Positions 1-64,000 of a stretch of 64,000 bases of DNA are shown piece after piece. The notes beneath the pieces are model-generated. The model had not been told where the DNA came from and did no database searches. It saw only the letters and a program-made list of their open reading frames with translations. Source of the stretch: Adhaeribacter swui (GTDB lineage: Bacteria > Bacteroidota > Bacteroidia > Cytophagales > Hymenobacteraceae); NCBI RefSeq assembly GCF_014217805.1, contig NZ_CP055156.1:2610585-2674584 (forward strand), given 5' to 3'. Made by a program: the position numbers and the translations under genes. Each line of letters begins with the position of its first letter. The first letter of the stretch is position 1.

Positions 1-191
1 CGGTTAACCCACACGTGCAGCAAAGCCAGCCCAAATAACACAAAAAGCACGCCGTGCGCCCAACCTACAACTTTTACCATTTCCGGAATACCCGCTAAAT
101 ATTTTAAAGGCATGGCAATGCCCAACAAAATTAAATACGAAATGCCTTCTATAATACCTATTATTCGAAACCGCTTCAGTGGTGTTTGCAT
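1..191 (-). CDS. DUF3817 family membrane protein (partial)
   Basis: Reading the minus strand from the ATG at 191 gives 63 codons that stay open to the window edge, starting MQTPLKRFRIIGIIEG. A hydrophobic stretch with an early RxxGxIEGxS motif, then MPLKYLAG and VGWAHGVLF, matches the start of the small DUF3817 integral membrane family (usually about 90-110 residues, three membrane segments, function unknown). The C-terminal part is outside the window. A TAnnTTTG promoter box lies 24 bases upstream of the start. A longer open frame on the same strand in another phase has no family features and is a shadow. Confidence 0.75.
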   Translation of the reverse strand, partial: MQTPLKRFRIIGIIEGISYLILLGIAMPLKYLAGIPEMVKVVGWAHGVLFVLFGLALLHVWVN

Positions 192-214
192 ATTTTAAAA
201 AATTATTACCGTTA

Positions 215-222
215 CAAAGGTA
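215..222 (-). promoter_or_regulatory. -7 box TACCTTTG for the DUF3817 gene
   Basis: Read on the minus strand this is TACCTTTG, a perfect match to the Bacteroidota sigma-A -7 consensus TAnnTTTG. It ends 24 bases before the ATG at 191. No convincing TTTG at the usual -33 distance is visible. Confidence 0.5.
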
Positions 223-287
223 GGCACGGTTAACCAAAAGAAAAATTCCGCCAAAAGTCTTACTTTTAAAGTTCACGCGCTGTTGTT

Positions 288-1169
288 ATGAAACTATCCT
301 GGATTTTTATCTTATCGCTTATTGGCTTATTCGTGCCCGAACAATTGCGGGCACAACAACAACCCTATCTGGTTGCTAAAACGAAAAAATTTAAAAAAAC
401 AGATAAATGGCAACTCCTTTGGGCCGATGAATTTAATACGTCCGGTAAGCCTAACCCGAAAAACTGGACTTTCGAGAAAGGTTTTGTCCGGAACCACGAA
501 GCGCAATGGTACCAACCCGAAAATGCCCGCTGCGAAAACGGTTTTTTAATTATCGAAGGCCGGCCCGAACAAAAAGCCAACTCCAACTACCAACCCAACA
601 GCCCGGATTGGCGCCGGAACCGCCAGACAGCCGCTTATACGTCGGCGAGTTTAACCACCCAGGGCTTACACCAATGGCAGTACGGCCGTTGGGAAATGCG
701 CGGTAAAATAAACATCAGCCCCGGCATGTGGCCCGCTTTCTGGACTTTAGGCACAGCGGGAGAGTGGCCAAAAAACGGCGAAATAGACATTATGGAATAT
801 TACCGCGATTCGTTGCTGGCCAACGTGGCCTGGGGTACGGCTAAACAATACCAGGCCAAATGGAGCACCACCAAAAAAGCCATTACATCTTTCCGGGATC
901 CTAACTGGGCTAGCAAGTTCCACGTGTGGCGCATGGACTGGGACGAAAAATATATTCGCCTGTACGTGGATGGATTGTTATTAAACCAGGTAGATCTTTC
1001 CAAAACCATTAACCAGGACGGTACTAACATAAACCCATTTCACCAACCGCATTATATGTTGCTGAACTTAGCTATTGGCGGAGAAAACGGTGGAGATCCT
1101 GCAAAAACTACTTTTCCCACGCGGTTCGAAGTAGACTACGTGCGGGTATACCAGAAGGTAAAACCGTAA
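288..1169 (+). CDS. Glycoside hydrolase family 16 beta-glucanase
   Basis: This is a secreted endo-beta-glucanase/laminarinase-type enzyme of 293 residues, the usual size for a single-domain GH16. Residues 1-22 form a signal peptide (hydrophobic core, then LRAQQ). The GH16 jelly-roll follows, with LLWADEFN near residue 43, GRWEMRGKI near 130 and the catalytic signature GEIDIMEY near residues 163-170. In that signature the first Glu is the nucleophile and the last Glu the acid/base. It ends in FEVDYVRVYQ, the typical last strand. No carbohydrate-binding module or type IX sorting domain is present, so Sec export to periplasm or surface is expected. Its substrate (laminarin, lichenan or other) cannot be read from the sequence. 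Confidence 0.93.
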   Translation: MKLSWIFILSLIGLFVPEQLRAQQQPYLVAKTKKFKKTDKWQLLWADEFNTSGKPNPKNWTFEKGFVRNHEAQWYQPENARCENGFLIIEGRPEQKANSNYQPNSPDWRRNRQTAAYTSASLTTQGLHQWQYGRWEMRGKINISPGMWPAFWTLGTAGEWPKNGEIDIMEYYRDSLLANVAWGTAKQYQAKWSTTKKAITSFRDPNWASKFHVWRMDWDEKYIRLYVDGLLLNQVDLSKTINQDGTNINPFHQPHYMLLNLAIGGENGGDPAKTTFPTRFEVDYVRVYQKVKP

Positions 1170-1383
1170 AAATTTTAAAAATTATTTAAATGGATAGTTT
1201 AACAACGGAGTTGCCCGAATTAAAAGATAATGAGCCAGCCGTAATTGGTTCGTCTCTTATTACCCGGACATAGCAGTTGGTATTATCGGTTTTATTAACC
1301 AAGAAGATTGGCGGCAGCGACAAATTTTAAAAATTTGCCTAATCAATCCTTTTAACGTTTGAGCGTATAATTTTTAAATTTCT

Positions 1384-2136
1384 CTATTCTCCGTCGGGCA
1401 AAACCAACTGCTGCACAAAGGTTACCATGCGCTCGTAGTGCGAACCTTTCCAGAATACCCGTAGACAACTCTGGCACTGATGAAATTCTTGAAAGTACAA
1501 TTTAGTTTTGGGCGGCAATTGCGCCAGTACAACTTCTTTCGGTACGGTTTGTAATAAACCATTGCACACCAAACAACGGGTAAACGGTTGCAGGTGAGGT
1601 AATAAGTTATAATAAGCCAATACTTCGGCGAGTTGCTTTTCGGAGTTTTGCGAACGCAACCAATACCCCCATTGCACGGTTTTTAACTTGAGCAGTCCTA
1701 AGTCGCGGGTAAGAATAACGCGGTTTTCAGCGGCGGCCCTGTCGGCAATGGTTTGGTCATCGTAGTTATTTTCGTAAATCGTATCGAAGCCCAGTAAACG
1801 CAAACTTTTAGCTAATTTGCCCAGGTGAACATCCAGGATAAATCGAATTGGTTCGGGCAAAGCTTTTCGTAATTCGGGCGCGTATGGCCAGTTTTTTAAA
1901 TTTTCTTGCGGATAAATCACTACCTCATCTGCAGCTTGCAACAAGTAATTAAAAGCTACAGGTTGCTCGTTTACCAGAATAACCGCCACTTCGGGGTGAG
2001 GTACGCCTAAAGCTTCTATGGCATCTTTAATGGCCGGATTACCGGTGAAGCAATACAAAATTTCTTTTTCTTTCTGCGCCTTCCATAAAAAATCGCGGAG
2101 CGCACTAAAAAACCGGAACCGGGCTGTTTTATCCAT
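1384..2136 (-). CDS. Mut7-C RNase domain protein with ubiquitin-like N-terminus
   Basis: The 250 residues form two domains. Residues 1-90 resemble the Mut7-C ubiquitin-like (ThiS/MoaD-like) fold, including VAVILVNEQPV and DEVVIYP. Residues 96-245 are the Mut7-C PIN-like RNase domain, with the acidic residues of FILDVHLGKLAKSLRLLGFD, IADRAAAENRVILTRD and a zinc ribbon of CLVC and CQSC pairs near residues 188 and 225. Proteins of this architecture are predicted RNases of unknown substrate. The gene stands alone, and its stop lies after an AT-palindrome-rich spacer. Confidence 0.88.
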   Translation of the reverse strand: MDKTARFRFFSALRDFLWKAQKEKEILYCFTGNPAIKDAIEALGVPHPEVAVILVNEQPVAFNYLLQAADEVVIYPQENLKNWPYAPELRKALPEPIRFILDVHLGKLAKSLRLLGFDTIYENNYDDQTIADRAAAENRVILTRDLGLLKLKTVQWGYWLRSQNSEKQLAEVLAYYNLLPHLQPFTRCLVCNGLLQTVPKEVVLAQLPPKTKLYFQEFHQCQSCLRVFWKGSHYERMVTFVQQLVLPDGE

Positions 2137-2255
2137 AAAGCTTATTACGGCAGGTTCCTAGTTTGGTAGCCAATTACACCATGGCCGATTTGCCCGCCGG
2201 TATATTTTAACTTAAGGCTTGACCCGCAGTAGAATTTTAAAAATTTAAAAAATAG

Positions 2256-3194
2256 CTATGCGGTAGTAACCAATTGCTTTTTATAATTGGGAATATTGGT
2301 GAGCAGCACCCCGATTAAAATAATAACTAAAGCGGCCACTTGTCCCGGCGTAATGCTTTCGGCAGCAAATAAGCCACCCAGCAACACCGCTACCACCGGG
2401 TTAATGTACGTATGGGTACTTACCAAAGCCGGCGGCCGCACCGAAATAAGCCAAACAAACGACAGGTAAGCTACTAAGGAGCCCATTACAATTAAAAAAG
2501 CAAGGCCGCCCCAGGCTTTAACAGAAACGGTAGCTACCGAAAAGCCCGACCATTCCGCAGTAAATAAACTAATGATAAAACTAACTACCCCGGCGGCCAT
2601 TAACTGCTCGGCCGTGGTCATTACGGTAGAGTCTTGCTGGTTATCGGTTCTTTTGGAAAGCAAAGAGCCCACCACCCATAAAACCGAACTGCCCAATAAA
2701 ACCAGGTAAGCCAATACGTGTTCTTCCGAAGCCGGCATGCCACTGGCTTTACCCGGTAAAACAAAAAACAAAATTACGCCCGTAAACCCAATAACTAATC
2801 CGCCAATAATAAGCTTGTGCGAAAAGTAAGTAGACCAGCATTTTTTATCTAACAAAACAAACCAGAATGGCTCCGTCGCAATTAAAATAGCCGCGCTGCC
2901 CGAACTAATATATTGTTCGGCCCAGGTTACTAAGCCCGAGCCTCCCACCAGCATTAAAGTGCCGCAAACGGCATTTAAGCTTAAATTACGGACGGATGGT
3001 ACCGATTCGCCTTTAAGCAAACACCAGATAAACAAAATAACGCCAGCCGTTAAAAAGCGCATAAACGACAAAATAAACGGCGGAATGCCATCCAGTCCGA
3101 AAACAATGGCCAGGTACGTAGACCCCCACACCAGGTAAATATTCGCGAAAGCCAGCCATACCAGCCAACGCGGCGCTTCAGCAGTTTTATGCAT
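2256..3194 (-). CDS. EamA/DMT family transporter
   Basis: This is a 312-residue inner-membrane protein with about ten membrane segments in two EamA repeats. It opens with WLAFANIYLVWGSTYLAIVFG, the hallmark of YedA/RhaT-like drug/metabolite transporters, and the second repeat has PALVSTHTYINPVVAVLLGG. It probably exports a metabolite or amino acid; the substrate is unknown. It is divergent from the CGNR-like regulator gene starting at 3423, a common arrangement for a regulated exporter, so control by that neighbour is a reasonable inference. Confidence 0.9.
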   Translation of the reverse strand: MHKTAEAPRWLVWLAFANIYLVWGSTYLAIVFGLDGIPPFILSFMRFLTAGVILFIWCLLKGESVPSVRNLSLNAVCGTLMLVGGSGLVTWAEQYISSGSAAILIATEPFWFVLLDKKCWSTYFSHKLIIGGLVIGFTGVILFFVLPGKASGMPASEEHVLAYLVLLGSSVLWVVGSLLSKRTDNQQDSTVMTTAEQLMAAGVVSFIISLFTAEWSGFSVATVSVKAWGGLAFLIVMGSLVAYLSFVWLISVRPPALVSTHTYINPVVAVLLGGLFAAESITPGQVAALVIILIGVLLTNIPNYKKQLVTTA

Positions 3195-3422
3195 GGTATT
3201 ATTTATTTAGGGTGAGTTGTTTTATTAATTTGAAAAATGAATGACTCCCGTGATACGTTTCGGGTTGCATCTTACCGGCAAACTGGCTTTTGAAACTGTG
3301 ATCACTGGTAAATTTTAATTTTTTAAAATTTTAATTTTTTGATCTTGTTTTTACTACTTAAAATTGGTTTGAACGTAATAATATTTGAATTGTTACTAGC
3401 TAAATAAATTTTATTCGTTAGA

Positions 3423-4058
3423 ATGGCGCACCAAAATACCATAGAAACCATACCGTTTGATGGGGGAGTACTCTGCCTGGATTTTGTAAATACTGTGCGA
3501 AACCGGAAAGTACCGCGCGTGCATAATTACTTTGCGAGCTATGCTAATTTTTTAATTTGGTGCCGTCGGGTAGCTATTTTGCCTGTAAGCGTATTAGATG
3601 ATTTGCAGGAATATAGTTCTCAAAACCCTGTAGAAGCAGAAGCAGCTTTGCAGCAGATTGTAGCAGTTCGGGAGAATTTGTACCTGCTTTTTTCGGCTAT
3701 TGCCGCCGAGCGGGTGCCGACTAATGCGGTTACCGCTACTTTTAACCAGAATTTATCGAATGCCATGGGGCAGGTCTTTCTGGCTTGGCAGAACACTATT
3801 TTTAGCTTTCAATTGCAGGCAAAAGAAAAAGAACTTACCGGTCCGGTAAAGTTAATTCTGTACTCGGCCTACCAAACCTTATTACGCGAAGACCGGAGAA
3901 GAATAAAAGAATGTGCCGAATGTGGGTGGTTGTTTTTAGACAAAACCAAGAACGGTAAACGCCAATGGTGCAATCCCATTTACTGCGGCAGCACGTCTAA
4001 ATCGCGCCGGTATTACCACCGGCAAAAAGAAAAAGAACAAAATTCCGGCGAAGCTTAA
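3423..4058 (+). CDS. CGNR zinc-finger (ABATE-type) transcriptional regulator, divergent motif
   Basis: The 211 residues match the two-part CGNR family. The N-terminal ABATE stress-sensing domain starts with PFDGGVLCLDFVNT near residue 13. The C-terminal zinc finger has ECAECGWLF and WCNPIYCGS near residues 162-186, followed by a basic RRYYHRQKEK tail. Members are predicted DNA-binding regulators of stress and export genes. All four zinc cysteines are present, but the family's Cys-Gly-Asn-Arg signature reads Cys-Gly-Ser-Thr here, so the residues that usually contact DNA differ. It is divergent from the EamA transporter gene, with a 228-base AT-rich spacer between them. Confidence 0.85.
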   Translation: MAHQNTIETIPFDGGVLCLDFVNTVRNRKVPRVHNYFASYANFLIWCRRVAILPVSVLDDLQEYSSQNPVEAEAALQQIVAVRENLYLLFSAIAAERVPTNAVTATFNQNLSNAMGQVFLAWQNTIFSFQLQAKEKELTGPVKLILYSAYQTLLREDRRRIKECAECGWLFLDKTKNGKRQWCNPIYCGSTSKSRRYYHRQKEKEQNSGEA

Positions 4059-4118
4059 AGGCTTAAAAATTAATTTGTTTAAGTAATGGTGGGAGTGTTT
4101 ACCCTTCCGCCTGCGGCA

Positions 4119-4140
4119 CCTTCCCTAAAAACAGGGAAGG
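4119..4140 (+). repeat. Perfect 8-bp stem-loop downstream of CGNR gene
   Basis: CCTTCCCT (4119-4126) pairs perfectly with AGGGAAGG (4133-4140) across a six-base loop. No T-run follows, so it is a dispersed hairpin or weak terminator rather than a classical intrinsic terminator. The surrounding pyrimidine-rich text resembles the repeat at 14243 and 18871. Confidence 0.5.
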
Positions 4141-4415
4141 AGATGCGGGTATCTTGGTAATTTAAGAATATCGAAATGTTTGTTACTTGTTGATTGATAA
4201 TTGTTTTGGTAGTTGCTTGCATCTGGTTACAGTATTTGTCCTGAATTTTTAAATTTTAAAAATTTAAATTTTGACTACACATTCCTGTGCTGGCACAAGT
4301 ATCTCGCTCATGTCTAAACATCGGGTAGCCCTCTGGCCGGGCGAACCGATAAACTTATATGGTAAAGGTGCTACAAATAATTTCCAACCGGCTAGAAGCT
4401 GGGTGATAAGCATCA

Positions 4416-4432
4416 CGAACGTGGACGCTCGC
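4416..4432 (-). repeat. Short dispersed repeat, 17 bp, copy 1
   Basis: The minus strand reads GCGAGCGTCCACGTTCG, identical at 16 of 17 positions to 61640-61656 inside the susD-doxX spacer. Both copies sit in intergenic DNA rich in small hairpins, so this is probably one unit of a REP-like family. Confidence 0.5.
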
Positions 4433-4621
4433 AATAGAATTTGGTTAAAACAGAATTCCAAGGCGCTGCTATCGCCAGCCGGTAAGGCAATTCGTAATTT
4501 ATACAACGGTATATTGATAAATGGTAATCAGTAGGTAGTACAGGGTACCTGTAAAAACCCTATATTTACCTTAGTGCCTAAGTCTAAAACCTCGGCTGGC
4601 AAGCTTTTTAACTTTATTCCC

Positions 4622-5968
<1,347 letters not shown>

Positions 5969-6101
5969 GGGGAAGTGGAGGTAGCAGAGGTAGCAGGTAG
6001 ATAGAAGAACTATTCCGTTTATACAGTATTATAATAGCAGATATGTGGAGTAAGGAATAATATATAGTGCGGATAACTGGAGTGGTTCTGTTTATCTGCT
6101 T

Positions 6102-6110
6102 GTTATGTGC
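6102..6110 (+). other. Integron-type recombination boundary (5' edge of cassette 1)
   Basis: GTTATGTGC here is the exact reverse complement of GCACATAAC at 6493-6501, just after the next gene. In integron arrays, the base string at the start of a cassette pairs with the first arm of that cassette's own attC site, which is exactly this arrangement. The preceding GCGGATAAC...GTTTATCTGC pairing (about 6069-6100) may be the end of an older attC. Confidence 0.5.
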
Positions 6111-6124
6111 CATTAATATAAAAA

Positions 6125-6490
6125 ATGAAATTACCATTAGAATATAGATGGCTCAAAGCCCATGATTTCAAATTATTCACTCCCTGGTGTTTGATTGACC
6201 CAATGGATTCAGATGGTTTAAGGCAGGAATATAAAAGTGAAACAGGAAAAGATATTCTGCCTTTCGCAAGAAGACAGGATAATGACGACTTGGCTGGGTT
6301 TGAGATAATTGATTCTGTTGTTCAAAGCAAAGTGATAACAGTTCATTTACCGTGGACAGGAAAACGGGAAAGAGAAGGCTGGCCAAGGACTAAAAATTCA
6401 ACCGACTTACTGAATTGTTTAAATGAAGTTGCAATTCCTGATACTAGAGATTGGATGACAGAAGAAGAACTTGAAGACTTAGAAAAATAA
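6125..6490 (+). CDS. Hypothetical protein in cassette 1
   Basis: I do not recognise this 121-residue protein. It has no signal peptide or membrane segment and is acidic at the end (TEEELEDLEK). Aromatic and proline-rich strings such as KLFTPWCLIDPMDSDG and TVHLPWTGKRER suggest a compact cytoplasmic fold. Codon choice differs from neighbouring genes, with frequent AGA/AGG arginine codons where the surrounding genes favour CGG/CGC. The gene fills the space between the 6102 boundary and an attC-like palindrome at 6493-6561, so it is best read as a captured integron-type cassette gene. Confidence 0.65.
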   Translation: MKLPLEYRWLKAHDFKLFTPWCLIDPMDSDGLRQEYKSETGKDILPFARRQDNDDLAGFEIIDSVVQSKVITVHLPWTGKREREGWPRTKNSTDLLNCLNEVAIPDTRDWMTEEELEDLEK

Positions 6491-6492
6491 CA

Positions 6493-6561
6493 GCACATAA
6501 CATCACCTAAACATCATCTCCAGCCGATGGCTGTCGCCGCCGTTTAGCTTAACCATTAGCC
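6493..6561 (+). other. attC-like site of cassette 1
   Basis: This 69-bp imperfect palindrome begins three bases after the stop codon. The outer arm GCACATAAC mirrors the cassette's left boundary at 6102. Internal arms CTAAAC and GTTTAG pair, and a central CAGCC-GAT-GGCTG hairpin tips the structure. The terminal arm reads ATTAGCC where GTTRRRY would be expected, and TTAGCC pairs with GGCTAA at the end of the next cassette. Confidence 0.6.
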
Positions 6562-6573
6562 AAAATTTAAAAC

Positions 6574-7332
6574 ATGAAGAAAATCCTGCCTTTGCTGTTA
6601 CTGACATTCATATTTAGCTGCAGCAGCAAACCAGATGAGACTGCATTGGCTGAAGAAAATATTCAAGTAAGCAGCCAAACTGAAAAACCAACTGAAGAAA
6701 AGGAAATAGCGGGTGTTAAGTACTCGATTGCAAAGGCGACAAAAGCAGATTTTGATAGGGCTAAAAAGGCAAGTTCAAACCTGCTGACGCCAGACACTCT
6801 TAATTCACGAAAGAAAAACGGTGTGATAGAAGTCTTGACAAACGGAAACTGGAAACCTCTAACCGCGTTCAAAGACACATTGAACAGCCCCGAATCCGAT
6901 GATGATGAAATCAGGGAATATAAGTATGCGGGGCAGATAAAGTCAATCAATAAATTTCTTGTAGAAGGTTACTTCTGGGAGCATTATGAATGCTATCTGG
7001 TTGACAAAGCAACAGGCAGAATAGATACGACTTGGACTAAGCCTTATATCTCACCCGATAAGAAGTTGCTCGCCAGTCTTTCCATGCCATACGGACTAGA
7101 AGGGCCGCCACTTGGAATTCAGATATTCAAGATAGAGGGCAATGGACAGAACCTAGCAAAGTTCATTGAGATAAATCAGCAAGAATGGTCACCTTGTGAT
7201 TTCTACTGGGAATCGCCAAGTTCGATTGTAATCCAGATTCTGCCTGTGGAGAGAGTGCTAGAAATAAATGGCATTCCCAAGCAAGAAGATTATACCTACA
7301 TAAGGCTAAAAATACAGAAAAACTTTGGCTAA
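6574..7332 (+). CDS. Hypothetical lipoprotein in cassette 2
   Basis: This 252-residue protein has a lipoprotein signal, MKKILPLLLLTFIFSCSSK, with the lipobox Cys at residue 16, followed by a low-complexity Glu/Thr-rich linker to about residue 45. The rest is an apparently globular domain with WEHYECYLVDKATGRIDTTW and EWSPCDFYWESPSSI. I do not recognise a family. The stop codon lies inside the first arm of the attC-like site at 7327-7395. As in cassette 1, AGA/AGG arginine codons are common, in contrast to flanking genes. Confidence 0.7.
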   Translation: MKKILPLLLLTFIFSCSSKPDETALAEENIQVSSQTEKPTEEKEIAGVKYSIAKATKADFDRAKKASSNLLTPDTLNSRKKNGVIEVLTNGNWKPLTAFKDTLNSPESDDDEIREYKYAGQIKSINKFLVEGYFWEHYECYLVDKATGRIDTTWTKPYISPDKKLLASLSMPYGLEGPPLGIQIFKIEGNGQNLAKFIEINQQEWSPCDFYWESPSSIVIQILPVERVLEINGIPKQEDYTYIRLKIQKNFG

Positions 7333-7395
7333 CAAGGTGCATAAGCCATGCTACGGCCGACGGCCTTGCACGCCTCATGCACGAGACCGTTAGGC
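7327..7395 (+). other. attC-like site of cassette 2
   Basis: This site is 69 bp, the same length as the one at 6493. It opens with GGCTAAC and closes with GTTAGGC, a perfect fit to the integron core consensus GTTRRRY. The inner arms GTGCATAAGCC and CGCCTCATGCAC pair with few mismatches, with GGCCGACGGCC at the tip. The strict GTTRRRY and the boundary match TTAGCC (6556)/GGCTAA (7327) are the main evidence. Confidence 0.65.
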
Positions 7396-7451
7396 TGAGA
7401 ATCAGTTAAAACAGCACTAAAGTCTCATACTTACAATTAAAAAGTTCTAAC

Positions 7452-8015
7452 ATGCATGCTTTGTATAACTGCATATCGCAATACCATCCTATTTCTATAG
7501 ATGCGTGGGAGGCACTAGCCAAAGCATTAACACGGGTGGAGTTGCCCCGGAATGCCTTTTTAATCCAAGAAGGGATGGTGTGCCATAATTTGTACTTTCT
7601 GGAACAAGGGTGCTTGCGGGGTTATTACAACCTGGATGGCAAGGAAATTACCTATTGGTTTGGCTTCGAGAATAATTTTATTACTTCTTTTTATAGCTTT
7701 ATTTCCCGCAAGCCGGGCGTAGAAAACATCCAGATTTTAGAAGATGCCACCTTATGGGGAATCAGCTACCAAGCTTTAAACCAGTTATTCGATTTTTATC
7801 CGGACCTGGAACGACTGGTGCGGATTATAAATGAGCAATATTACATCCGGCTGGAAGAGCGGTTAATGGGCATGCAATTTAAAACGGCCCGGGAGCGGTA
7901 TGAACAGCTACTGGAAACTGCGCCCCACATCTTGCAAAGAGTCTCCCTCGGGCAAATAGCTTCTTACCTGGGTATTAGTCAGGAAACACTGAGCCGCATC
8001 AGAAGCCAAGTTTAA
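7452..8015 (+). CDS. Crp/Fnr family transcriptional regulator
   Basis: This 187-residue protein has an N-terminal cyclic-nucleotide-binding beta-roll (residues 15-115; NAFLIQEGMVCHNLYFLEQGCLRGY) and a C-terminal winged helix-turn-helix (LGQIASYLGISQETLSRIRSQV at the very end). It belongs to the Bacteroidota Crp/Fnr branch, which lacks Fe-S cysteines and usually has no cAMP-specific residues, so the ligand is unknown. A perfect inverted repeat at 8027-8044, just downstream and in front of the yiaA-like gene, is a plausible binding site. Confidence 0.92.
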   Translation: MHALYNCISQYHPISIDAWEALAKALTRVELPRNAFLIQEGMVCHNLYFLEQGCLRGYYNLDGKEITYWFGFENNFITSFYSFISRKPGVENIQILEDATLWGISYQALNQLFDFYPDLERLVRIINEQYYIRLEERLMGMQFKTARERYEQLLETAPHILQRVSLGQIASYLGISQETLSRIRSQV

Positions 8016-8026
8016 ATATTTTCCTT

Positions 8027-8044
8027 TTTTGATATTTGTCAAAA
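8027..8044. promoter_or_regulatory. Crp/Fnr-type operator TTTTGA-N6-TCAAAA
   Basis: These are perfect 6-bp arms separated by six bases, directly after the Crp/Fnr gene and 21 bases upstream of the -7 box at 8065. The symmetry and length fit a Crp/Fnr dimer site. Occupancy here could activate or repress the downstream yiaA-like and esterase genes. Confidence 0.5.
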
Positions 8045-8064
8045 GATAAAAACGGGCACCACTA

Positions 8065-8072
8065 TACCTTTG
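8065..8072 (+). promoter_or_regulatory. -7 box TACCTTTG for the yiaA-like gene
   Basis: This is a perfect TAnnTTTG box 25 bases before the ATG at 8098. A TTTG at 8035-8038, inside the palindrome, could serve as the -33 element, though the spacing is longer than usual. Confidence 0.5.
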
Positions 8073-8097
8073 ATTCATCATTTAAACAATAACAAAA

Positions 8098-8517
8098 ATG
8101 AATCAGAAACCATCTGCTGCTTTTATTACCGCCTCTTGGGCTACTTTACTTACAGGCATTACCGCCTACGTTATCGGGCTCTGGAATGCCGACATGTTAC
8201 TTAACGAAAAGGGTTATTATTTTACCGTGCTCATGTACGGTTTGTTCTCGGCCATCTCGCTCCAAAAAAGTGTGCGCGACCAACTGGACGGAATTCCGGT
8301 TACCAGTATTTACTCCGGTCTGAGCTGGTTTTCTACTATTCTGGCCATCGTGCTTCTCACCGTGGGACTATGGAATGCCGATTTACTTTTAAGCGAAAAA
8401 GGTTTTTACGCCATGTCGTTTTTGCTCAGCCTTTTTGCGGCCATTGCGGTACAGAAAAATACCCGCGATGGTTTAGCCAGAGAACTGCCCCTTAAAAATA
8501 ACCCACAGATACCTTAA
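8098..8517 (+). CDS. YiaA/YiaB-type inner membrane protein
   Basis: This 139-residue protein carries two copies of the YiaAB repeat. [20 protein letters not shown] near residue 20 and [16 protein letters not shown] near residue 90 are clearly homologous, and each repeat supplies two membrane helices. In other bacteria the family is linked to stress tolerance, but no mechanism is known. It lies between a Crp/Fnr gene with its putative operator and an esterase gene on the same strand. Confidence 0.9.
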
Positions 8518-8549
8518 TGGCGTAACAGGCTTTGGGCTTAATTTTAAAA

Positions 8550-9413
8550 ATGGTACGACTACCCGGCAACCTTACCAGAATGGGTGTGATTATGCTGCCA
8601 ACTTATAAAATTTTAAAAAATATCGGCTATGGCTCCGATCCGGAACAAGTAATGGATATTTACATAGCCGATCACACTCCGGAATTGGCCACTAATAACT
8701 TTACCATTGTATTTCTGCACGGAGGCGCTTTTTACCTGAGTGATAAATCGCAGGAGGAAAAATACATTCAGCCGTACTTACATAAAGGGATGCCGGTGGT
8801 TAACCTGAATTATAGGCTTAAACGCGGCATACCCCTGGCCACCCAAGATTTAACAACTGCCCTGAATTTCTTAGAAGCTAATAGAGTAACGTACCCTTTA
8901 AATTTGAGCCAAATAGTTCTGGCGGGTTTTTCCGCTGGGGCTCACATTGTCAGCCTGGTAGGTTTAGCGGCCAATAACCCAGAGTATTGCTTTAAGTTGA
9001 ATAAAGGAATTGCCATTGCCGCAATCATTAATTTTTCGGGTGTGGTAGATGGCTTAGGCCTGGTAGAAAAACAATTTATAGAGAACGAATCTTATCTGAT
9101 GCAAGCGATTGGCAACGCCTTGTTTCCGGACATTGCCGGGTACACGCCCCAGGAGATTATTTCTGTGTTTGAACCTATAAAATACTTTGATCAACAAGAC
9201 CCGCCTTACTTTTTGTGGTATGGGGGTAAAGACGATCAAATTCCGCCGGCCACGTTTGCAGCGTTTGTTAAATTACTTCAGGAAGGTAATGACAAGAACG
9301 TGGTTGTATTTTCGCCCGAGAGTAATCATTTCCCCCATGCTGCCGAACGGGATTATATTTACAGTAAAATTTTTAAATTTTTAAATAAGATAGCGCAAAC
9401 AGGCAGCGCGTAA
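8550..9413 (+). CDS. Alpha/beta hydrolase (carboxylesterase/HSL-like)
   Basis: The ATG at 8550 (287 residues) or at 8592 is a better start than the TTG at 8532. The oxyanion motif IVFLHGGAFYL is near residue 55, the nucleophile elbow VLAGFSAGAH near residue 125, a DDQIPP acidic-residue loop near 230 and the catalytic His in SNHFPHA near residue 259. This architecture is that of cytoplasmic esterases of the HSL/BD-FAE type. No signal peptide is visible. It begins 32 bases after the yiaA-like gene and could be cotranscribed with it. Confidence 0.87.
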   Translation: MVRLPGNLTRMGVIMLPTYKILKNIGYGSDPEQVMDIYIADHTPELATNNFTIVFLHGGAFYLSDKSQEEKYIQPYLHKGMPVVNLNYRLKRGIPLATQDLTTALNFLEANRVTYPLNLSQIVLAGFSAGAHIVSLVGLAANNPEYCFKLNKGIAIAAIINFSGVVDGLGLVEKQFIENESYLMQAIGNALFPDIAGYTPQEIISVFEPIKYFDQQDPPYFLWYGGKDDQIPPATFAAFVKLLQEGNDKNVVVFSPESNHFPHAAERDYIYSKIFKFLNKIAQTGSA

Positions 9414-9759
9414 AAAGTACCGGAGAATTATTTTTAAAACCTCAAGCCACCATTAGCCTACATTTTATGCACCGCATAACTAGGGTGTTGAAGTCAGTTT
9501 ATTGTATTGGGGTAACTACTGGGCTTTGCCATCAAGCTGTTTCAAAATTTAAAATCTTTTAAAATTTAAAAATTACAGTAACTTATAAGCCAACCAGGCA
9601 GTAAGATGCTTCGGGTAGCAAAAGCTGGGTTAATAGGGTAATATGGGTGAAGTTTAAAATAACTACCTTTGCGCTACATTTTACCAACCCAGTTACCGCC
9701 AAAAAAGTAAATACCCGGAACAAATAGTTTACCAGGAGGCACCGCGGGATAGCAATTAC
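9414..9759. other. Spacer with an AT-palindrome and a -7 box
   Basis: I see no gene in it. An AT-palindrome tract sits at about 9543-9573. A TACCTTTG box at 9664-9671 is a candidate promoter for the MFS gene, implying a leader of about 80 bases. Confidence 0.4.
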
Positions 9760-10977
9760 ATGGAACAAGCAGCCGAAGTTCGTTTAGCAGAAGAAAATAA
9801 CCGTTTTAAGATTTCCACCAATGCTGTAGCGGAGCAAATTCACAAACAGCGGTTTTTTCTGAGTGTATTTTTCTTTTTGTCGGGGTTTAATTTTGCCAGT
9901 TGGGCTTCCCGCATACCAACCATCAAAGCCGCCTTAGATTTAAACGAAGCCGAGTTAGGATCGGTGTTGCTTACCATGCCCATCAGCTCCATGATTGGTT
10001 TGCCGCTGTCGGGGTGGTTGGTTACGCGCTTTGATACGAGAGTACCCTTAACCGTGGCCTTTCTTTTAAACGCGGTTAGTTTGGCTTTAATCGGCACGGC
10101 TACTTCTACTTTAAGTTTAATAGTAGCGCTGTTTTTATTCTCGTTGAGTACCCGCATTTTTAATATTTCCATGAATACGCAAGCCATTACGCTGCAGAAG
10201 TTATTCGACCGGAAGATTAATGGTTCTTTTCATGGGCTGTGGAGCACCGGCGGCATTGTGGGCGTGGGTGTTACTACTTTGGTAATTAGCTTAGGTATTT
10301 CTATTGTGCCGCATTTAGCTACGGTAGCAGTAGTTACCATACTTATTACTTTGTTTGCGTCGCGGTTTTTACTGCGCCACGACCGGGCCGAAACCCGCAA
10401 CAAGCAAGCTTTGCCGAAGCCCGATTCCTATATTCTGTATTTAGGTTTACTGGTGTTTTTTGCCGCTATCTGCGAAGGCGGCATGTTTGACTGGAGCGGT
10501 ATTTACTTTCAGAAAGTAGTGCAGGAAGAAGTGTTTACGGCCGGTTATTTAATTTTTATGTCGTTTATGGCGTTCTCCCGGTTTGTATCGGACCGCATTG
10601 TGGAGCGGATTGGTATGGCGCGTACTTACCTGATGAGTTCGCTTTGCATTTTCTTCGGGGTAACGTTGGCCATTGTTTTTCCGAGTTTCTGGCCGGCCAT
10701 GGTTGGATTTTCGTTCGTGGGTTTTGGTACCGCCGCCGTTATTCCCATGACCTACACGTTGGCCGGGGCTTCTGAGAAGTACTCGGCGGGAGTGGCTATT
10801 TCCTTGATTGCTTCATTTGGTATTGTGGGCATGTTGCTGGGGCCACCTTTAATTGGTTATTTGGCGCACGCTTTTAATTTAAAAATTTCGTTTATCGCCT
10901 TTGCTTTTGCCGGCATTATGCTCATTCCGGTTTCGCGCTTGTTCTTCCGGTTAGCTAAGAATCAATCCGCGCTTTAA
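9760..10977 (+). CDS. MFS transporter (YbjJ-like)
   Basis: This 405-residue protein has about twelve membrane segments and a 35-residue hydrophilic N-terminus. The MFS loop between helices 2 and 3 reads SGWLVTRFDTRVPL, and SFHGLWSTGGIVGVG lies in helix 5, typical of the YbjJ/fucose-permease-like MFS branch. The substrate is unknown. It stands alone, with convergent or distant neighbours. Confidence 0.88.
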   Translation: MEQAAEVRLAEENNRFKISTNAVAEQIHKQRFFLSVFFFLSGFNFASWASRIPTIKAALDLNEAELGSVLLTMPISSMIGLPLSGWLVTRFDTRVPLTVAFLLNAVSLALIGTATSTLSLIVALFLFSLSTRIFNISMNTQAITLQKLFDRKINGSFHGLWSTGGIVGVGVTTLVISLGISIVPHLATVAVVTILITLFASRFLLRHDRAETRNKQALPKPDSYILYLGLLVFFAAICEGGMFDWSGIYFQKVVQEEVFTAGYLIFMSFMAFSRFVSDRIVERIGMARTYLMSSLCIFFGVTLAIVFPSFWPAMVGFSFVGFGTAAVIPMTYTLAGASEKYSAGVAISLIASFGIVGMLLGPPLIGYLAHAFNLKISFIAFAFAGIMLIPVSRLFFRLAKNQSAL

Positions 10978-11251
10978 AAAACAGGTATAACAGTAGGGGT
11001 TAGTAACTGTTTTAATTTTAAATAGTAATGACGGCAGCCTGCGTCTTTATTTTTAAAATTTCTCAACGGAAAAATTAATAAACCCTGCTGTTGAGTAATT
11101 ATTTTAAAAAAAATATAACAAAGTAGCTTTATCCGTATTTATGGCAAAACTTTTTTAAAAAGTATCAGTATAAATACCAAAAATATCAATCAAAGGGCTT
11201 TTAACCAACCAACTGCCCTTTTGATTAATCCGCCATTTAGCCTATAAAACT

Positions 11252-11452
11252 ATGAAAAAACTACTCTTTATGTTTGTTGCGGCCACCGCATTTACGTTTG
11301 CTTCCTGCGATTCTAAAAAAGAAAATGCCGTGGAAGAAAACGCAGAAATGAAAGAAGAAGCTGCAGAAGATGCGGCTGATGCTCAAAAAGATGCTGCGGA
11401 AGACGCGGCCGAAGCCACCAAAGATAGCGTGGATGCCGTTGACCCACAGTAA
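11252..11452 (+). CDS. Small Ala/Glu/Asp-rich lipoprotein
   Basis: This 66-residue protein has the signal MKKLLFMFVAATAFTFASC, and the lipobox Cys is residue 19. After it comes a repetitive acidic tail with AEDAADAQKDAAEDAAEAT, likely an extended helix. Small lipoproteins of this composition are frequent in Cytophagales and have no known function. A strong terminator follows 30 bases after the stop, supporting its status as a real transcription unit. Confidence 0.8.
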   Translation: MKKLLFMFVAATAFTFASCDSKKENAVEENAEMKEEAAEDAADAQKDAAEDAAEATKDSVDAVDPQ

Positions 11453-11474
11453 TTAACTTAACAAACAACTACAC

Positions 11475-11510
11475 AAAAAAAGGCTGCCGATACCGGCAGC
11501 CTTTCTTATT
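11475..11510 (+). terminator. Intrinsic terminator after small lipoprotein
   Basis: GGCTGCCG (11482-11489) pairs with CGGCAGCC (11494-11501) across a 4-base loop, flanked by an A-run and a TTTCTTATTTTTT tract. It could act in both directions, also serving the convergent gene at 11528. Confidence 0.85.
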
Positions 11511-11527
11511 TTTTAAATTTTTAAATT

Positions 11528-12094
11528 TTACCCTAATCTTTTCTGAATTAAAGAGCTGATTAGCTGGTATAAACGCCGGGGTTCCAGCGTACGCCAATGG
11601 ATTTCTTCGAGGTTGCCGCCAAAGTTGATGTAATAATCCAGGTTAAATTTTTTCATTTCTTCCAACACAAAATCCTGGAAATTAATGGCTACAATCCAGC
11701 CGTCTTCTACGTCTTCGAACCATTCTTCGTAGTAGCAATCATCGGACCCGTGAAAGTTAAAGACGTTTTCGCCGATTAAAATAAACCGCTGAATGCCTTC
11801 CTGCACCATGGGATCGATGATGTTGCGTTTGAGCTGCATTATGTCGTTGTGTAGGGTATCGTTCCACTCGCCGATAAACTCGATAATGCAAAAGCCCAGA
11901 TCGTAGTCCACGAAAAGTATTTTTAAAAACAGCGTTTCCGATTCGATATCGTCCCACTGCGGGTGTATGTAGTAGCCATAAATGGTGTTGGTATATGCCA
12001 TTAAATTATTTTCCGCGCCGTACAACGGCGAGCGCGGGTCTTCAGAAGCACTGTAGGCCTCGATCCAGTTATAAAAAGGCTCGATGGTATGCAT
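11528..12094 (-). CDS. Conserved hypothetical protein
   Basis: I start this at 12094 (MHTIEPFYNWIEAY) because the residues before it in the longer frame look like leader sequence; the alternative start is 12133. The protein of 188 residues is acidic and aromatic-rich (SDDCYYEEWFEDVEDGW), with no signal or membrane segment. It shows two apparent alpha/beta halves, LFVDYDLGFCIIEFIGEW and INFGGNLEEIHWRTLEPR. I do not assign a function. Confidence 0.72.
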   Translation of the reverse strand: MHTIEPFYNWIEAYSASEDPRSPLYGAENNLMAYTNTIYGYYIHPQWDDIESETLFLKILFVDYDLGFCIIEFIGEWNDTLHNDIMQLKRNIIDPMVQEGIQRFILIGENVFNFHGSDDCYYEEWFEDVEDGWIVAINFQDFVLEEMKKFNLDYYINFGGNLEEIHWRTLEPRRLYQLISSLIQKRLG

Positions 12095-12473
12095 AAGGTA
12101 TGAGTAACAATTAAGATAATTCAATTTACTCAATGTTACTCAAAACCAAAAACCAGGTTGCTATTTGAAGACGCCGATTTTTACGGATTTACCGGATTTC
12201 GCAGATTTGGAAAGTAAGGTTTTGTTTACGAAGTGAATAGAGGATCCTGGGTAAAAGGCTATTTTTAAAATTTTTGCTTTTGCCTACTGCCGGGATAGAA
12301 GATAAAGTAATTGCCATGGATAAATATGGCGGAGTTCCTGAGTTGGATTGCAGCAATGAAGTAGTGCTATTTTTGATTGAAATTTTAGCGGGTGCGAGCA
12401 GCTAGCTAGTAACTGCTCGCCAATTTTTAAACATTACAGATTGCGCTCATTCAGTTTAAGCAATGGGATTAGT
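12095..12473. other. Spacer with hairpin and possible gene remnant
   Basis: A plus-strand open stretch without a good start (about 12300-12405) ends in DKYGGVPELDCSNEVVLF and may be the tail of a decayed gene. Immediately after it, GCGAGCAG (about 12396-12403) and CTGCTCGC (about 12415-12422) form an 8-bp hairpin followed by CAATTTTT. Upstream is a degenerate tract of the GGATTTxCCGGATTT type. Confidence 0.3.
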
Positions 12474-12839
12474 TTATTCTTTTAATTTAAATTCCGGATT
12501 ATAGATCAAGCCAATAACATTGCCCCAGGGATCTTTGACTGTAGCGGTAACAATTTCGCCGCCCACGTTCATGGGTTTTTCGTTTTCGGTAGCTCCCAAG
12601 GCCAGCAGGCGATCATACTCTGCCGTAATTTGGTTTACACCCCAGTAAGCAACTACGCTTTCGGGTTTGCTGGTGGTAGGTTCCTCTTCGGGTTGCAGGC
12701 CGAGTTCGTAGCCCTTAATATCAAAACCCACGTAAAAAGGCTCGTCAAAATAAGGAGCAGTTTGGAAAACTTGGGCGTACCAGGCTTTTGCTTTGGTTAT
12801 ATCGCCTACTTTGTAAATGGTTGTCCGGAGTCCCAGCAT
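12474..12839 (-). CDS. VOC family (glyoxalase/bleomycin-resistance-like) protein
   Basis: This 121-residue protein is one vicinal-oxygen-chelate domain made of two beta-alpha-beta-beta-beta modules. The first has TTIYKVGDITKAKAWYAQVF, the second ends with TVKDPWGNVIGLIYNPEF, the typical DPxGN motif. Such small VOC proteins bind metal or hydrophobic ligands; the specific reaction is unknown. It stands alone, with AT-rich spacers on both sides. Confidence 0.9.
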   Translation of the reverse strand: MLGLRTTIYKVGDITKAKAWYAQVFQTAPYFDEPFYVGFDIKGYELGLQPEEEPTTSKPESVVAYWGVNQITAEYDRLLALGATENEKPMNVGGEIVTATVKDPWGNVIGLIYNPEFKLKE

Positions 12840-12937
12840 GGCTTCGTTGATTATTTGATTAACTTAATCATTATTTAATTTTTTTAAAAATCAATATATA
12901 ATCCGTGAAATCCGGGTAATCCGCGAAAATCCGTGAT

Positions 12938-13741
12938 CTACTTTTGGTAGTTTTCAATGGCGGCGCGTACGTTGCCGTGTTGCTCAATTAAAGCAGTGGC
13001 TTGGGTTTCGTCAACCTGCAATTCGTCCATTACCATCCGAATAGCCCGGTTTACTAATTTATGGTTCGAGAGCTGCATATCTACCATTTTGTTGCCTTTC
13101 ACGTGGCCCAACTGAATCATGGTGGCGGTGGTGAGCATGTTTAAGGCCAATTTTTGGGCGGTACCAGCTTTCATGCGGGTGCTGCCGGTTACAAACTCCG
13201 GACCCGTAATAATTTCCACGGGATACTCCGCTACGGCGGCCACTTTAGACCCTGCGTTACACACAATACAACCCGTAACTAACCCGTGTTGCCGGGCGGC
13301 TTCCAGGCCCCCGATTACATAAGGCGTTCTTCCGGAAGCGGCAATGCCAACCAGCACATCTTTATCGGTAATAGCGTGGGCTTGTAAATCCTGCCAGGCC
13401 TGGTTAAAATCATCTTCGGCAAATTCCACGGCTTTCCGGATGGCCGTGTCGCCGCCCGCAATAATACCTACTACTAAACCGTGCGGTACGCCATAAGTAG
13501 GCGGGCATTCCGAGGCGTCCACAATACCCAACCGGCCGCTGGTGCCCGCGCCAATGTAAAACAAACGCCCCCCAACGCGCATTTTCTCGACCACGGCTTT
13601 TACTAAAGCTTCTATTTGCGGAATGGCTTTTTCTACGGCCAGCGGTACGGTTTTATCTTCCTGGTTGATGTTGGTCAGCAATTCGTTTACCGACATTTTT
13701 TCCAGGTGATTAAAGTTCGATGCAGTTTCGGTGGTGCTCAT
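12938..13741 (-). CDS. murQ: N-acetylmuramic acid 6-phosphate etherase
   Basis: MurQ cleaves the lactyl ether of MurNAc-6-phosphate to GlcNAc-6-phosphate and D-lactate during cell-wall recycling. The 267 residues cover the SIS domain with the signature IGAGTSGRLGIVDASECPPTYG region (near residues 62-84, containing the catalytic Glu of SECPP) and TGSTRMKAGTAQKLALNML (near 187-206). It is slightly shorter than the E. coli enzyme, as is usual in Bacteroidota. A 70-base spacer separates it from the cytochrome-b5-like gene upstream on the same strand. Confidence 0.95.
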   Translation of the reverse strand: MSTTETASNFNHLEKMSVNELLTNINQEDKTVPLAVEKAIPQIEALVKAVVEKMRVGGRLFYIGAGTSGRLGIVDASECPPTYGVPHGLVVGIIAGGDTAIRKAVEFAEDDFNQAWQDLQAHAITDKDVLVGIAASGRTPYVIGGLEAARQHGLVTGCIVCNAGSKVAAVAEYPVEIITGPEFVTGSTRMKAGTAQKLALNMLTTATMIQLGHVKGNKMVDMQLSNHKLVNRAIRMVMDELQVDETQATALIEQHGNVRAAIENYQK

Positions 13742-13811
13742 TTTTTTTATTAGAAATTAAAAATTATGAATTAGAAATTTTACTGGCTGAAAATTACAAT
13801 TTAAGCATAAG

Positions 13812-14057
13812 CTACTTTTTAAGTCGGCCGATTATTTGAAATTTATCGAACACGTAGTCGGCGTGCGGGGCATCTTGCAGCTCTTCGGTTAAGTCCTGGC
13901 CGGCCCAGTGTTCGTAATGGTTGCCGTTCCGCCACAGCCGCGATTTTTTTACGTCGTAGATGTTGCCCTCGTACGCAATCCAAATCTCATCGCGATCTTG
14001 CCCGTTGCGCAAAGCTAATTGGTGTTTGGTATATTCCGGGAGTACTTGTTCTTCCAT
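13812..14057 (-). CDS. Cytochrome b5-like heme-binding protein
   Basis: I choose the ATG at 14057 (MEEQVLPEY, 81 residues) over one four codons earlier. The sequence has the small prokaryotic cytochrome b5 layout: YEGNIYDVKKSRLWRNG, then HYEHWAGQDLTEEL, APHADYVFDKF and a final IIGRLKK. His residues in HYEH and APHAD are the expected axial heme ligands. No membrane anchor is present, so it is a soluble heme carrier or electron-transfer domain. It lies directly upstream of murQ on the same strand, but no functional link is known. Confidence 0.85.
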   Translation of the reverse strand: MEEQVLPEYTKHQLALRNGQDRDEIWIAYEGNIYDVKKSRLWRNGNHYEHWAGQDLTEELQDAPHADYVFDKFQIIGRLKK

Positions 14058-14069
14058 GAAGCAAAGCAA

Positions 14070-14371
14070 TTATAAAAACAGCACAGTTACACGACGAGCC
14101 GCAAAAATTTTTATTTTAATTATAGCATAATAATTTACAGGCAACTCCCAATGGTTCTTTTGGGTCATAGTAATGTACGAGCAGGATAAATTTTTAAAAA
14201 ACTTACGCTCCGAGCTAAAACCATCAGTATTAAGTAACTGACCAAAAGTAAATATTCACTTTCTTTGGTAACTTTAATAAAAAAAACAACCACCCCTACC
14301 CCTCCTAAACTTAGGAGGGGAGCTTTTACCCCCAACTTATCCTATATCATTTAATTTTTCCTTTTACTTAT
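14070..14371. other. Spacer with a G/C-tract repeat
   Basis: Apart from the repeat annotated at 14243-14339, this region is AT-rich with no gene. It separates the divergent cytochrome-b5-like and beta-barrel genes. Confidence 0.4.
14243..14339 (-). repeat. Dispersed GGAGGGG repeat, intact copy (empty insertion site)
   Basis: Read on the minus strand it contains CTCCCCTCCTAAGTTTAG then GAGGGGTAGGGGTGGTTG and an AT-rich end reaching GTGAATATT. The same sequence recurs at 18871-19082, where it is split by a 114-bp insert after GTTTAGAAG. This intact copy therefore shows the unoccupied target, GTTTAGGAG. Confidence 0.8.
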
Positions 14372-15079
14372 ATGCGAAAGTATCTCTTCTTGATTATTTT
14401 ATTTACCTCCACATCGGTAGCTTTCGGGCAAAGTCTGGAGTTTTCTGCCCAGGTAAATTCGGGCTTGTCCTGGTTTGGGGGCGGGTCAGCGGCCAGCCGT
14501 TCTTTCATCATTGTGAGCGATGTAGCAAATAGCGCTAATTATACGAATCATCCTTACGGCAAAATGCCAGGAGTTTCTTATGGTGTTTCGGCGCAGGTGC
14601 AGAAAATTACTTCTAAAAATTGGTTGTTTGGCGCCCAAGCAGGCTACGAAGTTTTAAGAAGTAAACTTAAAGTAAACGAAATCAGTAGCTTTGCTGCCAG
14701 AGTAATTACTATTACAGAAGGGCAAACTGTTTTGCGAAACACTTTTATAAATACCCATGTATTTTTTGGCCGCCGCTTACACAGAGGTAATTGGGATATA
14801 GATGTAACCGCCGGGCCAGAAATGGGTTTGGGACAAAACAGCCACGAAAATGGATTTGCAACCGAAAACAATGGCAATAAATATATTTCCAACTTAGACC
14901 GAACGCATCTGAAAACTGATTGGCGAGCCCGCCTGCAGGTAGCTGCTTATTACCGGAAAATTGGTTTAAGTTTAGGTTACGCGCACGGCTTAAGTAACTA
15001 CCAAAGCAACCTGGAAGGAGCAAATTTTAAAACTTATGCCCGCATCACGCGCCTGGGAGTCATATACCGCTTCAACTAA
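14372..15079 (+). CDS. Outer-membrane beta-barrel protein
   Basis: This 235-residue protein has a signal peptide MRKYLFLIILFTSTSVAFGQ (cleavage after about residue 20), followed by alternating amphipathic strands and a C-terminal ITRLGVIYRFN, a typical barrel end with a terminal aromatic residue. It belongs broadly to the PorT/OmpW-like 8-10-strand barrels that abound in Bacteroidota. The cargo or role is unknown. It is transcribed alone and faces the convergent gene at 15138. Confidence 0.78.
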   Translation: MRKYLFLIILFTSTSVAFGQSLEFSAQVNSGLSWFGGGSAASRSFIIVSDVANSANYTNHPYGKMPGVSYGVSAQVQKITSKNWLFGAQAGYEVLRSKLKVNEISSFAARVITITEGQTVLRNTFINTHVFFGRRLHRGNWDIDVTAGPEMGLGQNSHENGFATENNGNKYISNLDRTHLKTDWRARLQVAAYYRKIGLSLGYAHGLSNYQSNLEGANFKTYARITRLGVIYRFN

Positions 15080-15137
15080 TCAAAACTTACAACCTGCAAC
15101 CCACAACCTGTAACCTGTAATTTGCAACGTACAATCT

Positions 15138-16289
15138 CTAAGCCAGCCGTGATTGCGTTAAAATCCAGCGATTCGGTATTTCGCCTTTGGCGGCGAGCAG
15201 GTAATCTTCGTAGGAGCAGGGTATTATCTTGGCTTGCTTTTCGGGGCGCAAGGGTTCTACTTCCATCCACCATTTATCGCTCACCTTACTTTTATAAAAC
15301 ACCATTTTGTTCGGGTTATCGTGGAAGCCAATGGCGTATTTTAAAAATTTGTTGCTGGTAAAGTCTGTTTCGTTTTTGCGGTGGTAAAAGCCTTCCACAA
15401 AATACCAAAGCATTACCGCAAGGGTAGTGGCCGTTACCTGACGTACGTCTAAAGCCGGATTGTATTCATAAATGCCGAAAGAACTCAGCGAATCGTTTAA
15501 GCCGGCGTACCAGCACAGTTGGCAGGCTTCCTCGCCCGTTAAGCCATACGGGTTAGCGGGTTCGTAGCCTGGCGCATCGTGGTGTTTAATTGCCCGGATA
15601 TCAAAACTAATTAAATCGGCGTTGCGTACCACGGGCTCTACTTCCTGAATATTGGTGTGCACCTGGCCCAGCCGTACCGTTTCGAAATGCAATTTTTCCA
15701 GAACCACAGCCACTTCCTGTTCCACAAAATACGATTGGTACGCAATCTGGCTTAAACTAAACAAGTAGTTGGGCTCGTGTAGTAAAATCCGTTGCAAGTG
15801 TTGCTGGTGCGGCGGTATACCCAGTTCTTCGCTCATATCAATGTGCGAATCAATGGTAACCAGGTTCACGGCTTTGTCCAGGTTTTCGTAAGCTAAAAAC
15901 TGACCATAATCCAGGTCGTGGCTCCCACCGATAATAAGCGGCAAGGTGTTGTGGGTAATCAAGCTTTCGACTATTTCTTTAATCCGCAGGTAGGTATCTT
16001 CTAAGGTAATACCGGGCAGTAGATCGCCTAAATCCACAATTTTATAGCGTCCGGTACCTTTTTTAAGTGCGTACAATTGGCGTCTTACCTCGTTAGCCGG
16101 ACGAAGTTCGGTGTTATTTTCCTGGCCAGTTCCCCGGGTTTCGTTTATGCCCAATATCGCAATATCGGCCTGGCGCCAATCCGGAAACTTATGCACAAAA
16201 GGATCAATGCTGGCGCCGAAACTCTTCGGATTGCTGTGGGGCAGGTAAAGTTCTTCGGCGAGCGGCTCAAAGAAAATAGCTAAATTCAT
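15138..16289 (-). CDS. Formimidoylglutamase-like (arginase superfamily) enzyme
   Basis: This 383-residue protein belongs to the ureohydrolase superfamily in its Bacteroidota formimidoylglutamase-like form. Metal-ligand motifs are IIGGSHDLDYGQF (near residue 118), LVTIDSHIDMSEE (near 145) and LISFDIRAIKHHDAPG (near 230). Two of these deviate from the arginase canon (DAHxD, SxDxD), as expected for this divergent branch. It would hydrolyse an amidino/formimino group, plausibly in histidine breakdown, but no other hut gene is nearby, so the substrate is inferred only from family. Confidence 0.82.
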   Translation of the reverse strand: MNLAIFFEPLAEELYLPHSNPKSFGASIDPFVHKFPDWRQADIAILGINETRGTGQENNTELRPANEVRRQLYALKKGTGRYKIVDLGDLLPGITLEDTYLRIKEIVESLITHNTLPLIIGGSHDLDYGQFLAYENLDKAVNLVTIDSHIDMSEELGIPPHQQHLQRILLHEPNYLFSLSQIAYQSYFVEQEVAVVLEKLHFETVRLGQVHTNIQEVEPVVRNADLISFDIRAIKHHDAPGYEPANPYGLTGEEACQLCWYAGLNDSLSSFGIYEYNPALDVRQVTATTLAVMLWYFVEGFYHRKNETDFTSNKFLKYAIGFHDNPNKMVFYKSKVSDKWWMEVEPLRPEKQAKIIPCSYEDYLLAAKGEIPNRWILTQSRLA

Positions 16290-16498
16290 GCAGGAACGTT
16301 AAAGAATACCAAAATTACTAAAAATGTGCAGACTGCTCCGGACTAATGGCGCTTCCGTACGTAAAATTTTAAAAAAACAGCCGTTTTCCCCCGGAAAGTA
16401 TTATATTTCGGAGATGCCTTTTTTTTAGCTAGCGTATAGCTGGTATCTTGTTACAGGTTTTAGTTCTTAAAAAAGTACCGCGTCTGCGTTTTAACACC

Positions 16499-18259
16499 AT
16501 GCTGCAAATAACCCGAGCCTTTGATATTTTAGCTTATCAATTACAAAAGTATCCGCAAACCGATTGTTTAACGGCTAAAATTAACGATACCTGGCAAAAA
16601 CAAAGCACCCAGGAAGTACTCGATGCCGTGAACCAGTTTAGCTTGGGTTTGCTGGCCCTGGGTTTTAAAAAAGACGATAAAATTGCTTTAGTTTCTTTTA
16701 ACCGTCCCGAGTGGATTATTGCGGATTTAGGCATTCAGCAGATTGGCGCCGTAAGCGTGCCTTTGTACCCCACCATTACCGAAGACGATTACCGCTATAT
16801 TTTTAAAGAAGCCGAAGTTAAATTAATCCTGGTTTCGGAAGAAAAATTATACAACCGGGTAAGTGCCGCTACCGCTGAAATTGGCGGAATCCAGGGTATT
16901 TATTCTTTCGATCGCCTTACCGGGGTTAAGCATTGGTCCGAAATTACCAACCAGGCCCAAGAAGCAGATCTGGACCGTTTAAAAGTCATGAAAGCTGCGG
17001 TTACCCCCGAAGATTTATTTACGATTATTTATACCTCGGGCACTACCGGCAACCCTAAAGGGGTAATGCTTACCCATAACAACATTGTGAGTAATTATAA
17101 ATCTTGCAAGCCCTACGTGCCGGTAAATAACCAACACCGCGCCTTAAGTTTTTTACCGCTGTGCCACATTTACGAGCGCATGCTATCGGTGCTGTACATA
17201 GCCGAGGGTGTGAGTATTTATTACGCCGAAAGTATTGAAAAAGTAGCTGAAAATCTGCGCGAAGTAAAACCGCATGTATTTGCCACCGTGCCGCGTTTAC
17301 TGGAAAAAGTGTACGATAAAATTGTAGCGAAAGGCAAAGAACTAACCGGCGTTAAAAAATCTTTATTTTTCTGGGCTTTAGAGTTAGGCTTGCAGTACGA
17401 TGTGCGCGGTATGAGCGCCTGGTACAGTACGCAACTAGCTATAGCTAATAAGTTAATTTTTAATAAATGGCGCGAAGCTTTGGGCGGCAACGTTATTGCT
17501 ATTGTATCGGGGGGAGCTGCCTTGCAACCACGTTTGGCCCGGGTGTTCGGAGCGGCCAATATCCGGGTGATGGAAGGGTACGGTCTCACCGAAACCTCGC
17601 CGGTAATTGCGGTTAACCGGCATAATCCCGAAGACCACATGATTGGCACGGTTGGTCCGCCGGTAGATGCTATTGAAGTAAAAATTGCGGAAACCGACGG
17701 CGAAATTTTAACGCGTAGCGCCAGCGTCATGAAAGGTTACTACAAACACCCGGAACTCACCGCTGAAGTTATTAGCCCGGAAGGCTGGTTTCATACCGGC
17801 GATATTGGCGAGATGGTAGAAGGTAAATATTTAAAAATTACCGACCGCAAAAAAGAAATGTTTAAAACCTCCGGGGGAAAATACATTGCACCGCAGCTCA
17901 TCGAAAATAAACTAAAAGAATCGGTTTTGATTGAGCAAGTAATGGTCATCGGCGATGGCCGGAAGTTTGCTTCAGCTTTAATCGTGCCTTCTTTCCCGGA
18001 TTTGCGCGAGTGGTGCCGGCAAAATAACATTGCTTACACTACCGATGCCGAAATGATCAATACCCCCGAAGTGCAATCGTTGTATGATCAGGAAGTGCGA
18101 AAATATAACCAGCATTTTGCGCAATGGGAGCAAATTAAACGCCACGAACTACTTCCGAAATTGTGGAGCATTGAAACCGGCGAATTAACGGCTAAATTAA
18201 GTTTAAAGCGGAAAGTGATCTTGCAAAATAACCAGGCGCTCATCGAAAAAATTTATTAG
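16499..18259 (+). CDS. Long-chain acyl-CoA synthetase (AMP-forming)
   Basis: The start at 16499 (MLQITRAFDILAYQL, 586 residues) fits the family better than a TTG 51 bases upstream. The AMP-binding signature YTSGTTGNPKG is near residues 178-188, GYGLTETSPV near 360, the hinge GWFHTGDIG near 430 and KTSGGKYIAPQ near 460. It activates fatty acids to acyl-CoA at the membrane face, supplying the FadNAE enzymes encoded at 20-26 kb on the same strand. The gene is not directly adjacent to them, since a 1.3-kb repeat-rich spacer intervenes. Confidence 0.93.
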   Translation: MLQITRAFDILAYQLQKYPQTDCLTAKINDTWQKQSTQEVLDAVNQFSLGLLALGFKKDDKIALVSFNRPEWIIADLGIQQIGAVSVPLYPTITEDDYRYIFKEAEVKLILVSEEKLYNRVSAATAEIGGIQGIYSFDRLTGVKHWSEITNQAQEADLDRLKVMKAAVTPEDLFTIIYTSGTTGNPKGVMLTHNNIVSNYKSCKPYVPVNNQHRALSFLPLCHIYERMLSVLYIAEGVSIYYAESIEKVAENLREVKPHVFATVPRLLEKVYDKIVAKGKELTGVKKSLFFWALELGLQYDVRGMSAWYSTQLAIANKLIFNKWREALGGNVIAIVSGGAALQPRLARVFGAANIRVMEGYGLTETSPVIAVNRHNPEDHMIGTVGPPVDAIEVKIAETDGEILTRSASVMKGYYKHPELTAEVISPEGWFHTGDIGEMVEGKYLKITDRKKEMFKTSGGKYIAPQLIENKLKESVLIEQVMVIGDGRKFASALIVPSFPDLREWCRQNNIAYTTDAEMINTPEVQSLYDQEVRKYNQHFAQWEQIKRHELLPKLWSIETGELTAKLSLKRKVILQNNQALIEKIY

Positions 18260-18427
18260 TGGCTACTTGCCATAGGTTTAAATTTGTTTGACATGTTGCA
18301 CCTTACGTTTTAGCAAATTTTTAATTTTTTTCATTTTCAAGAGCCGTTACCAAGTAGGACTGCACAGTATAAAGTGGAATAACGGGTTGTTCTTTGGCGT
18401 CTTTGCAAGCCTCCAGGCTCTTTCTCT

Positions 18428-18497
18428 GGCGCAAGTTTTCAAACTTGTGCCTATCTATAAGGTAAAGCCTCTGACTTTACTCCGGCTTTCAGCCGGA
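18428..18497 (+). repeat. Triple-hairpin block
   Basis: Three consecutive perfect stems occur: GCAAGTTT/AAACTTG (18430-18447), GTAAAG/CTTTAC (18462-18480) and CCGGCT-TTC-AGCCGG (18483-18497). They begin just after a string that resembles the left end of the R repeat (TCTTTGCAAGCCTCCAGG, about 18400). The block looks like a separate REP-type unit fused to an R fragment. Confidence 0.6.
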
Positions 18498-18564
18498 ACC
18501 CGCATCGGCTGAAGCAAGCTGCTAAAAAGTAAAATTTTAAAAATTTAGTAATTTACTGTACTTA

Positions 18565-18775
18565 CTTGGAGCCTTTTCAAGGCTCCAGGCTATGGTGCTA
18601 TCTAGTTTGATATTTCAAGTTTTGCCTCGTGGCCGGCGGGCCTCGTTTGGCTCTTCCGCACTCGCTATCCTTCCTTTCCTCGACTCCGTCTGCGGAATTT
18701 TGCTGCGCAAAACCGGAACCCTAGCAGGTGCTCCACAGCCAAACTGGTGTCAGTTACGCTTAGCAACGGCTATTC
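18565..18775 (+). repeat. R repeat, copy R1 (structured, inverted pair with R2)
   Basis: It starts CTTGGAGCCTTTTCAAGG, contains GGCCGGCGGGCCTCG, and ends CAGCCAAACTGGTGTC plus about 25 related bases. GTTTGGCT and AGCCAAAC form a long-range stem. Inside it, TTTTGC-TGC-GCAAAA is a perfect hairpin. Related to R2, R3 and R4, it is closest to R4. Confidence 0.85.
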
Positions 18776-18870
18776 TGATTTTAGGCATTTAGAATAAATA
18801 AAAATAAATAAATTAGAATAGATAATGTTTGTACTTTAAGTAACTGGATAAATTAAAATATAATTGAAAG

Positions 18871-19082
18871 GTTGAGGGTAAAAGCTCCCCTCCTAAGTTT
18901 AGAAGCTAATCTTGTAGGCAAACTATGCAAACAATTGATATTTAAATAGTTGTATTAATAAAATTATTGGTATAAATATTTGGTTACCAGCTTCTTATCA
19001 AATAACCATACAAGATTAGGTTTAGGAGGGGTAGGGGTGGTTGTTTCTTATTAAAGCTACCAAGGAAATGAATATTTTTTTC
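18871..19082 (+). repeat. Dispersed GGAGGGG repeat, copy interrupted by a miniature element
   Basis: The two halves, 18871-18905 and 19020-19082, join to give the same text as the intact copy at 14243-14339. The join point is duplicated as GTTTAGAAG (18897-18905) and GTTTAGGAG (19020-19028). Confidence 0.85.
18906..19019 (+). mobile_element. 114-bp miniature inverted-repeat element (MITE-like)
   Basis: The element is bounded by perfect 11-bp terminal inverted repeats, CTAATCTTGTA (18906-18916) and TACAAGATTAG (19009-19019). It is flanked by a 9-bp target duplication that differs at one base. The AT-rich interior has no coding capacity. The empty site is preserved at 14243-14339. Transposition must have used a transposase supplied from elsewhere, and a 9-bp duplication fits several IS families. 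Confidence 0.85.
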
Positions 19083-19174
19083 TGTCCAACTTCTTATTTT
19101 TGGTAGTTGTAAAAGTAATTGTCAAGAAGTTCTAAACTGAAAAATAATTCTGATTCCCTAATGCCTGATGCTAA

Positions 19175-19373
19175 GTAGCTAAACGCAACCGACACCAGTT
19201 TGGCTGTTGAGGGCCTTCAAAGTTTTCGGTTCTGCGCAGCAGAATTCCGACGTAAGGAGGAAAGGAAGGCTAGCCCGTGCGAGAGAGCCAAACGAGGCCC
19301 GCCGGCCATGAGGCAAACGCAACCCGTTCCAATAAGATGGAACCAGTAAATGGAGGCTTGCAAAGACTCCAAG
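19175..19373 (-). repeat. R repeat, copy R2 (inverted relative to R1)
   Basis: Read on the minus strand it has all R landmarks: CTTGGAGTCTTTGCAAGCC, GGCCGGCGGGCCTCG, the GTTTGGCT/AGCCAAAC stem and an internal perfect hairpin TTCTGC-TGC-GCAGAA. The middle section (CCTTACGTCGGAA, GAAGGCCC) matches R3 rather than its partner R1. Confidence 0.85.
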
Positions 19374-19579
19374 AAATAAAGTAGAATACCCAACTAATTC
19401 CCCAGCTTCTATAAAATTGAGTTCTTCAATTCGGTATTATATACTTAACAATCTGTTGTTTCCTAATTCACGCCACAACTTAAATTTTCCCGTAAAATCT
19501 TAAGTAGTCTACTCTTGATAAAGGAAGCAAAAACTTTAAAAATATAGTATGCAAGCATAATAAATTTTTAAAAAATTCG

Positions 19580-19587
19580 TATATTTG
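19580..19587 (+). promoter_or_regulatory. -7 box TATATTTG for marR-fad cluster
   Basis: A TAnnTTTG match 18 bases before the ATG at 19606 gives a short leader. An AT-palindrome (AATTTTTAAAAAATT) lies immediately upstream. Confidence 0.4.
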
Positions 19588-19605
19588 GTAACACCGCCTT
19601 AATCT

Positions 19606-20043
19606 ATGAAGCCCGAAGAAACTGTTGATTATAATGTAAAAGTGTGCTGGCATGCCATTGCCCGAATGTATAACCTGCAAGCGGCTAAGTTTGATATTAC
19701 CACTTCCATAGGTTTCGTGCTTTTAAACATTCATCCGCAGGAAGGTACTCCGGCTACCAAAATTGCGCCCAAAATGGGCCTGGAAGCCCGCAGCTTAACC
19801 CGCATCTTAAAAAGCATGGAAGAAGATGGCTTGATTTACAAAGTAGGCGATGCGGTGGATAAACGGTCGGTGCGCATATTCTTAACCGAGAAAGGCTTAG
19901 AAAAGAAAGAACTGGCCCGGCAAACGGTAAGAACCTTTAACCAGAAAGTGCGGGAGCATGTACCTGAAGCTGATCTGTCGATTTTTTTTAAAGTAATCAA
20001 CCAAATCAACGGCTTAATTGAGAGTAAAGAAATTTACAAATAA
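19606..20043 (+). CDS. MarR family transcriptional regulator
   Basis: This 145-residue winged-helix protein shows the MarR core: KIAPKMGLEARSLTRILKSMEEDGLI (recognition helix near residues 60-85) and the wing DAVDKRSVRIFLTEKG, with dimerisation helices at both ends. It is the first gene of the group leading into fadN, 77 bases ahead, on the same strand. This position suggests it controls the beta-oxidation genes, perhaps responding to acyl-CoA. That ligand is inferred from context only. Confidence 0.92.
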   Translation: MKPEETVDYNVKVCWHAIARMYNLQAAKFDITTSIGFVLLNIHPQEGTPATKIAPKMGLEARSLTRILKSMEEDGLIYKVGDAVDKRSVRIFLTEKGLEKKELARQTVRTFNQKVREHVPEADLSIFFKVINQINGLIESKEIYK

Positions 20044-20120
20044 AGCCTGGTTGTAGGTATAAATAATATTCAAAGAAAAAGAAGTCTAGTGTCTAACATC
20101 CTGATACTTGTGTCTATCAA

Positions 20121-22523
20121 ATGAAAAGAATTATTAAAAAAGTTGCGGTTTTAGGTTCGGGCATCATGGGCTCGCGTATTGCCTGTCATTTTGCGAACAT
20201 TGGGGTACCGGTTTTACTGCTTGATATTGCTCCGCAAGAACTTGCTCCCGAAGAAGCGCAACGTGGTTTAACCCTGGATCATCCTGCAGTCAAGAACCGG
20301 ATTGTGAACAGCGCCTTGCAAACGGCTATTGGTTCTAATCCGGCCCCACTTTACCGGAAAGCCGATGCCAAGTACATTACTACCGGAAACTTTGACGATA
20401 ATTTAAAAGATATTGCTTCCTGCGACTGGGTAATTGAGGTAGTAGTCGAAAATTTAAAAATTAAGCAAAGTCTTTACGAAAAAGTAGAACACTACCGCAA
20501 ACCAGGTACACCTATTACCTCAAATACGTCGGGTATTCCTATTCATTTAATGGCTGCCGGCCGTTCCGAAGATTTCCGGAAACACTTTTGCGGAACGCAT
20601 TTTTTTAATCCGCCGCGCTACTTAAAACTGCTCGAAATTATTCCGACCCCCGAAACCGATAAAAGTGTAATAGATTTTCTGTTGCATTACGGCGACTTGT
20701 ATTTGGGCAAAACTACCGTACTGGCCAAAGATACACCGGCCTTTATTGCCAATCGTATCGGTATTTTCGGTATTATGGATACGTTCAGTCAAATGCAAAA
20801 GCTGGGCTTAAACATCGACGAGGTCGATCAGATTACGGGTCCTGTAACCGGCCGTCCAAAATCAGCTACTTTTCGCACTTTAGATGTAGTAGGCCTGGAC
20901 ACTCTGGCCAAAGTAGCGCAGGGTTTGTACCAAACCGGCGAGCAAGACGAAGCCCGGGAGTTATTTCAGTTACCGGCTTACGTACAGCAAATGCTCGAAA
21001 AAAACTGGTTAGGCGATAAAACTGGCCAAGGATTTTACAAAAAAACTAAAAATGCGCAGGGCGAAACGGAGATCTTAACTTTAGATTTAAATTCGCTGGA
21101 GTACGCTCCCAAGCAAAAAGTAAAATTTGCCAGTCTGGAGCCGCTCAAAACCCAAGATAACTTAAAACTTCGCCTTAAAGCGTTGTATAACGCCGACGAT
21201 AAAGCCGCCGCGTTTTTTAAAGCTACTTCGCATGGTTTATTTAGTTACATCTCGCACCGCATTCCGGAAATATCCGATGAATTATACCGCATTGATGATG
21301 CCATGCGCGCTGGTTTTGGGTGGGAAATTGGTCCGTTTGAGCTGTGGGATGCCTTAGGCGTAGCAGAAACCATAAAAGCCATGGAAGCCGAAGAGCGTAA
21401 GCCGGCCGCCTGGGTGTACGATTTTCTGGCCGCTGGTAACACTTCGTTTTATAAAACCAACCAGGGTACGCGCCTTTATTATGACATTCCCAGTAAAACT
21501 TACCAAAATATTCCGGGTACCGAAAGCTTTATTATTCTGGATAATTTCCGGGAAACCAACGTGGTCTGGAAAAATGCGGGCGCTACCTTGTTTGATATTG
21601 GCGATGGCATTTTAAACCTGGAGTTTCATACCAAAATGAATACGCTGGGCTCCGAAATTATTCAGGGTTTAAACAAAGCCATAGAAATTGGCGAAAAAGA
21701 TTTTCGGGGTTTAGTAGTGGGCAACGATGCGCCCAACTTTTCGGCGGGAGCAAATTTGGCTTTGGTATACATGTATGCGCTCGATCAGGATTATGATGAA
21801 CTCAACATCATGATCCGGCAGTTCCAAAATACCATGATGCGCATGCGCTACAGCGCTATTCCGGTAGTAGCTGCCCCGCATGGTTTAGCTTTAGGCGGCG
21901 GTTGCGAGCTAAGCTTGCACGCCGATAAAATTCAAGCGGCCGCTGAAACGTACATTGGTTTAGTAGAATTTGGGGTAGGATTAATTCCAGGAGGCGGCGG
22001 CACCAAAGAAATGACGCTTCGCACCGCAGATTCATTCGAAGAAGGCGATCCGGAGTTTAATAGTTTGCGCAATACCTTCACCACCATTGCTATGGCCAAA
22101 GTATCCACTTCCGCCGAAGAAGCCTTTGATCTAGGTTTTATGCGCCGGGGCGATGCCATTACCATTAACAACAACCGCTTACTCGCCGAGGCTAAACTGG
22201 CTGCTATAGAATTGGCGGAAGCAGGTTACGTACAACCTGTACCGCGCAAGGATATTAAAGTACTAGGGCGTGGTGCTTTAGGAATGTTTATTTCGGGCGT
22301 GTACGCCATGTACGAAGGAAGTTATATCTCAGAGCACGACCAGAAAATCGCCCGCAAACTGGCCTATGTTATGTCGGGTGGCGATTTATCCGCTCCTACT
22401 TTAGTTTCTGAGCAGTACTTGTTAGATCTGGAACGCGAAGCATTTTTGTCTTTAACCGGTGAGCGCAAAACTCTGGAGCGCATTAAAAGCATTTTAACTT
22501 CAGGTAAGCCGTTGCGGAATTAG
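20121..22523 (+). CDS. fadN: 3-hydroxyacyl-CoA dehydrogenase / enoyl-CoA hydratase, FadN type
   Basis: This is a bifunctional beta-oxidation enzyme of 800 residues in the FadN order, dehydrogenase first. The NAD-binding fold begins at residue 8 with VAVLGSGIMGSRIA, followed by the 3HCDH signature region with FCGTHFFNPPRYLKLLEIIP (near 155-175). A second 3HCDH C-terminal-like domain is near 370-430. The C-terminal crotonase domain has the oxyanion-hole motif AAPHGLALGGGCELSLHAD near residues 585-604 and GVGLIPGGGGTKE near 615. It forms a complex or pathway with the thiolase and acyl-CoA dehydrogenase that follow. Confidence 0.95.
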   Translation: MKRIIKKVAVLGSGIMGSRIACHFANIGVPVLLLDIAPQELAPEEAQRGLTLDHPAVKNRIVNSALQTAIGSNPAPLYRKADAKYITTGNFDDNLKDIASCDWVIEVVVENLKIKQSLYEKVEHYRKPGTPITSNTSGIPIHLMAAGRSEDFRKHFCGTHFFNPPRYLKLLEIIPTPETDKSVIDFLLHYGDLYLGKTTVLAKDTPAFIANRIGIFGIMDTFSQMQKLGLNIDEVDQITGPVTGRPKSATFRTLDVVGLDTLAKVAQGLYQTGEQDEARELFQLPAYVQQMLEKNWLGDKTGQGFYKKTKNAQGETEILTLDLNSLEYAPKQKVKFASLEPLKTQDNLKLRLKALYNADDKAAAFFKATSHGLFSYISHRIPEISDELYRIDDAMRAGFGWEIGPFELWDALGVAETIKAMEAEERKPAAWVYDFLAAGNTSFYKTNQGTRLYYDIPSKTYQNIPGTESFIILDNFRETNVVWKNAGATLFDIGDGILNLEFHTKMNTLGSEIIQGLNKAIEIGEKDFRGLVVGNDAPNFSAGANLALVYMYALDQDYDELNIMIRQFQNTMMRMRYSAIPVVAAPHGLALGGGCELSLHADKIQAAAETYIGLVEFGVGLIPGGGGTKEMTLRTADSFEEGDPEFNSLRNTFTTIAMAKVSTSAEEAFDLGFMRRGDAITINNNRLLAEAKLAAIELAEAGYVQPVPRKDIKVLGRGALGMFISGVYAMYEGSYISEHDQKIARKLAYVMSGGDLSAPTLVSEQYLLDLEREAFLSLTGERKTLERIKSILTSGKPLRN

Positions 22524-22697
22524 AAAATTTTAAAAATTTAAAAAATGGATTAGAACTGGTTTGCTTTTTATCGAACAACGCCCATTCTTCCGTCAGGCTA
22601 GCTATTTGGTGTAGCCGGTTAGATCCTTTCAGGATGACAGAAGGCGTGATAAATTAAAAATCTAATCTCCAATATCGAATATCTAACATCTAAAAAT

Positions 22698-23876
22698 ATG
22701 CAAAATGCCTATATCGTAGCCGGTTATCGTTCGGCTATTACCAAAGCAAACCGGGGCGGCTTCCGGTTTACCCGCCCCGACGACTTAGCCGCCGATGTGA
22801 TCAAGCATTTGCTGGCTTCGGTGCCCCAGTTAGATCCGGAGCGGGTAGATGATCTAATTGTAGGAAATGCCGTTCCAGAAGCAGAACAAGGCTTACAAAT
22901 GGGCCGGATGATTGCTTTACTTTCGCTGCCAACCAGTGTTTCTGGGATGACGGTAAACCGTTACTGCGGCTCCGGGATCGAAACCATTGCGATTGCCTGT
23001 AGTAAAATTGCCGCCGGTATTTCGGACTGCATTATTGCCGGAGGTACCGAGTCTATGTCGCTGGTACCAACGGTGGGTTTTAAAACGGCTCCCAATTATA
23101 ACTTGGCGGTAAAGCATCCGGAGTATTTTTTGAGTATGGGCTTAACCGCTGAAGCCGTAGCTAAAGATTATAATGTTTCCCGCGAAGATCAGGACGAATT
23201 CTCTTATAACTCGCACCAAAAAGCGATAAAAGCCATGGAGGCCGGTTTGTTCCAGGAGCAGATTGTACCCATTACCATCGAAGAAACTTACGTTGACGAG
23301 AACAACAAAAAGAAAACCCGCTCCTACGTGGTAGATACCGACGAAGGTCCTCGAGCCGATACTTCTTTAGAGAAATTGGCCAAGCTAAAACCGGTATTTG
23401 CGCAAAATGGTACTGTAACCGCCGGTAACGCTTCCCAAACCTCAGATGGTGCTGCTTTTGTACTGGTTATGAGCGAGCGCCTAGTGAAAGAATTAAACCT
23501 GGAACCGATTTCCCGTATGGTTACTTACGCTACCGGCGGGGTAGACCCGCGCATAATGGGTATGGGGCCGATTGCCGCCGTACCTAAAGCTATTAAACAA
23601 GCTGGCATGCACCTGAACGATATTGACCTATTCGAAATAAACGAAGCTTTTGCCGCCCAAACCTTAGCCGTAGTCCGGCATTTAGATATTCCGGAAGAAA
23701 AACTAAACGTGAGTGGTGGCGCTATTGCTACCGGTCACCCATTAGGGTGCTCGGGTGCTAAACTCAGCATCCAACAATGGCACGAACTCCGTCGCCGCAA
23801 GCAAAAGTACGGCCTGGTAACTGCTTGCGTCGGTGGCGGCCAAGGCGTAGCGGGGATTTATGAATTATTAAAGTAG
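22698..23876 (+). CDS. fadA: Acetyl-CoA acyltransferase (thiolase)
   Basis: The 392 residues are the normal thiolase length. The nucleophilic Cys is in [11 protein letters not shown] (residue about 90), the His pair in NEAFAAQ and [10 protein letters not shown] (about 346), and the second catalytic Cys in TACVGGGQG (about 376). It cleaves 3-ketoacyl-CoA with CoA in the last step of beta-oxidation. The gene is 174 bases after fadN, with an AT-palindrome and a TCTAAT/ATCTAAC word-repeat tract in the spacer. Confidence 0.95.
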
Positions 23877-23906
23877 TAGGTATTAGGTAGCAAGTATCAG
23901 GATAAG

Positions 23907-24269
23907 ATGCATAATTTCAAAGAACTGAAAGTCTGGCAAGAAGCAATGGAGTTAGCAAAAGAGGTTTATTTAACTACAGCCACTTTTCCTGCTGGAGAAA
24001 AGTTTGGTTTAGTTTCTCAAATCAACCGTTCTGTCGTTTCTATCCCATCTAACATTGCCGAAGGAGCTGGCCGCAGTTCCAATAAGGAATTGTCTCAATT
24101 TTTAAGTATATCAATTGGGTCTGCTTTTGAATTGGAAACACAGCTTTTACTTGCTCGTAACCTCAACTTTTTGCCTAAAGAAAAATCTGATTATCTCATT
24201 CAAAAAGTTTCAAAAATTCAGAGAATGCTATCTGTGTTAAAGAAAAGAATTATTGAAAAGTCATCTTAA
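23907..24269 (+). CDS. Four-helix-bundle (IVS/S23-type) protein inserted in fad operon
   Basis: This 120-residue protein matches the four-helix-bundle family first found in 23S rRNA intervening sequences: FKELKVWQEAMELAKEVY at the start, then FGLVSQINRSVVSIPSNIAEG and ELETQLLLARNL. The function is unknown; members form homopentameric helical bundles. It sits between fadA and fadE, and tracts of the GTATCAGG/GTATTAGG type flank it on both sides in inverted orientation (about 23878-23900 and 24280-24306). This position suggests later insertion into an operon that is otherwise fadN-fadA-fadE. Confidence 0.9.
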   Translation: MHNFKELKVWQEAMELAKEVYLTTATFPAGEKFGLVSQINRSVVSIPSNIAEGAGRSSNKELSQFLSISIGSAFELETQLLLARNLNFLPKEKSDYLIQKVSKIQRMLSVLKKRIIEKSS

Positions 24270-24309
24270 AATTTGTCTTTATACCTAATACTTGATACCT
24301 GATACTAAA

Positions 24310-26094
24310 ATGGAAGTAGCTAATAAAACCCTAAAAGGCGGCGAGTTTCTGATAAAAGAAACACCCGCGGCCGATGTATTTATTCCGGAGGAATTTAACG
24401 AAGAGCAGCGCATGATGGCCGATACGGCCAAGGAATTTGTACAAACGCAAGTAGAACCCCTGCTAGATAGACTCGATAACCACGAAGAAGGGCTAATGGA
24501 AGGTTTAATGCAACAAGCCGGCGATTTAGGTTTGTTCGCTTTGAGTTTACCCGAAGAATTCGGTGGCTTTGATAAAGACTTCAACACGTCTTTGCTGGTT
24601 ACGGAATCGGTAGGAGGAGGGCACTCGTTTCCGGTGGCTTTTGCGGCGCATACCGGTATTGGCATGCTGCCTATCTTGTATTTCGGTACGGAAGAACAAA
24701 AGCAAAAATACTTACCTAAACTAGCCAGTGGCGAGTGGACTGCGGCTTATTGTCTTACCGAACCTGGTTCCGGTTCCGATGCACTAGCCGCTAAAACTAA
24801 AGCGGTGTTGGATGCCAGCGGGGAAAACTACGTTCTGAATGGCCAAAAAATGTGGATTACTAATGCTGGTTTTGCGCAGGTGTTTATTGTTTTTGCCCAG
24901 GTAGATGGCGATAAATTTACCGGCTTTATTGTGGAAAAAGATTTTCCCGGATTTAGTTTGGGAAACGAAGAGCATAAAATGGGGATTAAAGGCTCTTCTA
25001 CGCGCCAGGTTTTCTTAACCGATTGCGTGGTGCCCAAAGAAAACGTGCTCGGGCAAATTGGTAAAGGCCATTTAATTGCTTTTAACATTTTAAACTTAGG
25101 CCGGATTAAATTAGCGGCCGCTACCTTGGGAGCTTCCAAAAAAGTAATTAATCTGGCCGTGAAATACGCCAATGAACGTTCTCAATTTAAAATTCCGATT
25201 TCCAAGTTTGGGGCTATCCGCCACAAATTAGGCCAAATGGCTACCCGGATATTTGCCAGCGAATCGGCCTTGTACCGCACCGGCAATGCTATTTACCTGA
25301 AAGAACAAGAATTACTGGCTGCCGGAAAACCATTTTCTGAAGCCTTATTAGGCGCGGCCAAAGAATTTGCCGTGGAGGCTGCCATGTTAAAAGTAGACGG
25401 TTCTGAAACCCTGGATTATGTAGTAGATGAAGGCGTGCAAATTTACGGGGGCTACGGATATTCTGCGGATTACCCCATGGACCGCGCTTACCGCGATGCC
25501 CGCATTAACCGCATTTTCGAAGGCACCAACGAAATTAACCGCATGCTTACCGTGGATATGCTCCTGAAGAAAGCTTTAAAAGGAGAACTGGATTTAATGA
25601 GTCCCGCTAAAGCCATTCAGGAAGAGCTCATGAGTATTCCAGATTTTGGCGAAGAGGAAGAAGGCCTTTTTGTAGCCGAAAAGAACATTATCCGGAACAT
25701 GAAAAAAGCTATTCTACTCGTTGCAGGTACGGCAGTACAAAAGTTTATGATGACCCTGGAAAAAGAACAGGAAATACTCATGAACATTGCCGATATGGCC
25801 ATAAAAACCTATACTGCAGAGTCTGCACTTTTGCGGGTAGAAAAACTCATTAACCTGAAAGGAGAAGAGGCTACCGCTCGCCAGAAAGATATGGCTCTGG
25901 TGTATTTGTACGAAGCCTTAGATGCAATTTACTTAGCCGGTAAAGACGCTATTGCGGCCATGGCCGAAGGCGACGAATATAAATTGCTATTTATCGGGAT
26001 TAAACGGTTTACCAAAGCCGAACCATTTAATACGAAAGAAGCCCGCCGGCGCATTGCCGCCGACATGATTCAGCAAAACCAATTTATTTACTAA
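24310..26094 (+). CDS. fadE: Acyl-CoA dehydrogenase
   Basis: The ATG at 24310 gives 594 residues, the characteristic size of the long FadE type with a C-terminal extension. N-terminal helices are followed by AYCLTEPGSGSDALAAKTKA (FAD/substrate loop near 145), KMWITNAGFAQVF, KMGIKGSSTRQVFL and the C-terminal signature QIYGGYGYSADYPMDRAYRD. IFEGTNEINRML near residue 403 carries the catalytic-base region. It introduces the trans-2 double bond and passes electrons to ETF. It is the last gene of the cluster, followed by a terminator. Confidence 0.95.
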   Translation: MEVANKTLKGGEFLIKETPAADVFIPEEFNEEQRMMADTAKEFVQTQVEPLLDRLDNHEEGLMEGLMQQAGDLGLFALSLPEEFGGFDKDFNTSLLVTESVGGGHSFPVAFAAHTGIGMLPILYFGTEEQKQKYLPKLASGEWTAAYCLTEPGSGSDALAAKTKAVLDASGENYVLNGQKMWITNAGFAQVFIVFAQVDGDKFTGFIVEKDFPGFSLGNEEHKMGIKGSSTRQVFLTDCVVPKENVLGQIGKGHLIAFNILNLGRIKLAAATLGASKKVINLAVKYANERSQFKIPISKFGAIRHKLGQMATRIFASESALYRTGNAIYLKEQELLAAGKPFSEALLGAAKEFAVEAAMLKVDGSETLDYVVDEGVQIYGGYGYSADYPMDRAYRDARINRIFEGTNEINRMLTVDMLLKKALKGELDLMSPAKAIQEELMSIPDFGEEEEGLFVAEKNIIRNMKKAILLVAGTAVQKFMMTLEKEQEILMNIADMAIKTYTAESALLRVEKLINLKGEEATARQKDMALVYLYEALDAIYLAGKDAIAAMAEGDEYKLLFIGIKRFTKAEPFNTKEARRRIAADMIQQNQFIY

Positions 26095-26753
26095 GCGTAC
26101 GGATTAAATGCTGTAAAAGCCGGCTCCTTGTTAACAGGGGCTGGCTTTTTTAATTATTTAAAATTTACTATTCATTTACGCGCAAGAGTGTTTACTCTGG
26201 CAACATGTTTAACGGTTAAGTCATGAATGATTCATGATAAGTTTAGGTGTTCTGTTTATTACAAGATAAGCTAATATCCTATTTCTAAATCAAATAAGTA
26301 AAGCGTTTTGTAGCGTGTACAAAGTAAAATATTTTAAAATTTTAATATTTCTGTTCCTGATTTTAAAGCTTCTGTGTTAACAAACTATTACCTGAAAATT
26401 GGATGGAATACAAGCGGATGGTTGAACAGTATTGTTAAAACAGATTTTAAATGAAAATTTAAAGAATATGATAGGATTATTCTAATTTGGTTAAAATTGT
26501 ATCAATTAACCTTATTACCTTTATAGTCTGAAGTAAGTAAAAGTATCTCTTACTTTTATTTTATTTATTGTATACCTAAAAGGTTGTTAAGTAAGTTATA
26601 TAATTCAGGGAATTTTAAAAAATGCTCTTTAACAACGAAACATCTTTTTAGATAAAAAAAAGAAAGCTTTTACATTTAGCTAGCTAATTTATTATAAGCT
26701 TAGTTCTTAGTAGTATTAGTAAAGTTCTAGTTGTAAACAGATTAAATGCTTAT
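26095..26753. other. AT-rich spacer
   Basis: Apart from the terminator at its start I see no gene, repeat or clear promoter. Short AT-palindromes occur near 26330-26350 and 26615-26625. Confidence 0.4.
26115..26152 (+). terminator. Intrinsic terminator after fadE
   Basis: AAAAGCCGGCTCC (26115-26127) pairs with GGGGCTGGCTTTT (26137-26149), with two wobble pairs, and is followed by TTTTTT. It ends the fad cluster. Confidence 0.85.
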
Positions 26754-26939
26754 ATGAAATCTATACTTAAGTTGTTGTTATTAGGAAGTTTAATGGTGAT
26801 TAGTCGTTTAAATAAAGAAAACGGGCAGCTTACCGCTAAATCAGATAAAGAAGTTACGCCAACCCCTTATACGGTTAATAATAATTATACGAAATTGGTA
26901 AATTCACCTATTCAGCAATTTTATATCAGCCAGAAATAA
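26754..26939 (+). CDS. Possible small exported peptide
   Basis: This 61-codon frame has a signal-like start (MKSILKLLLLGSLMVISRL) and a polar, Asn/Thr-rich remainder. It is convergent with recG, ending 10 bases before that gene's stop. Nothing else supports it, and the surrounding DNA is very AT-rich. It could be chance. Confidence 0.3.
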   Translation: MKSILKLLLLGSLMVISRLNKENGQLTAKSDKEVTPTPYTVNNNYTKLVNSPIQQFYISQK

Positions 26940-26949
26940 TACTTTCTTT

Positions 26950-29043
26950 TTAGCTTATTCTGCTCCAGTTTACAGTATTTGCCTGCAGCGATTGAATATG
27001 CTGCCGGATATTTTCGTGTTCAGGTAAAACTAATTCCGGGTCGTGGGCCAGAATCTCCTGAGCAGCCGCCCGGGACTCTTGTAGTATTTTTGCGTCTTTA
27101 GCCAAATCGGCAATTAATAAATCTAATACCCCACTTTGCTGGGTGCCCATTAAGTCGCCGGGCCCACGCAGTTTTAAGTCTATATCGGCAATTTCAAAGC
27201 CGTTGTTCGTACGAACCATTGTTTCAATACGAATTTTACTTTCCTTGCTTAATTTGTAGCTGGTCATCAGAATGCAATAACTTTGCTCCGCACCCCGGCC
27301 AACCCGTCCGCGTAATTGGTGCAGTTGCGAGAGTCCAAACCTTTCCGCACTTTCTATAATCATAACCGATGCATTGGGTACGTTTACGCCTACTTCGATT
27401 ACGGTAGTGGCTACCATAATCTGGGTTTCGTTTTTTACAAAGCGCTGCATTTCAAAATCTTTGTCCTGGGGTTTCATTTTGCCGTGTACCATGCTAATCT
27501 GGTATTCCGGAAAGGCCCGCGTCACGCTTTCGTAACCATCCATCAAATCTTTGTAGTCCATCGTTTCTGATTCTTCGATGAGCGGGTACACGATATACAC
27601 CTGGCGGCCTAATTTTATTTGCTCGCGCAAAAAGCCAAACACCCTCAACCGGTGCGCATCGTAACGGTGCACCGTAATTATTTCTTTGCGGCCAGCTGGT
27701 AATTCGTCAATTACCGATACATCTAAGTCGCCGTACAAAGTCATGGCTAAGGTACGGGGAATAGGAGTGGCCGTCATGACGAGCACGTGCGGAATAACGC
27801 GCGGATTTTTCTGCCAAAGTTTAGAGCGTTGGGCTACCCCAAACCGGTGTTGCTCATCGATGATGCAAAGCCCCAAATTTTTAAATTTTACGACATCTTC
27901 CAGTAAAGCATGCGTGCCCACGATCATGCTCATCTCCCCGGATTGGAGTTGTTCGTGTAAAATCCGGCGTTCGCTTTGTTTAGTTGAACCGGTAAGTTTG
28001 CCAATCAGAATGCCCAGTTTATCGGCGTATTGCTTTAAACCTACGTAGTGCTGATCCGCCAGGATTTCGGTGGGGGCCATCAAACAAGCTTGTGCGCCAT
28101 TATCGTGCGCAATAAGCATGGAAATAAATGCCACAATGGTCTTGCCGCTCCCTACATCGCCTTGCAGTAAGCGGTTCATTTGTTTGCCGGCTCCTAAATC
28201 TTTGTAAATTTCTTTGATTACCCGTTTTTGTGCGTTGGTTAAATCAAAGCCTAAATGGTGATTATAAAACTCGGTTAGGGTGGATACGTTTTTAAAAATT
28301 TGACCTTTTAAGTCGGCTTTACGAACGGTTTTCTGACGTAATAATTTAAGCTGCACGTAAAACAACTCTTCAAACTTTAGCCGGAACCGGGCCGCCGTTA
28401 GCTTTTCTGCGGATGCCGGGAAATGAATGTTTTGTAAAGCATCCCCTTTAGAAATCATGCGGTAGTGGTCCAGGAGATTAAAGGGCAACGTTTCTTTAAC
28501 CTGCGGTTGAGCCAACTTTAGCAATTCGGCCATCATACGGCTAATGGCTTTGCTATCGATGCGGTGATTTTTTAATTTTTCGGTGGTATTGTAAACCGGC
28601 TGCAGGAAACTTTGATCGGCTTTAAGTTCGCTAACGGCTTCTACTTCCGGGTGGGCCATATTTAACCGGCTATTAAACAGCGTTGGCTTCCCGAAAACTA
28701 CATATTCTAAGTTTTTCTGCAGTTGGGTCTGCATCCATTTAACGCCCTTAAACCAAACCAACTCCAGTTCGCCGGTATTATCTTGCAGAATAACCGATAA
28801 GCGTTGCTTCCGGCCTTCGCCCAGTAATTCTTTGGCTTTCACAAAACCTTTAACCTGCACAAAAGGCAAACCTTCGTCGAGCTCCGCAATTTTATAAAAT
28901 TGGGTGCGGTCTAAGTAGCGAAATGGGTAATGTTGAATAAGATCGCCGTAAGTAAAGATATTAAGCTCTGTTTGCAGCAACGTGGCTCTTTGTGGCCCTA
29001 TTCCTTTCAGAAACTCTATTTTAGTACGGAAAAAGTTAGACAC
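26950..29043 (-). CDS. recG: ATP-dependent DNA helicase RecG
   Basis: RecG (697 residues, normal length) remodels stalled replication forks and Holliday junctions. The N-terminal wedge/OB domain covers about residues 1-250 (YGDLIQHYPFRYLDRTQFY). The helicase core has Walker A LLQGDVGSGKTIVAF near residue 291, the DEQH box IIDEQHRFGVAQRS near 391, TATPIPRTLAMTLYGDLDVS near 425, and QLRGRVGRGAEQSYC in the second lobe. It is encoded alone on the minus strand, downstream of the gldD block. Confidence 0.97.
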   Translation of the reverse strand: MSNFFRTKIEFLKGIGPQRATLLQTELNIFTYGDLIQHYPFRYLDRTQFYKIAELDEGLPFVQVKGFVKAKELLGEGRKQRLSVILQDNTGELELVWFKGVKWMQTQLQKNLEYVVFGKPTLFNSRLNMAHPEVEAVSELKADQSFLQPVYNTTEKLKNHRIDSKAISRMMAELLKLAQPQVKETLPFNLLDHYRMISKGDALQNIHFPASAEKLTAARFRLKFEELFYVQLKLLRQKTVRKADLKGQIFKNVSTLTEFYNHHLGFDLTNAQKRVIKEIYKDLGAGKQMNRLLQGDVGSGKTIVAFISMLIAHDNGAQACLMAPTEILADQHYVGLKQYADKLGILIGKLTGSTKQSERRILHEQLQSGEMSMIVGTHALLEDVVKFKNLGLCIIDEQHRFGVAQRSKLWQKNPRVIPHVLVMTATPIPRTLAMTLYGDLDVSVIDELPAGRKEIITVHRYDAHRLRVFGFLREQIKLGRQVYIVYPLIEESETMDYKDLMDGYESVTRAFPEYQISMVHGKMKPQDKDFEMQRFVKNETQIMVATTVIEVGVNVPNASVMIIESAERFGLSQLHQLRGRVGRGAEQSYCILMTSYKLSKESKIRIETMVRTNNGFEIADIDLKLRGPGDLMGTQQSGVLDLLIADLAKDAKILQESRAAAQEILAHDPELVLPEHENIRQHIQSLQANTVNWSRIS

Positions 29044-29160
29044 TCTTTTGAACTATGAATTAGAAATTAGAAATGAGTTTAATTTGGAAGGATTTCATTT
29101 CTTAATTTTATGGGGTTTGCTTCTTTCGTTTTCAATCAATATTAAATTTTACTTCAATTT

Positions 29161-29760
29161 CTAATTAGCTTTTCTCCACTCCAAAGTATTCAGTAGGTGA
29201 ATAACGTCTTTCTTGATATACTCGATTACGGGAGCCAGGGAATCGTTGGCGGTAGCGGTACGGAAGTACAAGGCACCCCGGAAAAAATGCTGCGTAGAAT
29301 CGGTTACGTAGAACTGAAACTGGCTGGGTACTTCGCCGCTGAGTTCAAATAAATTGGCCGTTTTGCCGCTCGGCGTTTTTATCAGAGCCTCGGTAATACC
29401 TTCGGCTTTAATCTGGTGTTTAGACGTAAGCCGCCGGGCATCTTCAATCAGGGTATTAAACGTTTTTTGGTTATGATTAATGGTGCGGTAAGTTAATTGC
29501 ACGTTGGCATTAAACCGGGGATAATATACGTTTAACCAATGCGGTTCGGCGAGCCGCGAAGAATCGGGTCGGATTTTACTATATACCGAGTACTCAAAAT
29601 AAAAGGGGTGCTTTTCCTGTAATGGCTGATACTTTGGTACGGGTAAATCAATGCGGTTGTAGCCTTTGGGCTTAGGCGTAAATTCTTCGGAACAAGAATA
29701 AAAGCAAAGAGAAACAAGACACAACAATAAAAATGGCTGCCTAAACAACCGACGATACAT
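29161..29760 (-). CDS. gldD: Gliding motility lipoprotein GldD
   Basis: I prefer the ATG at 29760 ([19 protein letters not shown], 199 residues), as the alternative at 29781 adds seven polar residues. The lipobox Cys sits in CFYSCSEEF, after which [18 protein letters not shown] is the recognisable GldD start, including the PKGYxRIDLP motif. GldD is needed for gliding and type IX secretion in Flavobacterium. The gene overlaps the end of gldE by about 20 bases, indicating translational coupling. Confidence 0.93.
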
Positions 29761-31117
29761 TTTCTTTGCTTTCTCCCACATGTACTTTTACTCTTTTAAC
29801 GTGTTTGTTATCGGCTTCTTCTATAACAAATTTAAATTTTTCAAATTCCACATCTTCGCCGTTCTGCGGTATTTTAGAGAACAGTTCAATCATTAAACCA
29901 CCTACCGATTCGTTTTTGCCCCGTACTGGTTCAAATATATCCGAAGTGCACCCAATTACCCGGCAGAAATCGGCCAGCGAGGTTTTACCCTCAAAGATAT
30001 AGGTATTTTCATCGATCTGGGAGTAAACTATTTCATCTTCTTCGTCAAACTCATCTTTTATTTCGCCTACAATTTCTTCAATCACGTCTTCAAAGGTAAG
30101 TAAACCGGAGGTGCCGCCGTATTCGTCCACCACAATGGCCATGTGCACGTGGCGTTCCTGAAAATCGCGCAGCAAATCGTCTACTTTTTTAATTTCGGGT
30201 ACAAAATACGGTGGCCGGAGTAAGTTTTGCCAGGCAAAATCGGCGGGAGCATCTAAGTGGGGCAGTAAATCTTTTACATATAAAATACCTTCAATCTGGT
30301 CGATGCTGCCGGCGTAAACCGGAATGCGCGAGTACTCCCACTGGTTTATTAACGGAATAAGTTCGTCGAGCTTTTGGGTAATATCAAAAGCGGCAATATC
30401 CATGCGGGAGCACATAATCTGCTTTACCGTGAGCGACCCAAAATTGACAATGCCCTTTAAAATTTCTTTTTCTTCGTGGGTAGAATCGGGAATGCTGGCT
30501 TCATCGATGGCGTGTTGCAGTTCCTCAATTTTATGCGTAGTTGGCCGGTTACGGTAGCGGTTTTCGACCAGGTGCGTGATGTATAACAGCAGATTAATTA
30601 AGGGTGCTAATATTTTTTGAGAACCTTGTAAAAAGCCAGCCATCCGGCGGGCAGTAGTTAAGCTTTTTTGGTTAGCGTAAACTTTAGGCAAAACTTCGCC
30701 AAAAAATACGATAACAAAGGTAAGTAATAAGGTAATCACCAACAGTATGCCTGCGGTAAAGGTGCTGGAGGTAATAAAGGCCCAATACAGGTGCAGAGTA
30801 ATTACTATAATGCTCAAGTTTATTAGATTATCGAGCACCAATAAGGTGGTAAGCAGCCGGCGTGGATTTTCCAGTAAAACAGGAATAAGTTGCTCCGAAC
30901 GCTTAGCGCTTTGCCGACAGTAAATTAAATCGTTATTGGAAAGGGAAAAAAAAGCAACCTCAGCTCCGGAAACCAGGGCTGAGGCTATTAATAATAACAA
31001 AATACATATAACCGGAGTATACGGCAGTCCACCCGACAAATCGGATATAAAAAGCCATAAGGAGAGCAACCAGGAACTACTACTCGCCGGGTCGCCGCCC
31101 GAATCCACGTTTTCCAA
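29741..31117 (-). CDS. gldE: Gliding motility-associated protein GldE (CNNM/CorC-type)
   Basis: This 458-residue protein starts with a four-helix DUF21/CNNM membrane domain (about residues 20-190; [18 protein letters not shown]). A CBS pair follows ([11 protein letters not shown] near 235, [20 protein letters not shown] near 330), then a CorC/HlyC transporter-associated domain at the C-terminus. It is the typical partner of GldD in the order ssb-gldE-gldD. Its role is thought to be in stabilising or regulating the gliding machinery, possibly with ion transport; this is from family knowledge. Confidence 0.93.
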
Positions 31118-31144
31118 AATAAAATTATTTAGTGAAACATCGGG

Positions 31145-31591
31145 TTAAAAAGGTAAATCATCGGGTTCACCTTCAAAAGCCGGGGCCGGCGTTTCTGTCC
31201 GGTTGTTGCCAGCAGAGGTTCCGCCCGAATATTGGTTTTGATTGCCATTGCCGGCATCGCTCCGGCCACCCAGCATAGTCATGTTATCGGCTACAATTTC
31301 GGTGGAGTAGCGCTGAATACCTTCTTTATCCTGGTAATTGCTGGTTCGGATTTTACCTTCAATGTATACCGACTGTCCTTTTTTTAAATATTTTTCTGCT
31401 ACGTCGGCTAAACCGCGCCATACCACAATGTTGTGCCACTCGGTGCGTTCCTGCTTTTCGCCATTTTTATCTTTAAAAGTTTCGGAGGTGGCAATCGGGA
31501 AACGGGCAACGGCTACGCCGCCTTCTAAATGACGTACTTCCGGATCTTTACCCAGATTACCCACCAAAATTACTTTATTAACACTTGCCAT
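31145..31591 (-). CDS. ssb: Single-stranded DNA-binding protein
   Basis: This 148-residue protein has an OB-fold at residues 1-108, starting [20 protein letters not shown] with [24 protein letters not shown] Gly/Asn-rich linker leads to the acidic tip EPDDLPF, which recruits replication and repair proteins, RecG among them in known systems. It lies between mutY and gldE on the same strand. Confidence 0.97.
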
Positions 31592-31639
31592 AGGGTTTCG
31601 GTTTATGGATTTAAGGTTACAACGTAAAATTAAAGATAA

Positions 31640-32722
31640 CTAAATTTTAATGTCGTGCAAATAGTCACTAATCAATACGGCTTTTGGTAATTGCTCGATT
31701 TCTGCTTTAGAATAAGCTGCTAAACCAGTATTTAAAAGTACTTCCTCCCTTAAACGAGATTCAAGCGGAATAAGATAAAATTTGGCCAAGATTTTCTGAT
31801 GACTCAGAATACGTTTATACGTTTTTACAGGCTCTTGAATAAAAGCATATTCAACTGGGGCGTTTAACTGAGCAATATGTTGCTTAATAACCTCTAGGTT
31901 TAGGGTTGGTTCTTCTTCGTTGGGCAATAAATAAAAATCGTATAAACCTTGCCAGATATCGTTTTCAGCGCGTCTTTTTAAAAAAAATGTGTTTTCGTGC
32001 CTAAAAACAAGGTAATGAAAATGCCGCAAACGGCTGGCTTTCGCTTTAGTTTTGTGGGGTAATACCTGCACCAAACCGTGCTGAAAAGCGTAGCAAACCT
32101 GCTGCAACGGACAAAACAAACAATCGGGCATAAGGGGTGTACATTGAATAGCCCCGAACTCCATAATGGCCTGGTTGTACGTATCCGGATGTTCCGCCGA
32201 AATTAAAGAATCGGCTAATAGCTGAAATGCTTTTTTACCCGCACCACTGGCGGTATCTTCGGCTAAGCCAAACACCCGCGCCAATACCCGGTAAACATTG
32301 CCATCTACTACGGCCACTTTTTCTTTAAAAGCAAAAGAGGCGATCGCCGCCGCAGTATACGGGCCAATTCCTTTTAGTTGCAGTAAACCTTTATAGGTGT
32401 TAGGAAATATTCCGTGGCATTCGTGCGTTATGTACTTAGCTGTTTGATGCATGTTGCGGGCCCGGGAATAATAACCGAGTCCTTGCCAGTGGCGCAATAC
32501 GTCGTCGATGGGGGCATGGGCTAAGTCCTGCACCGTTGGGTAAGTAGCGATAAAGTCCAGATAATAAGGCAGTCCCTGGCTTACCCGGGTTTGCTGTAAA
32601 ATAACTTCGGACAGCCAAATAGCATACGGATCTTTGGTTTCGCGCCAGGGCAATGTGCGTTGGTGGCGGTTATACCAGTTTAATAAAGTATTCGCAAAAG
32701 CATCAGAATCAGGGGTTACCAT
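31640..32722 (-). CDS. mutY: A/G-specific adenine glycosylase MutY
   Basis: This 360-residue enzyme removes adenine mispaired with 8-oxoguanine. LSEVILQQTRVSQ holds the catalytic Glu, LKGIGPYTAAAIASFAF the helix-hairpin-helix, and VVDGNVYRVLAR the catalytic Asp. CTPLMPDCLFCPLQQVC gives the C-x6-C-x2-C-x5-C iron-sulfur cluster near residues 192-208. The C-terminal NUDIX-like domain that reads 8-oxoG is complete. It heads the mutY-ssb-gldE-gldD block. Confidence 0.97.
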   Translation of the reverse strand: MVTPDSDAFANTLLNWYNRHQRTLPWRETKDPYAIWLSEVILQQTRVSQGLPYYLDFIATYPTVQDLAHAPIDDVLRHWQGLGYYSRARNMHQTAKYITHECHGIFPNTYKGLLQLKGIGPYTAAAIASFAFKEKVAVVDGNVYRVLARVFGLAEDTASGAGKKAFQLLADSLISAEHPDTYNQAIMEFGAIQCTPLMPDCLFCPLQQVCYAFQHGLVQVLPHKTKAKASRLRHFHYLVFRHENTFFLKRRAENDIWQGLYDFYLLPNEEEPTLNLEVIKQHIAQLNAPVEYAFIQEPVKTYKRILSHQKILAKFYLIPLESRLREEVLLNTGLAAYSKAEIEQLPKAVLISDYLHDIKI

Positions 32723-32820
32723 TCTGGTATTATTAAAATTTAAAATTGCAAGATAAATAACAAAGTGCGGTAGTTAATGATTTTTTAAGCAAATAGTTTT
32801 TACTTATCGAAAAGTGGAAG

Positions 32821-32828
32821 TACCTTTG
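32821..32828 (+). promoter_or_regulatory. -7 box TACCTTTG for the HU gene
   Basis: This perfect TAnnTTTG match sits in the mutY/HU divergent spacer. It implies an untranslated leader of about 90 bases before the GTG at 32924. Confidence 0.5.
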
Positions 32829-32923
32829 TGCCCCGATTTAAAGCTAAGCAATAGACGGAGTTAGCTTTAAATGCAACAATATAATTTATTATTTTTTCTA
32901 ACTAACAAACCAATTTTACCACA

Positions 32924-33229
32924 GTGACTAAAGCAGAAGTAATATCAGAAATTGCAGACAAGACAGGTATCGAGAAAACGGATGTAGCGGCTACAGTTGA
33001 AGCGTTTTTCAAAGTAGTAAAGGATTCCATGTCTAATGGCAACAACATTTATGTGAGAGGTTTCGGTAGCTTTGTCAATAAAAAAAGAGCAAAGAAAGTA
33101 GCCCGTAACATTTCTAAAAATACGGCTATTATTATTGATGAACACTTCATCCCTTCTTTTAAACCTTCTAAATCATTTATTCAGAAAATAAAAAACAGTA
33201 AAAAACTAAACGTAGCTGCTGTTTCTTAA
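32924..33229 (+). CDS. HU/IHF-family DNA-binding protein
   Basis: This 101-residue histone-like protein starts with GTG (TKAEVISEIADKTGIEKTDVA). The DNA-binding arm region reads IYVRGFGSFVNKKRAKKVARN, then a short lysine-rich tail. In most homologues the arm carries a GRNP-type motif, but here it reads ARNISKNTAIII, a Bacteroidota variant. It bends and compacts DNA. It is divergent from mutY and precedes a TPR gene. Confidence 0.92.
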   Translation: MTKAEVISEIADKTGIEKTDVAATVEAFFKVVKDSMSNGNNIYVRGFGSFVNKKRAKKVARNISKNTAIIIDEHFIPSFKPSKSFIQKIKNSKKLNVAAVS

Positions 33230-33277
33230 TAAATATTTAAATCTGCATCTAACTTAATCTTTAACGTAATACCCAGA

Positions 33278-34174
33278 TTGCAACTCAAAACGCTCCGACC
33301 TCAGATTTTAGTAGTAACCGCCGCTTTGGCGCTGATTATCGGTATGTTTTTTCTGCCGCGAGTTATTATAAACAAAGATAAGCAAGGTGCACTCTCTAAG
33401 GCAGGTGCGGCCCGCGATAAAGGGGCCGCACCTGCTGCCGGAGAAGAAAGCCATGAAGGGCATGCCCACGCTCCCGGCGAAGGGCATGATGCCGAAGAAG
33501 TAGCCCACGTAGAAGCCACTCCCCAGCAACTCGGCGAAATTCAATTGCTCCGCCGGCAATTTACCTCGGAGCAAAACAACGGTAACCGCTTAAAATTGGC
33601 TTCGCAATTAGGCGAAAAGTACGCCGCTATCAGCAAATACGACAGTGCCGGTTACTTTTATGAGCAAGCCGCCGAAATAAGACCCGGCGAAACGGCTTAC
33701 CAAAAAGCTGCTGACCAGTATTTTGAAGCGTTTAGTTTTGCTGCTACCGAAGATCGCTCGAAAGTGCTCGGCGAAAAGGCCCGGGGGTTATACGAAAAAG
33801 TATTAAAAAACAACCCGGCTAACCTGGATGCTAAAACTAACATTGCTATGACGTATATTGCCAGCGAATCGCCGATGCAAGGAATAACGTTGTTACGGGA
33901 AGTAATTGCTACTGACCCGAATAACGAAAAAGCTTTGTTTAACTTAGGCATTCTCTCGATTCAATCTACGCAGTACGATAAAGCCGTAGAGCGATTTGAG
34001 AAACTGGTAAGCATTAACCCCAAACACGTACAAGGCAACTTTTATTTAGGGGTAGCCTTGGCCGAGTCGGGTAAAAAACAAGAAGCAGCAGCAGCTTTCA
34101 AAAAGGCTAAATCATTAAGTGATGATCCTGGTTTTCAGGCATCAGTAGATAATGAATTAAGTAAATTACAGTAA
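33278..34174 (+). CDS. Membrane-anchored tetratricopeptide repeat protein
   Basis: A TTG at 33278 is used because the first ATG (about residue 23) would cut the single membrane anchor ILVVTAALALIIGMFFLPRV (residues 10-29). A His/Glu/Ala-rich linker (SHEGHAHAPGEGHDAEE) follows. The rest is TPR units: YAAISKYDSAGYFYEQAAEI, YEKVLKNNPANLDAKTNIAM, DPNNEKALFNLGILSIQSTQ and INPKHVQGNFYLGVALAESG. TPRs are protein-interaction scaffolds, and the partner is unknown. The gene sits between HU and the mS38-like/RNase G genes. Confidence 0.85.
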   Translation: MQLKTLRPQILVVTAALALIIGMFFLPRVIINKDKQGALSKAGAARDKGAAPAAGEESHEGHAHAPGEGHDAEEVAHVEATPQQLGEIQLLRRQFTSEQNNGNRLKLASQLGEKYAAISKYDSAGYFYEQAAEIRPGETAYQKAADQYFEAFSFAATEDRSKVLGEKARGLYEKVLKNNPANLDAKTNIAMTYIASESPMQGITLLREVIATDPNNEKALFNLGILSIQSTQYDKAVERFEKLVSINPKHVQGNFYLGVALAESGKKQEAAAAFKKAKSLSDDPGFQASVDNELSKLQ

Positions 34175-34242
34175 GTTTATTTAGCAGAAGCTAAATATTA
34201 AAAAAGAAATTAAAACAATTTTAAACAAAAAAAATTAAAGGT

Positions 34243-34332
34243 ATGCCTTGCGGTAAAAAAAGAAAAAGACATAAAATCTCTACCCACAAAAGAAAAAAGC
34301 GTCTTCGTAAAAACAGACACAAGAAAAAATAA
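34243..34332 (+). CDS. AURKAIP1/COX24-domain (mS38/bS22-like) ribosomal small protein
   Basis: This is a 29-residue, extremely basic peptide: MPCGKKRKRHKISTHKRK then a Lys/Arg-rich end. The KKRKRHK...HKRKKRLRKNRHKKK pattern is that of the COX24/AURKAIP1 domain, found in mitochondrial small-subunit protein mS38, and of short bacterial ribosome-associated peptides. It therefore probably binds the 30S subunit. It is easy to miss because of its size. It lies 85 bases ahead of the RNase G gene, with a terminator-like hairpin between them. Confidence 0.85.
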   Translation: MPCGKKRKRHKISTHKRKKRLRKNRHKKK

Positions 34333-34354
34333 TTTTTAGTTATTTTTTTGCAGG

Positions 34355-34384
34355 CCCACGTTGCAGCGCGCAATCGTGGGTTTT
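34355..34384 (+). terminator. Hairpin after the mS38-like gene
   Basis: CCCACG-TTGC (34355-34364) pairs with GCAA-T-CGTGGG (34370-34380), with a single bulged T and an AGCGC loop, followed by TTTTGG. This is probably a partial terminator or a processing signal between the small gene and rng. Confidence 0.6.
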
Positions 34385-34416
34385 GGTATTTTAATTAACA
34401 CCTAATCCTTAAAATA

Positions 34417-36030
34417 GTGAGTAATGAATTAATTATAAATTCTACTCAGGATGGGGAACGAATCGCGCTTCTACAAGATAAAAGGTTGGTCGAATATCAT
34501 TTCGAAAGAAATGATACCAACTACACCGTAGGAGATATTTTTCTGGGTACGGTTAAAAAAGTAATGCCCGGATTAAACGCTGCTTTTATCGATATTGGCT
34601 ACGAGAAAGATGCCTTTCTCCACTACCACGACCTGGGAGTTAACTTCCGGTCGTTAAGCAAATTCGTAAAAGTAGCCCAAACGCAAAAAAACGCTACGGC
34701 TCGTTTAAGCCAGTATAAATTTGAACCAGAAATTGATAAGCTCGGAAAAATCGGCGAGGTGCTGAAAAAAGGGCAGCAGTTGCTGGTGCAAATTGTAAAA
34801 GAACCTATTTCTACCAAAGGCCCGCGGCTCTCCTGTGAGTTGTCGCTGGCGGGCAGGTACCTGGTGTTGGTTCCGTTTTCAAATACGGTAAGCGTATCTA
34901 AGAAAATTGTGAGCAAAGACGAACGCCAGCGCCTGAAAAGACTCATTATGTCCATTAAACCCGAAAACTTCGGGGTTATTATCCGGACGGTAGCCGAAGG
35001 GCGCGATGTAGCAGAACTAGATAAAGATCTGCGCAGCATGGTAGCTAATTGGGAAGAAGGTTTTAATGTACTGCGTACGGCCAAAGAGCGCGATAAAGTT
35101 CTCGGCGAACTAGGAAGATCGTCGTCCATCCTGCGGGATATTTTAAACGAAAGTTTTGACAGCATTGTAGTGGATAACGACCGACTACACGAAGAAATCA
35201 AAACCTATATCGAGAAAATAGCCCCAGATAAAGCCCGGATTTTAAAACATTATTCCGGCAAAGTAAAAACATTTGAACAATACGGAATCGAAAAACAGTT
35301 AAAATCGCTGTTCGGTAAAACCGTAAGTATACCGGGAGGCGGTTACCTTGTAATCGAACACACCGAAGCCCTTCACGTAATCGACGTGAATAGTGGCAAT
35401 AAATCAAATACCGAAACCGACCAGGAAGCCACGGCTTTAAACGTAAACCTGACGGCGGCCCGCGAAGTAGTAAGGCAGTTACGGCTCCGCGATTTAGGCG
35501 GCATTATTGTTACTGATTTTATTGATATGAAATCAGCGGAAAACCGCCAGAAAGTATTTGATGTAGTTAAAGAAGAGATGAAAAAAGACCGGTCTAAATC
35601 AACGGTTTTGCCTATCTCTAAATTTGGGTTAATGCAGATTACCCGCCAGCGCGTAAGACCGGAGCAGAATATTGTAACCGGCGAAGTTTGTCCGACTTGT
35701 AACGGCACTGGTAAAATATCGGCCAGCATTTTGGTTACCGACGAAATCGAAAATACCATTGACGATTTGTTAACTAACCAAAATCAGAAGAACATTACGC
35801 TTTACGTGCATCCGTTTTTACACGCGTATTACACCAAAGGCCTAATTTCGAAACAGTTGAAGTGGTTTTTCCATTATTATAAATGGATTGGAGTAATGAA
35901 AGACACATCGCTGGGCCTAACGGAATACAAGATAATGGACGAACGTAACGAAGAAATTGAGGTACACTCTAATGCCGCCATGGTAAACAGTGTACAAGAT
36001 AAATTTGAAGCTGTTGATGAAGTAGTTTAA
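34417..36030 (+). CDS. rng: Ribonuclease E/G family endoribonuclease
   Basis: This 537-residue protein starts with GTG (SNELIINSTQDGERIALL). An S1 RNA-binding domain lies at about residues 35-130, interrupted as usual (VGDIFLGTVKKVMPGLNAAFIDIG). The catalytic DNase I-like core has HVIDVNSGNKSNT and IIVTDFIDMKS with the metal-binding Asp residues. The Zn-link CPTCNGTG near residue 424 joins subunits. It has no long C-terminal scaffold, so it resembles RNase G more than RNase E. It processes rRNA and degrades mRNA. A strong terminator follows. Confidence 0.95.
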   Translation: MSNELIINSTQDGERIALLQDKRLVEYHFERNDTNYTVGDIFLGTVKKVMPGLNAAFIDIGYEKDAFLHYHDLGVNFRSLSKFVKVAQTQKNATARLSQYKFEPEIDKLGKIGEVLKKGQQLLVQIVKEPISTKGPRLSCELSLAGRYLVLVPFSNTVSVSKKIVSKDERQRLKRLIMSIKPENFGVIIRTVAEGRDVAELDKDLRSMVANWEEGFNVLRTAKERDKVLGELGRSSSILRDILNESFDSIVVDNDRLHEEIKTYIEKIAPDKARILKHYSGKVKTFEQYGIEKQLKSLFGKTVSIPGGGYLVIEHTEALHVIDVNSGNKSNTETDQEATALNVNLTAAREVVRQLRLRDLGGIIVTDFIDMKSAENRQKVFDVVKEEMKKDRSKSTVLPISKFGLMQITRQRVRPEQNIVTGEVCPTCNGTGKISASILVTDEIENTIDDLLTNQNQKNITLYVHPFLHAYYTKGLISKQLKWFFHYYKWIGVMKDTSLGLTEYKIMDERNEEIEVHSNAAMVNSVQDKFEAVDEVV

Positions 36031-36050
36031 TTTGTATTTGATGTATACAC

Positions 36051-36082
36051 AAAAACCCGCCCTTTTTAAAGGCGGGTTTTTT
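36051..36082 (+). terminator. Intrinsic terminator after rng
   Basis: AAAACCCGCC pairs with GGCGGGTTTT across a TTTTTAAA loop, continuing into a T-run. It could also terminate the convergent gene at 36113. Confidence 0.9.
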
Positions 36083-36112
36083 ATTTTACCTGAAATTTAA
36101 AATTTTTAAAAA

Positions 36113-36763
36113 TCAGAATTTCACGCCTAAGTCAAGCGAAAAAACGTTGTTCCGGAGTTCTATTTTTTTATTGATATTTTTTTCATAATAGTCATCAATG
36201 CTGATTAAGCCACGATGATACGAAAGTCCGCCAAACAATTTAGTAGTTTCGCCTACCTGGTACTCTAAACCACTAGCCAAAATAACATCGCCATCTATTA
36301 CGTTAAATCGTTTAGAATATTTTTTGTCATCAACCGGATCTAATTTATCGCCGTTTACCTTAGCACCCATGCGCGGATTTAAAGAAAAACCAGTTTGGAA
36401 GTAAACGCGCATATCGGGAGCCACTTCGTTGGTAAATAATTTTACCGTGAGCGGAATTTCCAGGTACTGCAGCGATATGTCGTCTGTTTGGCGACCAGCA
36501 ACAGTAGAATATGCAATTTGCCCGCCTTTACCAGTAAAAGATAAGCCAGTGGAGAACGCCGCATTTTCGGTAAAATATAAATCAGCTATTACGCCAAATC
36601 CGAACCGGAAATTAGCACCATCTTTATCAAAGTCTATATCAGACGGAGCAATTACACGGTGACCGGCAATGGAAGGGGTAATTTTAATACCTAGTTCTAA
36701 TTCCTGAGCAAAAGCAGTGGAAGTTAACGCCAATAAGAGCGAGAGAATGAAAATTTTTTTCAT
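36113..36763 (-). CDS. PorT-type outer-membrane beta-barrel protein
   Basis: The start at 36763 gives a clean signal peptide (MKKIFILSLLLALTSTAFAQ) and 216 residues; the upstream in-frame ATG adds 11 non-signal residues. The mature part consists of alternating amphipathic strands (LELGIKITPSIAG, FRFGFGVIADLYF, MRVYFQTGFSLNP) and ends in FSLDLGVKF with the C-terminal Phe of barrels. It belongs to the generic porin-family outer-membrane beta-barrel group. It is divergent from gldB. Confidence 0.83.
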   Translation of the reverse strand: MKKIFILSLLLALTSTAFAQELELGIKITPSIAGHRVIAPSDIDFDKDGANFRFGFGVIADLYFTENAAFSTGLSFTGKGGQIAYSTVAGRQTDDISLQYLEIPLTVKLFTNEVAPDMRVYFQTGFSLNPRMGAKVNGDKLDPVDDKKYSKRFNVIDGDVILASGLEYQVGETTKLFGGLSYHRGLISIDDYYEKNINKKIELRNNVFSLDLGVKF

Positions 36764-36810
36764 AGTTGTTGAATAATTAAACGGGATCTTAGCCAATTAG
36801 GATAATGTTC

Positions 36811-36818
36811 TAATTTTG
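36811..36818 (+). promoter_or_regulatory. -7 box TAATTTTG for gldB
   Basis: A TAnnTTTG match lies 18 bases ahead of the gldB ATG (36837) in a 73-base divergent spacer. Confidence 0.35.
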
Positions 36819-36836
36819 TACCAAAAGTATGTAATA

Positions 36837-37835
36837 ATGCGCAATCATATAATTGTTTTACTTGCTCTATTTTTATTGGTTGGTTGTCAGAACAAATCTT
36901 GTGAAATAGATCCCAACATTACCAAAATACCAGTTGATTTAAAAATACAGCGTCTGGAAAAAGCTTTATACGCCAGTAAGTCGAAAGAAGATGTGCTGCG
37001 GTTCTTGCAAACAAACCGCTTGTTTACCCAAAAATACTTGCAACTTAATCCGGATCAATTAGATGCTAACTTTGTAGCTTCGTTGTACGATCTGGTTACT
37101 AATTCACAACTAAACAAATTTGTGACCGAAACCGAGCAAACCTTTGGTAATCTGGAACCACAACAACGCGATTTAAAAAGCGCCTTTCAGCACATAAAAC
37201 ATTATTATCCCCAAACTCAAATTCCCCTGGTGCAAACCTACATCTCCGGCTTACTCGGGCCGGATTTATTGGTGAGCGATAGTGTAATTGTGTTGGGTTT
37301 AGATTATTTTGTGGGACCAAAGGGGAGCTATCGGCCCAAGCAGCCTAATTACATTTTACAACGGTACGAACCGGCTAATTTAATCCCGACGGTAGTGCTG
37401 CAACAATCGGCTAAGTATAACCACACAGATGAGCAGGATAAGCGCATGATGGCGCAAATGGTTTATTACGGTAAATCGTATTACTTTACCAAAAGCATGC
37501 TGCCCTGCACCCCCGATTCTTTAATTATTGGGTTTACGGACCAGCAAATAGCCGACGTGCGCTACAACGAAGGAAAAATATGGGCGCATTTAGTAGAGAA
37601 AAATTTACTCTTTGAAACCAATCATTTTAAAACCGGCAAATACCTGGAAGAACGGCCTACCGTACCCGAAATAGATGCCAACTGCCCCGGCCGAATTGGG
37701 AGGTGGGTAGGTTGGCAAATTGTGCGTAAGTACATGGAGGAAAACCCGGATGTTACTTTGCCGCAACTCATGGCCGAAAAAGATGCGCAAAAGATTTTTA
37801 ACAACTCGCATTACAAACCTAAACGGCGCAGCTAA
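36837..37835 (+). CDS. gldB: Gliding motility lipoprotein GldB
   Basis: The ATG at 36837 (MRNHIIVLLALFLLVGC, 332 residues) puts the lipobox Cys at residue 17; the upstream TTG would add seven residues. Recognisable GldB features are VDLKIQRLEKALY after the signal, QTYISGLLGPDLL, LGLDYFVGPKGSY, and NEGKIWAHLVEKNLLFETN near residue 250. GldB is required for gliding motility in Flavobacterium johnsoniae, probably in the outer-membrane assembly of the T9SS/gliding apparatus. It stands alone here, apart from gldD/gldE. Confidence 0.93.
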   Translation: MRNHIIVLLALFLLVGCQNKSCEIDPNITKIPVDLKIQRLEKALYASKSKEDVLRFLQTNRLFTQKYLQLNPDQLDANFVASLYDLVTNSQLNKFVTETEQTFGNLEPQQRDLKSAFQHIKHYYPQTQIPLVQTYISGLLGPDLLVSDSVIVLGLDYFVGPKGSYRPKQPNYILQRYEPANLIPTVVLQQSAKYNHTDEQDKRMMAQMVYYGKSYYFTKSMLPCTPDSLIIGFTDQQIADVRYNEGKIWAHLVEKNLLFETNHFKTGKYLEERPTVPEIDANCPGRIGRWVGWQIVRKYMEENPDVTLPQLMAEKDAQKIFNNSHYKPKRRS

Positions 37836-38040
37836 ATTGTAGTATGCTGATGCCCTAGAGTGGTTTTTAGCTTAAATTTAAAAAATCTACCGGTTATGCC
37901 ATCAGATAAACCAGCGCCGAGGCAAATATCACGTTTTAGTAATTCCGGTGCAGTTGGTAAATTACTAAAATTTAAAAAATCAAGTAACGTAGGTAGTGGT
38001 TGGGGTTGTTAATAACCTGCATAAAAGAAGAAAGTGGCCG

Positions 38041-38565
38041 ATGAAAAGAATAACGCTAATAAAAATCGGAAGTTTTGGGCTTTGCTTTGGTTTATTAAGT
38101 TGTAAATCCACGACGGACCGTTATAGCGGTAAGCAAACAAGCACGGCTGCCGCAACCACCGCAGCCTTTGAAAAAGATGCGAAACCTTTACCCGAACAAC
38201 AGCAAAAAGCAACTTCGGAAATTGCCCCGGGGCATTGCCGTATACAGGGTATGGTAACGGCTATTTCGCCGCAACCCGAAGCAGAAGCTACCGGGATCTG
38301 TGCCCAAGCGCCTTGCCGGGCAAAAGTAAAAATTTTAAAAATTGTAGATTACGGACAATCGTTCAATCAACCTCTTGCGGTAAATCAGGAGATAAATGCT
38401 TATTTTAAATATTCTCTCAAGCCTACTGCCCAGTTACTACCAAACCTGCAACCTGCATTGCCCGGTTTAAAAGTAAACAGCATCTTTACCGCTGATGTAG
38501 CTGTAAATGAAGAAGCAGGTAATAGCATGCCTTGGTACCAGATAGAACTTTACCAGGTTGAATAA
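38041..38565 (+). CDS. Hypothetical lipoprotein
   Basis: Starting at 38041 gives MKRITLIKIGSFGLCFGLLSC, with the lipobox Cys at residue 21 and 174 residues. A Thr/Ala-rich linker (to about residue 55) precedes a compact domain containing CAQAPCRAKVKILKIVDYG and LPGLKVNSIFTADVAVN, which could be an OB-like fold. The cysteine pair CAQAPC is suggestive of a disulfide. I do not recognise a family. Confidence 0.7.
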   Translation: MKRITLIKIGSFGLCFGLLSCKSTTDRYSGKQTSTAAATTAAFEKDAKPLPEQQQKATSEIAPGHCRIQGMVTAISPQPEAEATGICAQAPCRAKVKILKIVDYGQSFNQPLAVNQEINAYFKYSLKPTAQLLPNLQPALPGLKVNSIFTADVAVNEEAGNSMPWYQIELYQVE

Positions 38566-38602
38566 AGTAGGTGCAAAGGCTGTAAAGTTTATTTTTTAAA
38601 AT

Positions 38603-39835
38603 TTAATATAATGCAATTTCCTTCGGGTAGCACACGTAGTACTTTTCTACAGTAGTGCTTAAAGCATGAATGTTCGGTAAATCCGAGGCGTCGGCTACGT
38701 CTACTACGTGGCCCAGTTTAGTAAGCACATCAATGGATTTGCCGTGGCCTTCGTAAGCGTTGTTGCTGATTTTTCCCGAAATCATTAGGTACGGTACTTC
38801 AAACTCATTTACCCGAAATTGCTCTTGTACCAGTTCGGCAATCCCCAGCAGCATGTCTTCGTCGAAAGGTTTACTAGAAATTAAAATTTTAAATAATTTA
38901 CGTTCGAGCAGACTGGTCGCCAGAAAAGCTAGTATTTTATCCGAGTGGGCACACCAGGTTTTAATGCCTTGCCAGATGTCGTAATCGTCCAGGGAAGTAA
39001 ATTTTTTTAAAATAGTGTTTTCGGCTTCAAAATCGGCCAGCATAATATTCTCGGCCAGAAAAAAATGCAGGGCGGCACTTGCCGGCACATCCACCCCGGA
39101 TTGTAACAAGAAACGGGCCCGCTGCACTAGTTTAATAAGCATGTGTTCGGCGCTTAATACGGTTTTGTGCAAATACACCTGCCAGTACATCAGCCGCCGG
39201 CTCACCAGAAAATTCTCGATGGAGTAAATCGCTTTTTCTTCCACTACCAGCTTATCTTCGTGTACGTTCAGCATTTTAATAATGCGGTCGGCGCCAATTT
39301 TACCTTCCAGCACGCCGGTATAAAACGAATCGCGGTTCAAATAATCCAGACGGTCTACATCGAGCTGGCTCGAAACTAACTGGTGAAAAAAGCGGCGCGG
39401 GTAACTGTTGTTGAAAATATTAATGGCCAAACTCAATCTTCCGTCGAACACTTCGTTTAACTGGTGCATGATGTGCACCGACAATTGTTCGTGCGATACA
39501 TTTTTAAAAATAGAAGTTTCCAGCGCATGCGAAAACGGACCGTGGCCGATATCATGCAGCAAAATAGCAATCAGCGAAGCTTCGCATTCTTTCTCCGAAA
39601 TTTCGTTATTTTTGCTGCTTAAAGTTTGTAACGCATTGTTCATGAGGTGCATGGCGCCTATTGCATGATGGAAACGCGTATGTAAAGCTCCCGGATAAAC
39701 AAAGTCGGTTAAGCCAAGTTGTTTAATGCGCCGCAGCCGCTGAAAGTACGGATGTTCAATAATATCAAATAAAAGCTCCGACGGAACAGTAATAAATCCG
39801 TATACTGGGTCATTAAAAATTTTTTTCTTATTCAA
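38603..39835 (-). CDS. HD-domain phosphohydrolase (dGTPase/YdhJ-like)
   Basis: This 410-residue protein has the metal-binding HD domain at residues 45-180: HTRFHHAIGAMHLM gives the first His residues, ILLHDIGHGPFSHALE the HD pair, and LDVDRLDYLNRDSFY the distal Asp. Proteins of this length and layout hydrolyse nucleoside triphosphates such as dNTPs, or other phosphoesters. The C-terminal half is helical. It is divergent from porX. Confidence 0.9.
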   Translation of the reverse strand: MNKKKIFNDPVYGFITVPSELLFDIIEHPYFQRLRRIKQLGLTDFVYPGALHTRFHHAIGAMHLMNNALQTLSSKNNEISEKECEASLIAILLHDIGHGPFSHALETSIFKNVSHEQLSVHIMHQLNEVFDGRLSLAINIFNNSYPRRFFHQLVSSQLDVDRLDYLNRDSFYTGVLEGKIGADRIIKMLNVHEDKLVVEEKAIYSIENFLVSRRLMYWQVYLHKTVLSAEHMLIKLVQRARFLLQSGVDVPASAALHFFLAENIMLADFEAENTILKKFTSLDDYDIWQGIKTWCAHSDKILAFLATSLLERKLFKILISSKPFDEDMLLGIAELVQEQFRVNEFEVPYLMISGKISNNAYEGHGKSIDVLTKLGHVVDVADASDLPNIHALSTTVEKYYVCYPKEIALY

Positions 39836-40024
39836 GGGAATAGGGCGGTTCAGTTGGTTGCCGGCAATTTTAAAAAAGTGAAGCGTAAAATTCGTCTTAC
39901 TTTACAGAAATAATAACCGTTTATTCGTATTCGCTGTTTATTAATAGAAGCAACGAATGCTTCTTGTGAAAAACCAACAATCGCATTAACCAGTAAAAAG
40001 CACGATTGTTTTAAAAATAAAACT

Positions 40025-41587
40025 ATGCAAAGATATAATATTTTATGGGCCGATGACGAAATAGACTTACTGAAGCCACACATTCTTTTCCTGGAAGATA
40101 AAGGCTACGACATTACGCCCGTTCCCAGCGGGGCTGATGCCATTGAAAAATGTTCCGAAAATAATTACGATGTGGTTTTTCTGGACGAAAACATGCCCGG
40201 TATTTCTGGCCTGGAAACGCTCTCGGAAATAAAAGCCCTGAAACCCACTATTCCGGTGGTAATGATTACCAAAAGCGAAGAAGAGCATATTATGGAAGAG
40301 GCCATCGGGGCCAAAATTGCCGATTACCTCATTAAACCGCTGAACCCAAATCAAATTTTATTGTCGGTTAAAAAAATACTCGATAACAAACGACTGGTTT
40401 CCGAAAAAACCAACAGCAGCTACCAGCGCGATTTCCGTACCTTGGGCATGGCTTTCGGCGAGCGTTTGAGCCACGAAGAATGGGCCGAAAATTATAAAAA
40501 ACTGGTACGTTGGGAATTAGAGATTGACGAGACCGAAGGCAAAAGCATGGCCGACGTAATTAGTATGCAAAAAGACGAGGCCAATTCTAACTTCGCCAAG
40601 TTTGTAATTGATAATTACGAAGAATGGATTAACGACGAAGCCGACGAACGCCCACTCATGTCGCATGAAATTTTTAAAGAGCGCGTTTTCCCGATGCTGA
40701 AAGAAAGTCAGCAGAACGTGTATTTTGTGTTGATTGATAATTTGCGCTACGACCAGTGGAAAGTACTGGAACCGATTATTGCGGATTATTTTACCGTGGA
40801 CAACGAAGAAATGTATTACTCCATTTTGCCCACTACCACCGCTTACGCGCGTAATTCTATATTTGCCGGCATGATGCCTTCCGAAATTCAGAAAAAATAC
40901 CCGAACTTGTGGGTAAACGACGACGATGAAGAAGGCAAAAACTTGCAGGAACCGCAATTTTTAGAAATTTTATTTCAGCAGAACCGCATCCAGGACAAGT
41001 TTAGCTATAACAAAATTACCAACATTCAGGCGGGCAAAGACCTGGTGAGTAAGTTTAGTAATCTGGATAAAAATAAACTCAACGTTATCGTGTACAATTT
41101 CGTGGATATGCTATCGCATGCCCGCACCGACAGCACCATGGTACGCGAACTGGCTCCCGACGAATCGGCGTACCGCTCGCTTACCCGCTCGTGGTTTTTG
41201 CACTCGCCTTTGTTCGAAACTTTAAAAATGATTGCGGATAAAAAAGGCAAACTCATTATTACCACCGACCACGGCACCATCCGCTGCAAACGGCCATTTA
41301 AAATTATCGGCGACCGCAATACCAATACCAACTTGCGCTACAAACACGGCAAGAACCTGGGCTTTACCGATAAAGACGTGTACGTAGTGCGCAAACCGGA
41401 ACGCATCTTTTTGCCGAAAGAAAACATTTCTACGGCTTACGTATTTGCCCTGGAAGATTACTTTTTTGCTTACCCCAATAACTTTAATTACTACGTAAAT
41501 TATTACAAGGACACGTTTCAGCACGGCGGCGTATCGCTGGAAGAAGTAATTATTCCGTTCGTGACCCTTTCGCCGAAAAATGCTTAA
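40025..41587 (+). CDS. porX: Type IX secretion response regulator PorX (CheY-PglZ)
   Basis: This 520-residue protein has a CheY receiver domain (residues 1-120: NILWADDEIDLLKPHI; phospho-acceptor Asp54 in VVFLDENMPG; Lys in YLIKPLNP) and a C-terminal PglZ domain of the alkaline-phosphatase superfamily. FVLIDNLRYDQWK near 237 and LIITTDHGTIRC near 411 supply the metal-binding Asp/His. PorX acts with PorY and SigP to control T9SS genes, and the PglZ part hydrolyses (oligo)nucleotide phosphodiesters. It overlaps tsaE by 8 bases. Confidence 0.95.
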   Translation: MQRYNILWADDEIDLLKPHILFLEDKGYDITPVPSGADAIEKCSENNYDVVFLDENMPGISGLETLSEIKALKPTIPVVMITKSEEEHIMEEAIGAKIADYLIKPLNPNQILLSVKKILDNKRLVSEKTNSSYQRDFRTLGMAFGERLSHEEWAENYKKLVRWELEIDETEGKSMADVISMQKDEANSNFAKFVIDNYEEWINDEADERPLMSHEIFKERVFPMLKESQQNVYFVLIDNLRYDQWKVLEPIIADYFTVDNEEMYYSILPTTTAYARNSIFAGMMPSEIQKKYPNLWVNDDDEEGKNLQEPQFLEILFQQNRIQDKFSYNKITNIQAGKDLVSKFSNLDKNKLNVIVYNFVDMLSHARTDSTMVRELAPDESAYRSLTRSWFLHSPLFETLKMIADKKGKLIITTDHGTIRCKRPFKIIGDRNTNTNLRYKHGKNLGFTDKDVYVVRKPERIFLPKENISTAYVFALEDYFFAYPNNFNYYVNYYKDTFQHGGVSLEEVIIPFVTLSPKNA

Positions 41588-42020
41588 CCAAGAAACGGAT
41601 AGTTACGTGTTGCACGTAAACGCTAAAGACGATTTACCCTGGGCCGCGGCTGAACTTATCCGGTTTGCCGCGGATCAGAAAATCTGGTTGTTCGAAGGAG
41701 ATATGGCCGCAGGTAAAACTACTTTTATTAAAGCCATCTGCGAAGTAAAAGGTGTAACCGATGCTGTAAGCAGCCCTACCTACAGCCTGGTAAATGAGTA
41801 CGAAACAGATACAGGAGAGCGGTTGTACCACTTTGATTTTTACCGGATCAACAGCGAAGAGGAAGCCATGGAGATGGGAGCACTGGATTATTTGGATTCT
41901 GGTAACTTATGTTTGATAGAATGGCCCTCTCGGATAAAATCGTTATTGCCGGAAACGTATTTGCTCGTAAATTTGGAAGTTGGTGCCGGGGAGGCGCGTA
42001 CTATTACGTTGAAACACTAA
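41580..42020 (+). CDS. tsaE: tRNA threonylcarbamoyladenosine ATPase subunit TsaE
   Basis: This 146-residue P-loop protein carries Walker A FEGDMAAGKTTFIKAI near residues 38-53 and the TsaE motifs SSPTYSLVNEY and YHFDFYRI. It drives the TsaB/TsaD complex that installs t6A37 in ANN-decoding tRNAs. The P-loop has Ala-Ala-Gly-Lys instead of the usual Gly-Ala-Gly-Lys, a known TsaE variation. Its start overlaps porX, and ald follows after 6 bases: porX-tsaE-ald is a tight operon. Confidence 0.93.
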   Translation: MLNQETDSYVLHVNAKDDLPWAAAELIRFAADQKIWLFEGDMAAGKTTFIKAICEVKGVTDAVSSPTYSLVNEYETDTGERLYHFDFYRINSEEEAMEMGALDYLDSGNLCLIEWPSRIKSLLPETYLLVNLEVGAGEARTITLKH

Positions 42021-42026
42021 TCTATT

Positions 42027-43256
42027 ATGATGGAACATATTCCTTCGGGTTTTGAAGCTATAAATGCCGCCAGTCGGGCGCTTTATCCGAAAGAATCGAT
42101 GCTGGCGGTAGAAACCAAGCGCAAGCGGTTATTTATTGGTTTACCCAAAGAAACCTCGTTACAGGAAAATCGCCTGGGGCTTACCCCGGAAGCCGTGCGG
42201 CAGTTAACGGACCAAGGTCATGAAATCTGGGTGGAAAGCGGAGCCGGCAGTCCTTCTAAATATTCCGATCACGAGTTTTCGGAAGCCGGAGCCCGGGTAG
42301 TATACGCCACCAGCGAAATCTACGAAGCCGACATAATTTTAAAAATTGCTCCACCTACCTACGACGAAATTGAATCTTTCCGGCCGGGCCAAACCTTAAT
42401 CTCGGCATTGCAGCAAGGCAACCTGACGGGGGAATACATCAATGCTTTGTGCCGCAAAAAAATTAACGCCATTGCTTTTGAATTTTTAAAAGATAAATCC
42501 GATACCCGGCCCGTAGTACGAGCCATGAGCGAAATTGCCGGCAGCACCGTGATGCAGGTAGCCGCCGAATATTTAAGCTCCAGCAACGATGGCAAAGGCG
42601 TAATTCTGGGTGGTATTACCGGCGTACCGCCCACTCAGGTGGTGATTCTGGGCGCTGGTACCGTGGCCGAATATGCTACCCGGGCTTCGTTGGGCTTGGG
42701 TGCCGATGTAAAAGTTTTCGACGATCATATTTATAAACTGCGGCGCTTAAAGCAAAACATCGGGGCCCATTTATTTACTTCTACCCTGGACGGCGTAATC
42801 CTAAACAATGCTTTGAAGCAGGCCGATGTGGTGATTGGCGCTTTTTCCGTGAAAGATGGCCGCCCTTCGCTCATTATCAGCGAATCGGTGGTGTCGCAAA
42901 TGATTCCGGGCTCAATTATTATTGACGTGTGTATCGACCAGGGTGGTTGTTTCGAAACTTCTGAATTAACCACCCACACCCGACCTATTTTCCGGAAATA
43001 CGATATTATTCACTACTGCGTCCCGAACATTGCCTCGCGGGTACCCCGCACCGCCACTAATGCCTTAAGTAATATTTTTACTCCCATTTTCATCGAAATT
43101 TCAAAATATGGGGGCGTAAACGAAACGCTTTTTACCCACGAATACTACCGCAGCGGCGTATACATCTACAAAGGCAGCCTCACCAACGCCATGATCGCCA
43201 AGAAATTTAACATGCGCTATAAAGAACTCAGCTTAATGATTGCCGTGCGGAATTAA
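42027..43256 (+). CDS. ald: Alanine dehydrogenase
   Basis: This 409-residue protein has about 30 extra N-terminal residues before FIGLPKETSLQENRLGLTPEAVR, the AlaDH/PNT substrate domain. The NAD-binding domain reads VVILGAGTVAEYATRASLGLGADVKVFDD (shown in part), and HYCVPNIASRVPRTATNALSNI lies near the end. It interconverts alanine and pyruvate with NAD. The same gene order downstream of porX and tsaE is typical of Cytophagales. Confidence 0.92.
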   Translation: MMEHIPSGFEAINAASRALYPKESMLAVETKRKRLFIGLPKETSLQENRLGLTPEAVRQLTDQGHEIWVESGAGSPSKYSDHEFSEAGARVVYATSEIYEADIILKIAPPTYDEIESFRPGQTLISALQQGNLTGEYINALCRKKINAIAFEFLKDKSDTRPVVRAMSEIAGSTVMQVAAEYLSSSNDGKGVILGGITGVPPTQVVILGAGTVAEYATRASLGLGADVKVFDDHIYKLRRLKQNIGAHLFTSTLDGVILNNALKQADVVIGAFSVKDGRPSLIISESVVSQMIPGSIIIDVCIDQGGCFETSELTTHTRPIFRKYDIIHYCVPNIASRVPRTATNALSNIFTPIFIEISKYGGVNETLFTHEYYRSGVYIYKGSLTNAMIAKKFNMRYKELSLMIAVRN

Positions 43257-43348
43257 AATAGTCGATAGTCCATGGTCGATAGTCTACGGTTATAACTTGG
43301 AGTATAGCCGTTTTTCTAAAAGCAAACTATAGCTGCATCTAGTTGCGC

Positions 43349-43371
43349 TTAGAGTTAGCGCAGCGCTCTAA
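43349..43371 (+). repeat. AGAGTTAGCGC hairpin, copy 1
   Basis: TTAGAG (43349-43354) pairs with CTCTAA (43366-43371). The core AGAGTTAGCGC and the returning GCGCTCT are shared with 54114-54153, suggesting one dispersed hairpin family. Confidence 0.5.
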
Positions 43372-43451
43372 ATGCTTTCCGGATAGCCAATCTCTGATTG
43401 GCGTTTACTAGATATTTGAGTTACGCTACTCAGAGATTGGCAGTACATAAA

Positions 43452-43485
43452 ATGGGTAGAGACCACTTGCGTGAACTCTACCCAT
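43452..43485 (+). repeat. Perfect 10-bp stem-loop
   Basis: ATGGGTAGAG (43452-43461) and CTCTACCCAT (43476-43485) pair perfectly across a 14-base loop. No T-run follows, so this is not a standard terminator for ald. Confidence 0.5.
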
Positions 43486-43602
43486 AACAGTCTCCCAAAA
43501 AGCACAAAAGCCGTCTAGGCATAATACTGTCATCAACTTACCTTGCAAGAACTTGTAACCCGAAAGTCCGTACTAAAACCGTTGTAATTTAAATTTTTAA
43601 AA

Positions 43603-44022
43603 ATGAGCGGTGTAGTAGTTAGTGCAGATCGCAGTTCCGGCATGGTGGCCACGGTTAAAATGGGGAATCAGGTTAATTTAATTGATGAATCAGGAGCAAT
43701 AACCGGCGAAGATACCGGACCTACGCCCATGGATTATATTATGAGCGCCTTGGGTTCTTGCACCGTAATTACCCTGCACATGTACGCCCAGCGCAAAAAC
43801 TGGCCTTTAGAACGGGCCGAAGTAACTCTGGAACAACGAACATTATCTACTACGGAAAGCGCTTTGGCCGCTGGCGATAAACGCACCTTAATCAGTAAAA
43901 CGCTGCAACTTACCGGCGATCTTACTGCGGAGCAAATTGCCCGCTTAAAAGACATTTCGTCTCGCTGCCCCATTCAAAAAACCTTAGAAGCCGGGGTGGT
44001 GGTACAAACTACTTTAATATAA
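43603..44022 (+). CDS. OsmC/Ohr family protein
   Basis: This 139-residue protein has the two reactive cysteines of the family: MSALGSCTVITLHMYAQRK near residue 50 and CPIQKTLEAG near residue 125. OsmC/Ohr enzymes reduce organic hydroperoxides using dithiols such as lipoylated proteins. The short length and the GSC/CPI pair fit the OsmC subgroup. A strong terminator follows immediately. Confidence 0.92.
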   Translation: MSGVVVSADRSSGMVATVKMGNQVNLIDESGAITGEDTGPTPMDYIMSALGSCTVITLHMYAQRKNWPLERAEVTLEQRTLSTTESALAAGDKRTLISKTLQLTGDLTAEQIARLKDISSRCPIQKTLEAGVVVQTTLI

Positions 44023-44023
44023 G

Positions 44024-44070
44024 AAAAGGTTAGCTGGTTCTCCGGTATTACCGAACCAACTAACCTTTTT
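44024..44070 (+). terminator. Intrinsic terminator between osmC and yceI-like genes
   Basis: AAAAGGTTAG-C-TGGTTC pairs with GAACCA-A-CTAACCTTTTT, a long stem with one internal mismatch and a T-run. It can serve both convergent genes. Confidence 0.9.
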
Positions 44071-44143
44071 ATCATGCCACGAAAAAGGAAATTTTTAAAA
44101 TTTTCCTTTCTGTGCGTGCTATTGTTTAATCTAGCTTGTTTGT

Positions 44144-44812
44144 TTACAACTTGGCGGTTTTAGACTTACCCGCTACCAATTTTACATCCATCACAAATAT
44201 ATCATCAATAATTTTATCGGCGGCTGTACCCAACATGCTAGAGCGGAATTTAATATCGTATTTAATCCGGTCGATTTCTATTTTGGCGGTAGCTTCGGCG
44301 TTGGCACCGTCGGTTTTAACCGTGGCCGGGAAAGTTACCGGATTGGTAATGCCTTTAATGGTTAAATCGCCGGTAACGGTATAATTTGGGTCGCCGGCTT
44401 TCGCGCCCGAGATAGGCGCTACTTTGGTAATTTTAAAAGTAGAAGTCGGATTTTTTTCTACGGAGAAAAAGTCATCGGATTTTAAGTGGCCGGTTAGCTT
44501 TTTATTAAATTCTTCGTTGGTAATGTCCAGGTCGGTAATGGAAGTCATGTCCATAACAAAGCTACCGCCCACCAGTTTTTTACCGTTTACCTGTAAGCTG
44601 CCTTTGGAAATTTTAACGGTGCCATTGTGCTGGCCACCTACTTTTTTAGCAGACCAACCTAAAGTACTGGCGGCCGGGTCAACCTCCAGGGTAGTAACGG
44701 CGGCTACTTTTGTATCTTTTTTAATCGGATTTTTTGGGGCGATAAAACCAGAAGTGCCGCCTAATAACAAAGCAAAAGCTAAAGCCGAAACAGAAAATTT
44801 AATCTTTCTCAT
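44144..44812 (-). CDS. YceI family periplasmic protein
   Basis: The start at 44812 gives a 222-residue protein with signal peptide MRKIKFSVSALAFALLLGG; an upstream in-frame ATG adds 12 residues. The YceI lipocalin-like barrel follows: VDPAASTLGWSAKKVGGQHNG, LTGHLKSDDFFSVEKNPTST and TVTGDLTIKGITNPVTFP are all characteristic. YceI proteins bind isoprenoid or other lipid-like ligands in the periplasm. Confidence 0.93.
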   Translation of the reverse strand: MRKIKFSVSALAFALLLGGTSGFIAPKNPIKKDTKVAAVTTLEVDPAASTLGWSAKKVGGQHNGTVKISKGSLQVNGKKLVGGSFVMDMTSITDLDITNEEFNKKLTGHLKSDDFFSVEKNPTSTFKITKVAPISGAKAGDPNYTVTGDLTIKGITNPVTFPATVKTDGANAEATAKIEIDRIKYDIKFRSSMLGTAADKIIDDIFVMDVKLVAGKSKTAKL

Positions 44813-44931
44813 AAAGGGATTATTTATAATTAAACGGTTTAAAATCAATAAAGTATCTAATATAGGTTTTTACTGGTAATTGCAAGGCTTAAACGTAAAT
44901 AATTCCAGATTTTTAAAAATTAGCTTTGTTT

Positions 44932-45531
44932 TTAAGCCCTTAGCACAAAATTAAAATTGGCCTTTAGCTGATCCGGAGTGAGCTTGATGTTCATCAGCAG
45001 CGCCTGATTAAAAATGCCGTCGCGGTTGTTTTTAGCTTCGCCCGGGAAGTAGAGTTGAGTGGTTAAAACGGTCTGACCCGGAGCCTGAACTTTCACGTGC
45101 AAATGCCGCGTACGACCCGGATACAAACCCGGCACAATGGTTTCTAAACGAAAATTACCTTGTTTATCGGTATACTGATGGCCCCGGAGTTTAAAGCCGT
45201 TGTTATCGTATTGGCCAGCATCATCGGCGTGCCACCAGTCCAGTAAGGCTTTGGCTACGGGTTGGCAATTGGTATTTAAAACCTGACCAGTTAAAATAAG
45301 TTTAGTGCCCGCAACACCAGTTTCCAGTAAAGTGCTGCGTTCCGGCGACTGGGGTTTAAAATACGGACCTTCGGTTTGCGGGGGCGTCGGTTCGTCGTGG
45401 TCATCGCAGGCCGGCGTTGGCTCTAGTGTTACGGGTTTGCTTTTGGGATAAAACGCCCAAAGTCCGATAATTGGTAAGGTAGTAGCTACCAAAGCCAGAA
45501 ATTTACGCCGCGATGTTTCTACTAATGGCAT
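44932..45531 (-). CDS. Intradiol ring-cleavage dioxygenase, Tat-exported
   Basis: This 199-residue protein starts with a twin-arginine signal (SRRKFLALVATTLPIIG). TEGPYFKP, the start of the dioxygenase domain, follows at about residue 53. Iron ligands are expected in DAGQYDNNGF (Tyr) and LYPGRTRHLHVKV (Tyr, His, His), all present. It resembles the beta chain of protocatechuate 3,4-dioxygenase but is a single exported polypeptide with no aromatic-catabolism neighbour. The natural substrate may be a catechol-type compound outside the cytoplasm. Confidence 0.88.
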   Translation of the reverse strand: MPLVETSRRKFLALVATTLPIIGLWAFYPKSKPVTLEPTPACDDHDEPTPPQTEGPYFKPQSPERSTLLETGVAGTKLILTGQVLNTNCQPVAKALLDWWHADDAGQYDNNGFKLRGHQYTDKQGNFRLETIVPGLYPGRTRHLHVKVQAPGQTVLTTQLYFPGEAKNNRDGIFNQALLMNIKLTPDQLKANFNFVLRA

Positions 45532-45942
45532 GCTTCTAAATATAACGTAAGCTGGAGAACCTTGGGAAATTAAATATACAAACTAGTAATCTAAAAACCT
45601 GATAATCTGGATTGCTGCAATAAACTTAAATGTTGCCTTCCTTTAGGTATCGTACCAATGCAGCTATTCATTTTAAATTTTGGGAGCGTACGAACACTCG
45701 AGGGCAAGATTTTTTAAATTTTTACTTTTCCAGGAGACTTTCATCGGGAAAATCTAACCCACCTGTATTTTCTGGAGCCAGTGCTATCAGGTTGGCTTTT
45801 GGATTTACAGGCTAGAGTCAGATTTCCCGAATAAAAGTGGGTGATATTTTATTTTGTAACGTCAGTTAAACTTTTGCTTTTTTTAAATTTTTCAACCTTC
45901 CATTCGCCACTAATAAAACAGTTCCCGGATTTAGAATCAGGT
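45532..45942. other. Spacer with a long imperfect inverted repeat
   Basis: No gene is seen. The inverted repeat annotated at 45742-45829 is the main content. AT-palindromes occur near 45710 and 45880. Confidence 0.4.
45742..45829 (-). repeat. Imperfect inverted repeat, RNA-like
   Basis: TCGGGAAAATCT near 45744 pairs with AGATTTCCCGA near 45820, and CACCTGTA pairs partly with TACAGGCT. The loop contains a nested AGCCA/TGGCT-type stem. It is located between the dioxygenase gene and the TonB-receptor gene, and it could be a terminator for the receptor or a dispersed structured repeat. Confidence 0.5.
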
Positions 45943-48507
45943 TTATTTTCGCGGCGCTTGTTGGCCACTGCCGTTGTTGCCGCTATCATCGCCGCCTTTC
46001 ACGTCGTCGTTGCTTACCGAGCGGGTTTTGCGGCGCGGTGCATCAAAGCTCATTTTGCCGATTTTATAACTGAAAGTTACTTTCACGCCTTGGTTGAGTA
46101 AACGCATGTTGCTGGTCTGGTTAAACAGCGGCGACGTAGATTCTGATTTAATCAGCATGCCCCGCGTAACAAAGTTTTCGGCGGCGATGCCAATGCTGCC
46201 TTTTTTATCGGCAAAATCTTTTTTTACGCCCAGCGAGTACATTTTAAAACCGCTTTGCGTGCCCTGCAACTGCACCATTGAGCCCCGGAAGAAACTAAAG
46301 CCTTGAATGCCCCAGCCCTTGGGTAGTGAAATTTGCGTCATTAAACGGCCACTGGTGTTTAATCCGGAATTGCGCACGGTTACGGAAGTGCCATCCAGGC
46401 CAGCAGTTTGTCCTTCCAGGAAAGAGTAAAACAAGTCGATGCCACCATTCACGCTCCAGGTAGGGGTAATGTTGATGTTTCCGAAAAAGTTGGTGCCGTA
46501 AGCCCGCTGCGAGCCAATGTTTTCGTAAGTTGTAATTACTGCGCCGGTAATAGAATCGTACGGCATAATCACTCTTGAAATAGCATTATCGGTCAGGCGC
46601 GAAAATACGGCCACGTTCAGGTAAGCTTTTTTAATGTTGGTGCTAATGCCTAATTCAAAGTTGTCGGTAAGTTCAGGGTGCAAACTCGGATTACCAATGG
46701 TGATGTTTTGGGTGTTGGCGGTGTTAAAATTCGGATTTAACTGCTGCAAACCCGGCCGTTGAATGCGGCGGTTGTAAGCAGCTTTTAAAGTAGTACCGTT
46801 TTTTAAAGTTTTTGAAATATTTAAGCTGGGTACCAGGTTGCCGTAATTGGGTATTATAATAGCTTTATTTAATTCTCCGTAATTCTGAGTTTGGGCATCG
46901 ATGGCGGTATGCTCGTAACGGGCACCTACTTTTACCGAATACTTATTAGCGGTTGTATAGGTGTACGATAAATAACCCGCACCCACATTCTGGTTGTAAT
47001 CCAGAGAACCGGCCAGGCGGTTCGGGTCGAAGGTAAAGTCGCCAGTGGAGCCTGCTACCAAATAAGAATAATCGCTGGTTACACTCCGGAAAATAGTTTT
47101 GGCGCCTACTTCTACCATTTGGTTTTTGCCAATAGGATTGGTGTAATCGGTTTGCAGGGTTACTTCCTGGTTAATGTTGTGGTTCAGGTTTTTCTCGCGG
47201 TTGGTAATTTCGCTGTTGCTGCCATCTAATATATCCGCGTCAAAGTTATTGGTCAGGTTGTTGCGGCTGTACTGCGTAGAAATGCTCCATTCTTGCTGCG
47301 GTTTAAAGGTGCGCAGATAATCCAGGTTCACGTCTACGGTATTCGATAAATCTTTATTATCCACGTTCCGGAACAGGGTAGAAGTCAGGTTATCGTTCGT
47401 GAATAAATTAGTAGTCATGTCCTGGTCGCGGGTTAAGTTGCGCACCCCATAGCGGATACCAGCCGTTAAAGATTGCGTTTTAGAAATGTCGTAGTCAAAG
47501 CCCAAAGAATATTGCCCGAATAAGCCATTGTCAAAAGCATTACTGGATTGATTGGTTCGTAAAGCGGTGCCGTTAGAAAAAGTACTCTGGTTTAAGTCCG
47601 AAACGGCTTTGTTGTAAAACGCCCGGCCAAAACCACCCAGGTTAAACCCAATTTTGCCCCGGCGGTAGCTGCCGTTTAACCCCAGGTTAGAAGCACGGTT
47701 ACCCACGCCCGAATCAATGTTCAGGGTTAAGCCTTCCAGGTTATTTTTCTTGGTGATGATGTTAATAATACCGCCGGAACCTTCGGCGTCGTACTTAGCC
47801 GATGGTGAGGTAATTACTTCTACGGTTTTAATCATATCGGCCGGAATTTGCTTTAAGGCATCGGCCACGCTGCTGGCCATAATGGTAGAAGGCTTATTGT
47901 TGATGAGTACCCGGATGTTCTGGCTTCCCCGCAACGATACGTTCCCATCTAAGTCTACGGTGAGCATGGGTACTTTTTTAAGCACGTCGCTGGCATCGCC
48001 CCCTTTCGCGGCTATGTCTTTTTCGGCGTTGTACACCAAGCGGTCTACTTTTTCCTCAATCATGGCTTTTTGAGCCGTAATGGTTACTTCTTTTAAAGTT
48101 TGCACACTGGGCCGGATCTTAATGGCGCCTAAGTTTAATTCCTGGCCTTTCTGGATCTGGATGGTGTTAATTACTTTGTCGGTGTAGCCAATAAAGGAAA
48201 TCTGCAATTTGTAATCGCCGGGTGCAATTTTGCTTAAGGTAAACTTACCTTTATCGTCGGCCATTACCCCGTCCAGAATTTTGTTGGTAGCTTTGTTATA
48301 CAACACTACGTTAGCAAATTCCACGGCTTTGTTTTGGGTAGAATCCATAATGGAGCCGCTGATACTGGCATTGCCGCGAGGTACATCGGTAATAAGTTCG
48401 GGTTTACTGGCGGGCGGACCACCAGCGGGAGCGCCGCCCGGTATCTGGGCCTGGGCAAAAACACTACTCCCCATTATTAAAAAGAAAGAGTAAACTAATT
48501 TTTTCAT
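45943..48507 (-). CDS. TonB-dependent receptor (outer-membrane beta-barrel family)
   Basis: This 854-residue protein has a signal peptide (residues 1-20, ending FAQAQ) and a Pro/Gly-rich segment. A CarboxypepD_reg-like domain (residues 47-135; GSIMDSTQNKAVEFANVVLY) and a plug (VDRLVYNAEKDIAAKGGDAS, GSGGIINIITKKNN near 245) follow. A 14-22-strand barrel ends in KVTFSYKIGKMSFD, with an unusual polar tail rich in Gly/Asn/Ser after it. This is the TonB-linked group lacking a SusD partner. The ligand is unknown. Confidence 0.92.
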   Translation of the reverse strand: MKKLVYSFFLIMGSSVFAQAQIPGGAPAGGPPASKPELITDVPRGNASISGSIMDSTQNKAVEFANVVLYNKATNKILDGVMADDKGKFTLSKIAPGDYKLQISFIGYTDKVINTIQIQKGQELNLGAIKIRPSVQTLKEVTITAQKAMIEEKVDRLVYNAEKDIAAKGGDASDVLKKVPMLTVDLDGNVSLRGSQNIRVLINNKPSTIMASSVADALKQIPADMIKTVEVITSPSAKYDAEGSGGIINIITKKNNLEGLTLNIDSGVGNRASNLGLNGSYRRGKIGFNLGGFGRAFYNKAVSDLNQSTFSNGTALRTNQSSNAFDNGLFGQYSLGFDYDISKTQSLTAGIRYGVRNLTRDQDMTTNLFTNDNLTSTLFRNVDNKDLSNTVDVNLDYLRTFKPQQEWSISTQYSRNNLTNNFDADILDGSNSEITNREKNLNHNINQEVTLQTDYTNPIGKNQMVEVGAKTIFRSVTSDYSYLVAGSTGDFTFDPNRLAGSLDYNQNVGAGYLSYTYTTANKYSVKVGARYEHTAIDAQTQNYGELNKAIIIPNYGNLVPSLNISKTLKNGTTLKAAYNRRIQRPGLQQLNPNFNTANTQNITIGNPSLHPELTDNFELGISTNIKKAYLNVAVFSRLTDNAISRVIMPYDSITGAVITTYENIGSQRAYGTNFFGNINITPTWSVNGGIDLFYSFLEGQTAGLDGTSVTVRNSGLNTSGRLMTQISLPKGWGIQGFSFFRGSMVQLQGTQSGFKMYSLGVKKDFADKKGSIGIAAENFVTRGMLIKSESTSPLFNQTSNMRLLNQGVKVTFSYKIGKMSFDAPRRKTRSVSNDDVKGGDDSGNNGSGQQAPRK

Positions 48508-48850
48508 GACGTATGTAAACTTTAACTGCTTTAGGTATTTGCTTAATTAGCCCGCGTTATTGTTTTGTTACTAAACCGGAACAACTGGTGCGGATGAACG
48601 ATACAAAACAATAGTGGCAAACTCAGATTAAAAAAAGGAATAGATAGAAGCCCCAAAAACACCGACCAAAACCAAAAAGAAGTCTATCAATGCCGGCTGA
48701 AACGTAAAAATTTTAAAAATTACCCGTTTGTAGATCAATACCGCGCGTTGGTCGGTGTGATTGGGTTGCCGGTCGATGCCATTAAGGCGTGTGTAGCATT
48801 ATCTGTAGTTTTGACAATAGAATTATTTTTATAATGGTATCTTTAACGGA
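48508..48850. other. Divergent spacer between TonB receptor and LytS
   Basis: I see no gene. An AT-palindrome lies at about 48706-48722. TTTTGAC near 48812 and TATCTTTA near 48838 could be a weak promoter for the kinase gene. Confidence 0.35.
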
Positions 48851-49921
48851 ATGGCTTTACTAATCCGACGTAATATTTCCCTGCTAATCCAGGTTTTAAT
48901 CTGGTTACTGGTAGCCTTTTTACTGTTGTTGTTTCAACCGCTTACCTCCGAAGTTAAACTGCCGGTGCAATTGTGGGTAAAACAAGCGGTGCAGTTTGGT
49001 TTATGGTTAGGCGCTTTTTACTTAAATGCCTGGGTTTGGGTACCAAAATTGTTGCTTCCGAATAAAATAGGCTGGTTTGTGCTGGCTGCGCTTGGTACGG
49101 CTATTGGGGTTGTAGCTATTATTTACCTGGTAGAAATAAGCTTGAACTTACCCGAACTCATGCACCAGGCTTTACATCCGGGGCGGCCCCGGCGCGAAGG
49201 GAACGGACCGCTGTGGTATTCTTTAATCGGTAGCTTTTTTGTTACCGTGGTGGTATTGGCCATTGGTACCAGCATTACTACCGTGCAAAAGTGGCAGAAA
49301 GATGCCCAGTTACGCCAACTGCTCGAACAAGAAAAAACCAGTACGGAGCTTTCGTTTTTAAAAGCGCAGATTAATCCGCATTTCTTTTTTAATACGCTCA
49401 ACAACATTTACGCCCTCACGATGATTAACATTGATTCGTCGCGGCAAGCTTTGCATACCTTATCGCGCATGATGCGCTACGTGCTCTACGAAACTACCCA
49501 TGGCACCACCTTGCTCAGTAAAGAATTGTTGTTTATTGAAGATTACATCCAGCTAATGCAATTGCGACTTACCGAGAATGTAAAAGTAATTTTCCAAAAA
49601 CCTAACCCGATTAATGATTTAATGATTGCCCCCATGCTGTTGTTGCCCTTCGTAGAGAATGCGTTTAAACACGGTGTGAGTACGGTTTTGCCTTGTTCGA
49701 TTTTGATAAAAGTAGAGCAGCAGGGCACCGAATTAAACGTACAAGTAACCAATACCATCGTAAATGAAAAAAAACTGGTGCTGGAAGAAAGCAACGGGAT
49801 TGGCCTGGTAAACACTCGCCGACGCCTGGATTTACTGTACCCGAACAATTATCAATTAGTTACCCAGGAAGATACCCTCGCCAATGAATACCAGGTAAAC
49901 TTAACCTTACAACTAACCTGA
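48851..49921 (+). CDS. LytS-type sensor histidine kinase
   Basis: This 356-residue kinase has four N-terminal membrane helices (to about residue 140), then a short coiled segment. The His_kinase domain contains FLKAQINPHFFFNTLNNIYAL (phospho-acceptor His near residue 177), and the ATPase lobe has PMLLLPFVENAFKHGV and GIGLVNTRRRLDLLYP. It works with the LytTR regulator encoded immediately after it: the TGA and the next ATG share one base, so the two are translationally coupled. Confidence 0.95.
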   Translation: MALLIRRNISLLIQVLIWLLVAFLLLLFQPLTSEVKLPVQLWVKQAVQFGLWLGAFYLNAWVWVPKLLLPNKIGWFVLAALGTAIGVVAIIYLVEISLNLPELMHQALHPGRPRREGNGPLWYSLIGSFFVTVVVLAIGTSITTVQKWQKDAQLRQLLEQEKTSTELSFLKAQINPHFFFNTLNNIYALTMINIDSSRQALHTLSRMMRYVLYETTHGTTLLSKELLFIEDYIQLMQLRLTENVKVIFQKPNPINDLMIAPMLLLPFVENAFKHGVSTVLPCSILIKVEQQGTELNVQVTNTIVNEKKLVLEESNGIGLVNTRRRLDLLYPNNYQLVTQEDTLANEYQVNLTLQLT

Positions 49922-50655
49922 TGCTGACTTGTATTGCCGTCGACGATGAACCGCTGGCTCTAGGCCTGGTCTGTGCTTTTATTCAACAAACGCCTTTTTT
50001 AAACCTGGTGGGCCGTTATTCCAGCGCCATCGAGGCTTTAAAAGGTTTGCATGCGCAGCCGGTAGATTTGATTTTTCTGGATATTCAAATGCCTGATTTA
50101 ACCGGCATTGAACTAGCCCGGGTATTGGATAAAGGTCAGGGTAAAAGTCCGCGGGTAATTTTCACCACCGCTTTTAACCAGTTTGCCCTGGAAGGTTACC
50201 GCGTAGATGCCTTGGATTATTTGGTAAAGCCCTTTAATTACGAAGAATTTTTGCGCGCCGCTACTAAAGCCAAGGCGTATTTTGATTTAATTCAACCAGA
50301 TCCTAAACCGGTATTGGCCAGCCTCGTGCCCGAAGATGAGTATCTTTTTTTAAAAATTGAGTATCAATTGGTGCGCATTGCTTACAAAGATATTTTGTAC
50401 ATCGAGGGTTTAAAAGATTACGTGAAGGTGCATCTGCAAAACGAAGCAAAGCCTTTGTTATCTTTAACCAGCCTGAAGAACTTAGAAGAAAAACTGCCTT
50501 CCGGACGATTTATGCGCATTCACCGGTCGTATATTGTGGCCCTGGATAAGATTAAAGCCATTACCCGCAACACCGTGCAAATCGGCGAAATTACCATTGC
50601 CGTGAGTGACCAGTACAAAGAAAACTTTAATCAGTTTTTAAGTAAGTGGGTGTGA
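49921..50655 (+). CDS. LytTR family response regulator
   Basis: This 244-residue protein has a receiver domain (residues 1-118; DDEPLALGLV at the start, acceptor Asp54 in FLDIQMPDLTG, Lys in YLVKPFNYEEF) and a LytTR DNA-binding domain (about 145-243; LYIEGLKDYVKVHL, RFMRIHRSYIVALDKI). It is the output partner of the overlapping LytS kinase gene. Targets are unknown; a repeat-rich spacer follows. Confidence 0.96.
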   Translation: MLTCIAVDDEPLALGLVCAFIQQTPFLNLVGRYSSAIEALKGLHAQPVDLIFLDIQMPDLTGIELARVLDKGQGKSPRVIFTTAFNQFALEGYRVDALDYLVKPFNYEEFLRAATKAKAYFDLIQPDPKPVLASLVPEDEYLFLKIEYQLVRIAYKDILYIEGLKDYVKVHLQNEAKPLLSLTSLKNLEEKLPSGRFMRIHRSYIVALDKIKAITRNTVQIGEITIAVSDQYKENFNQFLSKWV

Positions 50656-50693
50656 GAGGTTGATTTTTTAAATTTTTGTATTACTTGTTTTTA

Positions 50694-50874
50694 CTTGGAG
50701 CCTTTTCAAGTCTCCAAACTGCAGTGCTAACTAACTTGCGGGCTACAAGTTCTGCCTCATGGCCGGCAGGCCTCGTTTGGCTCTTCCGGGCTGTCTAAGC
50801 TTGTTTTCCTCCTTACGTCGGAATGCCTGCGGCACCACAACCTTAGAAGGCCCACCACAGCCAAACTGATGTCA
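50694..50874 (+). repeat. R repeat, copy R3
   Basis: Landmarks in order are CTTGGAGCCTTTTCAAGTC, GGCCGGCAGGCCTCGTTTGG, CCTTACGTCGGAA, the hairpin TGCC-TGC-GGCA and CAGCCAAACTGATGTC. The GTTTGGCT/AGCCAAAC stem is intact. It is most similar to R2. Confidence 0.85.
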
Positions 50875-51057
50875 TTCTTTTTTAGGTGCGGCTTTTCGGA
50901 CGCACCTAGTAAATAAGATATGTAATGAAACTAAATTCTTGGGTTGCAATTAACGACAAAAATTTAAGGAAAAACCATTTAGTTCTGATTCGATTTTCTA
51001 TAACTTAATGATAGTGAAGTCAAACAATTTCGTATTACTACTCTAAAAAAGGTAAAA

Positions 51058-51260
51058 GCCGTAGCTAAGTATAAAGACACCAGTTTGGCTGTGGAGCACC
51101 TGCCAGGGTTCCGGTGTGGCATAGCCACATTCCGCAGCGGAGCGAGGAAAGGAAAGCTGGCGAGTGCGGAAGAGCCAAACGAGGCCCGCCGGCCATGAGG
51201 CAAACTCAGCCTGTTCAAACAAGATGGAACCTGTGCCTGGAGACTTGAAAAGGCTCCAAG
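51058..51260 (-). repeat. R repeat, copy R4 (inverted relative to R3)
   Basis: On the minus strand it reads CTTGGAGCCTTTTCAAGTC, GGCCGGCGGGCCTCG, then the hairpin TGTGGC-TAT-GCCACA and CAGCCAAACTGGTGTC. The end extends into TTAGCTACGGCTTTTAC, matching the end of R1. Confidence 0.85.
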
Positions 51261-51290
51261 TAATACTCAATCAAAGAACAAATTTTAAAA

Positions 51291-52862
51291 TTATTCTTTA
51301 TCTAAATATTCTTTTAATTCCGAAATGCTTTTAATCCCAAATCGCTGCGTTTGCTCGCGCCGCATCATTAAAGCGTAAGCATTATTAAACCCAATGGGCG
51401 GCAACCAGGTAATCTGATACTGTTTTTGAAAGGCGGTTTGCACAAACTTATACACCTTTTCTTTGTTAGTGCCAAGTTGCTCTAATTGAGCAGGAGTAGG
51501 CTGTAAAATAACCAGCAAACCGGTGCCGGTATATTCCGGATACAAATCAATCTGATTATTCGTTAAGGCATCAAAGCAAATTTTAGTGCCGCCCAAACCA
51601 GTTTTCGTTTCTACTTGGTAATCGGAGTATCCTTGAATGAGTTGGCGGTACATGCTGGCCAAAATATATTGTTCCCCGAAAATCTTAGAACCTATCCGGA
51701 TGGTGCCTTTATTACCCTGACGGGCGGGTTGCCATAATTTTTTAAATTTTAAAAAATCCAGGGCAACCTGCTCCGGACTTTGTTTTAAATAATCTACCCG
51801 GTAGTTTAATTCCGTCATGATAGAATCATTAATCTGGCCGACCAACTTATTTAAAATGCCTGCCAATTCCGGAAATTGTTTTAAAGCCGCATTCCGGACA
51901 ATAGGAGCGGCATAATAAGGTGGGAAAATAGCTTTATCGTCTTCCAGAATAACCAGGTCAAAAGCTTTTAACCGGCCGTCGGTAGAGTAGCCACTGATTA
52001 CGTCGAGCTCTTTCTCGAAAGCAGCCTGGTACATTACCGCGTCGCTAATAACTACGTTACGAATGTTTAGCCCGTATTTTTGTTGCAAACCTAAAAAACC
52101 ATCCTGCCGACCCATAAATTCGGGGGTAAACCCGGCGAGTAAGCGGGTGCCAAAAGCGGGCGGAACCAGGTAAAAAGCGGCCAGGAGTACAAAAACAATT
52201 GGAAGCAAACCCAATATCCGCTTCACACTTCTAAATTTAAAATTTTGCAAACGGCCGAGTAAAAAATCAAACAAAATCGCCAATCCTGCAGCGGGTAAAG
52301 CGCCAGCCAGAATCATATTGGAATTGTTTAAAGCAATGCCGCCAAAAATAAATTCGCCCAGCCCACCAGCGGCAATGTAAGCTGCCAGCGTAGCCACGCC
52401 CACGTTAATAACCGTAGCCGTACGGATACCCGCCAGAATAACCGGACAAGCCAAAGGCAGCTCCACTTGTAATAAAATTTGAAATTTGGTCATGCCCATA
52501 CCCTGAGCGGCATCTTTAACGGTGGCATCTACGGCGGTGATACCCGTGTACGTGTTGCGGATAATGGGTAATAAGGCGTACAAAAACAAAGCTGCAATGG
52601 CCGGTTTTGCCCCAATACCCAGCACCGGAATAAGAAAACCCAGTAAGGCAATACTGGGTATGGTTTGCAACATGCCAGCCATGCCTAGTACCAAACCGGC
52701 CAGTTTCTTTTTATCTGCAATTAAAATGCCCAGGGGCAAACCAATGCTTACGGCCAGCAGCAAAGATAAAAATGTGAGTCCGGTATGCGTCACGGTTTGT
52801 TCCAGCAATTTGCCGGACTGTTCCTGCATAAACGAGAATAAAGTAGGAGTATCAGCGGCCAT
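51291..52862 (-). CDS. Osmoprotectant/betaine ABC transporter, fused permease and substrate-binding protein
   Basis: This 523-residue fusion has an OpuCB/ProW-like permease (residues 1-215, five to six membrane helices, with AAQGMGMTKFQILLQVELPLA as the ABC-coupling loop). A membrane anchor near 220-240 leads to an OpuCC/ProX-like binding domain (about 245-523; IRIGSKIFGEQYILASMYRQ, DLYPEYTGTGL). Such fusions tether one binding domain per permease at the outer face of the inner membrane. The ATPase gene overlaps its start by one base. Confidence 0.93.
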   Translation of the reverse strand: MAADTPTLFSFMQEQSGKLLEQTVTHTGLTFLSLLLAVSIGLPLGILIADKKKLAGLVLGMAGMLQTIPSIALLGFLIPVLGIGAKPAIAALFLYALLPIIRNTYTGITAVDATVKDAAQGMGMTKFQILLQVELPLACPVILAGIRTATVINVGVATLAAYIAAGGLGEFIFGGIALNNSNMILAGALPAAGLAILFDFLLGRLQNFKFRSVKRILGLLPIVFVLLAAFYLVPPAFGTRLLAGFTPEFMGRQDGFLGLQQKYGLNIRNVVISDAVMYQAAFEKELDVISGYSTDGRLKAFDLVILEDDKAIFPPYYAAPIVRNAALKQFPELAGILNKLVGQINDSIMTELNYRVDYLKQSPEQVALDFLKFKKLWQPARQGNKGTIRIGSKIFGEQYILASMYRQLIQGYSDYQVETKTGLGGTKICFDALTNNQIDLYPEYTGTGLLVILQPTPAQLEQLGTNKEKVYKFVQTAFQKQYQITWLPPIGFNNAYALMMRREQTQRFGIKSISELKEYLDKE

Positions 52863-53788
52863 CAGCTTTTCCGGTGGTTATGTAGGGCTTGCATTATTTG
52901 ACTAACCTCCGCTGAGTTTTCTGTTACCTTGGAGTTGGGCAGGGGAGTGACAGCCTTGCTTGGGGGTAGCAAATGAGTAAGTGCCTCCCAAATACTCATG
53001 CTGGCGGGTAATTGGCCAATTTCGGTTAAACCAATTTCGGTGAGGGTAAGGGTTTTTAGCTCTAAAGGCAGTTGCTGTTCTTGTAAAAACGAAGCTACAA
53101 AGTTGCTTTGAGGATTAAAAATCAGCTCTTCGGGGGTACCTAGTTGTTCTATTTGGCCTTGTTGCATCAGGCAAATGCGGTCGCCGAGTTCAAACGCTTC
53201 GGTAATGTCGTGGGTAACCATAATTACGGTTTTGCGCTTCAGTTCGTCGAGTTGTAGAAATTCTTGCCGGATGTGGGTGCGGGTAATGGGGTCGAGGGCG
53301 CCGAAGGGTTCATCCAGTAATAATACCGGTGGGTCGGCCATTAAGGCCCGCGCAATTCCCACGCGTTGCTGCTGGCCTCCACTGAGCTGGTCGGGGTACA
53401 AGTGCAGGTGTTCTTCGGAAAGGTGTAATTTCTCAATTAATTCAACTGCCCGGCTTTTAATTCGGTGGGTATCCCACTTCAGCTGGCGGGGTACAATGGC
53501 CATGTTTTCGGCTACGGTATAATGCGGAAACAAACCAGTATGCTGCAGTACGTAACCCATGCTGCGGCGCAATTGCTCGGCAGGAATAGCACTTATCGGC
53601 TGATTTTTTAAAAAGATAGCCCCGGTGGTAGGTTCAATTAACTTATTTAACATGCGCAGAACCGTGGTTTTACCGCAACCGCTGGTGCCCAACAAAATAA
53701 GCGTTTCGCCCTCGTCCACGGTAAACGAAATATCCTGCACTGCTTTTACCGGCCCGTAAGTTTTAGAAACGTGTTTCAGCTCAATCAT
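52862..53788 (-). CDS. Osmoprotectant/betaine ABC transporter ATP-binding protein
   Basis: This 308-residue ATPase has Walker A LLGTSGCGKTTVLRML near residue 32, Q-loop LQHTGLFPHYTVAENM, signature LSGGQQQRVGIARAL near 133, Walker B VLLLDEPFGALDP near 156 and the H-loop VTHDITEAFEL. It is of the OpuBA/ProV class but has only a short C-terminal extension instead of full tandem CBS domains. It is translationally coupled to the permease fusion gene. The system probably imports glycine betaine or a related compatible solute. Confidence 0.94.
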   Translation of the reverse strand: MIELKHVSKTYGPVKAVQDISFTVDEGETLILLGTSGCGKTTVLRMLNKLIEPTTGAIFLKNQPISAIPAEQLRRSMGYVLQHTGLFPHYTVAENMAIVPRQLKWDTHRIKSRAVELIEKLHLSEEHLHLYPDQLSGGQQQRVGIARALMADPPVLLLDEPFGALDPITRTHIRQEFLQLDELKRKTVIMVTHDITEAFELGDRICLMQQGQIEQLGTPEELIFNPQSNFVASFLQEQQLPLELKTLTLTEIGLTEIGQLPASMSIWEALTHLLPPSKAVTPLPNSKVTENSAEVSQIMQALHNHRKS

Positions 53789-54207
53789 TTTTTAAAAAAG
53801 TAGGCGCGAAGCTTCTTCTTCGGTACACAATACACCAGCCTATTACCACCTGCTTCGGGAAAGCAATTTAGAAAATTAAGCCACGGAATTGCACTTATTG
53901 ATTAAAATTCAGAAGGCGGGTAGGTTATCGGTTTACTTAATGCAGTAATGATTTTAGCTATTATTTACTGCAAACATCTTTTATTTTACTTTAATAAGCT
54001 TTCCTTGATTTACAGTTATTAAAAGTTATCAAGTAATCGGAATTAATAACAGCACTAGAGAATCCTTTATCAAGAACAACTTTATAGGTGCCTTTTATTT
54101 TTGGCTGGCCTGGCTGCTGTAGAGTTAGCGCTGTGAGAGGCGCTCTACAGCAGCGATTGCGGGTGGGGAGCGCCTCCTGGATTAACAGGCTGGGTGTTTG
54201 TCAACTA
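53789..54207. other. Spacer with a hairpin repeat
   Basis: No gene is seen. The strong stem-loop at 54114-54153 is followed by GGAGCGCCTCC. The rest is AT-rich. Confidence 0.4.
54114..54153 (+). repeat. AGAGTTAGCGC hairpin, copy 2
   Basis: CTGCTGTAGAG (54114-54124) pairs perfectly with CTCTACAGCAG (54143-54153), an 11-bp stem. The loop begins TTAGCGC, the string that also follows TTAGAG in the copy at 43349. Confidence 0.65.
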
Positions 54208-54981
54208 TCAAACAATAGGTAACGCGCCCCCGTCTACAGAATAATTAGTACCAGTAATATATTTTGCTTCCGAAGAAACAAGAAATGCTACCAGGTTAGC
54301 AATTTCTTCGGGTTCAGCCATTCTGCCTAATGGCACCCCCACTTTGTTCATTACTGTTTTAAATGCCTCGTCAACCGACGTATTGGAAGACTTTGCTATG
54401 TCCTCGATAAACTCCATCATGAGCGGTGTTTTTACCACTCCCGGTGAAACTACGTTTACCCGTATTTCTTTGGAGCCAACTTCGTTTGCCAATGCTTTGC
54501 TGTAAACATTTAATGCTGCCTTGGCTGAGGAATACGACATTGTCAATTCCCAAATGGGTTGTTTAGCAGCGCCCGTAGAGATGTTGATGATTACCCCGTG
54601 TTTTTGTGTAATCATGGAAGGAAGTAACGCTTTGTTGATGCGAACGACAGATAAAAAATTGATTTGCCAATCGTTATGCCAATGTTCGTCCGAAAGTGAG
54701 CTGAAACCACCTCCAGGGCTTAGATTTGCACCCGCATTATTGACGATAATGTCTATCCTGCCATACTTTTCTAATATTTCTTTCGCAATAATTTCCGCAG
54801 CCTCGGGCTGCACAAGATCTGCTGTAATGAAATGATGTTCACTGGTTTGGTCTTTTGGTTCATGGCGGGCAGTAACAACTACTTGCGCCCCGACATTACT
54901 TAATTTGCTGGCTATAGCTTTGCCAATTCCTTTTGTCCCGCCTGTTACCAGGGCAACCTGTCCTTTTAATGAAATGTTCAT
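54208..54981 (-). CDS. SDR family NAD(P)-dependent oxidoreductase
   Basis: The start at 54981 (MNISLKGQVALVTGG, 257 residues) is the family-typical one; a longer frame adds 21 residues of non-conserved sequence spanning the promoter region. The TGGTKGIGKAIA cofactor motif is near residue 13, NNAGANLSPGGG near 80, the active-site Ser/Tyr/Lys in NISTGAAKQPIWELTMSYSSAK (shown in part) near 135-155, and VDGGALPIV closes it. It reduces or oxidises an unknown alcohol/ketone. A Crp/Fnr-type palindrome lies 56 bases upstream, next to the regulator gene at 55060. Confidence 0.93.
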   Translation of the reverse strand: MNISLKGQVALVTGGTKGIGKAIASKLSNVGAQVVVTARHEPKDQTSEHHFITADLVQPEAAEIIAKEILEKYGRIDIIVNNAGANLSPGGGFSSLSDEHWHNDWQINFLSVVRINKALLPSMITQKHGVIINISTGAAKQPIWELTMSYSSAKAALNVYSKALANEVGSKEIRVNVVSPGVVKTPLMMEFIEDIAKSSNTSVDEAFKTVMNKVGVPLGRMAEPEEIANLVAFLVSSEAKYITGTNYSVDGGALPIV

Positions 54982-55036
54982 AATAATACTTGTGTTAAAA
55001 TGAACGGCAAAGGTGGTCGGTTTAAAAACGATACTG

Positions 55037-55052
55037 GTTGCCATTTGGCAAC
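55037..55052. promoter_or_regulatory. Crp/Fnr-type operator GTTGCC-ATTT-GGCAAC
   Basis: This perfect 16-bp palindrome has the geometry of an FNR box (TTGxx-N4-xxCAA). It lies between a Crp/Fnr regulator gene and the SDR gene it precedes on the minus strand. The box sits where it could control SDR transcription. Confidence 0.6.
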
Positions 55053-55059
55053 AAATGCA

Positions 55060-55629
55060 TTAGCGAATATTTTTTCTTATCCGGCTTAACGAAAATCTGG
55101 TAACGCCTAAGTAAGAAGCAATATGCGCTTGTGGAACACGATTGGCAAGGGTGGGGAATTGTTCTAAAAATGACAAGTAGCGTGTAACCGTATCTTTCGA
55201 AACTAAGGCGGTTCTTCGTTCTAAGTGTATCTGAAATGCTTTTTGAACGGCTTTGTTTACTATTTTATCCCAATCGATAATGGTTTGGTAAAGTTCTTCC
55301 CAATCCTGCTTCGAAAACACAATAAACTTACAGTCGGTAACGGCCTGCAAATAGTCCGAAGATACAAGGCAGGCTACAAAATTCTCGTAATCGACAACTA
55401 ACCGGTTTTCGTCAATAAAATAGGTAGTAATTTCTTCGCCCTTGTTATCGTAAGAGAACATGCGAAGAACACCTTGCACCACAAAACCAACTTGTTTTGG
55501 GATTTTGCCCGCTTCCGAAAAGTACTCGTTTTTTTTAAGTTCCAGTGCTGTTGCTTTGCTTGTGATAAGCTCGATTTGCTGTTTGTTTAAGGTGCCAAAC
55601 TGTAAAATATAGGCAATCAATTCTTCCAT
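55060..55629 (-). CDS. Crp/Fnr family transcriptional regulator
   Basis: This 189-residue protein has a cyclic-nucleotide-binding-like domain (KNEYFSEAGKIPKQVGFVVQGVLRM near residues 33-58; DENRLVVDYENF) and a C-terminal helix-turn-helix (AHIASYLGVTRFSLSRIRKNIR). It lacks the Fe-S cysteine pattern of FNR. The SDR gene follows on the same strand after a gap that contains a perfect 16-bp palindrome, so autogenous or pathway-specific control of the SDR enzyme is likely. Confidence 0.92.
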   Translation of the reverse strand: MEELIAYILQFGTLNKQQIELITSKATALELKKNEYFSEAGKIPKQVGFVVQGVLRMFSYDNKGEEITTYFIDENRLVVDYENFVACLVSSDYLQAVTDCKFIVFSKQDWEELYQTIIDWDKIVNKAVQKAFQIHLERRTALVSKDTVTRYLSFLEQFPTLANRVPQAHIASYLGVTRFSLSRIRKNIR

Positions 55630-55727
55630 TGCGCTAAAGTTAGCACTAGTTGTTTGTATGGTATGTGTCGTTTAATGAAAAGTGTCTTTTTGGCAAGCAG
55701 TAACAGTCGGCGTGAAGTTGTGCCGGC

Positions 55728-55792
55728 GTCTAACATTGCATGTAACGTTTCTGCTAAGGCACGTTTTAATGTGCTTTAGCTTGTGTTGTGAG
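55728..55792 (-). other. attC-like site of cassette 3
   Basis: Read on the minus strand it opens with CTCACAAC, pairs CTAAAGCAC with GTGCCTTAG (one wobble) and closes with GTTAGAC, a perfect GTTRRRY. Its first arm is the exact complement of GTTGTGAG, the 8 bases just upstream of the gene it follows (plus-strand 56265-56272). The spacing to the stop codon is 8 bases. Confidence 0.6.
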
Positions 55793-55800
55793 ATGTAATG

Positions 55801-56253
55801 TTACTCAAGTACTAAGGTTTTTTTGTACTGGTTTACAGTTACCGTTCTTGCTGGCTGACCTGTTTTAGAGGTAACATAACAATTTTCAAGCATAAGATTC
55901 CATCCCTTTCTTAAGTCTATTTTCTTTGAGGTCAGCATACCATTTATCCTTATGTCTAAATCAACTATTTGTATGGGGGCAATTTTATTCAGATTGGTTC
56001 TCTTATTTTTATATAAAATCCAAAGACCTTTATCATCTTGATAAATGGTTAATTGCGTAATACCAGTAGAAAAATCTGACTGAACAATTGCATTACTTAC
56101 AACTTCCTGCCCATTTATTCTTACATCTACAGTGTCAGACTCAAAGCAGCTTCCAATTGTTAGTGAGAAGTCATACTTTTTAATCTTTTTTTGGCTAATA
56201 CAGGCTACAGCTAAGAGTTGAATATATAATAGTGTAAGAAGGCATTTCTTCAT
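55801..56253 (-). CDS. Hypothetical lipoprotein in cassette 3
   Basis: This 150-residue protein starts MKKCLLTLLYIQLLAVAC, with the lipobox Cys at residue 18. The rest is Ile/Val/Lys-rich and mostly beta, including DVRINGQEVVSNAIVQSDF, a pair KSKIDLRKGW-like near 120 and a final KKTLVLE. No family is recognised. Boundaries match an integron-type cassette, with the left edge at 56272 and the attC-like site at 55728-55792. Its base composition is more AT-rich than the flanking SDR and regulator genes, consistent with foreign origin. Confidence 0.65.
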   Translation of the reverse strand: MKKCLLTLLYIQLLAVACISQKKIKKYDFSLTIGSCFESDTVDVRINGQEVVSNAIVQSDFSTGITQLTIYQDDKGLWILYKNKRTNLNKIAPIQIVDLDIRINGMLTSKKIDLRKGWNLMLENCYVTSKTGQPARTVTVNQYKKTLVLE

Positions 56254-56264
56254 AGTTTTTATAA

Positions 56265-56272
56265 CTCACAAC
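56265..56272 (-). other. Left boundary of cassette 3
   Basis: GTTGTGAG on the minus strand, 12 bases before the gene start, is the exact complement of the first arm of the attC-like site at 55785-55792. Confidence 0.5.
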
Positions 56273-56402
56273 TATTAGATAAACAACATAACCTACGCTT
56301 ATCTGCACTATGTACGGAGGCGAAAGGGCTTATTTCAAATTTAAATTTTGTGCCTGTTTGCCCTTTTATGATGTTATATCGGTTGGCTAATATATAAGAA
56401 AA

Positions 56403-56573
56403 TTACAGATTATCCAAGGGGCTAACTATTTTATCCAGGGCATGAGTAGTAACGTGGGGTATATCTCTGTAGTTTCGCTGTTACGATGCCCCAGTAAAGC
56501 CTGGAAGTAACGCAGATCCGTACCTTGTTCTAATAAGTGGGTAGCAAAGCTATGGCGTATAACAGATTGTTGT
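56403..56573 (-). pseudogene. Tyrosine recombinase (integrase) C-terminal remnant, frameshifted
   Basis: The minus strand encodes [20 protein letters not shown], then [16 protein letters not shown], the box II of a tyrosine recombinase (Arg, His, Arg and the nucleophile Tyr all present). One base is then missing, and the sequence continues in the next frame as [17 protein letters not shown] and a stop, the normal C-terminal end of these proteins. An upstream in-frame stop and the lack of any further homology show that the N-terminal three quarters are gone. The THV...SPLD ending is also that seen in integron integrases, and cassette 3 starts 130 bases downstream on the same strand. Confidence 0.85.
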
Positions 56574-56646
56574 GTTTAGAGCTAAAGTTCTTTTTTTAAA
56601 AATAAATCAAAATAAAATTTGGATGTAAAAAAAAGCTTTTCTTTAT

Positions 56647-56669
56647 TTGTCTATCAATTCTATAGACAA
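56647..56669. promoter_or_regulatory. Perfect palindrome at the leader ORF start
   Basis: TTGTCTAT (56647-56654) and ATAGACAA (56662-56669) are exact complements separated by seven bases, and the last A is the first base of the leader ORF's ATG. As DNA it may be a repressor operator; as RNA it would place the start codon in a stem. Confidence 0.55.
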
Positions 56670-56803
56670 TGTATAAAACTTTAAAAATTAAAGCCGCTTC
56701 TCCGCTACTTGCATTGCGTTTGGCCTTTGCCAAAAACAAAGCAGGTTTTAACTACGCGGTAGGTGGTTGCGCCCCCATGCGTTCCTGTTGTTGTTGCGGC
56801 TAA
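56669..56803 (+). CDS. Putative leader peptide ending in four Cys codons
   Basis: This 44-codon ORF reads MYKTLKIKAASPLLALRLAF, a basic, amphipathic start, and finishes with GGCAPMRSCCCCG and a stop. Four consecutive Cys codons (TGT TGT TGT TGC) immediately before Gly and TAA are the pattern of attenuation leader peptides, where ribosome stalling at rare charged tRNA senses the amino acid. It lies upstream of the SusC-SusD-DoxX operon. Alternatively it is a small metal- or redox-active Cys peptide. Conservation cannot be judged here. Confidence 0.6.
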   Translation: MYKTLKIKAASPLLALRLAFAKNKAGFNYAVGGCAPMRSCCCCG

Positions 56804-56850
56804 GCGGTTTATTCTAAAATTTTTAAATTTCTTTTTTAAAACTTGTCCTA

Positions 56851-57012
56851 ATGGAGTTTATCAGCCTTACCTTATTTGTATTGTTCCTGGTGCTATTACA
56901 CAAAAAAGCCAGCATGTTTGGCTTAGCTGCCCGATTAGAACCAGTACCATTAAAGCCATCTTTTTCTAACCAGAAGGTAGATTTTAAGAAAAAGCCGATG
57001 CTGGATTTTTAA
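56851..57012 (+). CDS. Small single-pass membrane protein ORF
   Basis: This 53-residue frame reads MEFISLTLFVLFLVLLHKK, one strong membrane helix with positive charges after it, then a polar, Lys-rich tail ending KKKPMLDF. It lies between the Cys leader ORF and the hairpin upstream of susC. The helix plus positive-inside tail is gene-like, but it is short and no family is recognised, so it may be part of a leader region. Confidence 0.4.
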   Translation: MEFISLTLFVLFLVLLHKKASMFGLAARLEPVPLKPSFSNQKVDFKKKPMLDF

Positions 57013-57055
57013 AATATAATGGGAAGTACCCACTCAGAATAGCTAAAAATAAAAA

Positions 57056-57107
57056 AGGACTCTCCCGATGGCAACGCCTCTGGTCCAGGCATTATCGGGA
57101 AAGTCCA
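57056..57107 (+). promoter_or_regulatory. Long hairpin 34 bases ahead of susC
   Basis: GGACT and TCCCGAT (57057-57069) pair with ATCGGGA and AGTCC (57094-57106), twelve pairs with one mismatch. An inner GCCT/AGGC stem sits in the 24-base loop. No T-run follows. Position and stability suggest an RNA leader element (attenuator or riboswitch-like) in front of the SusC start at 57141. I could not match it to a known family. Confidence 0.6.
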
Positions 57108-57140
57108 GGAATTAATTGTTAAATCAAATATACGAAACTT

Positions 57141-60100
57141 ATGAAAAAGCTGCTCTCCCGAAGCAGTAAAGTATTCTTTTTGCTTATACTTTATGGAACA
57201 CCTTTACTAGCCCATTCTTTTTCTGCTTCTTTAACTTCTAATACTACCACCCGGAACCGGATTAATCCGGATGTGCCGGTAACCGGCAAAGTAACCGGCC
57301 CCAGCGGCGAACCGTTGCCCGGCGTAACCATCGTGTTAAAAAACACCACCATCGGTACTACTACCAGCACCGACGGTACTTTTCAGTTAACCGTACCCAA
57401 TGGTACTGGTACTCTCGTAGCTTCCTTTATTGGGTTTGCTACCAAAGAAATTCCGGTAAATGGGCAAAATCCGGTGCAGGTTACCCTGGCCGAAGATACC
57501 AAAGCTTTAAAAGAAGTGGTGGTGGTAGGATATGGCAGCCAGGAACGCAAGAATTTGGTGGGGTCAGTAAGTAAAGTAAACCCCTCCGAAACCAAAGACA
57601 TTCCGGGCGGTAATTTCGCGGCGCAGTTACAAGGCAAAGCCTCGGGCGTACAAATTTCGTCGAGCACCGGGGTGCCCGGCGAAGGTATTTTTATCCGGGT
57701 GCGGGGCGCTACTTCTATCAACGCCAGCAACGACCCACTGTACGTGGTAGACGGCGTATTTGTGAATAATAACAGCTTACAAACCGTAAATACCGGCGGT
57801 AAAGCTACCTCGCCCATTGCTGATATTAACCCGGCTGATATTGAGAGTATTGAAGTTTTAAAAGATGCCAACGCTACGGCCATTTATGGTTCCAGGGGAG
57901 CCAACGGGGTAGTAATTGTTACCACTAAACGCGGGAGCTACAACACTAAACCGAAAGTTACCTTCAATACCTCCCAAGGTTGGGCCAAAGCAGCCAAACT
58001 TTGGGATTTAACCACCGGTCCGGAGCACGCGGCTTTAATTAATGAATACTGGATTAACTCGGGTATTGATAATCCGGCTTTAAATCAAACCTTTGAAAAC
58101 CGTCCTTTCCGGCCTGTTTCGGAAGGCGGACGCGGTCTACCCGAGGAGCAACAAACCTACGACCGGTTGGGCGATGTGTTCCGGACAGCCCGCCTGACGA
58201 ATTACGATTTATCTTTGCAGGGCGGTAACGCGAATACCCGCTACTACATTGGAGGGGGCTATACCAAACAAGAAGCTATCATTAAACCGGTCTACCTGCA
58301 ACGGGCTAATTTTAAAGTAAACCTCGACCAGCAAGTAAGCGACAAAGTGCAGGTAGGCGTCAGCAATACCGTATCGCGCACGTACCGCAACCAGGCCCGC
58401 GCCGGCGATGGCCCGCAGGGGGGCTTGTTGCAATCGGCGCTGCATACCCCCACTTACCTGCCTAAAACCAACCCGGATGGTAGCCCGGCCCGTTGGGCCG
58501 GTTTCGATAACCTGGATGTATTGCTAAATAACTACGAAGTTAACTCCACCAGCTTGCGCTACATCGGTAATTTGTTCGTGGATGCCGAGATTATACCGGG
58601 CTTAAAATTCCGGAGCAGCTGGGGCGTCGATTATAATAATTACGACGAATCGGAATACTGGAACGATAAAACGCAGCTCGGCGCGGCTCCTACCAATGGT
58701 TTAGCTACTTCGGGCTTAACCCAAAAAACTTCCTGGTTAAACGAGCAAACCTTGACGTACCGCAAGAATTTCGGCGGCAAACATACCATTGGGGCTTTAG
58801 TGGGGAATACTTTGCAAAGCGACGTACTAAACAACACTTCGGCCCAGGGCAGCAACTTCGCTAGTAATTCCTTTACCCTAATCTCCGATGCCGCTACCCG
58901 TACCTCTACCCAAACCTGGACGAAAAATTCTTTGGCTTCTTTCTTCTCCCGGTTAGATTATAATTTCGATGATAAATATTTGCTGGAGTTTACCATTCGG
59001 GCCGATGGTTCTTCCCGCTTCGGGGGCAATAACAAATGGGGCTATTTCCCGTCGATTGGTGGTGCGTGGCGCTTAAAAGAAGAAGAATTTTTAAAAAATG
59101 TAACGGCCCTAAGCGATTTAAAATTACGGGGTAGTTTTGGGGTAACCGGTAACCAAAACGGCATCAACGATTTTGCGCCTTTAGGTCTCTGGGCCGGTGG
59201 CGTAAGTTACGTGGATAATGCTACTAGTGGCGATAAACCGGGTATTGCGCCGCAACAAGTGGCTAATCCTAACTTAAAATGGGAGCGTACCCGCCAGGTA
59301 AACGCCGGGGTAGATGTTGGTTTATTTGATGGCCGCATTGGTCTGGAGTTTAATTATTACTCTAAATACACCACCGATGCTTTGCTGCAATTACCCGTAC
59401 CGGCCCGCACCGGTTTTGCGACCTATATTACTAATGCCGGTGAAATCAGCAACAAAGGATTTGAGTTGGGTATCAACACGGTTAACGTTCAAGCCGGCGA
59501 TTTTACCTGGAATACGAATTTCAACATCTCCCGAAACATCAATAAAATTGAAAAACTGCCTATTCCCACCGTTTACGGCAGCCGCGATTTACTGCGGGCG
59601 CAGGAAGGTTACCCGATGTATTCGTTCTGGGCTTACAAGCAAAGTTACGTAGACCCGCAAACCGGTAATGCCGTTTTTGAAGACGTAAATAAAGACGGAC
59701 AAATTACCGCCGCTGACCGGCAAATTTTAGGCACCGCTTCGCCGAAATTCTTCGGGGGCTTAACTAACAATTTCACTTACAAAGGTTTTGATGCCGGCGT
59801 ACTCATATCCTTCCAATACGGCAATAAAGTCTGGAACCACAACCGGTTCTTCGGCGAAGGCGGTGGTACCCGCGATGCCAACCGGGTAATTTTCGCGAGC
59901 CAGTTAGATCGCTGGCAAAAGCCCGGCGACGAGACGGATGTTCCGCGCTTAACCGGCATCGGAAACAACTACCGCTTAGAGCAAAACAGCCGCTTTTTAG
60001 AAGATGGCTCGTTCCTGCGCCTGCGTTCGCTTACCGTAGGGTATTCACTTCCTAAAAATCTTTTATCCCGGGTTAAGGTCGAAAATCTGCGCCTGTACGT

Positions 60101-60251
60101 GGTGGGAACCAATTTATTCCTGCTCACCAAATACACTGGTCCGGACCCTGAGTCGAACGTATCCAACACCGACCAGAATACGCAAGGACTTGACCTCGGA
60201 ACGCCGCCGCAGCCGCGCACCATTCAATTCGGAATTAACATTACCATTTAA
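57141..60251 (+). CDS. SusC/RagA family TonB-linked outer-membrane protein
   Basis: This 1036-residue protein is the TonB-dependent channel of a SusCD nutrient importer. The signal peptide ends around residue 28. The CarboxypepD_reg-like domain spans about 48-128 (VTGKVTGPSGEPLPGVTIVL). The plug includes KEVVVVGYGSQERKNLVGSV near residue 130 and GSRGANGVVIVTTKRGS near 250, and a 22-strand barrel reaches the final QFGINITI. It pairs with the SusD lipoprotein encoded 13 bases on. The length and VVVGYG motif are standard. The ligand is not evident; the downstream DoxX genes and Cys-codon leader suggest a sulfur compound. Confidence 0.95.
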   Translation: MKKLLSRSSKVFFLLILYGTPLLAHSFSASLTSNTTTRNRINPDVPVTGKVTGPSGEPLPGVTIVLKNTTIGTTTSTDGTFQLTVPNGTGTLVASFIGFATKEIPVNGQNPVQVTLAEDTKALKEVVVVGYGSQERKNLVGSVSKVNPSETKDIPGGNFAAQLQGKASGVQISSSTGVPGEGIFIRVRGATSINASNDPLYVVDGVFVNNNSLQTVNTGGKATSPIADINPADIESIEVLKDANATAIYGSRGANGVVIVTTKRGSYNTKPKVTFNTSQGWAKAAKLWDLTTGPEHAALINEYWINSGIDNPALNQTFENRPFRPVSEGGRGLPEEQQTYDRLGDVFRTARLTNYDLSLQGGNANTRYYIGGGYTKQEAIIKPVYLQRANFKVNLDQQVSDKVQVGVSNTVSRTYRNQARAGDGPQGGLLQSALHTPTYLPKTNPDGSPARWAGFDNLDVLLNNYEVNSTSLRYIGNLFVDAEIIPGLKFRSSWGVDYNNYDESEYWNDKTQLGAAPTNGLATSGLTQKTSWLNEQTLTYRKNFGGKHTIGALVGNTLQSDVLNNTSAQGSNFASNSFTLISDAATRTSTQTWTKNSLASFFSRLDYNFDDKYLLEFTIRADGSSRFGGNNKWGYFPSIGGAWRLKEEEFLKNVTALSDLKLRGSFGVTGNQNGINDFAPLGLWAGGVSYVDNATSGDKPGIAPQQVANPNLKWERTRQVNAGVDVGLFDGRIGLEFNYYSKYTTDALLQLPVPARTGFATYITNAGEISNKGFELGINTVNVQAGDFTWNTNFNISRNINKIEKLPIPTVYGSRDLLRAQEGYPMYSFWAYKQSYVDPQTGNAVFEDVNKDGQITAADRQILGTASPKFFGGLTNNFTYKGFDAGVLISFQYGNKVWNHNRFFGEGGGTRDANRVIFASQLDRWQKPGDETDVPRLTGIGNNYRLEQNSRFLEDGSFLRLRSLTVGYSLPKNLLSRVKVENLRLYVVGTNLFLLTKYTGPDPESNVSNTDQNTQGLDLGTPPQPRTIQFGINITI

Positions 60252-60263
60252 GTTTCTACAGCA

Positions 60264-61613
60264 ATGAAATTTTCTAAAAATACCAGATATATACTGCCCT
60301 TTGTGCTGACCCTGAGTTTAGCTTCCTGCGATAATTTCCTGGAAGTAAAGCCGCGGCAAGCCATTGTAGATGACCAAACCATTGTGGATGGGGTAACGGC
60401 CGAAACCGCCGTACGGGGTTTGTACGGAGCGCTGGCGGGGGCTAATTATTACGGCACTAACTTTCAGTCCATCGGTTATTTTCAGGGCGATAATATTCAA
60501 TGGACCGGTTCGCAATCTATCGTGGCGCAGTTTATTAACCACAACGTAACCGCCGATAATGCTACGGTGGCCAGTACCTGGGCGGCTATTTACCAGACCA
60601 TTAACCGGGCCAACCAGATAATCGAGAAGGTGCCAGCCGTTACCGATGCCTCGTTTACGCAGGAGAAAAAGAACCAATTATTAGGCGAAGCTTACTTTGT
60701 GCGGGCCTTAGCTTACTTTGATCTGGCGCGTACCTGGGGTGGCGTACAATTAGTACTCACACCTACCAAAGAACTTACCGATAACGAAGGTATCCGTCGC
60801 AGTTCGGTAACCGAGACCTACGCGCAGGTTTTAAAAGATTTAACCGAAGCCGAAAAATTATTACCCGAAACAACCAACCGTTACCGGGCTACTAAGAAAA
60901 CGGCCTGGGCTTTAATGGCTCGGTACTACCTATACCAAAAAGACTGGGCGCAAGCCGAAACGTACGCCAGTAAACTGGTGGATGACGTGGCCAATTACAA
61001 ACTGGTAAAACCTTACAGCGCTTTCTTCGCCAACAATGCCCGCGGCACCGAAGAATCTATTTTTGAAATTTATTACAGCCCGACTTCGACTAACGGACAC
61101 CGCAACAGCTGGCAACCACCGGCCAATGGCGGCACCCGGCAATGGGCGCCCAACGAAGCTTTTGTAAATTTGGTAAATGACCCCACGGTAGGCGGGAATC
61201 GCAACGCGTTAGTAGCGAAAACTACCCAAGGATTGTGGTACGGTAACATGTATTACCGCAGCCCCGCTACCGATCCCACTTTTGTGATCCGGATTGCCGA
61301 GTTGTTTTTAATCCGCGCCGAAGCCCGCGCCCAGCTGAATAAGTTACCAGAAGCTTTAGCAGATTTAAATGCCGTCCGCCAGCGGGCCGATTTAACGCCT
61401 AGCCCGGCGGTAACTCAACCCGAAATATTGCTGGCCATTGAAAACGAACGCCGGGTAGAATTTGCCTTTGAACCACACCGTTGGTATGATTTAATCCGGA
61501 CTGGCCGGGTAGCCGAAGTTTTAGGTGTAACCGATGCCAATAAATACGTGCTGCCCATACCAATTGATCAGTTAAACGCTGACAAAGCTTTAGAGCAAAA
61601 TCCGGGATATTAG
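60264..61613 (+). CDS. RagB/SusD family nutrient-binding lipoprotein
   Basis: This 449-residue protein has a signal ending at the lipobox TLSLASCDNFLEVKP (Cys at residue 22). SusD-like TPR helices follow: VRALAYFDLARTWGGVQLVL near residues 143-163 and KKTAWALMARYYLYQKDWAQA. The terminal RVEFAFEPHRWYDLIRTGR is diagnostic of the family. It is the surface lid of the SusC channel encoded 13 bases upstream. Confidence 0.95.
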   Translation: MKFSKNTRYILPFVLTLSLASCDNFLEVKPRQAIVDDQTIVDGVTAETAVRGLYGALAGANYYGTNFQSIGYFQGDNIQWTGSQSIVAQFINHNVTADNATVASTWAAIYQTINRANQIIEKVPAVTDASFTQEKKNQLLGEAYFVRALAYFDLARTWGGVQLVLTPTKELTDNEGIRRSSVTETYAQVLKDLTEAEKLLPETTNRYRATKKTAWALMARYYLYQKDWAQAETYASKLVDDVANYKLVKPYSAFFANNARGTEESIFEIYYSPTSTNGHRNSWQPPANGGTRQWAPNEAFVNLVNDPTVGGNRNALVAKTTQGLWYGNMYYRSPATDPTFVIRIAELFLIRAEARAQLNKLPEALADLNAVRQRADLTPSPAVTQPEILLAIENERRVEFAFEPHRWYDLIRTGRVAEVLGVTDANKYVLPIPIDQLNADKALEQNPGY

Positions 61614-61639
61614 TCAATAGATTATGGTCTATATAAACT

Positions 61640-61735
61640 GCGAGCGTCCACGCTCGTGGTTCCCATGGGTTGGCCTCTGGCCAGCGTAGGCGGGACGCCT
61701 ACCCATTCTCGCCACAAACGTGGCGTGTTTGCGAC
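61640..61735 (+). repeat. REP-like multi-hairpin repeat in the susD-doxX spacer
   Basis: Four short perfect stems occur in a row: CGAGCG/CGCTCG (61641-61656), GGCC-TCT-GGCC (61672-61682), GTAGGCG-GGA-CGCCTAC (61686-61702) and GCCAC/GTGGC (61711-61724). The first unit is shared with 4416-4432. It may stabilise the susCD mRNA end and reduce expression of doxX. Confidence 0.65.
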
Positions 61736-61823
61736 AGAACAAGTAGTCAATACAATAGAAAGTCCTGATACTTGATTCTTGATACCTGATTCTTAATACC
61801 TGATACAATAAAAATTTAAAAAT

Positions 61824-63251
61824 ATGGCTATTGCAGAAATCTCCTTACCTGCTTCTAAAAAGAAAGCCCCCGAAAAGGTAAATGTACCAGAGCCGCTGGT
61901 TCCTACGTCTGATTGGAACGGGCTGGAGAAAACAACTTTCCGTTTTTTCTTTATTTACTTTTTTATTCAGGCCGTACCGCTCGACTGGAAGTACTTCCGG
62001 AATCTGTTTTCCATTAACTGGCTCGATTTACATTTCCGGGATATTTTTTACCTGAGTCGGTACACGCCGCAGTTCTTTTCTACTCCCGAAAATGCCACGG
62101 GCTGGGGTATAAATTCTTTTGCCGATTGGGGAGTAGTTTTGGTAATTGCGGTATTAGGAACTGCCATTTGGTCGGCCACGGATCGTAACCGCAAAGAATA
62201 CAATCAGCTTTATTACTGGCTACGAGTAATTCTGCGCTACCGGTTGGTCATCGGGTTAATTGCCTATGCTTTTATTAAAATTTACCCGATGCAGTCGCCG
62301 CTACCTTCCATCAGTAACCTGAACACCCACTACGGTGATTTTAACGCCTGGAAAATTTTTTCTTTGACTTTAGGTATTGTACCCAATTACCAATCGTTTC
62401 TGGGCTTGGTAGAGTTACTGGCCGCGGTATTGCTGTTTTTCCGGAAAACGGCTACTATTGGTGCTTTCCTGGTGTTGCCGTTTACCGGTAACGTGTTTAT
62501 GTCGAATTTGGCTTACGAAGGCGGCGAGTACGTGTACAGTTTTTGCCTGATTACCATTGCTTTGTTTTTGTTTGCTTACGATGGCAAACGGCTCTTTACC
62601 TTACTTACGCTGGAACAACCAACCTTGCCGAACCGTTTTCATCCGAAATTTACCGATCAGCAAAAAAGTGCGCGGCTAGTATTAAAAAGTGCTTTTGTAT
62701 TCGTATTTGTATTGCTGTACGGGTACAAAACCTACGCTGTTTATCACAAAGAAGGCTCATACCACTTCCCGAAAACCGCTGGCTTACCGGGTGCCACAGG
62801 CTTGTATAATGTAAAAGAATTTCGCTTGAACAACCAGGTTCTGCCTTATTCGGTTACCGACCCTATTCGCTGGCAGGACGTGGTTTTTGAAAAATGGGCA
62901 ACCATCAGCATTCGCTCGAACCAAAAAGCTCCTCTGGAAGAAGCCAAAACCGAAGAAATATTCCTGAACGACCAGGACCGCAACTACGAAGAAGCCGGCT
63001 CCGGTGGCCGTCAGTATTATTCTTACCAGGTTAATGCCGCTAACCAAACCTTAATCCTGCAGAACAAAAACAAAAACCGGCCGAACGATAAATTAACCCT
63101 GAAGTACGAACGGCCCAATGGTAATCAGATTATTCTGTCTGGCCATAACGAAAGGCAAGAACCTGTGTACGTAGTGCTGGAAAAAATAAACAAGAAATAC
63201 CTGTTGGACGAAGTGGCTCGCGAAGGTCGCCAGAAACCGATGAAGTTATAA
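61824..63251 (+). CDS. DoxX-like family membrane protein, large form
   Basis: This 475-residue protein has about six to seven membrane segments in residues 30-320 (FFFIYFFIQAVPLDWKYF; VVLVIAVLGTAIWSATD) and a soluble C-terminal part from about residue 330 (LPYSVTDPIRWQDVVFEK). The pattern of helices and YYWLRVILRYRLVIGLIAY fits the DoxX/MauE-like redox-membrane superfamily, whose DoxX members carry the small subunit of thiosulfate:quinone oxidoreductase. A specific function is not established. It lies 210 bases after susD and is a paralogue of the next gene. Confidence 0.75.
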   Translation: MAIAEISLPASKKKAPEKVNVPEPLVPTSDWNGLEKTTFRFFFIYFFIQAVPLDWKYFRNLFSINWLDLHFRDIFYLSRYTPQFFSTPENATGWGINSFADWGVVLVIAVLGTAIWSATDRNRKEYNQLYYWLRVILRYRLVIGLIAYAFIKIYPMQSPLPSISNLNTHYGDFNAWKIFSLTLGIVPNYQSFLGLVELLAAVLLFFRKTATIGAFLVLPFTGNVFMSNLAYEGGEYVYSFCLITIALFLFAYDGKRLFTLLTLEQPTLPNRFHPKFTDQQKSARLVLKSAFVFVFVLLYGYKTYAVYHKEGSYHFPKTAGLPGATGLYNVKEFRLNNQVLPYSVTDPIRWQDVVFEKWATISIRSNQKAPLEEAKTEEIFLNDQDRNYEEAGSGGRQYYSYQVNAANQTLILQNKNKNRPNDKLTLKYERPNGNQIILSGHNERQEPVYVVLEKINKKYLLDEVAREGRQKPMKL

Positions 63252-63287
63252 GTAGATAAATTCTTATTACAATTTTAAAAAACAGAT

Positions 63288-64000
63288 ATGGCTACCTTAG
63301 AAACCATCGAACCTACCACCGATCAGAAAGCCCGTGTGGCTGCGGGGAACGAGATTGGTACTCCCGCCAATATTACCGCTACACCGGAATGGAAAACCTA
63401 CCAGAAAGTAGCGTTCCGGATTGCTTTTATCTTTTTTGTTTGCCTTTCTATTCCGAACGGAGTGGAGTGGTACAAGCACGTGGCTAACATCGACTGGACT
63501 AATTTACATTACCGCGACTTATACGACATTGCCCGCTTTGGCTCTGGCATAGATTTGTTCGGAAATACCTTCTTCGGGAGTAAACTTAATGGCTATGCCA
63601 ACTGGATTGTTACTTTTCTGGTAGCCGTAGTGGGCGGGTTCATCTGGACGTGGGTAGACGCTAAAAAAAATCCGACTCCTAAAAATTACAATGTGTTATA
63701 TTACTGGTTGCGGGTAATTGTGCGCTACCGGGCAGGTATTGGTATTATCGGGTTTGGATTTACTAAATTATTGCCGGTGCAAATGCCATATCCTTCATTG
63801 GGGTTATTAGAAACCAATCTGGGGGATTTTACCGCTCAAAAAATATACTGGTTATCTATCGGTATTGTGCCGTGGTACCAGATTTTTGCGGGCGTGGTGG
63901 AGGTAGCCGCTGGTACCTTGTTGTTTTTCCGGAAAACTACCACTTTGGGTGCTATTTTGTTATTCGGCGCTTTGGGTGATATTGTGTACGTGAACTTTGC
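63288..64000 (+). CDS. DoxX-like family membrane protein, paralogue (partial)
   Basis: This frame is open from the ATG at 63288 to the window end (237 codons), starting MATLETIEPTTDQKARVAAG. The alignment with the preceding gene is obvious throughout: NVLYYWLRVIVRYRAGIGII, KIYWLSIGIVPWYQIFAGVV and TLLFFRKTTTLGAILL each match the preceding protein at the same point. The two genes are therefore a tandem duplication. The C-terminal part is missing from the window. Confidence 0.8.
   Translation, partial: MATLETIEPTTDQKARVAAGNEIGTPANITATPEWKTYQKVAFRIAFIFFVCLSIPNGVEWYKHVANIDWTNLHYRDLYDIARFGSGIDLFGNTFFGSKLNGYANWIVTFLVAVVGGFIWTWVDAKKNPTPKNYNVLYYWLRVIVRYRAGIGIIGFGFTKLLPVQMPYPSLGLLETNLGDFTAQKIYWLSIGIVPWYQIFAGVVEVAAGTLLFFRKTTTLGAILLFGALGDIVYVNF

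Follow-up and report, generated by a model that had tools for sequence, protein, structure and literature searches.

The window analysed here, a 64,000-nt stretch of the Adhaeribacter swui genome, contains toward its 3′ end an operon of susC, susD and two genes for DoxX-like membrane proteins, preceded by a candidate promoter and operator, a leader ORF that closes on a run of cysteine codons, a second small ORF and a hairpin (Table 1). A preliminary description had read the leader and the hairpin as parts of a cysteine-sensing attenuator in front of a sulfur-related locus. Further upstream, on the minus strand at 56400-56575, lies what we take to be the remnant (37 residues) of a tyrosine-recombinase-like C-terminus, without an intact gene.

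Table 1. Features of the leader region and the operon, in window positions.
Feature	Position	Strand	Basis
Candidate promoter: TTTG, 20-nt spacer, TTTATTTG	56618..56649	+	AAAATTTGGA and TTTATTTGTC conserved in L061-L064
Palindrome TTGTCTAT-N7-ATAGACAA, candidate operator, overlaps leader start	56647..56669	.	motif matches in congeners
Leader ORF, 44 codons, Cys run CCCCG-stop	56669..56803	+	ORF list and translation; related ORFs elsewhere
Putative regulatory tail of the leader ORF, C-A-P-M-R-S-C-C-C-C-G-stop	56768..56803	+	translation
Second small ORF (53 aa); by eye, probably a single membrane helix	56851..57012	+	conserved in congeners
Conserved hairpin, loop GCCTCTGGTMCAGGC, 34 nt 5′ of susC	57057..57106	+	covariation in 5 species
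susC, TonB-dependent transporter	57141..60251	+	named by eye
susD	60264..61613	+	PF14322 and PF07980
DoxX-like membrane protein 1	61824..63251	+	label of the preliminary description; no Pfam or NCBIfam match
DoxX-like membrane protein 2	63288..64000, past window end; full length L060:7373-9031	+	label

The link to sulfur had originally been drawn through DoxX. A Pfam search returned no match for either DoxX-like protein, nor did NCBIfam for the first; an argument through DoxX alone is weak. The sulfur link is independent of this label, however, because the same region, beyond the window, encodes a SoxC sulfite dehydrogenase (TIGR04555, 481 bits, cut-off 420), BshB1 (TIGR04001, 271 bits, cut-off 182) and a YeiH-like transporter (TIGR00698, 100 bits, under the cut-off of 233). 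An FAD oxidoreductase and a cytochrome c are also found there, and related leaders elsewhere precede metY and cysH, so that the leaders do lie upstream of sulfur or cysteine genes. A second SusC gene beyond the window (L060:19214 onward) has no Cys-run ORF within the scanned stretch.

Translation of the leader ORF gives MYKTLKIKAASPLLALRLAFAKNKAGFNYAVGGCAPMRSCCCCG followed by a stop, with cysteine at codons 40-43 and glycine at codon 44, just as had been described. Across all six frames of the window, four-Cys runs within three codons of a stop occur at two places, the second being a 9-residue stop-to-stop frame at 49635, while 60 windows simulated from trinucleotide statistics contained a mean of 0. 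The 44-aa peptide has no Pfam match, and a tblastn search of 390 Cytophagales genomes found no strong homologue besides the peptide itself (next E value, 0.015). Scanning 30 of the tblastn loci for Cys-ended ORFs recovered the window, L007 and L009, plus L022 on the opposite strand; L007 sits within a ccoG-like gene and was rejected as a short leader, and L009 is real. The pattern PMRxCCC occurs at 29 places in the 390 genomes, where, by eye, only the window and genome G383 present a short Cys-run ORF with a start codon; the remaining places, located in longer or other frames, were rejected as leaders. The G383 copy is a metY leader, which shares the tail motif CxPMRxCCCC with the window leader.

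Homologous loci were collected by searching the SusC protein in 100 Hymenobacteraceae genomes. Among the 30 loci fetched and scanned, 12 show a clear Cys-run ORF 5′ of susC (L061, L063, L065, L066, L068-L075) and four a looser form (L082-L085), the remainder being unclear or without one; Cys-run ORFs ahead of SusC genes are thereby seen in other genera as well. Within the genus, an ATG-started run of at least three Cys codons is kept in three of five orthologous loci (L061, L063, L066). L062 retains CC only, and L064 keeps GCPLMRGCCSC without a standard start codon. DoxX genes are present in the genus and in L091, L092 and L093 and are missing from L094-L107, so Cys-run ORFs also occur outside DoxX operons.

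In a phylum-wide set of 40 named DoxX loci, the start of susC was clear in 30 and unclear in five, and the other five had no susC upstream. Eight of the 30 carry a Cys-run ORF within 700 nt, compared to a shuffle mean of 0.14 of 30 (maximum 1) and to 0 on the opposite strand. With the susC start placed by hand, three of four further loci were positive (L225, L244 and L246; none in L248), L254 being left out. This brings the DoxX-SusCD loci with a Cys-run ORF to 11 of 34, the other 23 being negative by the strict rule. The positive loci include Larkinella, Mucilaginibacter, Pedobacter, Flavobacterium and one Chitinophaga, and the strict rule found no Cys-run ORF in the DoxX loci of Runella, Dyadobacter, Hymenobacter and seven of eight Chitinophaga; a few of the negative loci have CC or an inner CCCC. 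The expectation that homologous loci carry such an ORF thus held, in 11 of the 34 only. An Rfam scan of eight named DoxX loci found no riboswitch.

Upstream alignments from two genera revealed a conserved block directly 5′ of the first Cys ORF, which Rfam assigns to the SAM-I riboswitch family (RF00162). There were seven RF00162 matches in five of eight loci and 11 matches in all eight loci of a second set, scoring 59-79 bits in these two sets (cut-off, 44.4), and SAM-I aptamers are carried by 59 of 60 Hymenobacteraceae genomes. We assembled 107 aptamer sites from 62 genomes of this family, made up of 30 loci, 60 further fetched sites and 17 of 18 initial matches (the eighteenth duplicates L135), and applied a fixed rule: an ATG, GTG or TTG within 45 nt past the aptamer, an ORF of at most 80 aa, and at least three Cys among its last 12 residues. 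A Cys-run ORF lies behind the aptamer at 66 of the 107 sites, as compared to a mean of 2.6 and a maximum of 6 in 40 rounds of dinucleotide shuffling. While the poor conservation in L062 and L064 would suit an ORF that arose by chance and has no function, these counts, together with the 8 of 30 DoxX loci against 0.14 in shuffles, strongly disfavour a chance origin for the leader class, and we regard a functionless ORF as scarcely credible.

The position of the leader start is fixed. All 66 leaders have an in-frame ATG (50) or GTG (16) at +6 to +12 past the aptamer, 30 of them at +9; where several in-frame starts were possible, the one at +6 to +12 was taken. This codon is the first in-frame start past the aptamer in 62 of the 66; in the other four (L098, L099, L100 and L157), another start codon precedes it, at +1 or +2. 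In most of 11 examples compared, the 3′ strand of P1 reads UAUAAAUU, and in all 66 the leader start sits where formation of P1 would block initiation. With P1 typically ending in UAUAAAUU and the leader start within 12 nt, SAM binding should block leader translation. An example from the A. swui genome itself is the metY leader, MKNSLYLFGLTNKPFTTAKSAFPLVYRATTPNWCMCCCCC, which lies 8 nt past a SAM-I aptamer and ahead of metY; the other SAM aptamer of this genome, before metH, has no Cys-run ORF. In L096-L100, two Cys-run ORFs follow each other between the SAM aptamer and susC (L096:969-1286, L097:15784-16128, L098:1090-1407, L099:15913-16235 and L100:15207-15522).

The window leader is of a different kind. 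An Rfam search of 50000-64000 returned no family up to E = 1, so this leader is without a SAM-I aptamer. The covariance search suggested in the preliminary description therefore came back empty for the locus itself and, at other loci, detected SAM-I riboswitches ahead of homologous ORFs.

Which genes carry the aptamer-leader stack follows a pattern. A Cys-run ORF stands behind the aptamer at all metY (23/23), APC permease (8/8), M14 carboxypeptidase (6/6), ATP-grasp (5/5) and antiporter-like (2/2) sites, and at most susC (11/13) and cysH (8/9) sites, together 63 of 66. Conversely, it is absent from metH (0/27), homoserine dehydrogenase (0/4), transsulfuration (cystathionine lyase/synthase-like; 0/5) and MetZ-like (0/1) sites, together 0 of 37; the four aptamer sites outside these clusters include three with the ORF. 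Clusters were defined by BLAST, with one representative each named by family models, several of them under the curated cut-off, and susC named by eye. A Fisher test of this partition gives 7e-25, a value that is descriptive only, since the sites are orthologues of one another and, being related by descent, are not independent events. The split is best put as an observation, not a law. MetY makes homocysteine or cysteine from sulfide and could equally be filed under methionine, and MetZ should fix sulfide too. L145, at first sight a metY exception, was rejected as such, the protein being MetZ-like (510 bits, cut-off 522); in this locus (L145:201 onward, genome G396), the gene's own ATG lies at +7 past the aptamer, the usual place of the leader ORF. 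Cys-run ORFs at unrelated loci without sulfur genes would speak against a cysteine leader. This check did not refute it: the ORFs found at other loci lie behind SAM riboswitches and include the leaders of metY and cysH, although for some of the genes served (M14, APC, ATP-grasp, antiporter) a role in sulfur metabolism is unproven.

Outside the family, the stack thins out. The 30 best-scoring aptamer sites of a phylum-wide search have no Cys-run ORF, although 22 of them, judged by eye, precede metY-like genes. Among 20 aptamer sites from other families of the order and class, three show a clear one (the second site of L301, L307 and L309), in each case before a metY-like gene and at +7 or +9. 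L295 and L303, also before metY-like genes, have CC only, and no Cys-run ORF was seen at L300 (metY-like), L306 (SusC-like), L310 (cysteine-desulfurase-like) or the metH-like sites. The stack is a trait of the Hymenobacteraceae lineage and some relatives, not of the whole phylum.

The 66 aptamer-linked leaders, of median length 39 aa, concentrate their cysteines at the end, with 41% Cys among the last 12 residues versus 1.5% in the body. Methionine is enriched about eightfold in the same tails (7.7% versus 1.0%), so that some of the leaders may sense Met in addition to Cys. The final residue before the stop is Cys in 49 of the 66. Bodies differ among most gene clusters, while the Cys tail beside the stop is retained. 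The ATP-grasp leaders of L140, L162 and L187 are conserved in the body as well as in the tail. Well-conserved bodies of this kind are what one would expect if the Cys-run peptide were itself the product, as a metal-binding, redox or modified peptide rather than a sensor. We consider this very unlikely, given that bodies vary among most clusters while the tail is kept, that 66 ORFs occupy a fixed place past the aptamer, and that the window peptide has no Pfam match.

Both Cys codons are in use (219 TGT, 130 TGC), a sign that selection acts on the amino acid. The UGY repeat might instead act as RNA only, untranslated, as a pairing partner or protein site, and pairing between Cys tails and the intergenic stretch is indeed slightly stronger than in shuffles (-23.8 versus -22.4 kcal/mol; sd of shuffle means, 0.4). 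Against this stand the two codons, the fixed place of the start codon and the fact that the run closes on an in-frame stop (Cys is the last residue in 49/66), so that we hold an untranslated repeat to be highly improbable.

For a census of the A. swui genome, we used the patterns CCCC and CCCx-stop with TAA or TAG, by which GTG or TTG starts and other endings are missed. They occur at 67 and 41 places, respectively, and the reversed patterns at 29 and 19. Inspection of all places left four ATG-started short Cys-run ORFs outside long ORFs: that of metY, that of the window susC, one at about C3:635761 beside the SusC-like gene of L319, and a fourth, at C3:4202643, upstream of a reductase-like gene. 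Of these, only the metY copy is preceded by an aptamer. The last lies in L402 (C3:4189500-4203500), where MKNFLIISFLQTNNCCCCS precedes a ferredoxin-NADP-reductase-like gene near suf-like genes (names by eye).

In place of an aptamer, the window leader has a candidate promoter, which fits the Bacteroidota -33/-7 type with one mismatch and which would put the RNA start about 12 nt upstream of the leader ATG. The adjoining palindrome recurs as a motif: allowing at most one mismatch, there are 24 matches in eight congeneric genomes (two of which are one palindrome read on both strands), compared to a single match for the pattern read backwards. Copies precede SusC-like genes both with a Cys-run ORF (L201, L202, L214) and without one (L213, L215, L216, L220), as well as YeiH-like genes without one (L218, L221, L224); at L209 the ORF is present, and the next gene was not found. 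The A. swui genome has one copy ahead of genes for a SusC-like protein, a SusD-like protein and two sulfatases. Another, in L319, separates an Rrf2 gene from the Cys-rich ORF MFENLNCCCSCSQSPGIISMR and its SusC-like gene. The gene row there (L319:9891-14140; C3:626000-640200) runs dnaA-like, Rrf2, operator, Cys-rich short ORF, SusC-like. The Rrf2 protein matches the Pfam Rrf2 family with 125 bits, and CymR is the closest informative model (79 bits, cut-off 195). The window promoter-operator may thus be read by a putative Rrf2/CymR-like repressor of the cysteine type, a fair guess from the neighbouring genes in L319 and from the match of the protein to Rrf2.

Between leader and susC, two further elements had been described, and both are present. 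The second small ORF has a hydrophobic N-terminus by eye and encodes a small protein that is conserved among congeners (ISLTLF..LVLLHKKASFFGL); compared with genome G394, 32 codons are identical, five differ synonymously and 17 nonsynonymously. The stem of the hairpin spans 13 positions, one of which is a C.A mismatch in the window, and there is an inner stem of four pairs. Over five congeneric species, four pairs of the stem show changes on both sides and 90.6% of cells pair; the covariation score was reached by 0 of 500 shuffles, although the measure of further pair types did not exceed shuffles. Judged by this comparison of sequences, the hairpin is a genuine RNA structure conserved in the genus; its loop motif GCCTCTGGTMCAGGC occurs once in the A. 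swui genome.

Nothing supports a role for this hairpin as the terminator of an attenuator: no U-run follows it, and a scan of 56200-57300 gave three terminator-like sites, each of them on the minus strand. Classical transcription attenuation, with a stalled ribosome choosing between an antiterminator and an intrinsic terminator formed by the hairpin, could draw on the fact that the hairpin is genuine and conserved, and on terminator-like hairpins between leader and M14 gene in L135, L165, L167 and L100. The latter are of the GCGCTGAGGCAGCGC type with a T-rich tail and constitute the best candidates for true terminators in the set. Yet the window hairpin lacks a U-tract and lies 34 nt 5′ of susC, and terminator-like hairpins between leader and gene occur in just 5 of 65 loci (2.8 in shuffles), so that no general terminator was found. 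We consider classical attenuation unlikely. The hairpin may instead belong to a downstream platform of susC.

Pairing of the Cys tail with the gene start did not exceed that of permuted partners (-16.9 versus -16.3; sd, 0.4), and no uniform attenuator fold emerged from folding 20 metY leaders, from the pairing and terminator tests, or from the alignment of four orthologue sets. An excess of C over G between leader and gene (skew, 0.19), considered as a signature of Rho loading, was set aside because metH leaders without a Cys ORF reach 0.14 and the window 0.04. In the absence of a general terminator and of gene-start pairing above that of permuted partners, Rho-dependent or translational control remains. 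What stands of the proposed ribosome-mediated attenuator is therefore the Cys run, as part of a recurring class largely tied to sulfur genes, and not the terminator role of the hairpin.

We conclude that the leader ORF probably encodes a cis-acting cysteine leader peptide, on which ribosome stalling would control the operon, and that such leaders are probably gated by SAM at 66 of the 107 aptamer sites. Sequence comparison establishes the leader class with its position and its distribution over genes, the aptamer, the operator motif and the hairpin, while translation, stalling, the responses to cysteine and SAM, the repressor and the sign of each effect are inferred. When Cys-tRNA is scarce, the ribosome would stall at the Cys run beside the stop codon and alter the fate of the downstream RNA, either by blocking Rho or by exposing the start region further on; the sulfur-uptake operon would then be expressed. 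With plentiful cysteine, the ribosome would complete the leader and depart, and expression would stay low. At the 66 sites behind an aptamer, whether ribosomes translate the leader in the first place would depend on SAM; in the window, the promoter-operator, perhaps with an Rrf2/CymR-like repressor, would take the place of the riboswitch.

Bacteria have to balance methionine and SAM against cysteine. For the family as a whole, we give an even chance to a two-input sulfur gauge, in which SAM-I would gate the Cys-reading leader and the supply of Cys-tRNA would set where its ribosome stops, such that genes of sulfur assimilation and uptake are on only when SAM and cysteine are both low, while metH and the methionine branch would respond to SAM alone; the window would then represent the second sensor behind a protein-controlled promoter. 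One leader would appear to read both SAM and cysteine, with a metabolite-binding RNA stacked on a translated sensor, and in Hymenobacteraceae this stack stands on most genes where it is metabolically sensible and not on metH and its pathway neighbours. If true, this would be a case in which a riboswitch acts directly on the translation of a further sensor. An aptamer, an ORF start 6-12 nt further on and a Cys-run stop would then make a simple marker for sulfur-responsive genes in environmental Bacteroidota, extending to SusCD systems without known substrates.

Several known systems share parts of this arrangement. Polycysteine leader ORFs of Actinobacteria were predicted in PMC1262725, with experimental work by Canestrari et al. 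2020, as cited in PMC13236596 and PMC9094748. According to the passages of these papers considered here, they likewise are short ORFs with a Cys run near the stop, before cysteine or sulfur genes and without a conserved terminator hairpin, for which PMC1262725 suggested Rho. The leaders described here differ in belonging to another phylum and in preceding SusCD uptake operons, metY, cysH and an M14 peptidase; in addition, 66 of them lie behind SAM-I, two occur in a row in L096-L100, and their tails are enriched in Met.

Riboswitch-controlled upstream ORFs (uORFs) are described in Mycobacterium tuberculosis, where an Mbox precedes pe20 (PMC12810186) and a B12 riboswitch precedes ppe2 (PMC11260477); the former involves Rho-dependent termination, and PPE2 needs uORF translation. 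What they share with our case is a small upstream ORF under the control of an aptamer that has a translational platform. The abstracts of those studies describe no amino-acid-sensing codon run, whereas here the uORF would be a second sensor. In SAM-I (S box) translational platforms, the ribosome binding site lies within the 3′ side of P1 (PMC2258182). The start codon close behind P1 is similar here, but unlike in the platforms of the cited passages, it belongs to a Cys-run leader ORF and not to the metabolic gene. The same source reports tandem SAM-I and AdoCbl riboswitches before Bacillus clausii metE, that is, two sensors for two metabolites in one leader, as we propose; both are aptamers in the B. 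clausii case as presented there, whereas our second sensor would be a translated leader peptide.

Closest in phylogenetic terms, leader-peptide attenuation has been suggested for amino-acid operons of Flavobacterium psychrophilum (PMC9723704), which belongs to the same phylum and has leader peptides ahead of amino-acid biosynthesis operons; the passages of that paper name neither a cysteine leader nor a riboswitch before one. Among the matches listed from the open-licence literature, none concerned Cys-run leaders in Bacteroidota or the pairing of a SAM riboswitch with a Cys leader. Cys-run leaders and riboswitch-controlled uORFs are known separately; within that scope, their combination appears to be new.
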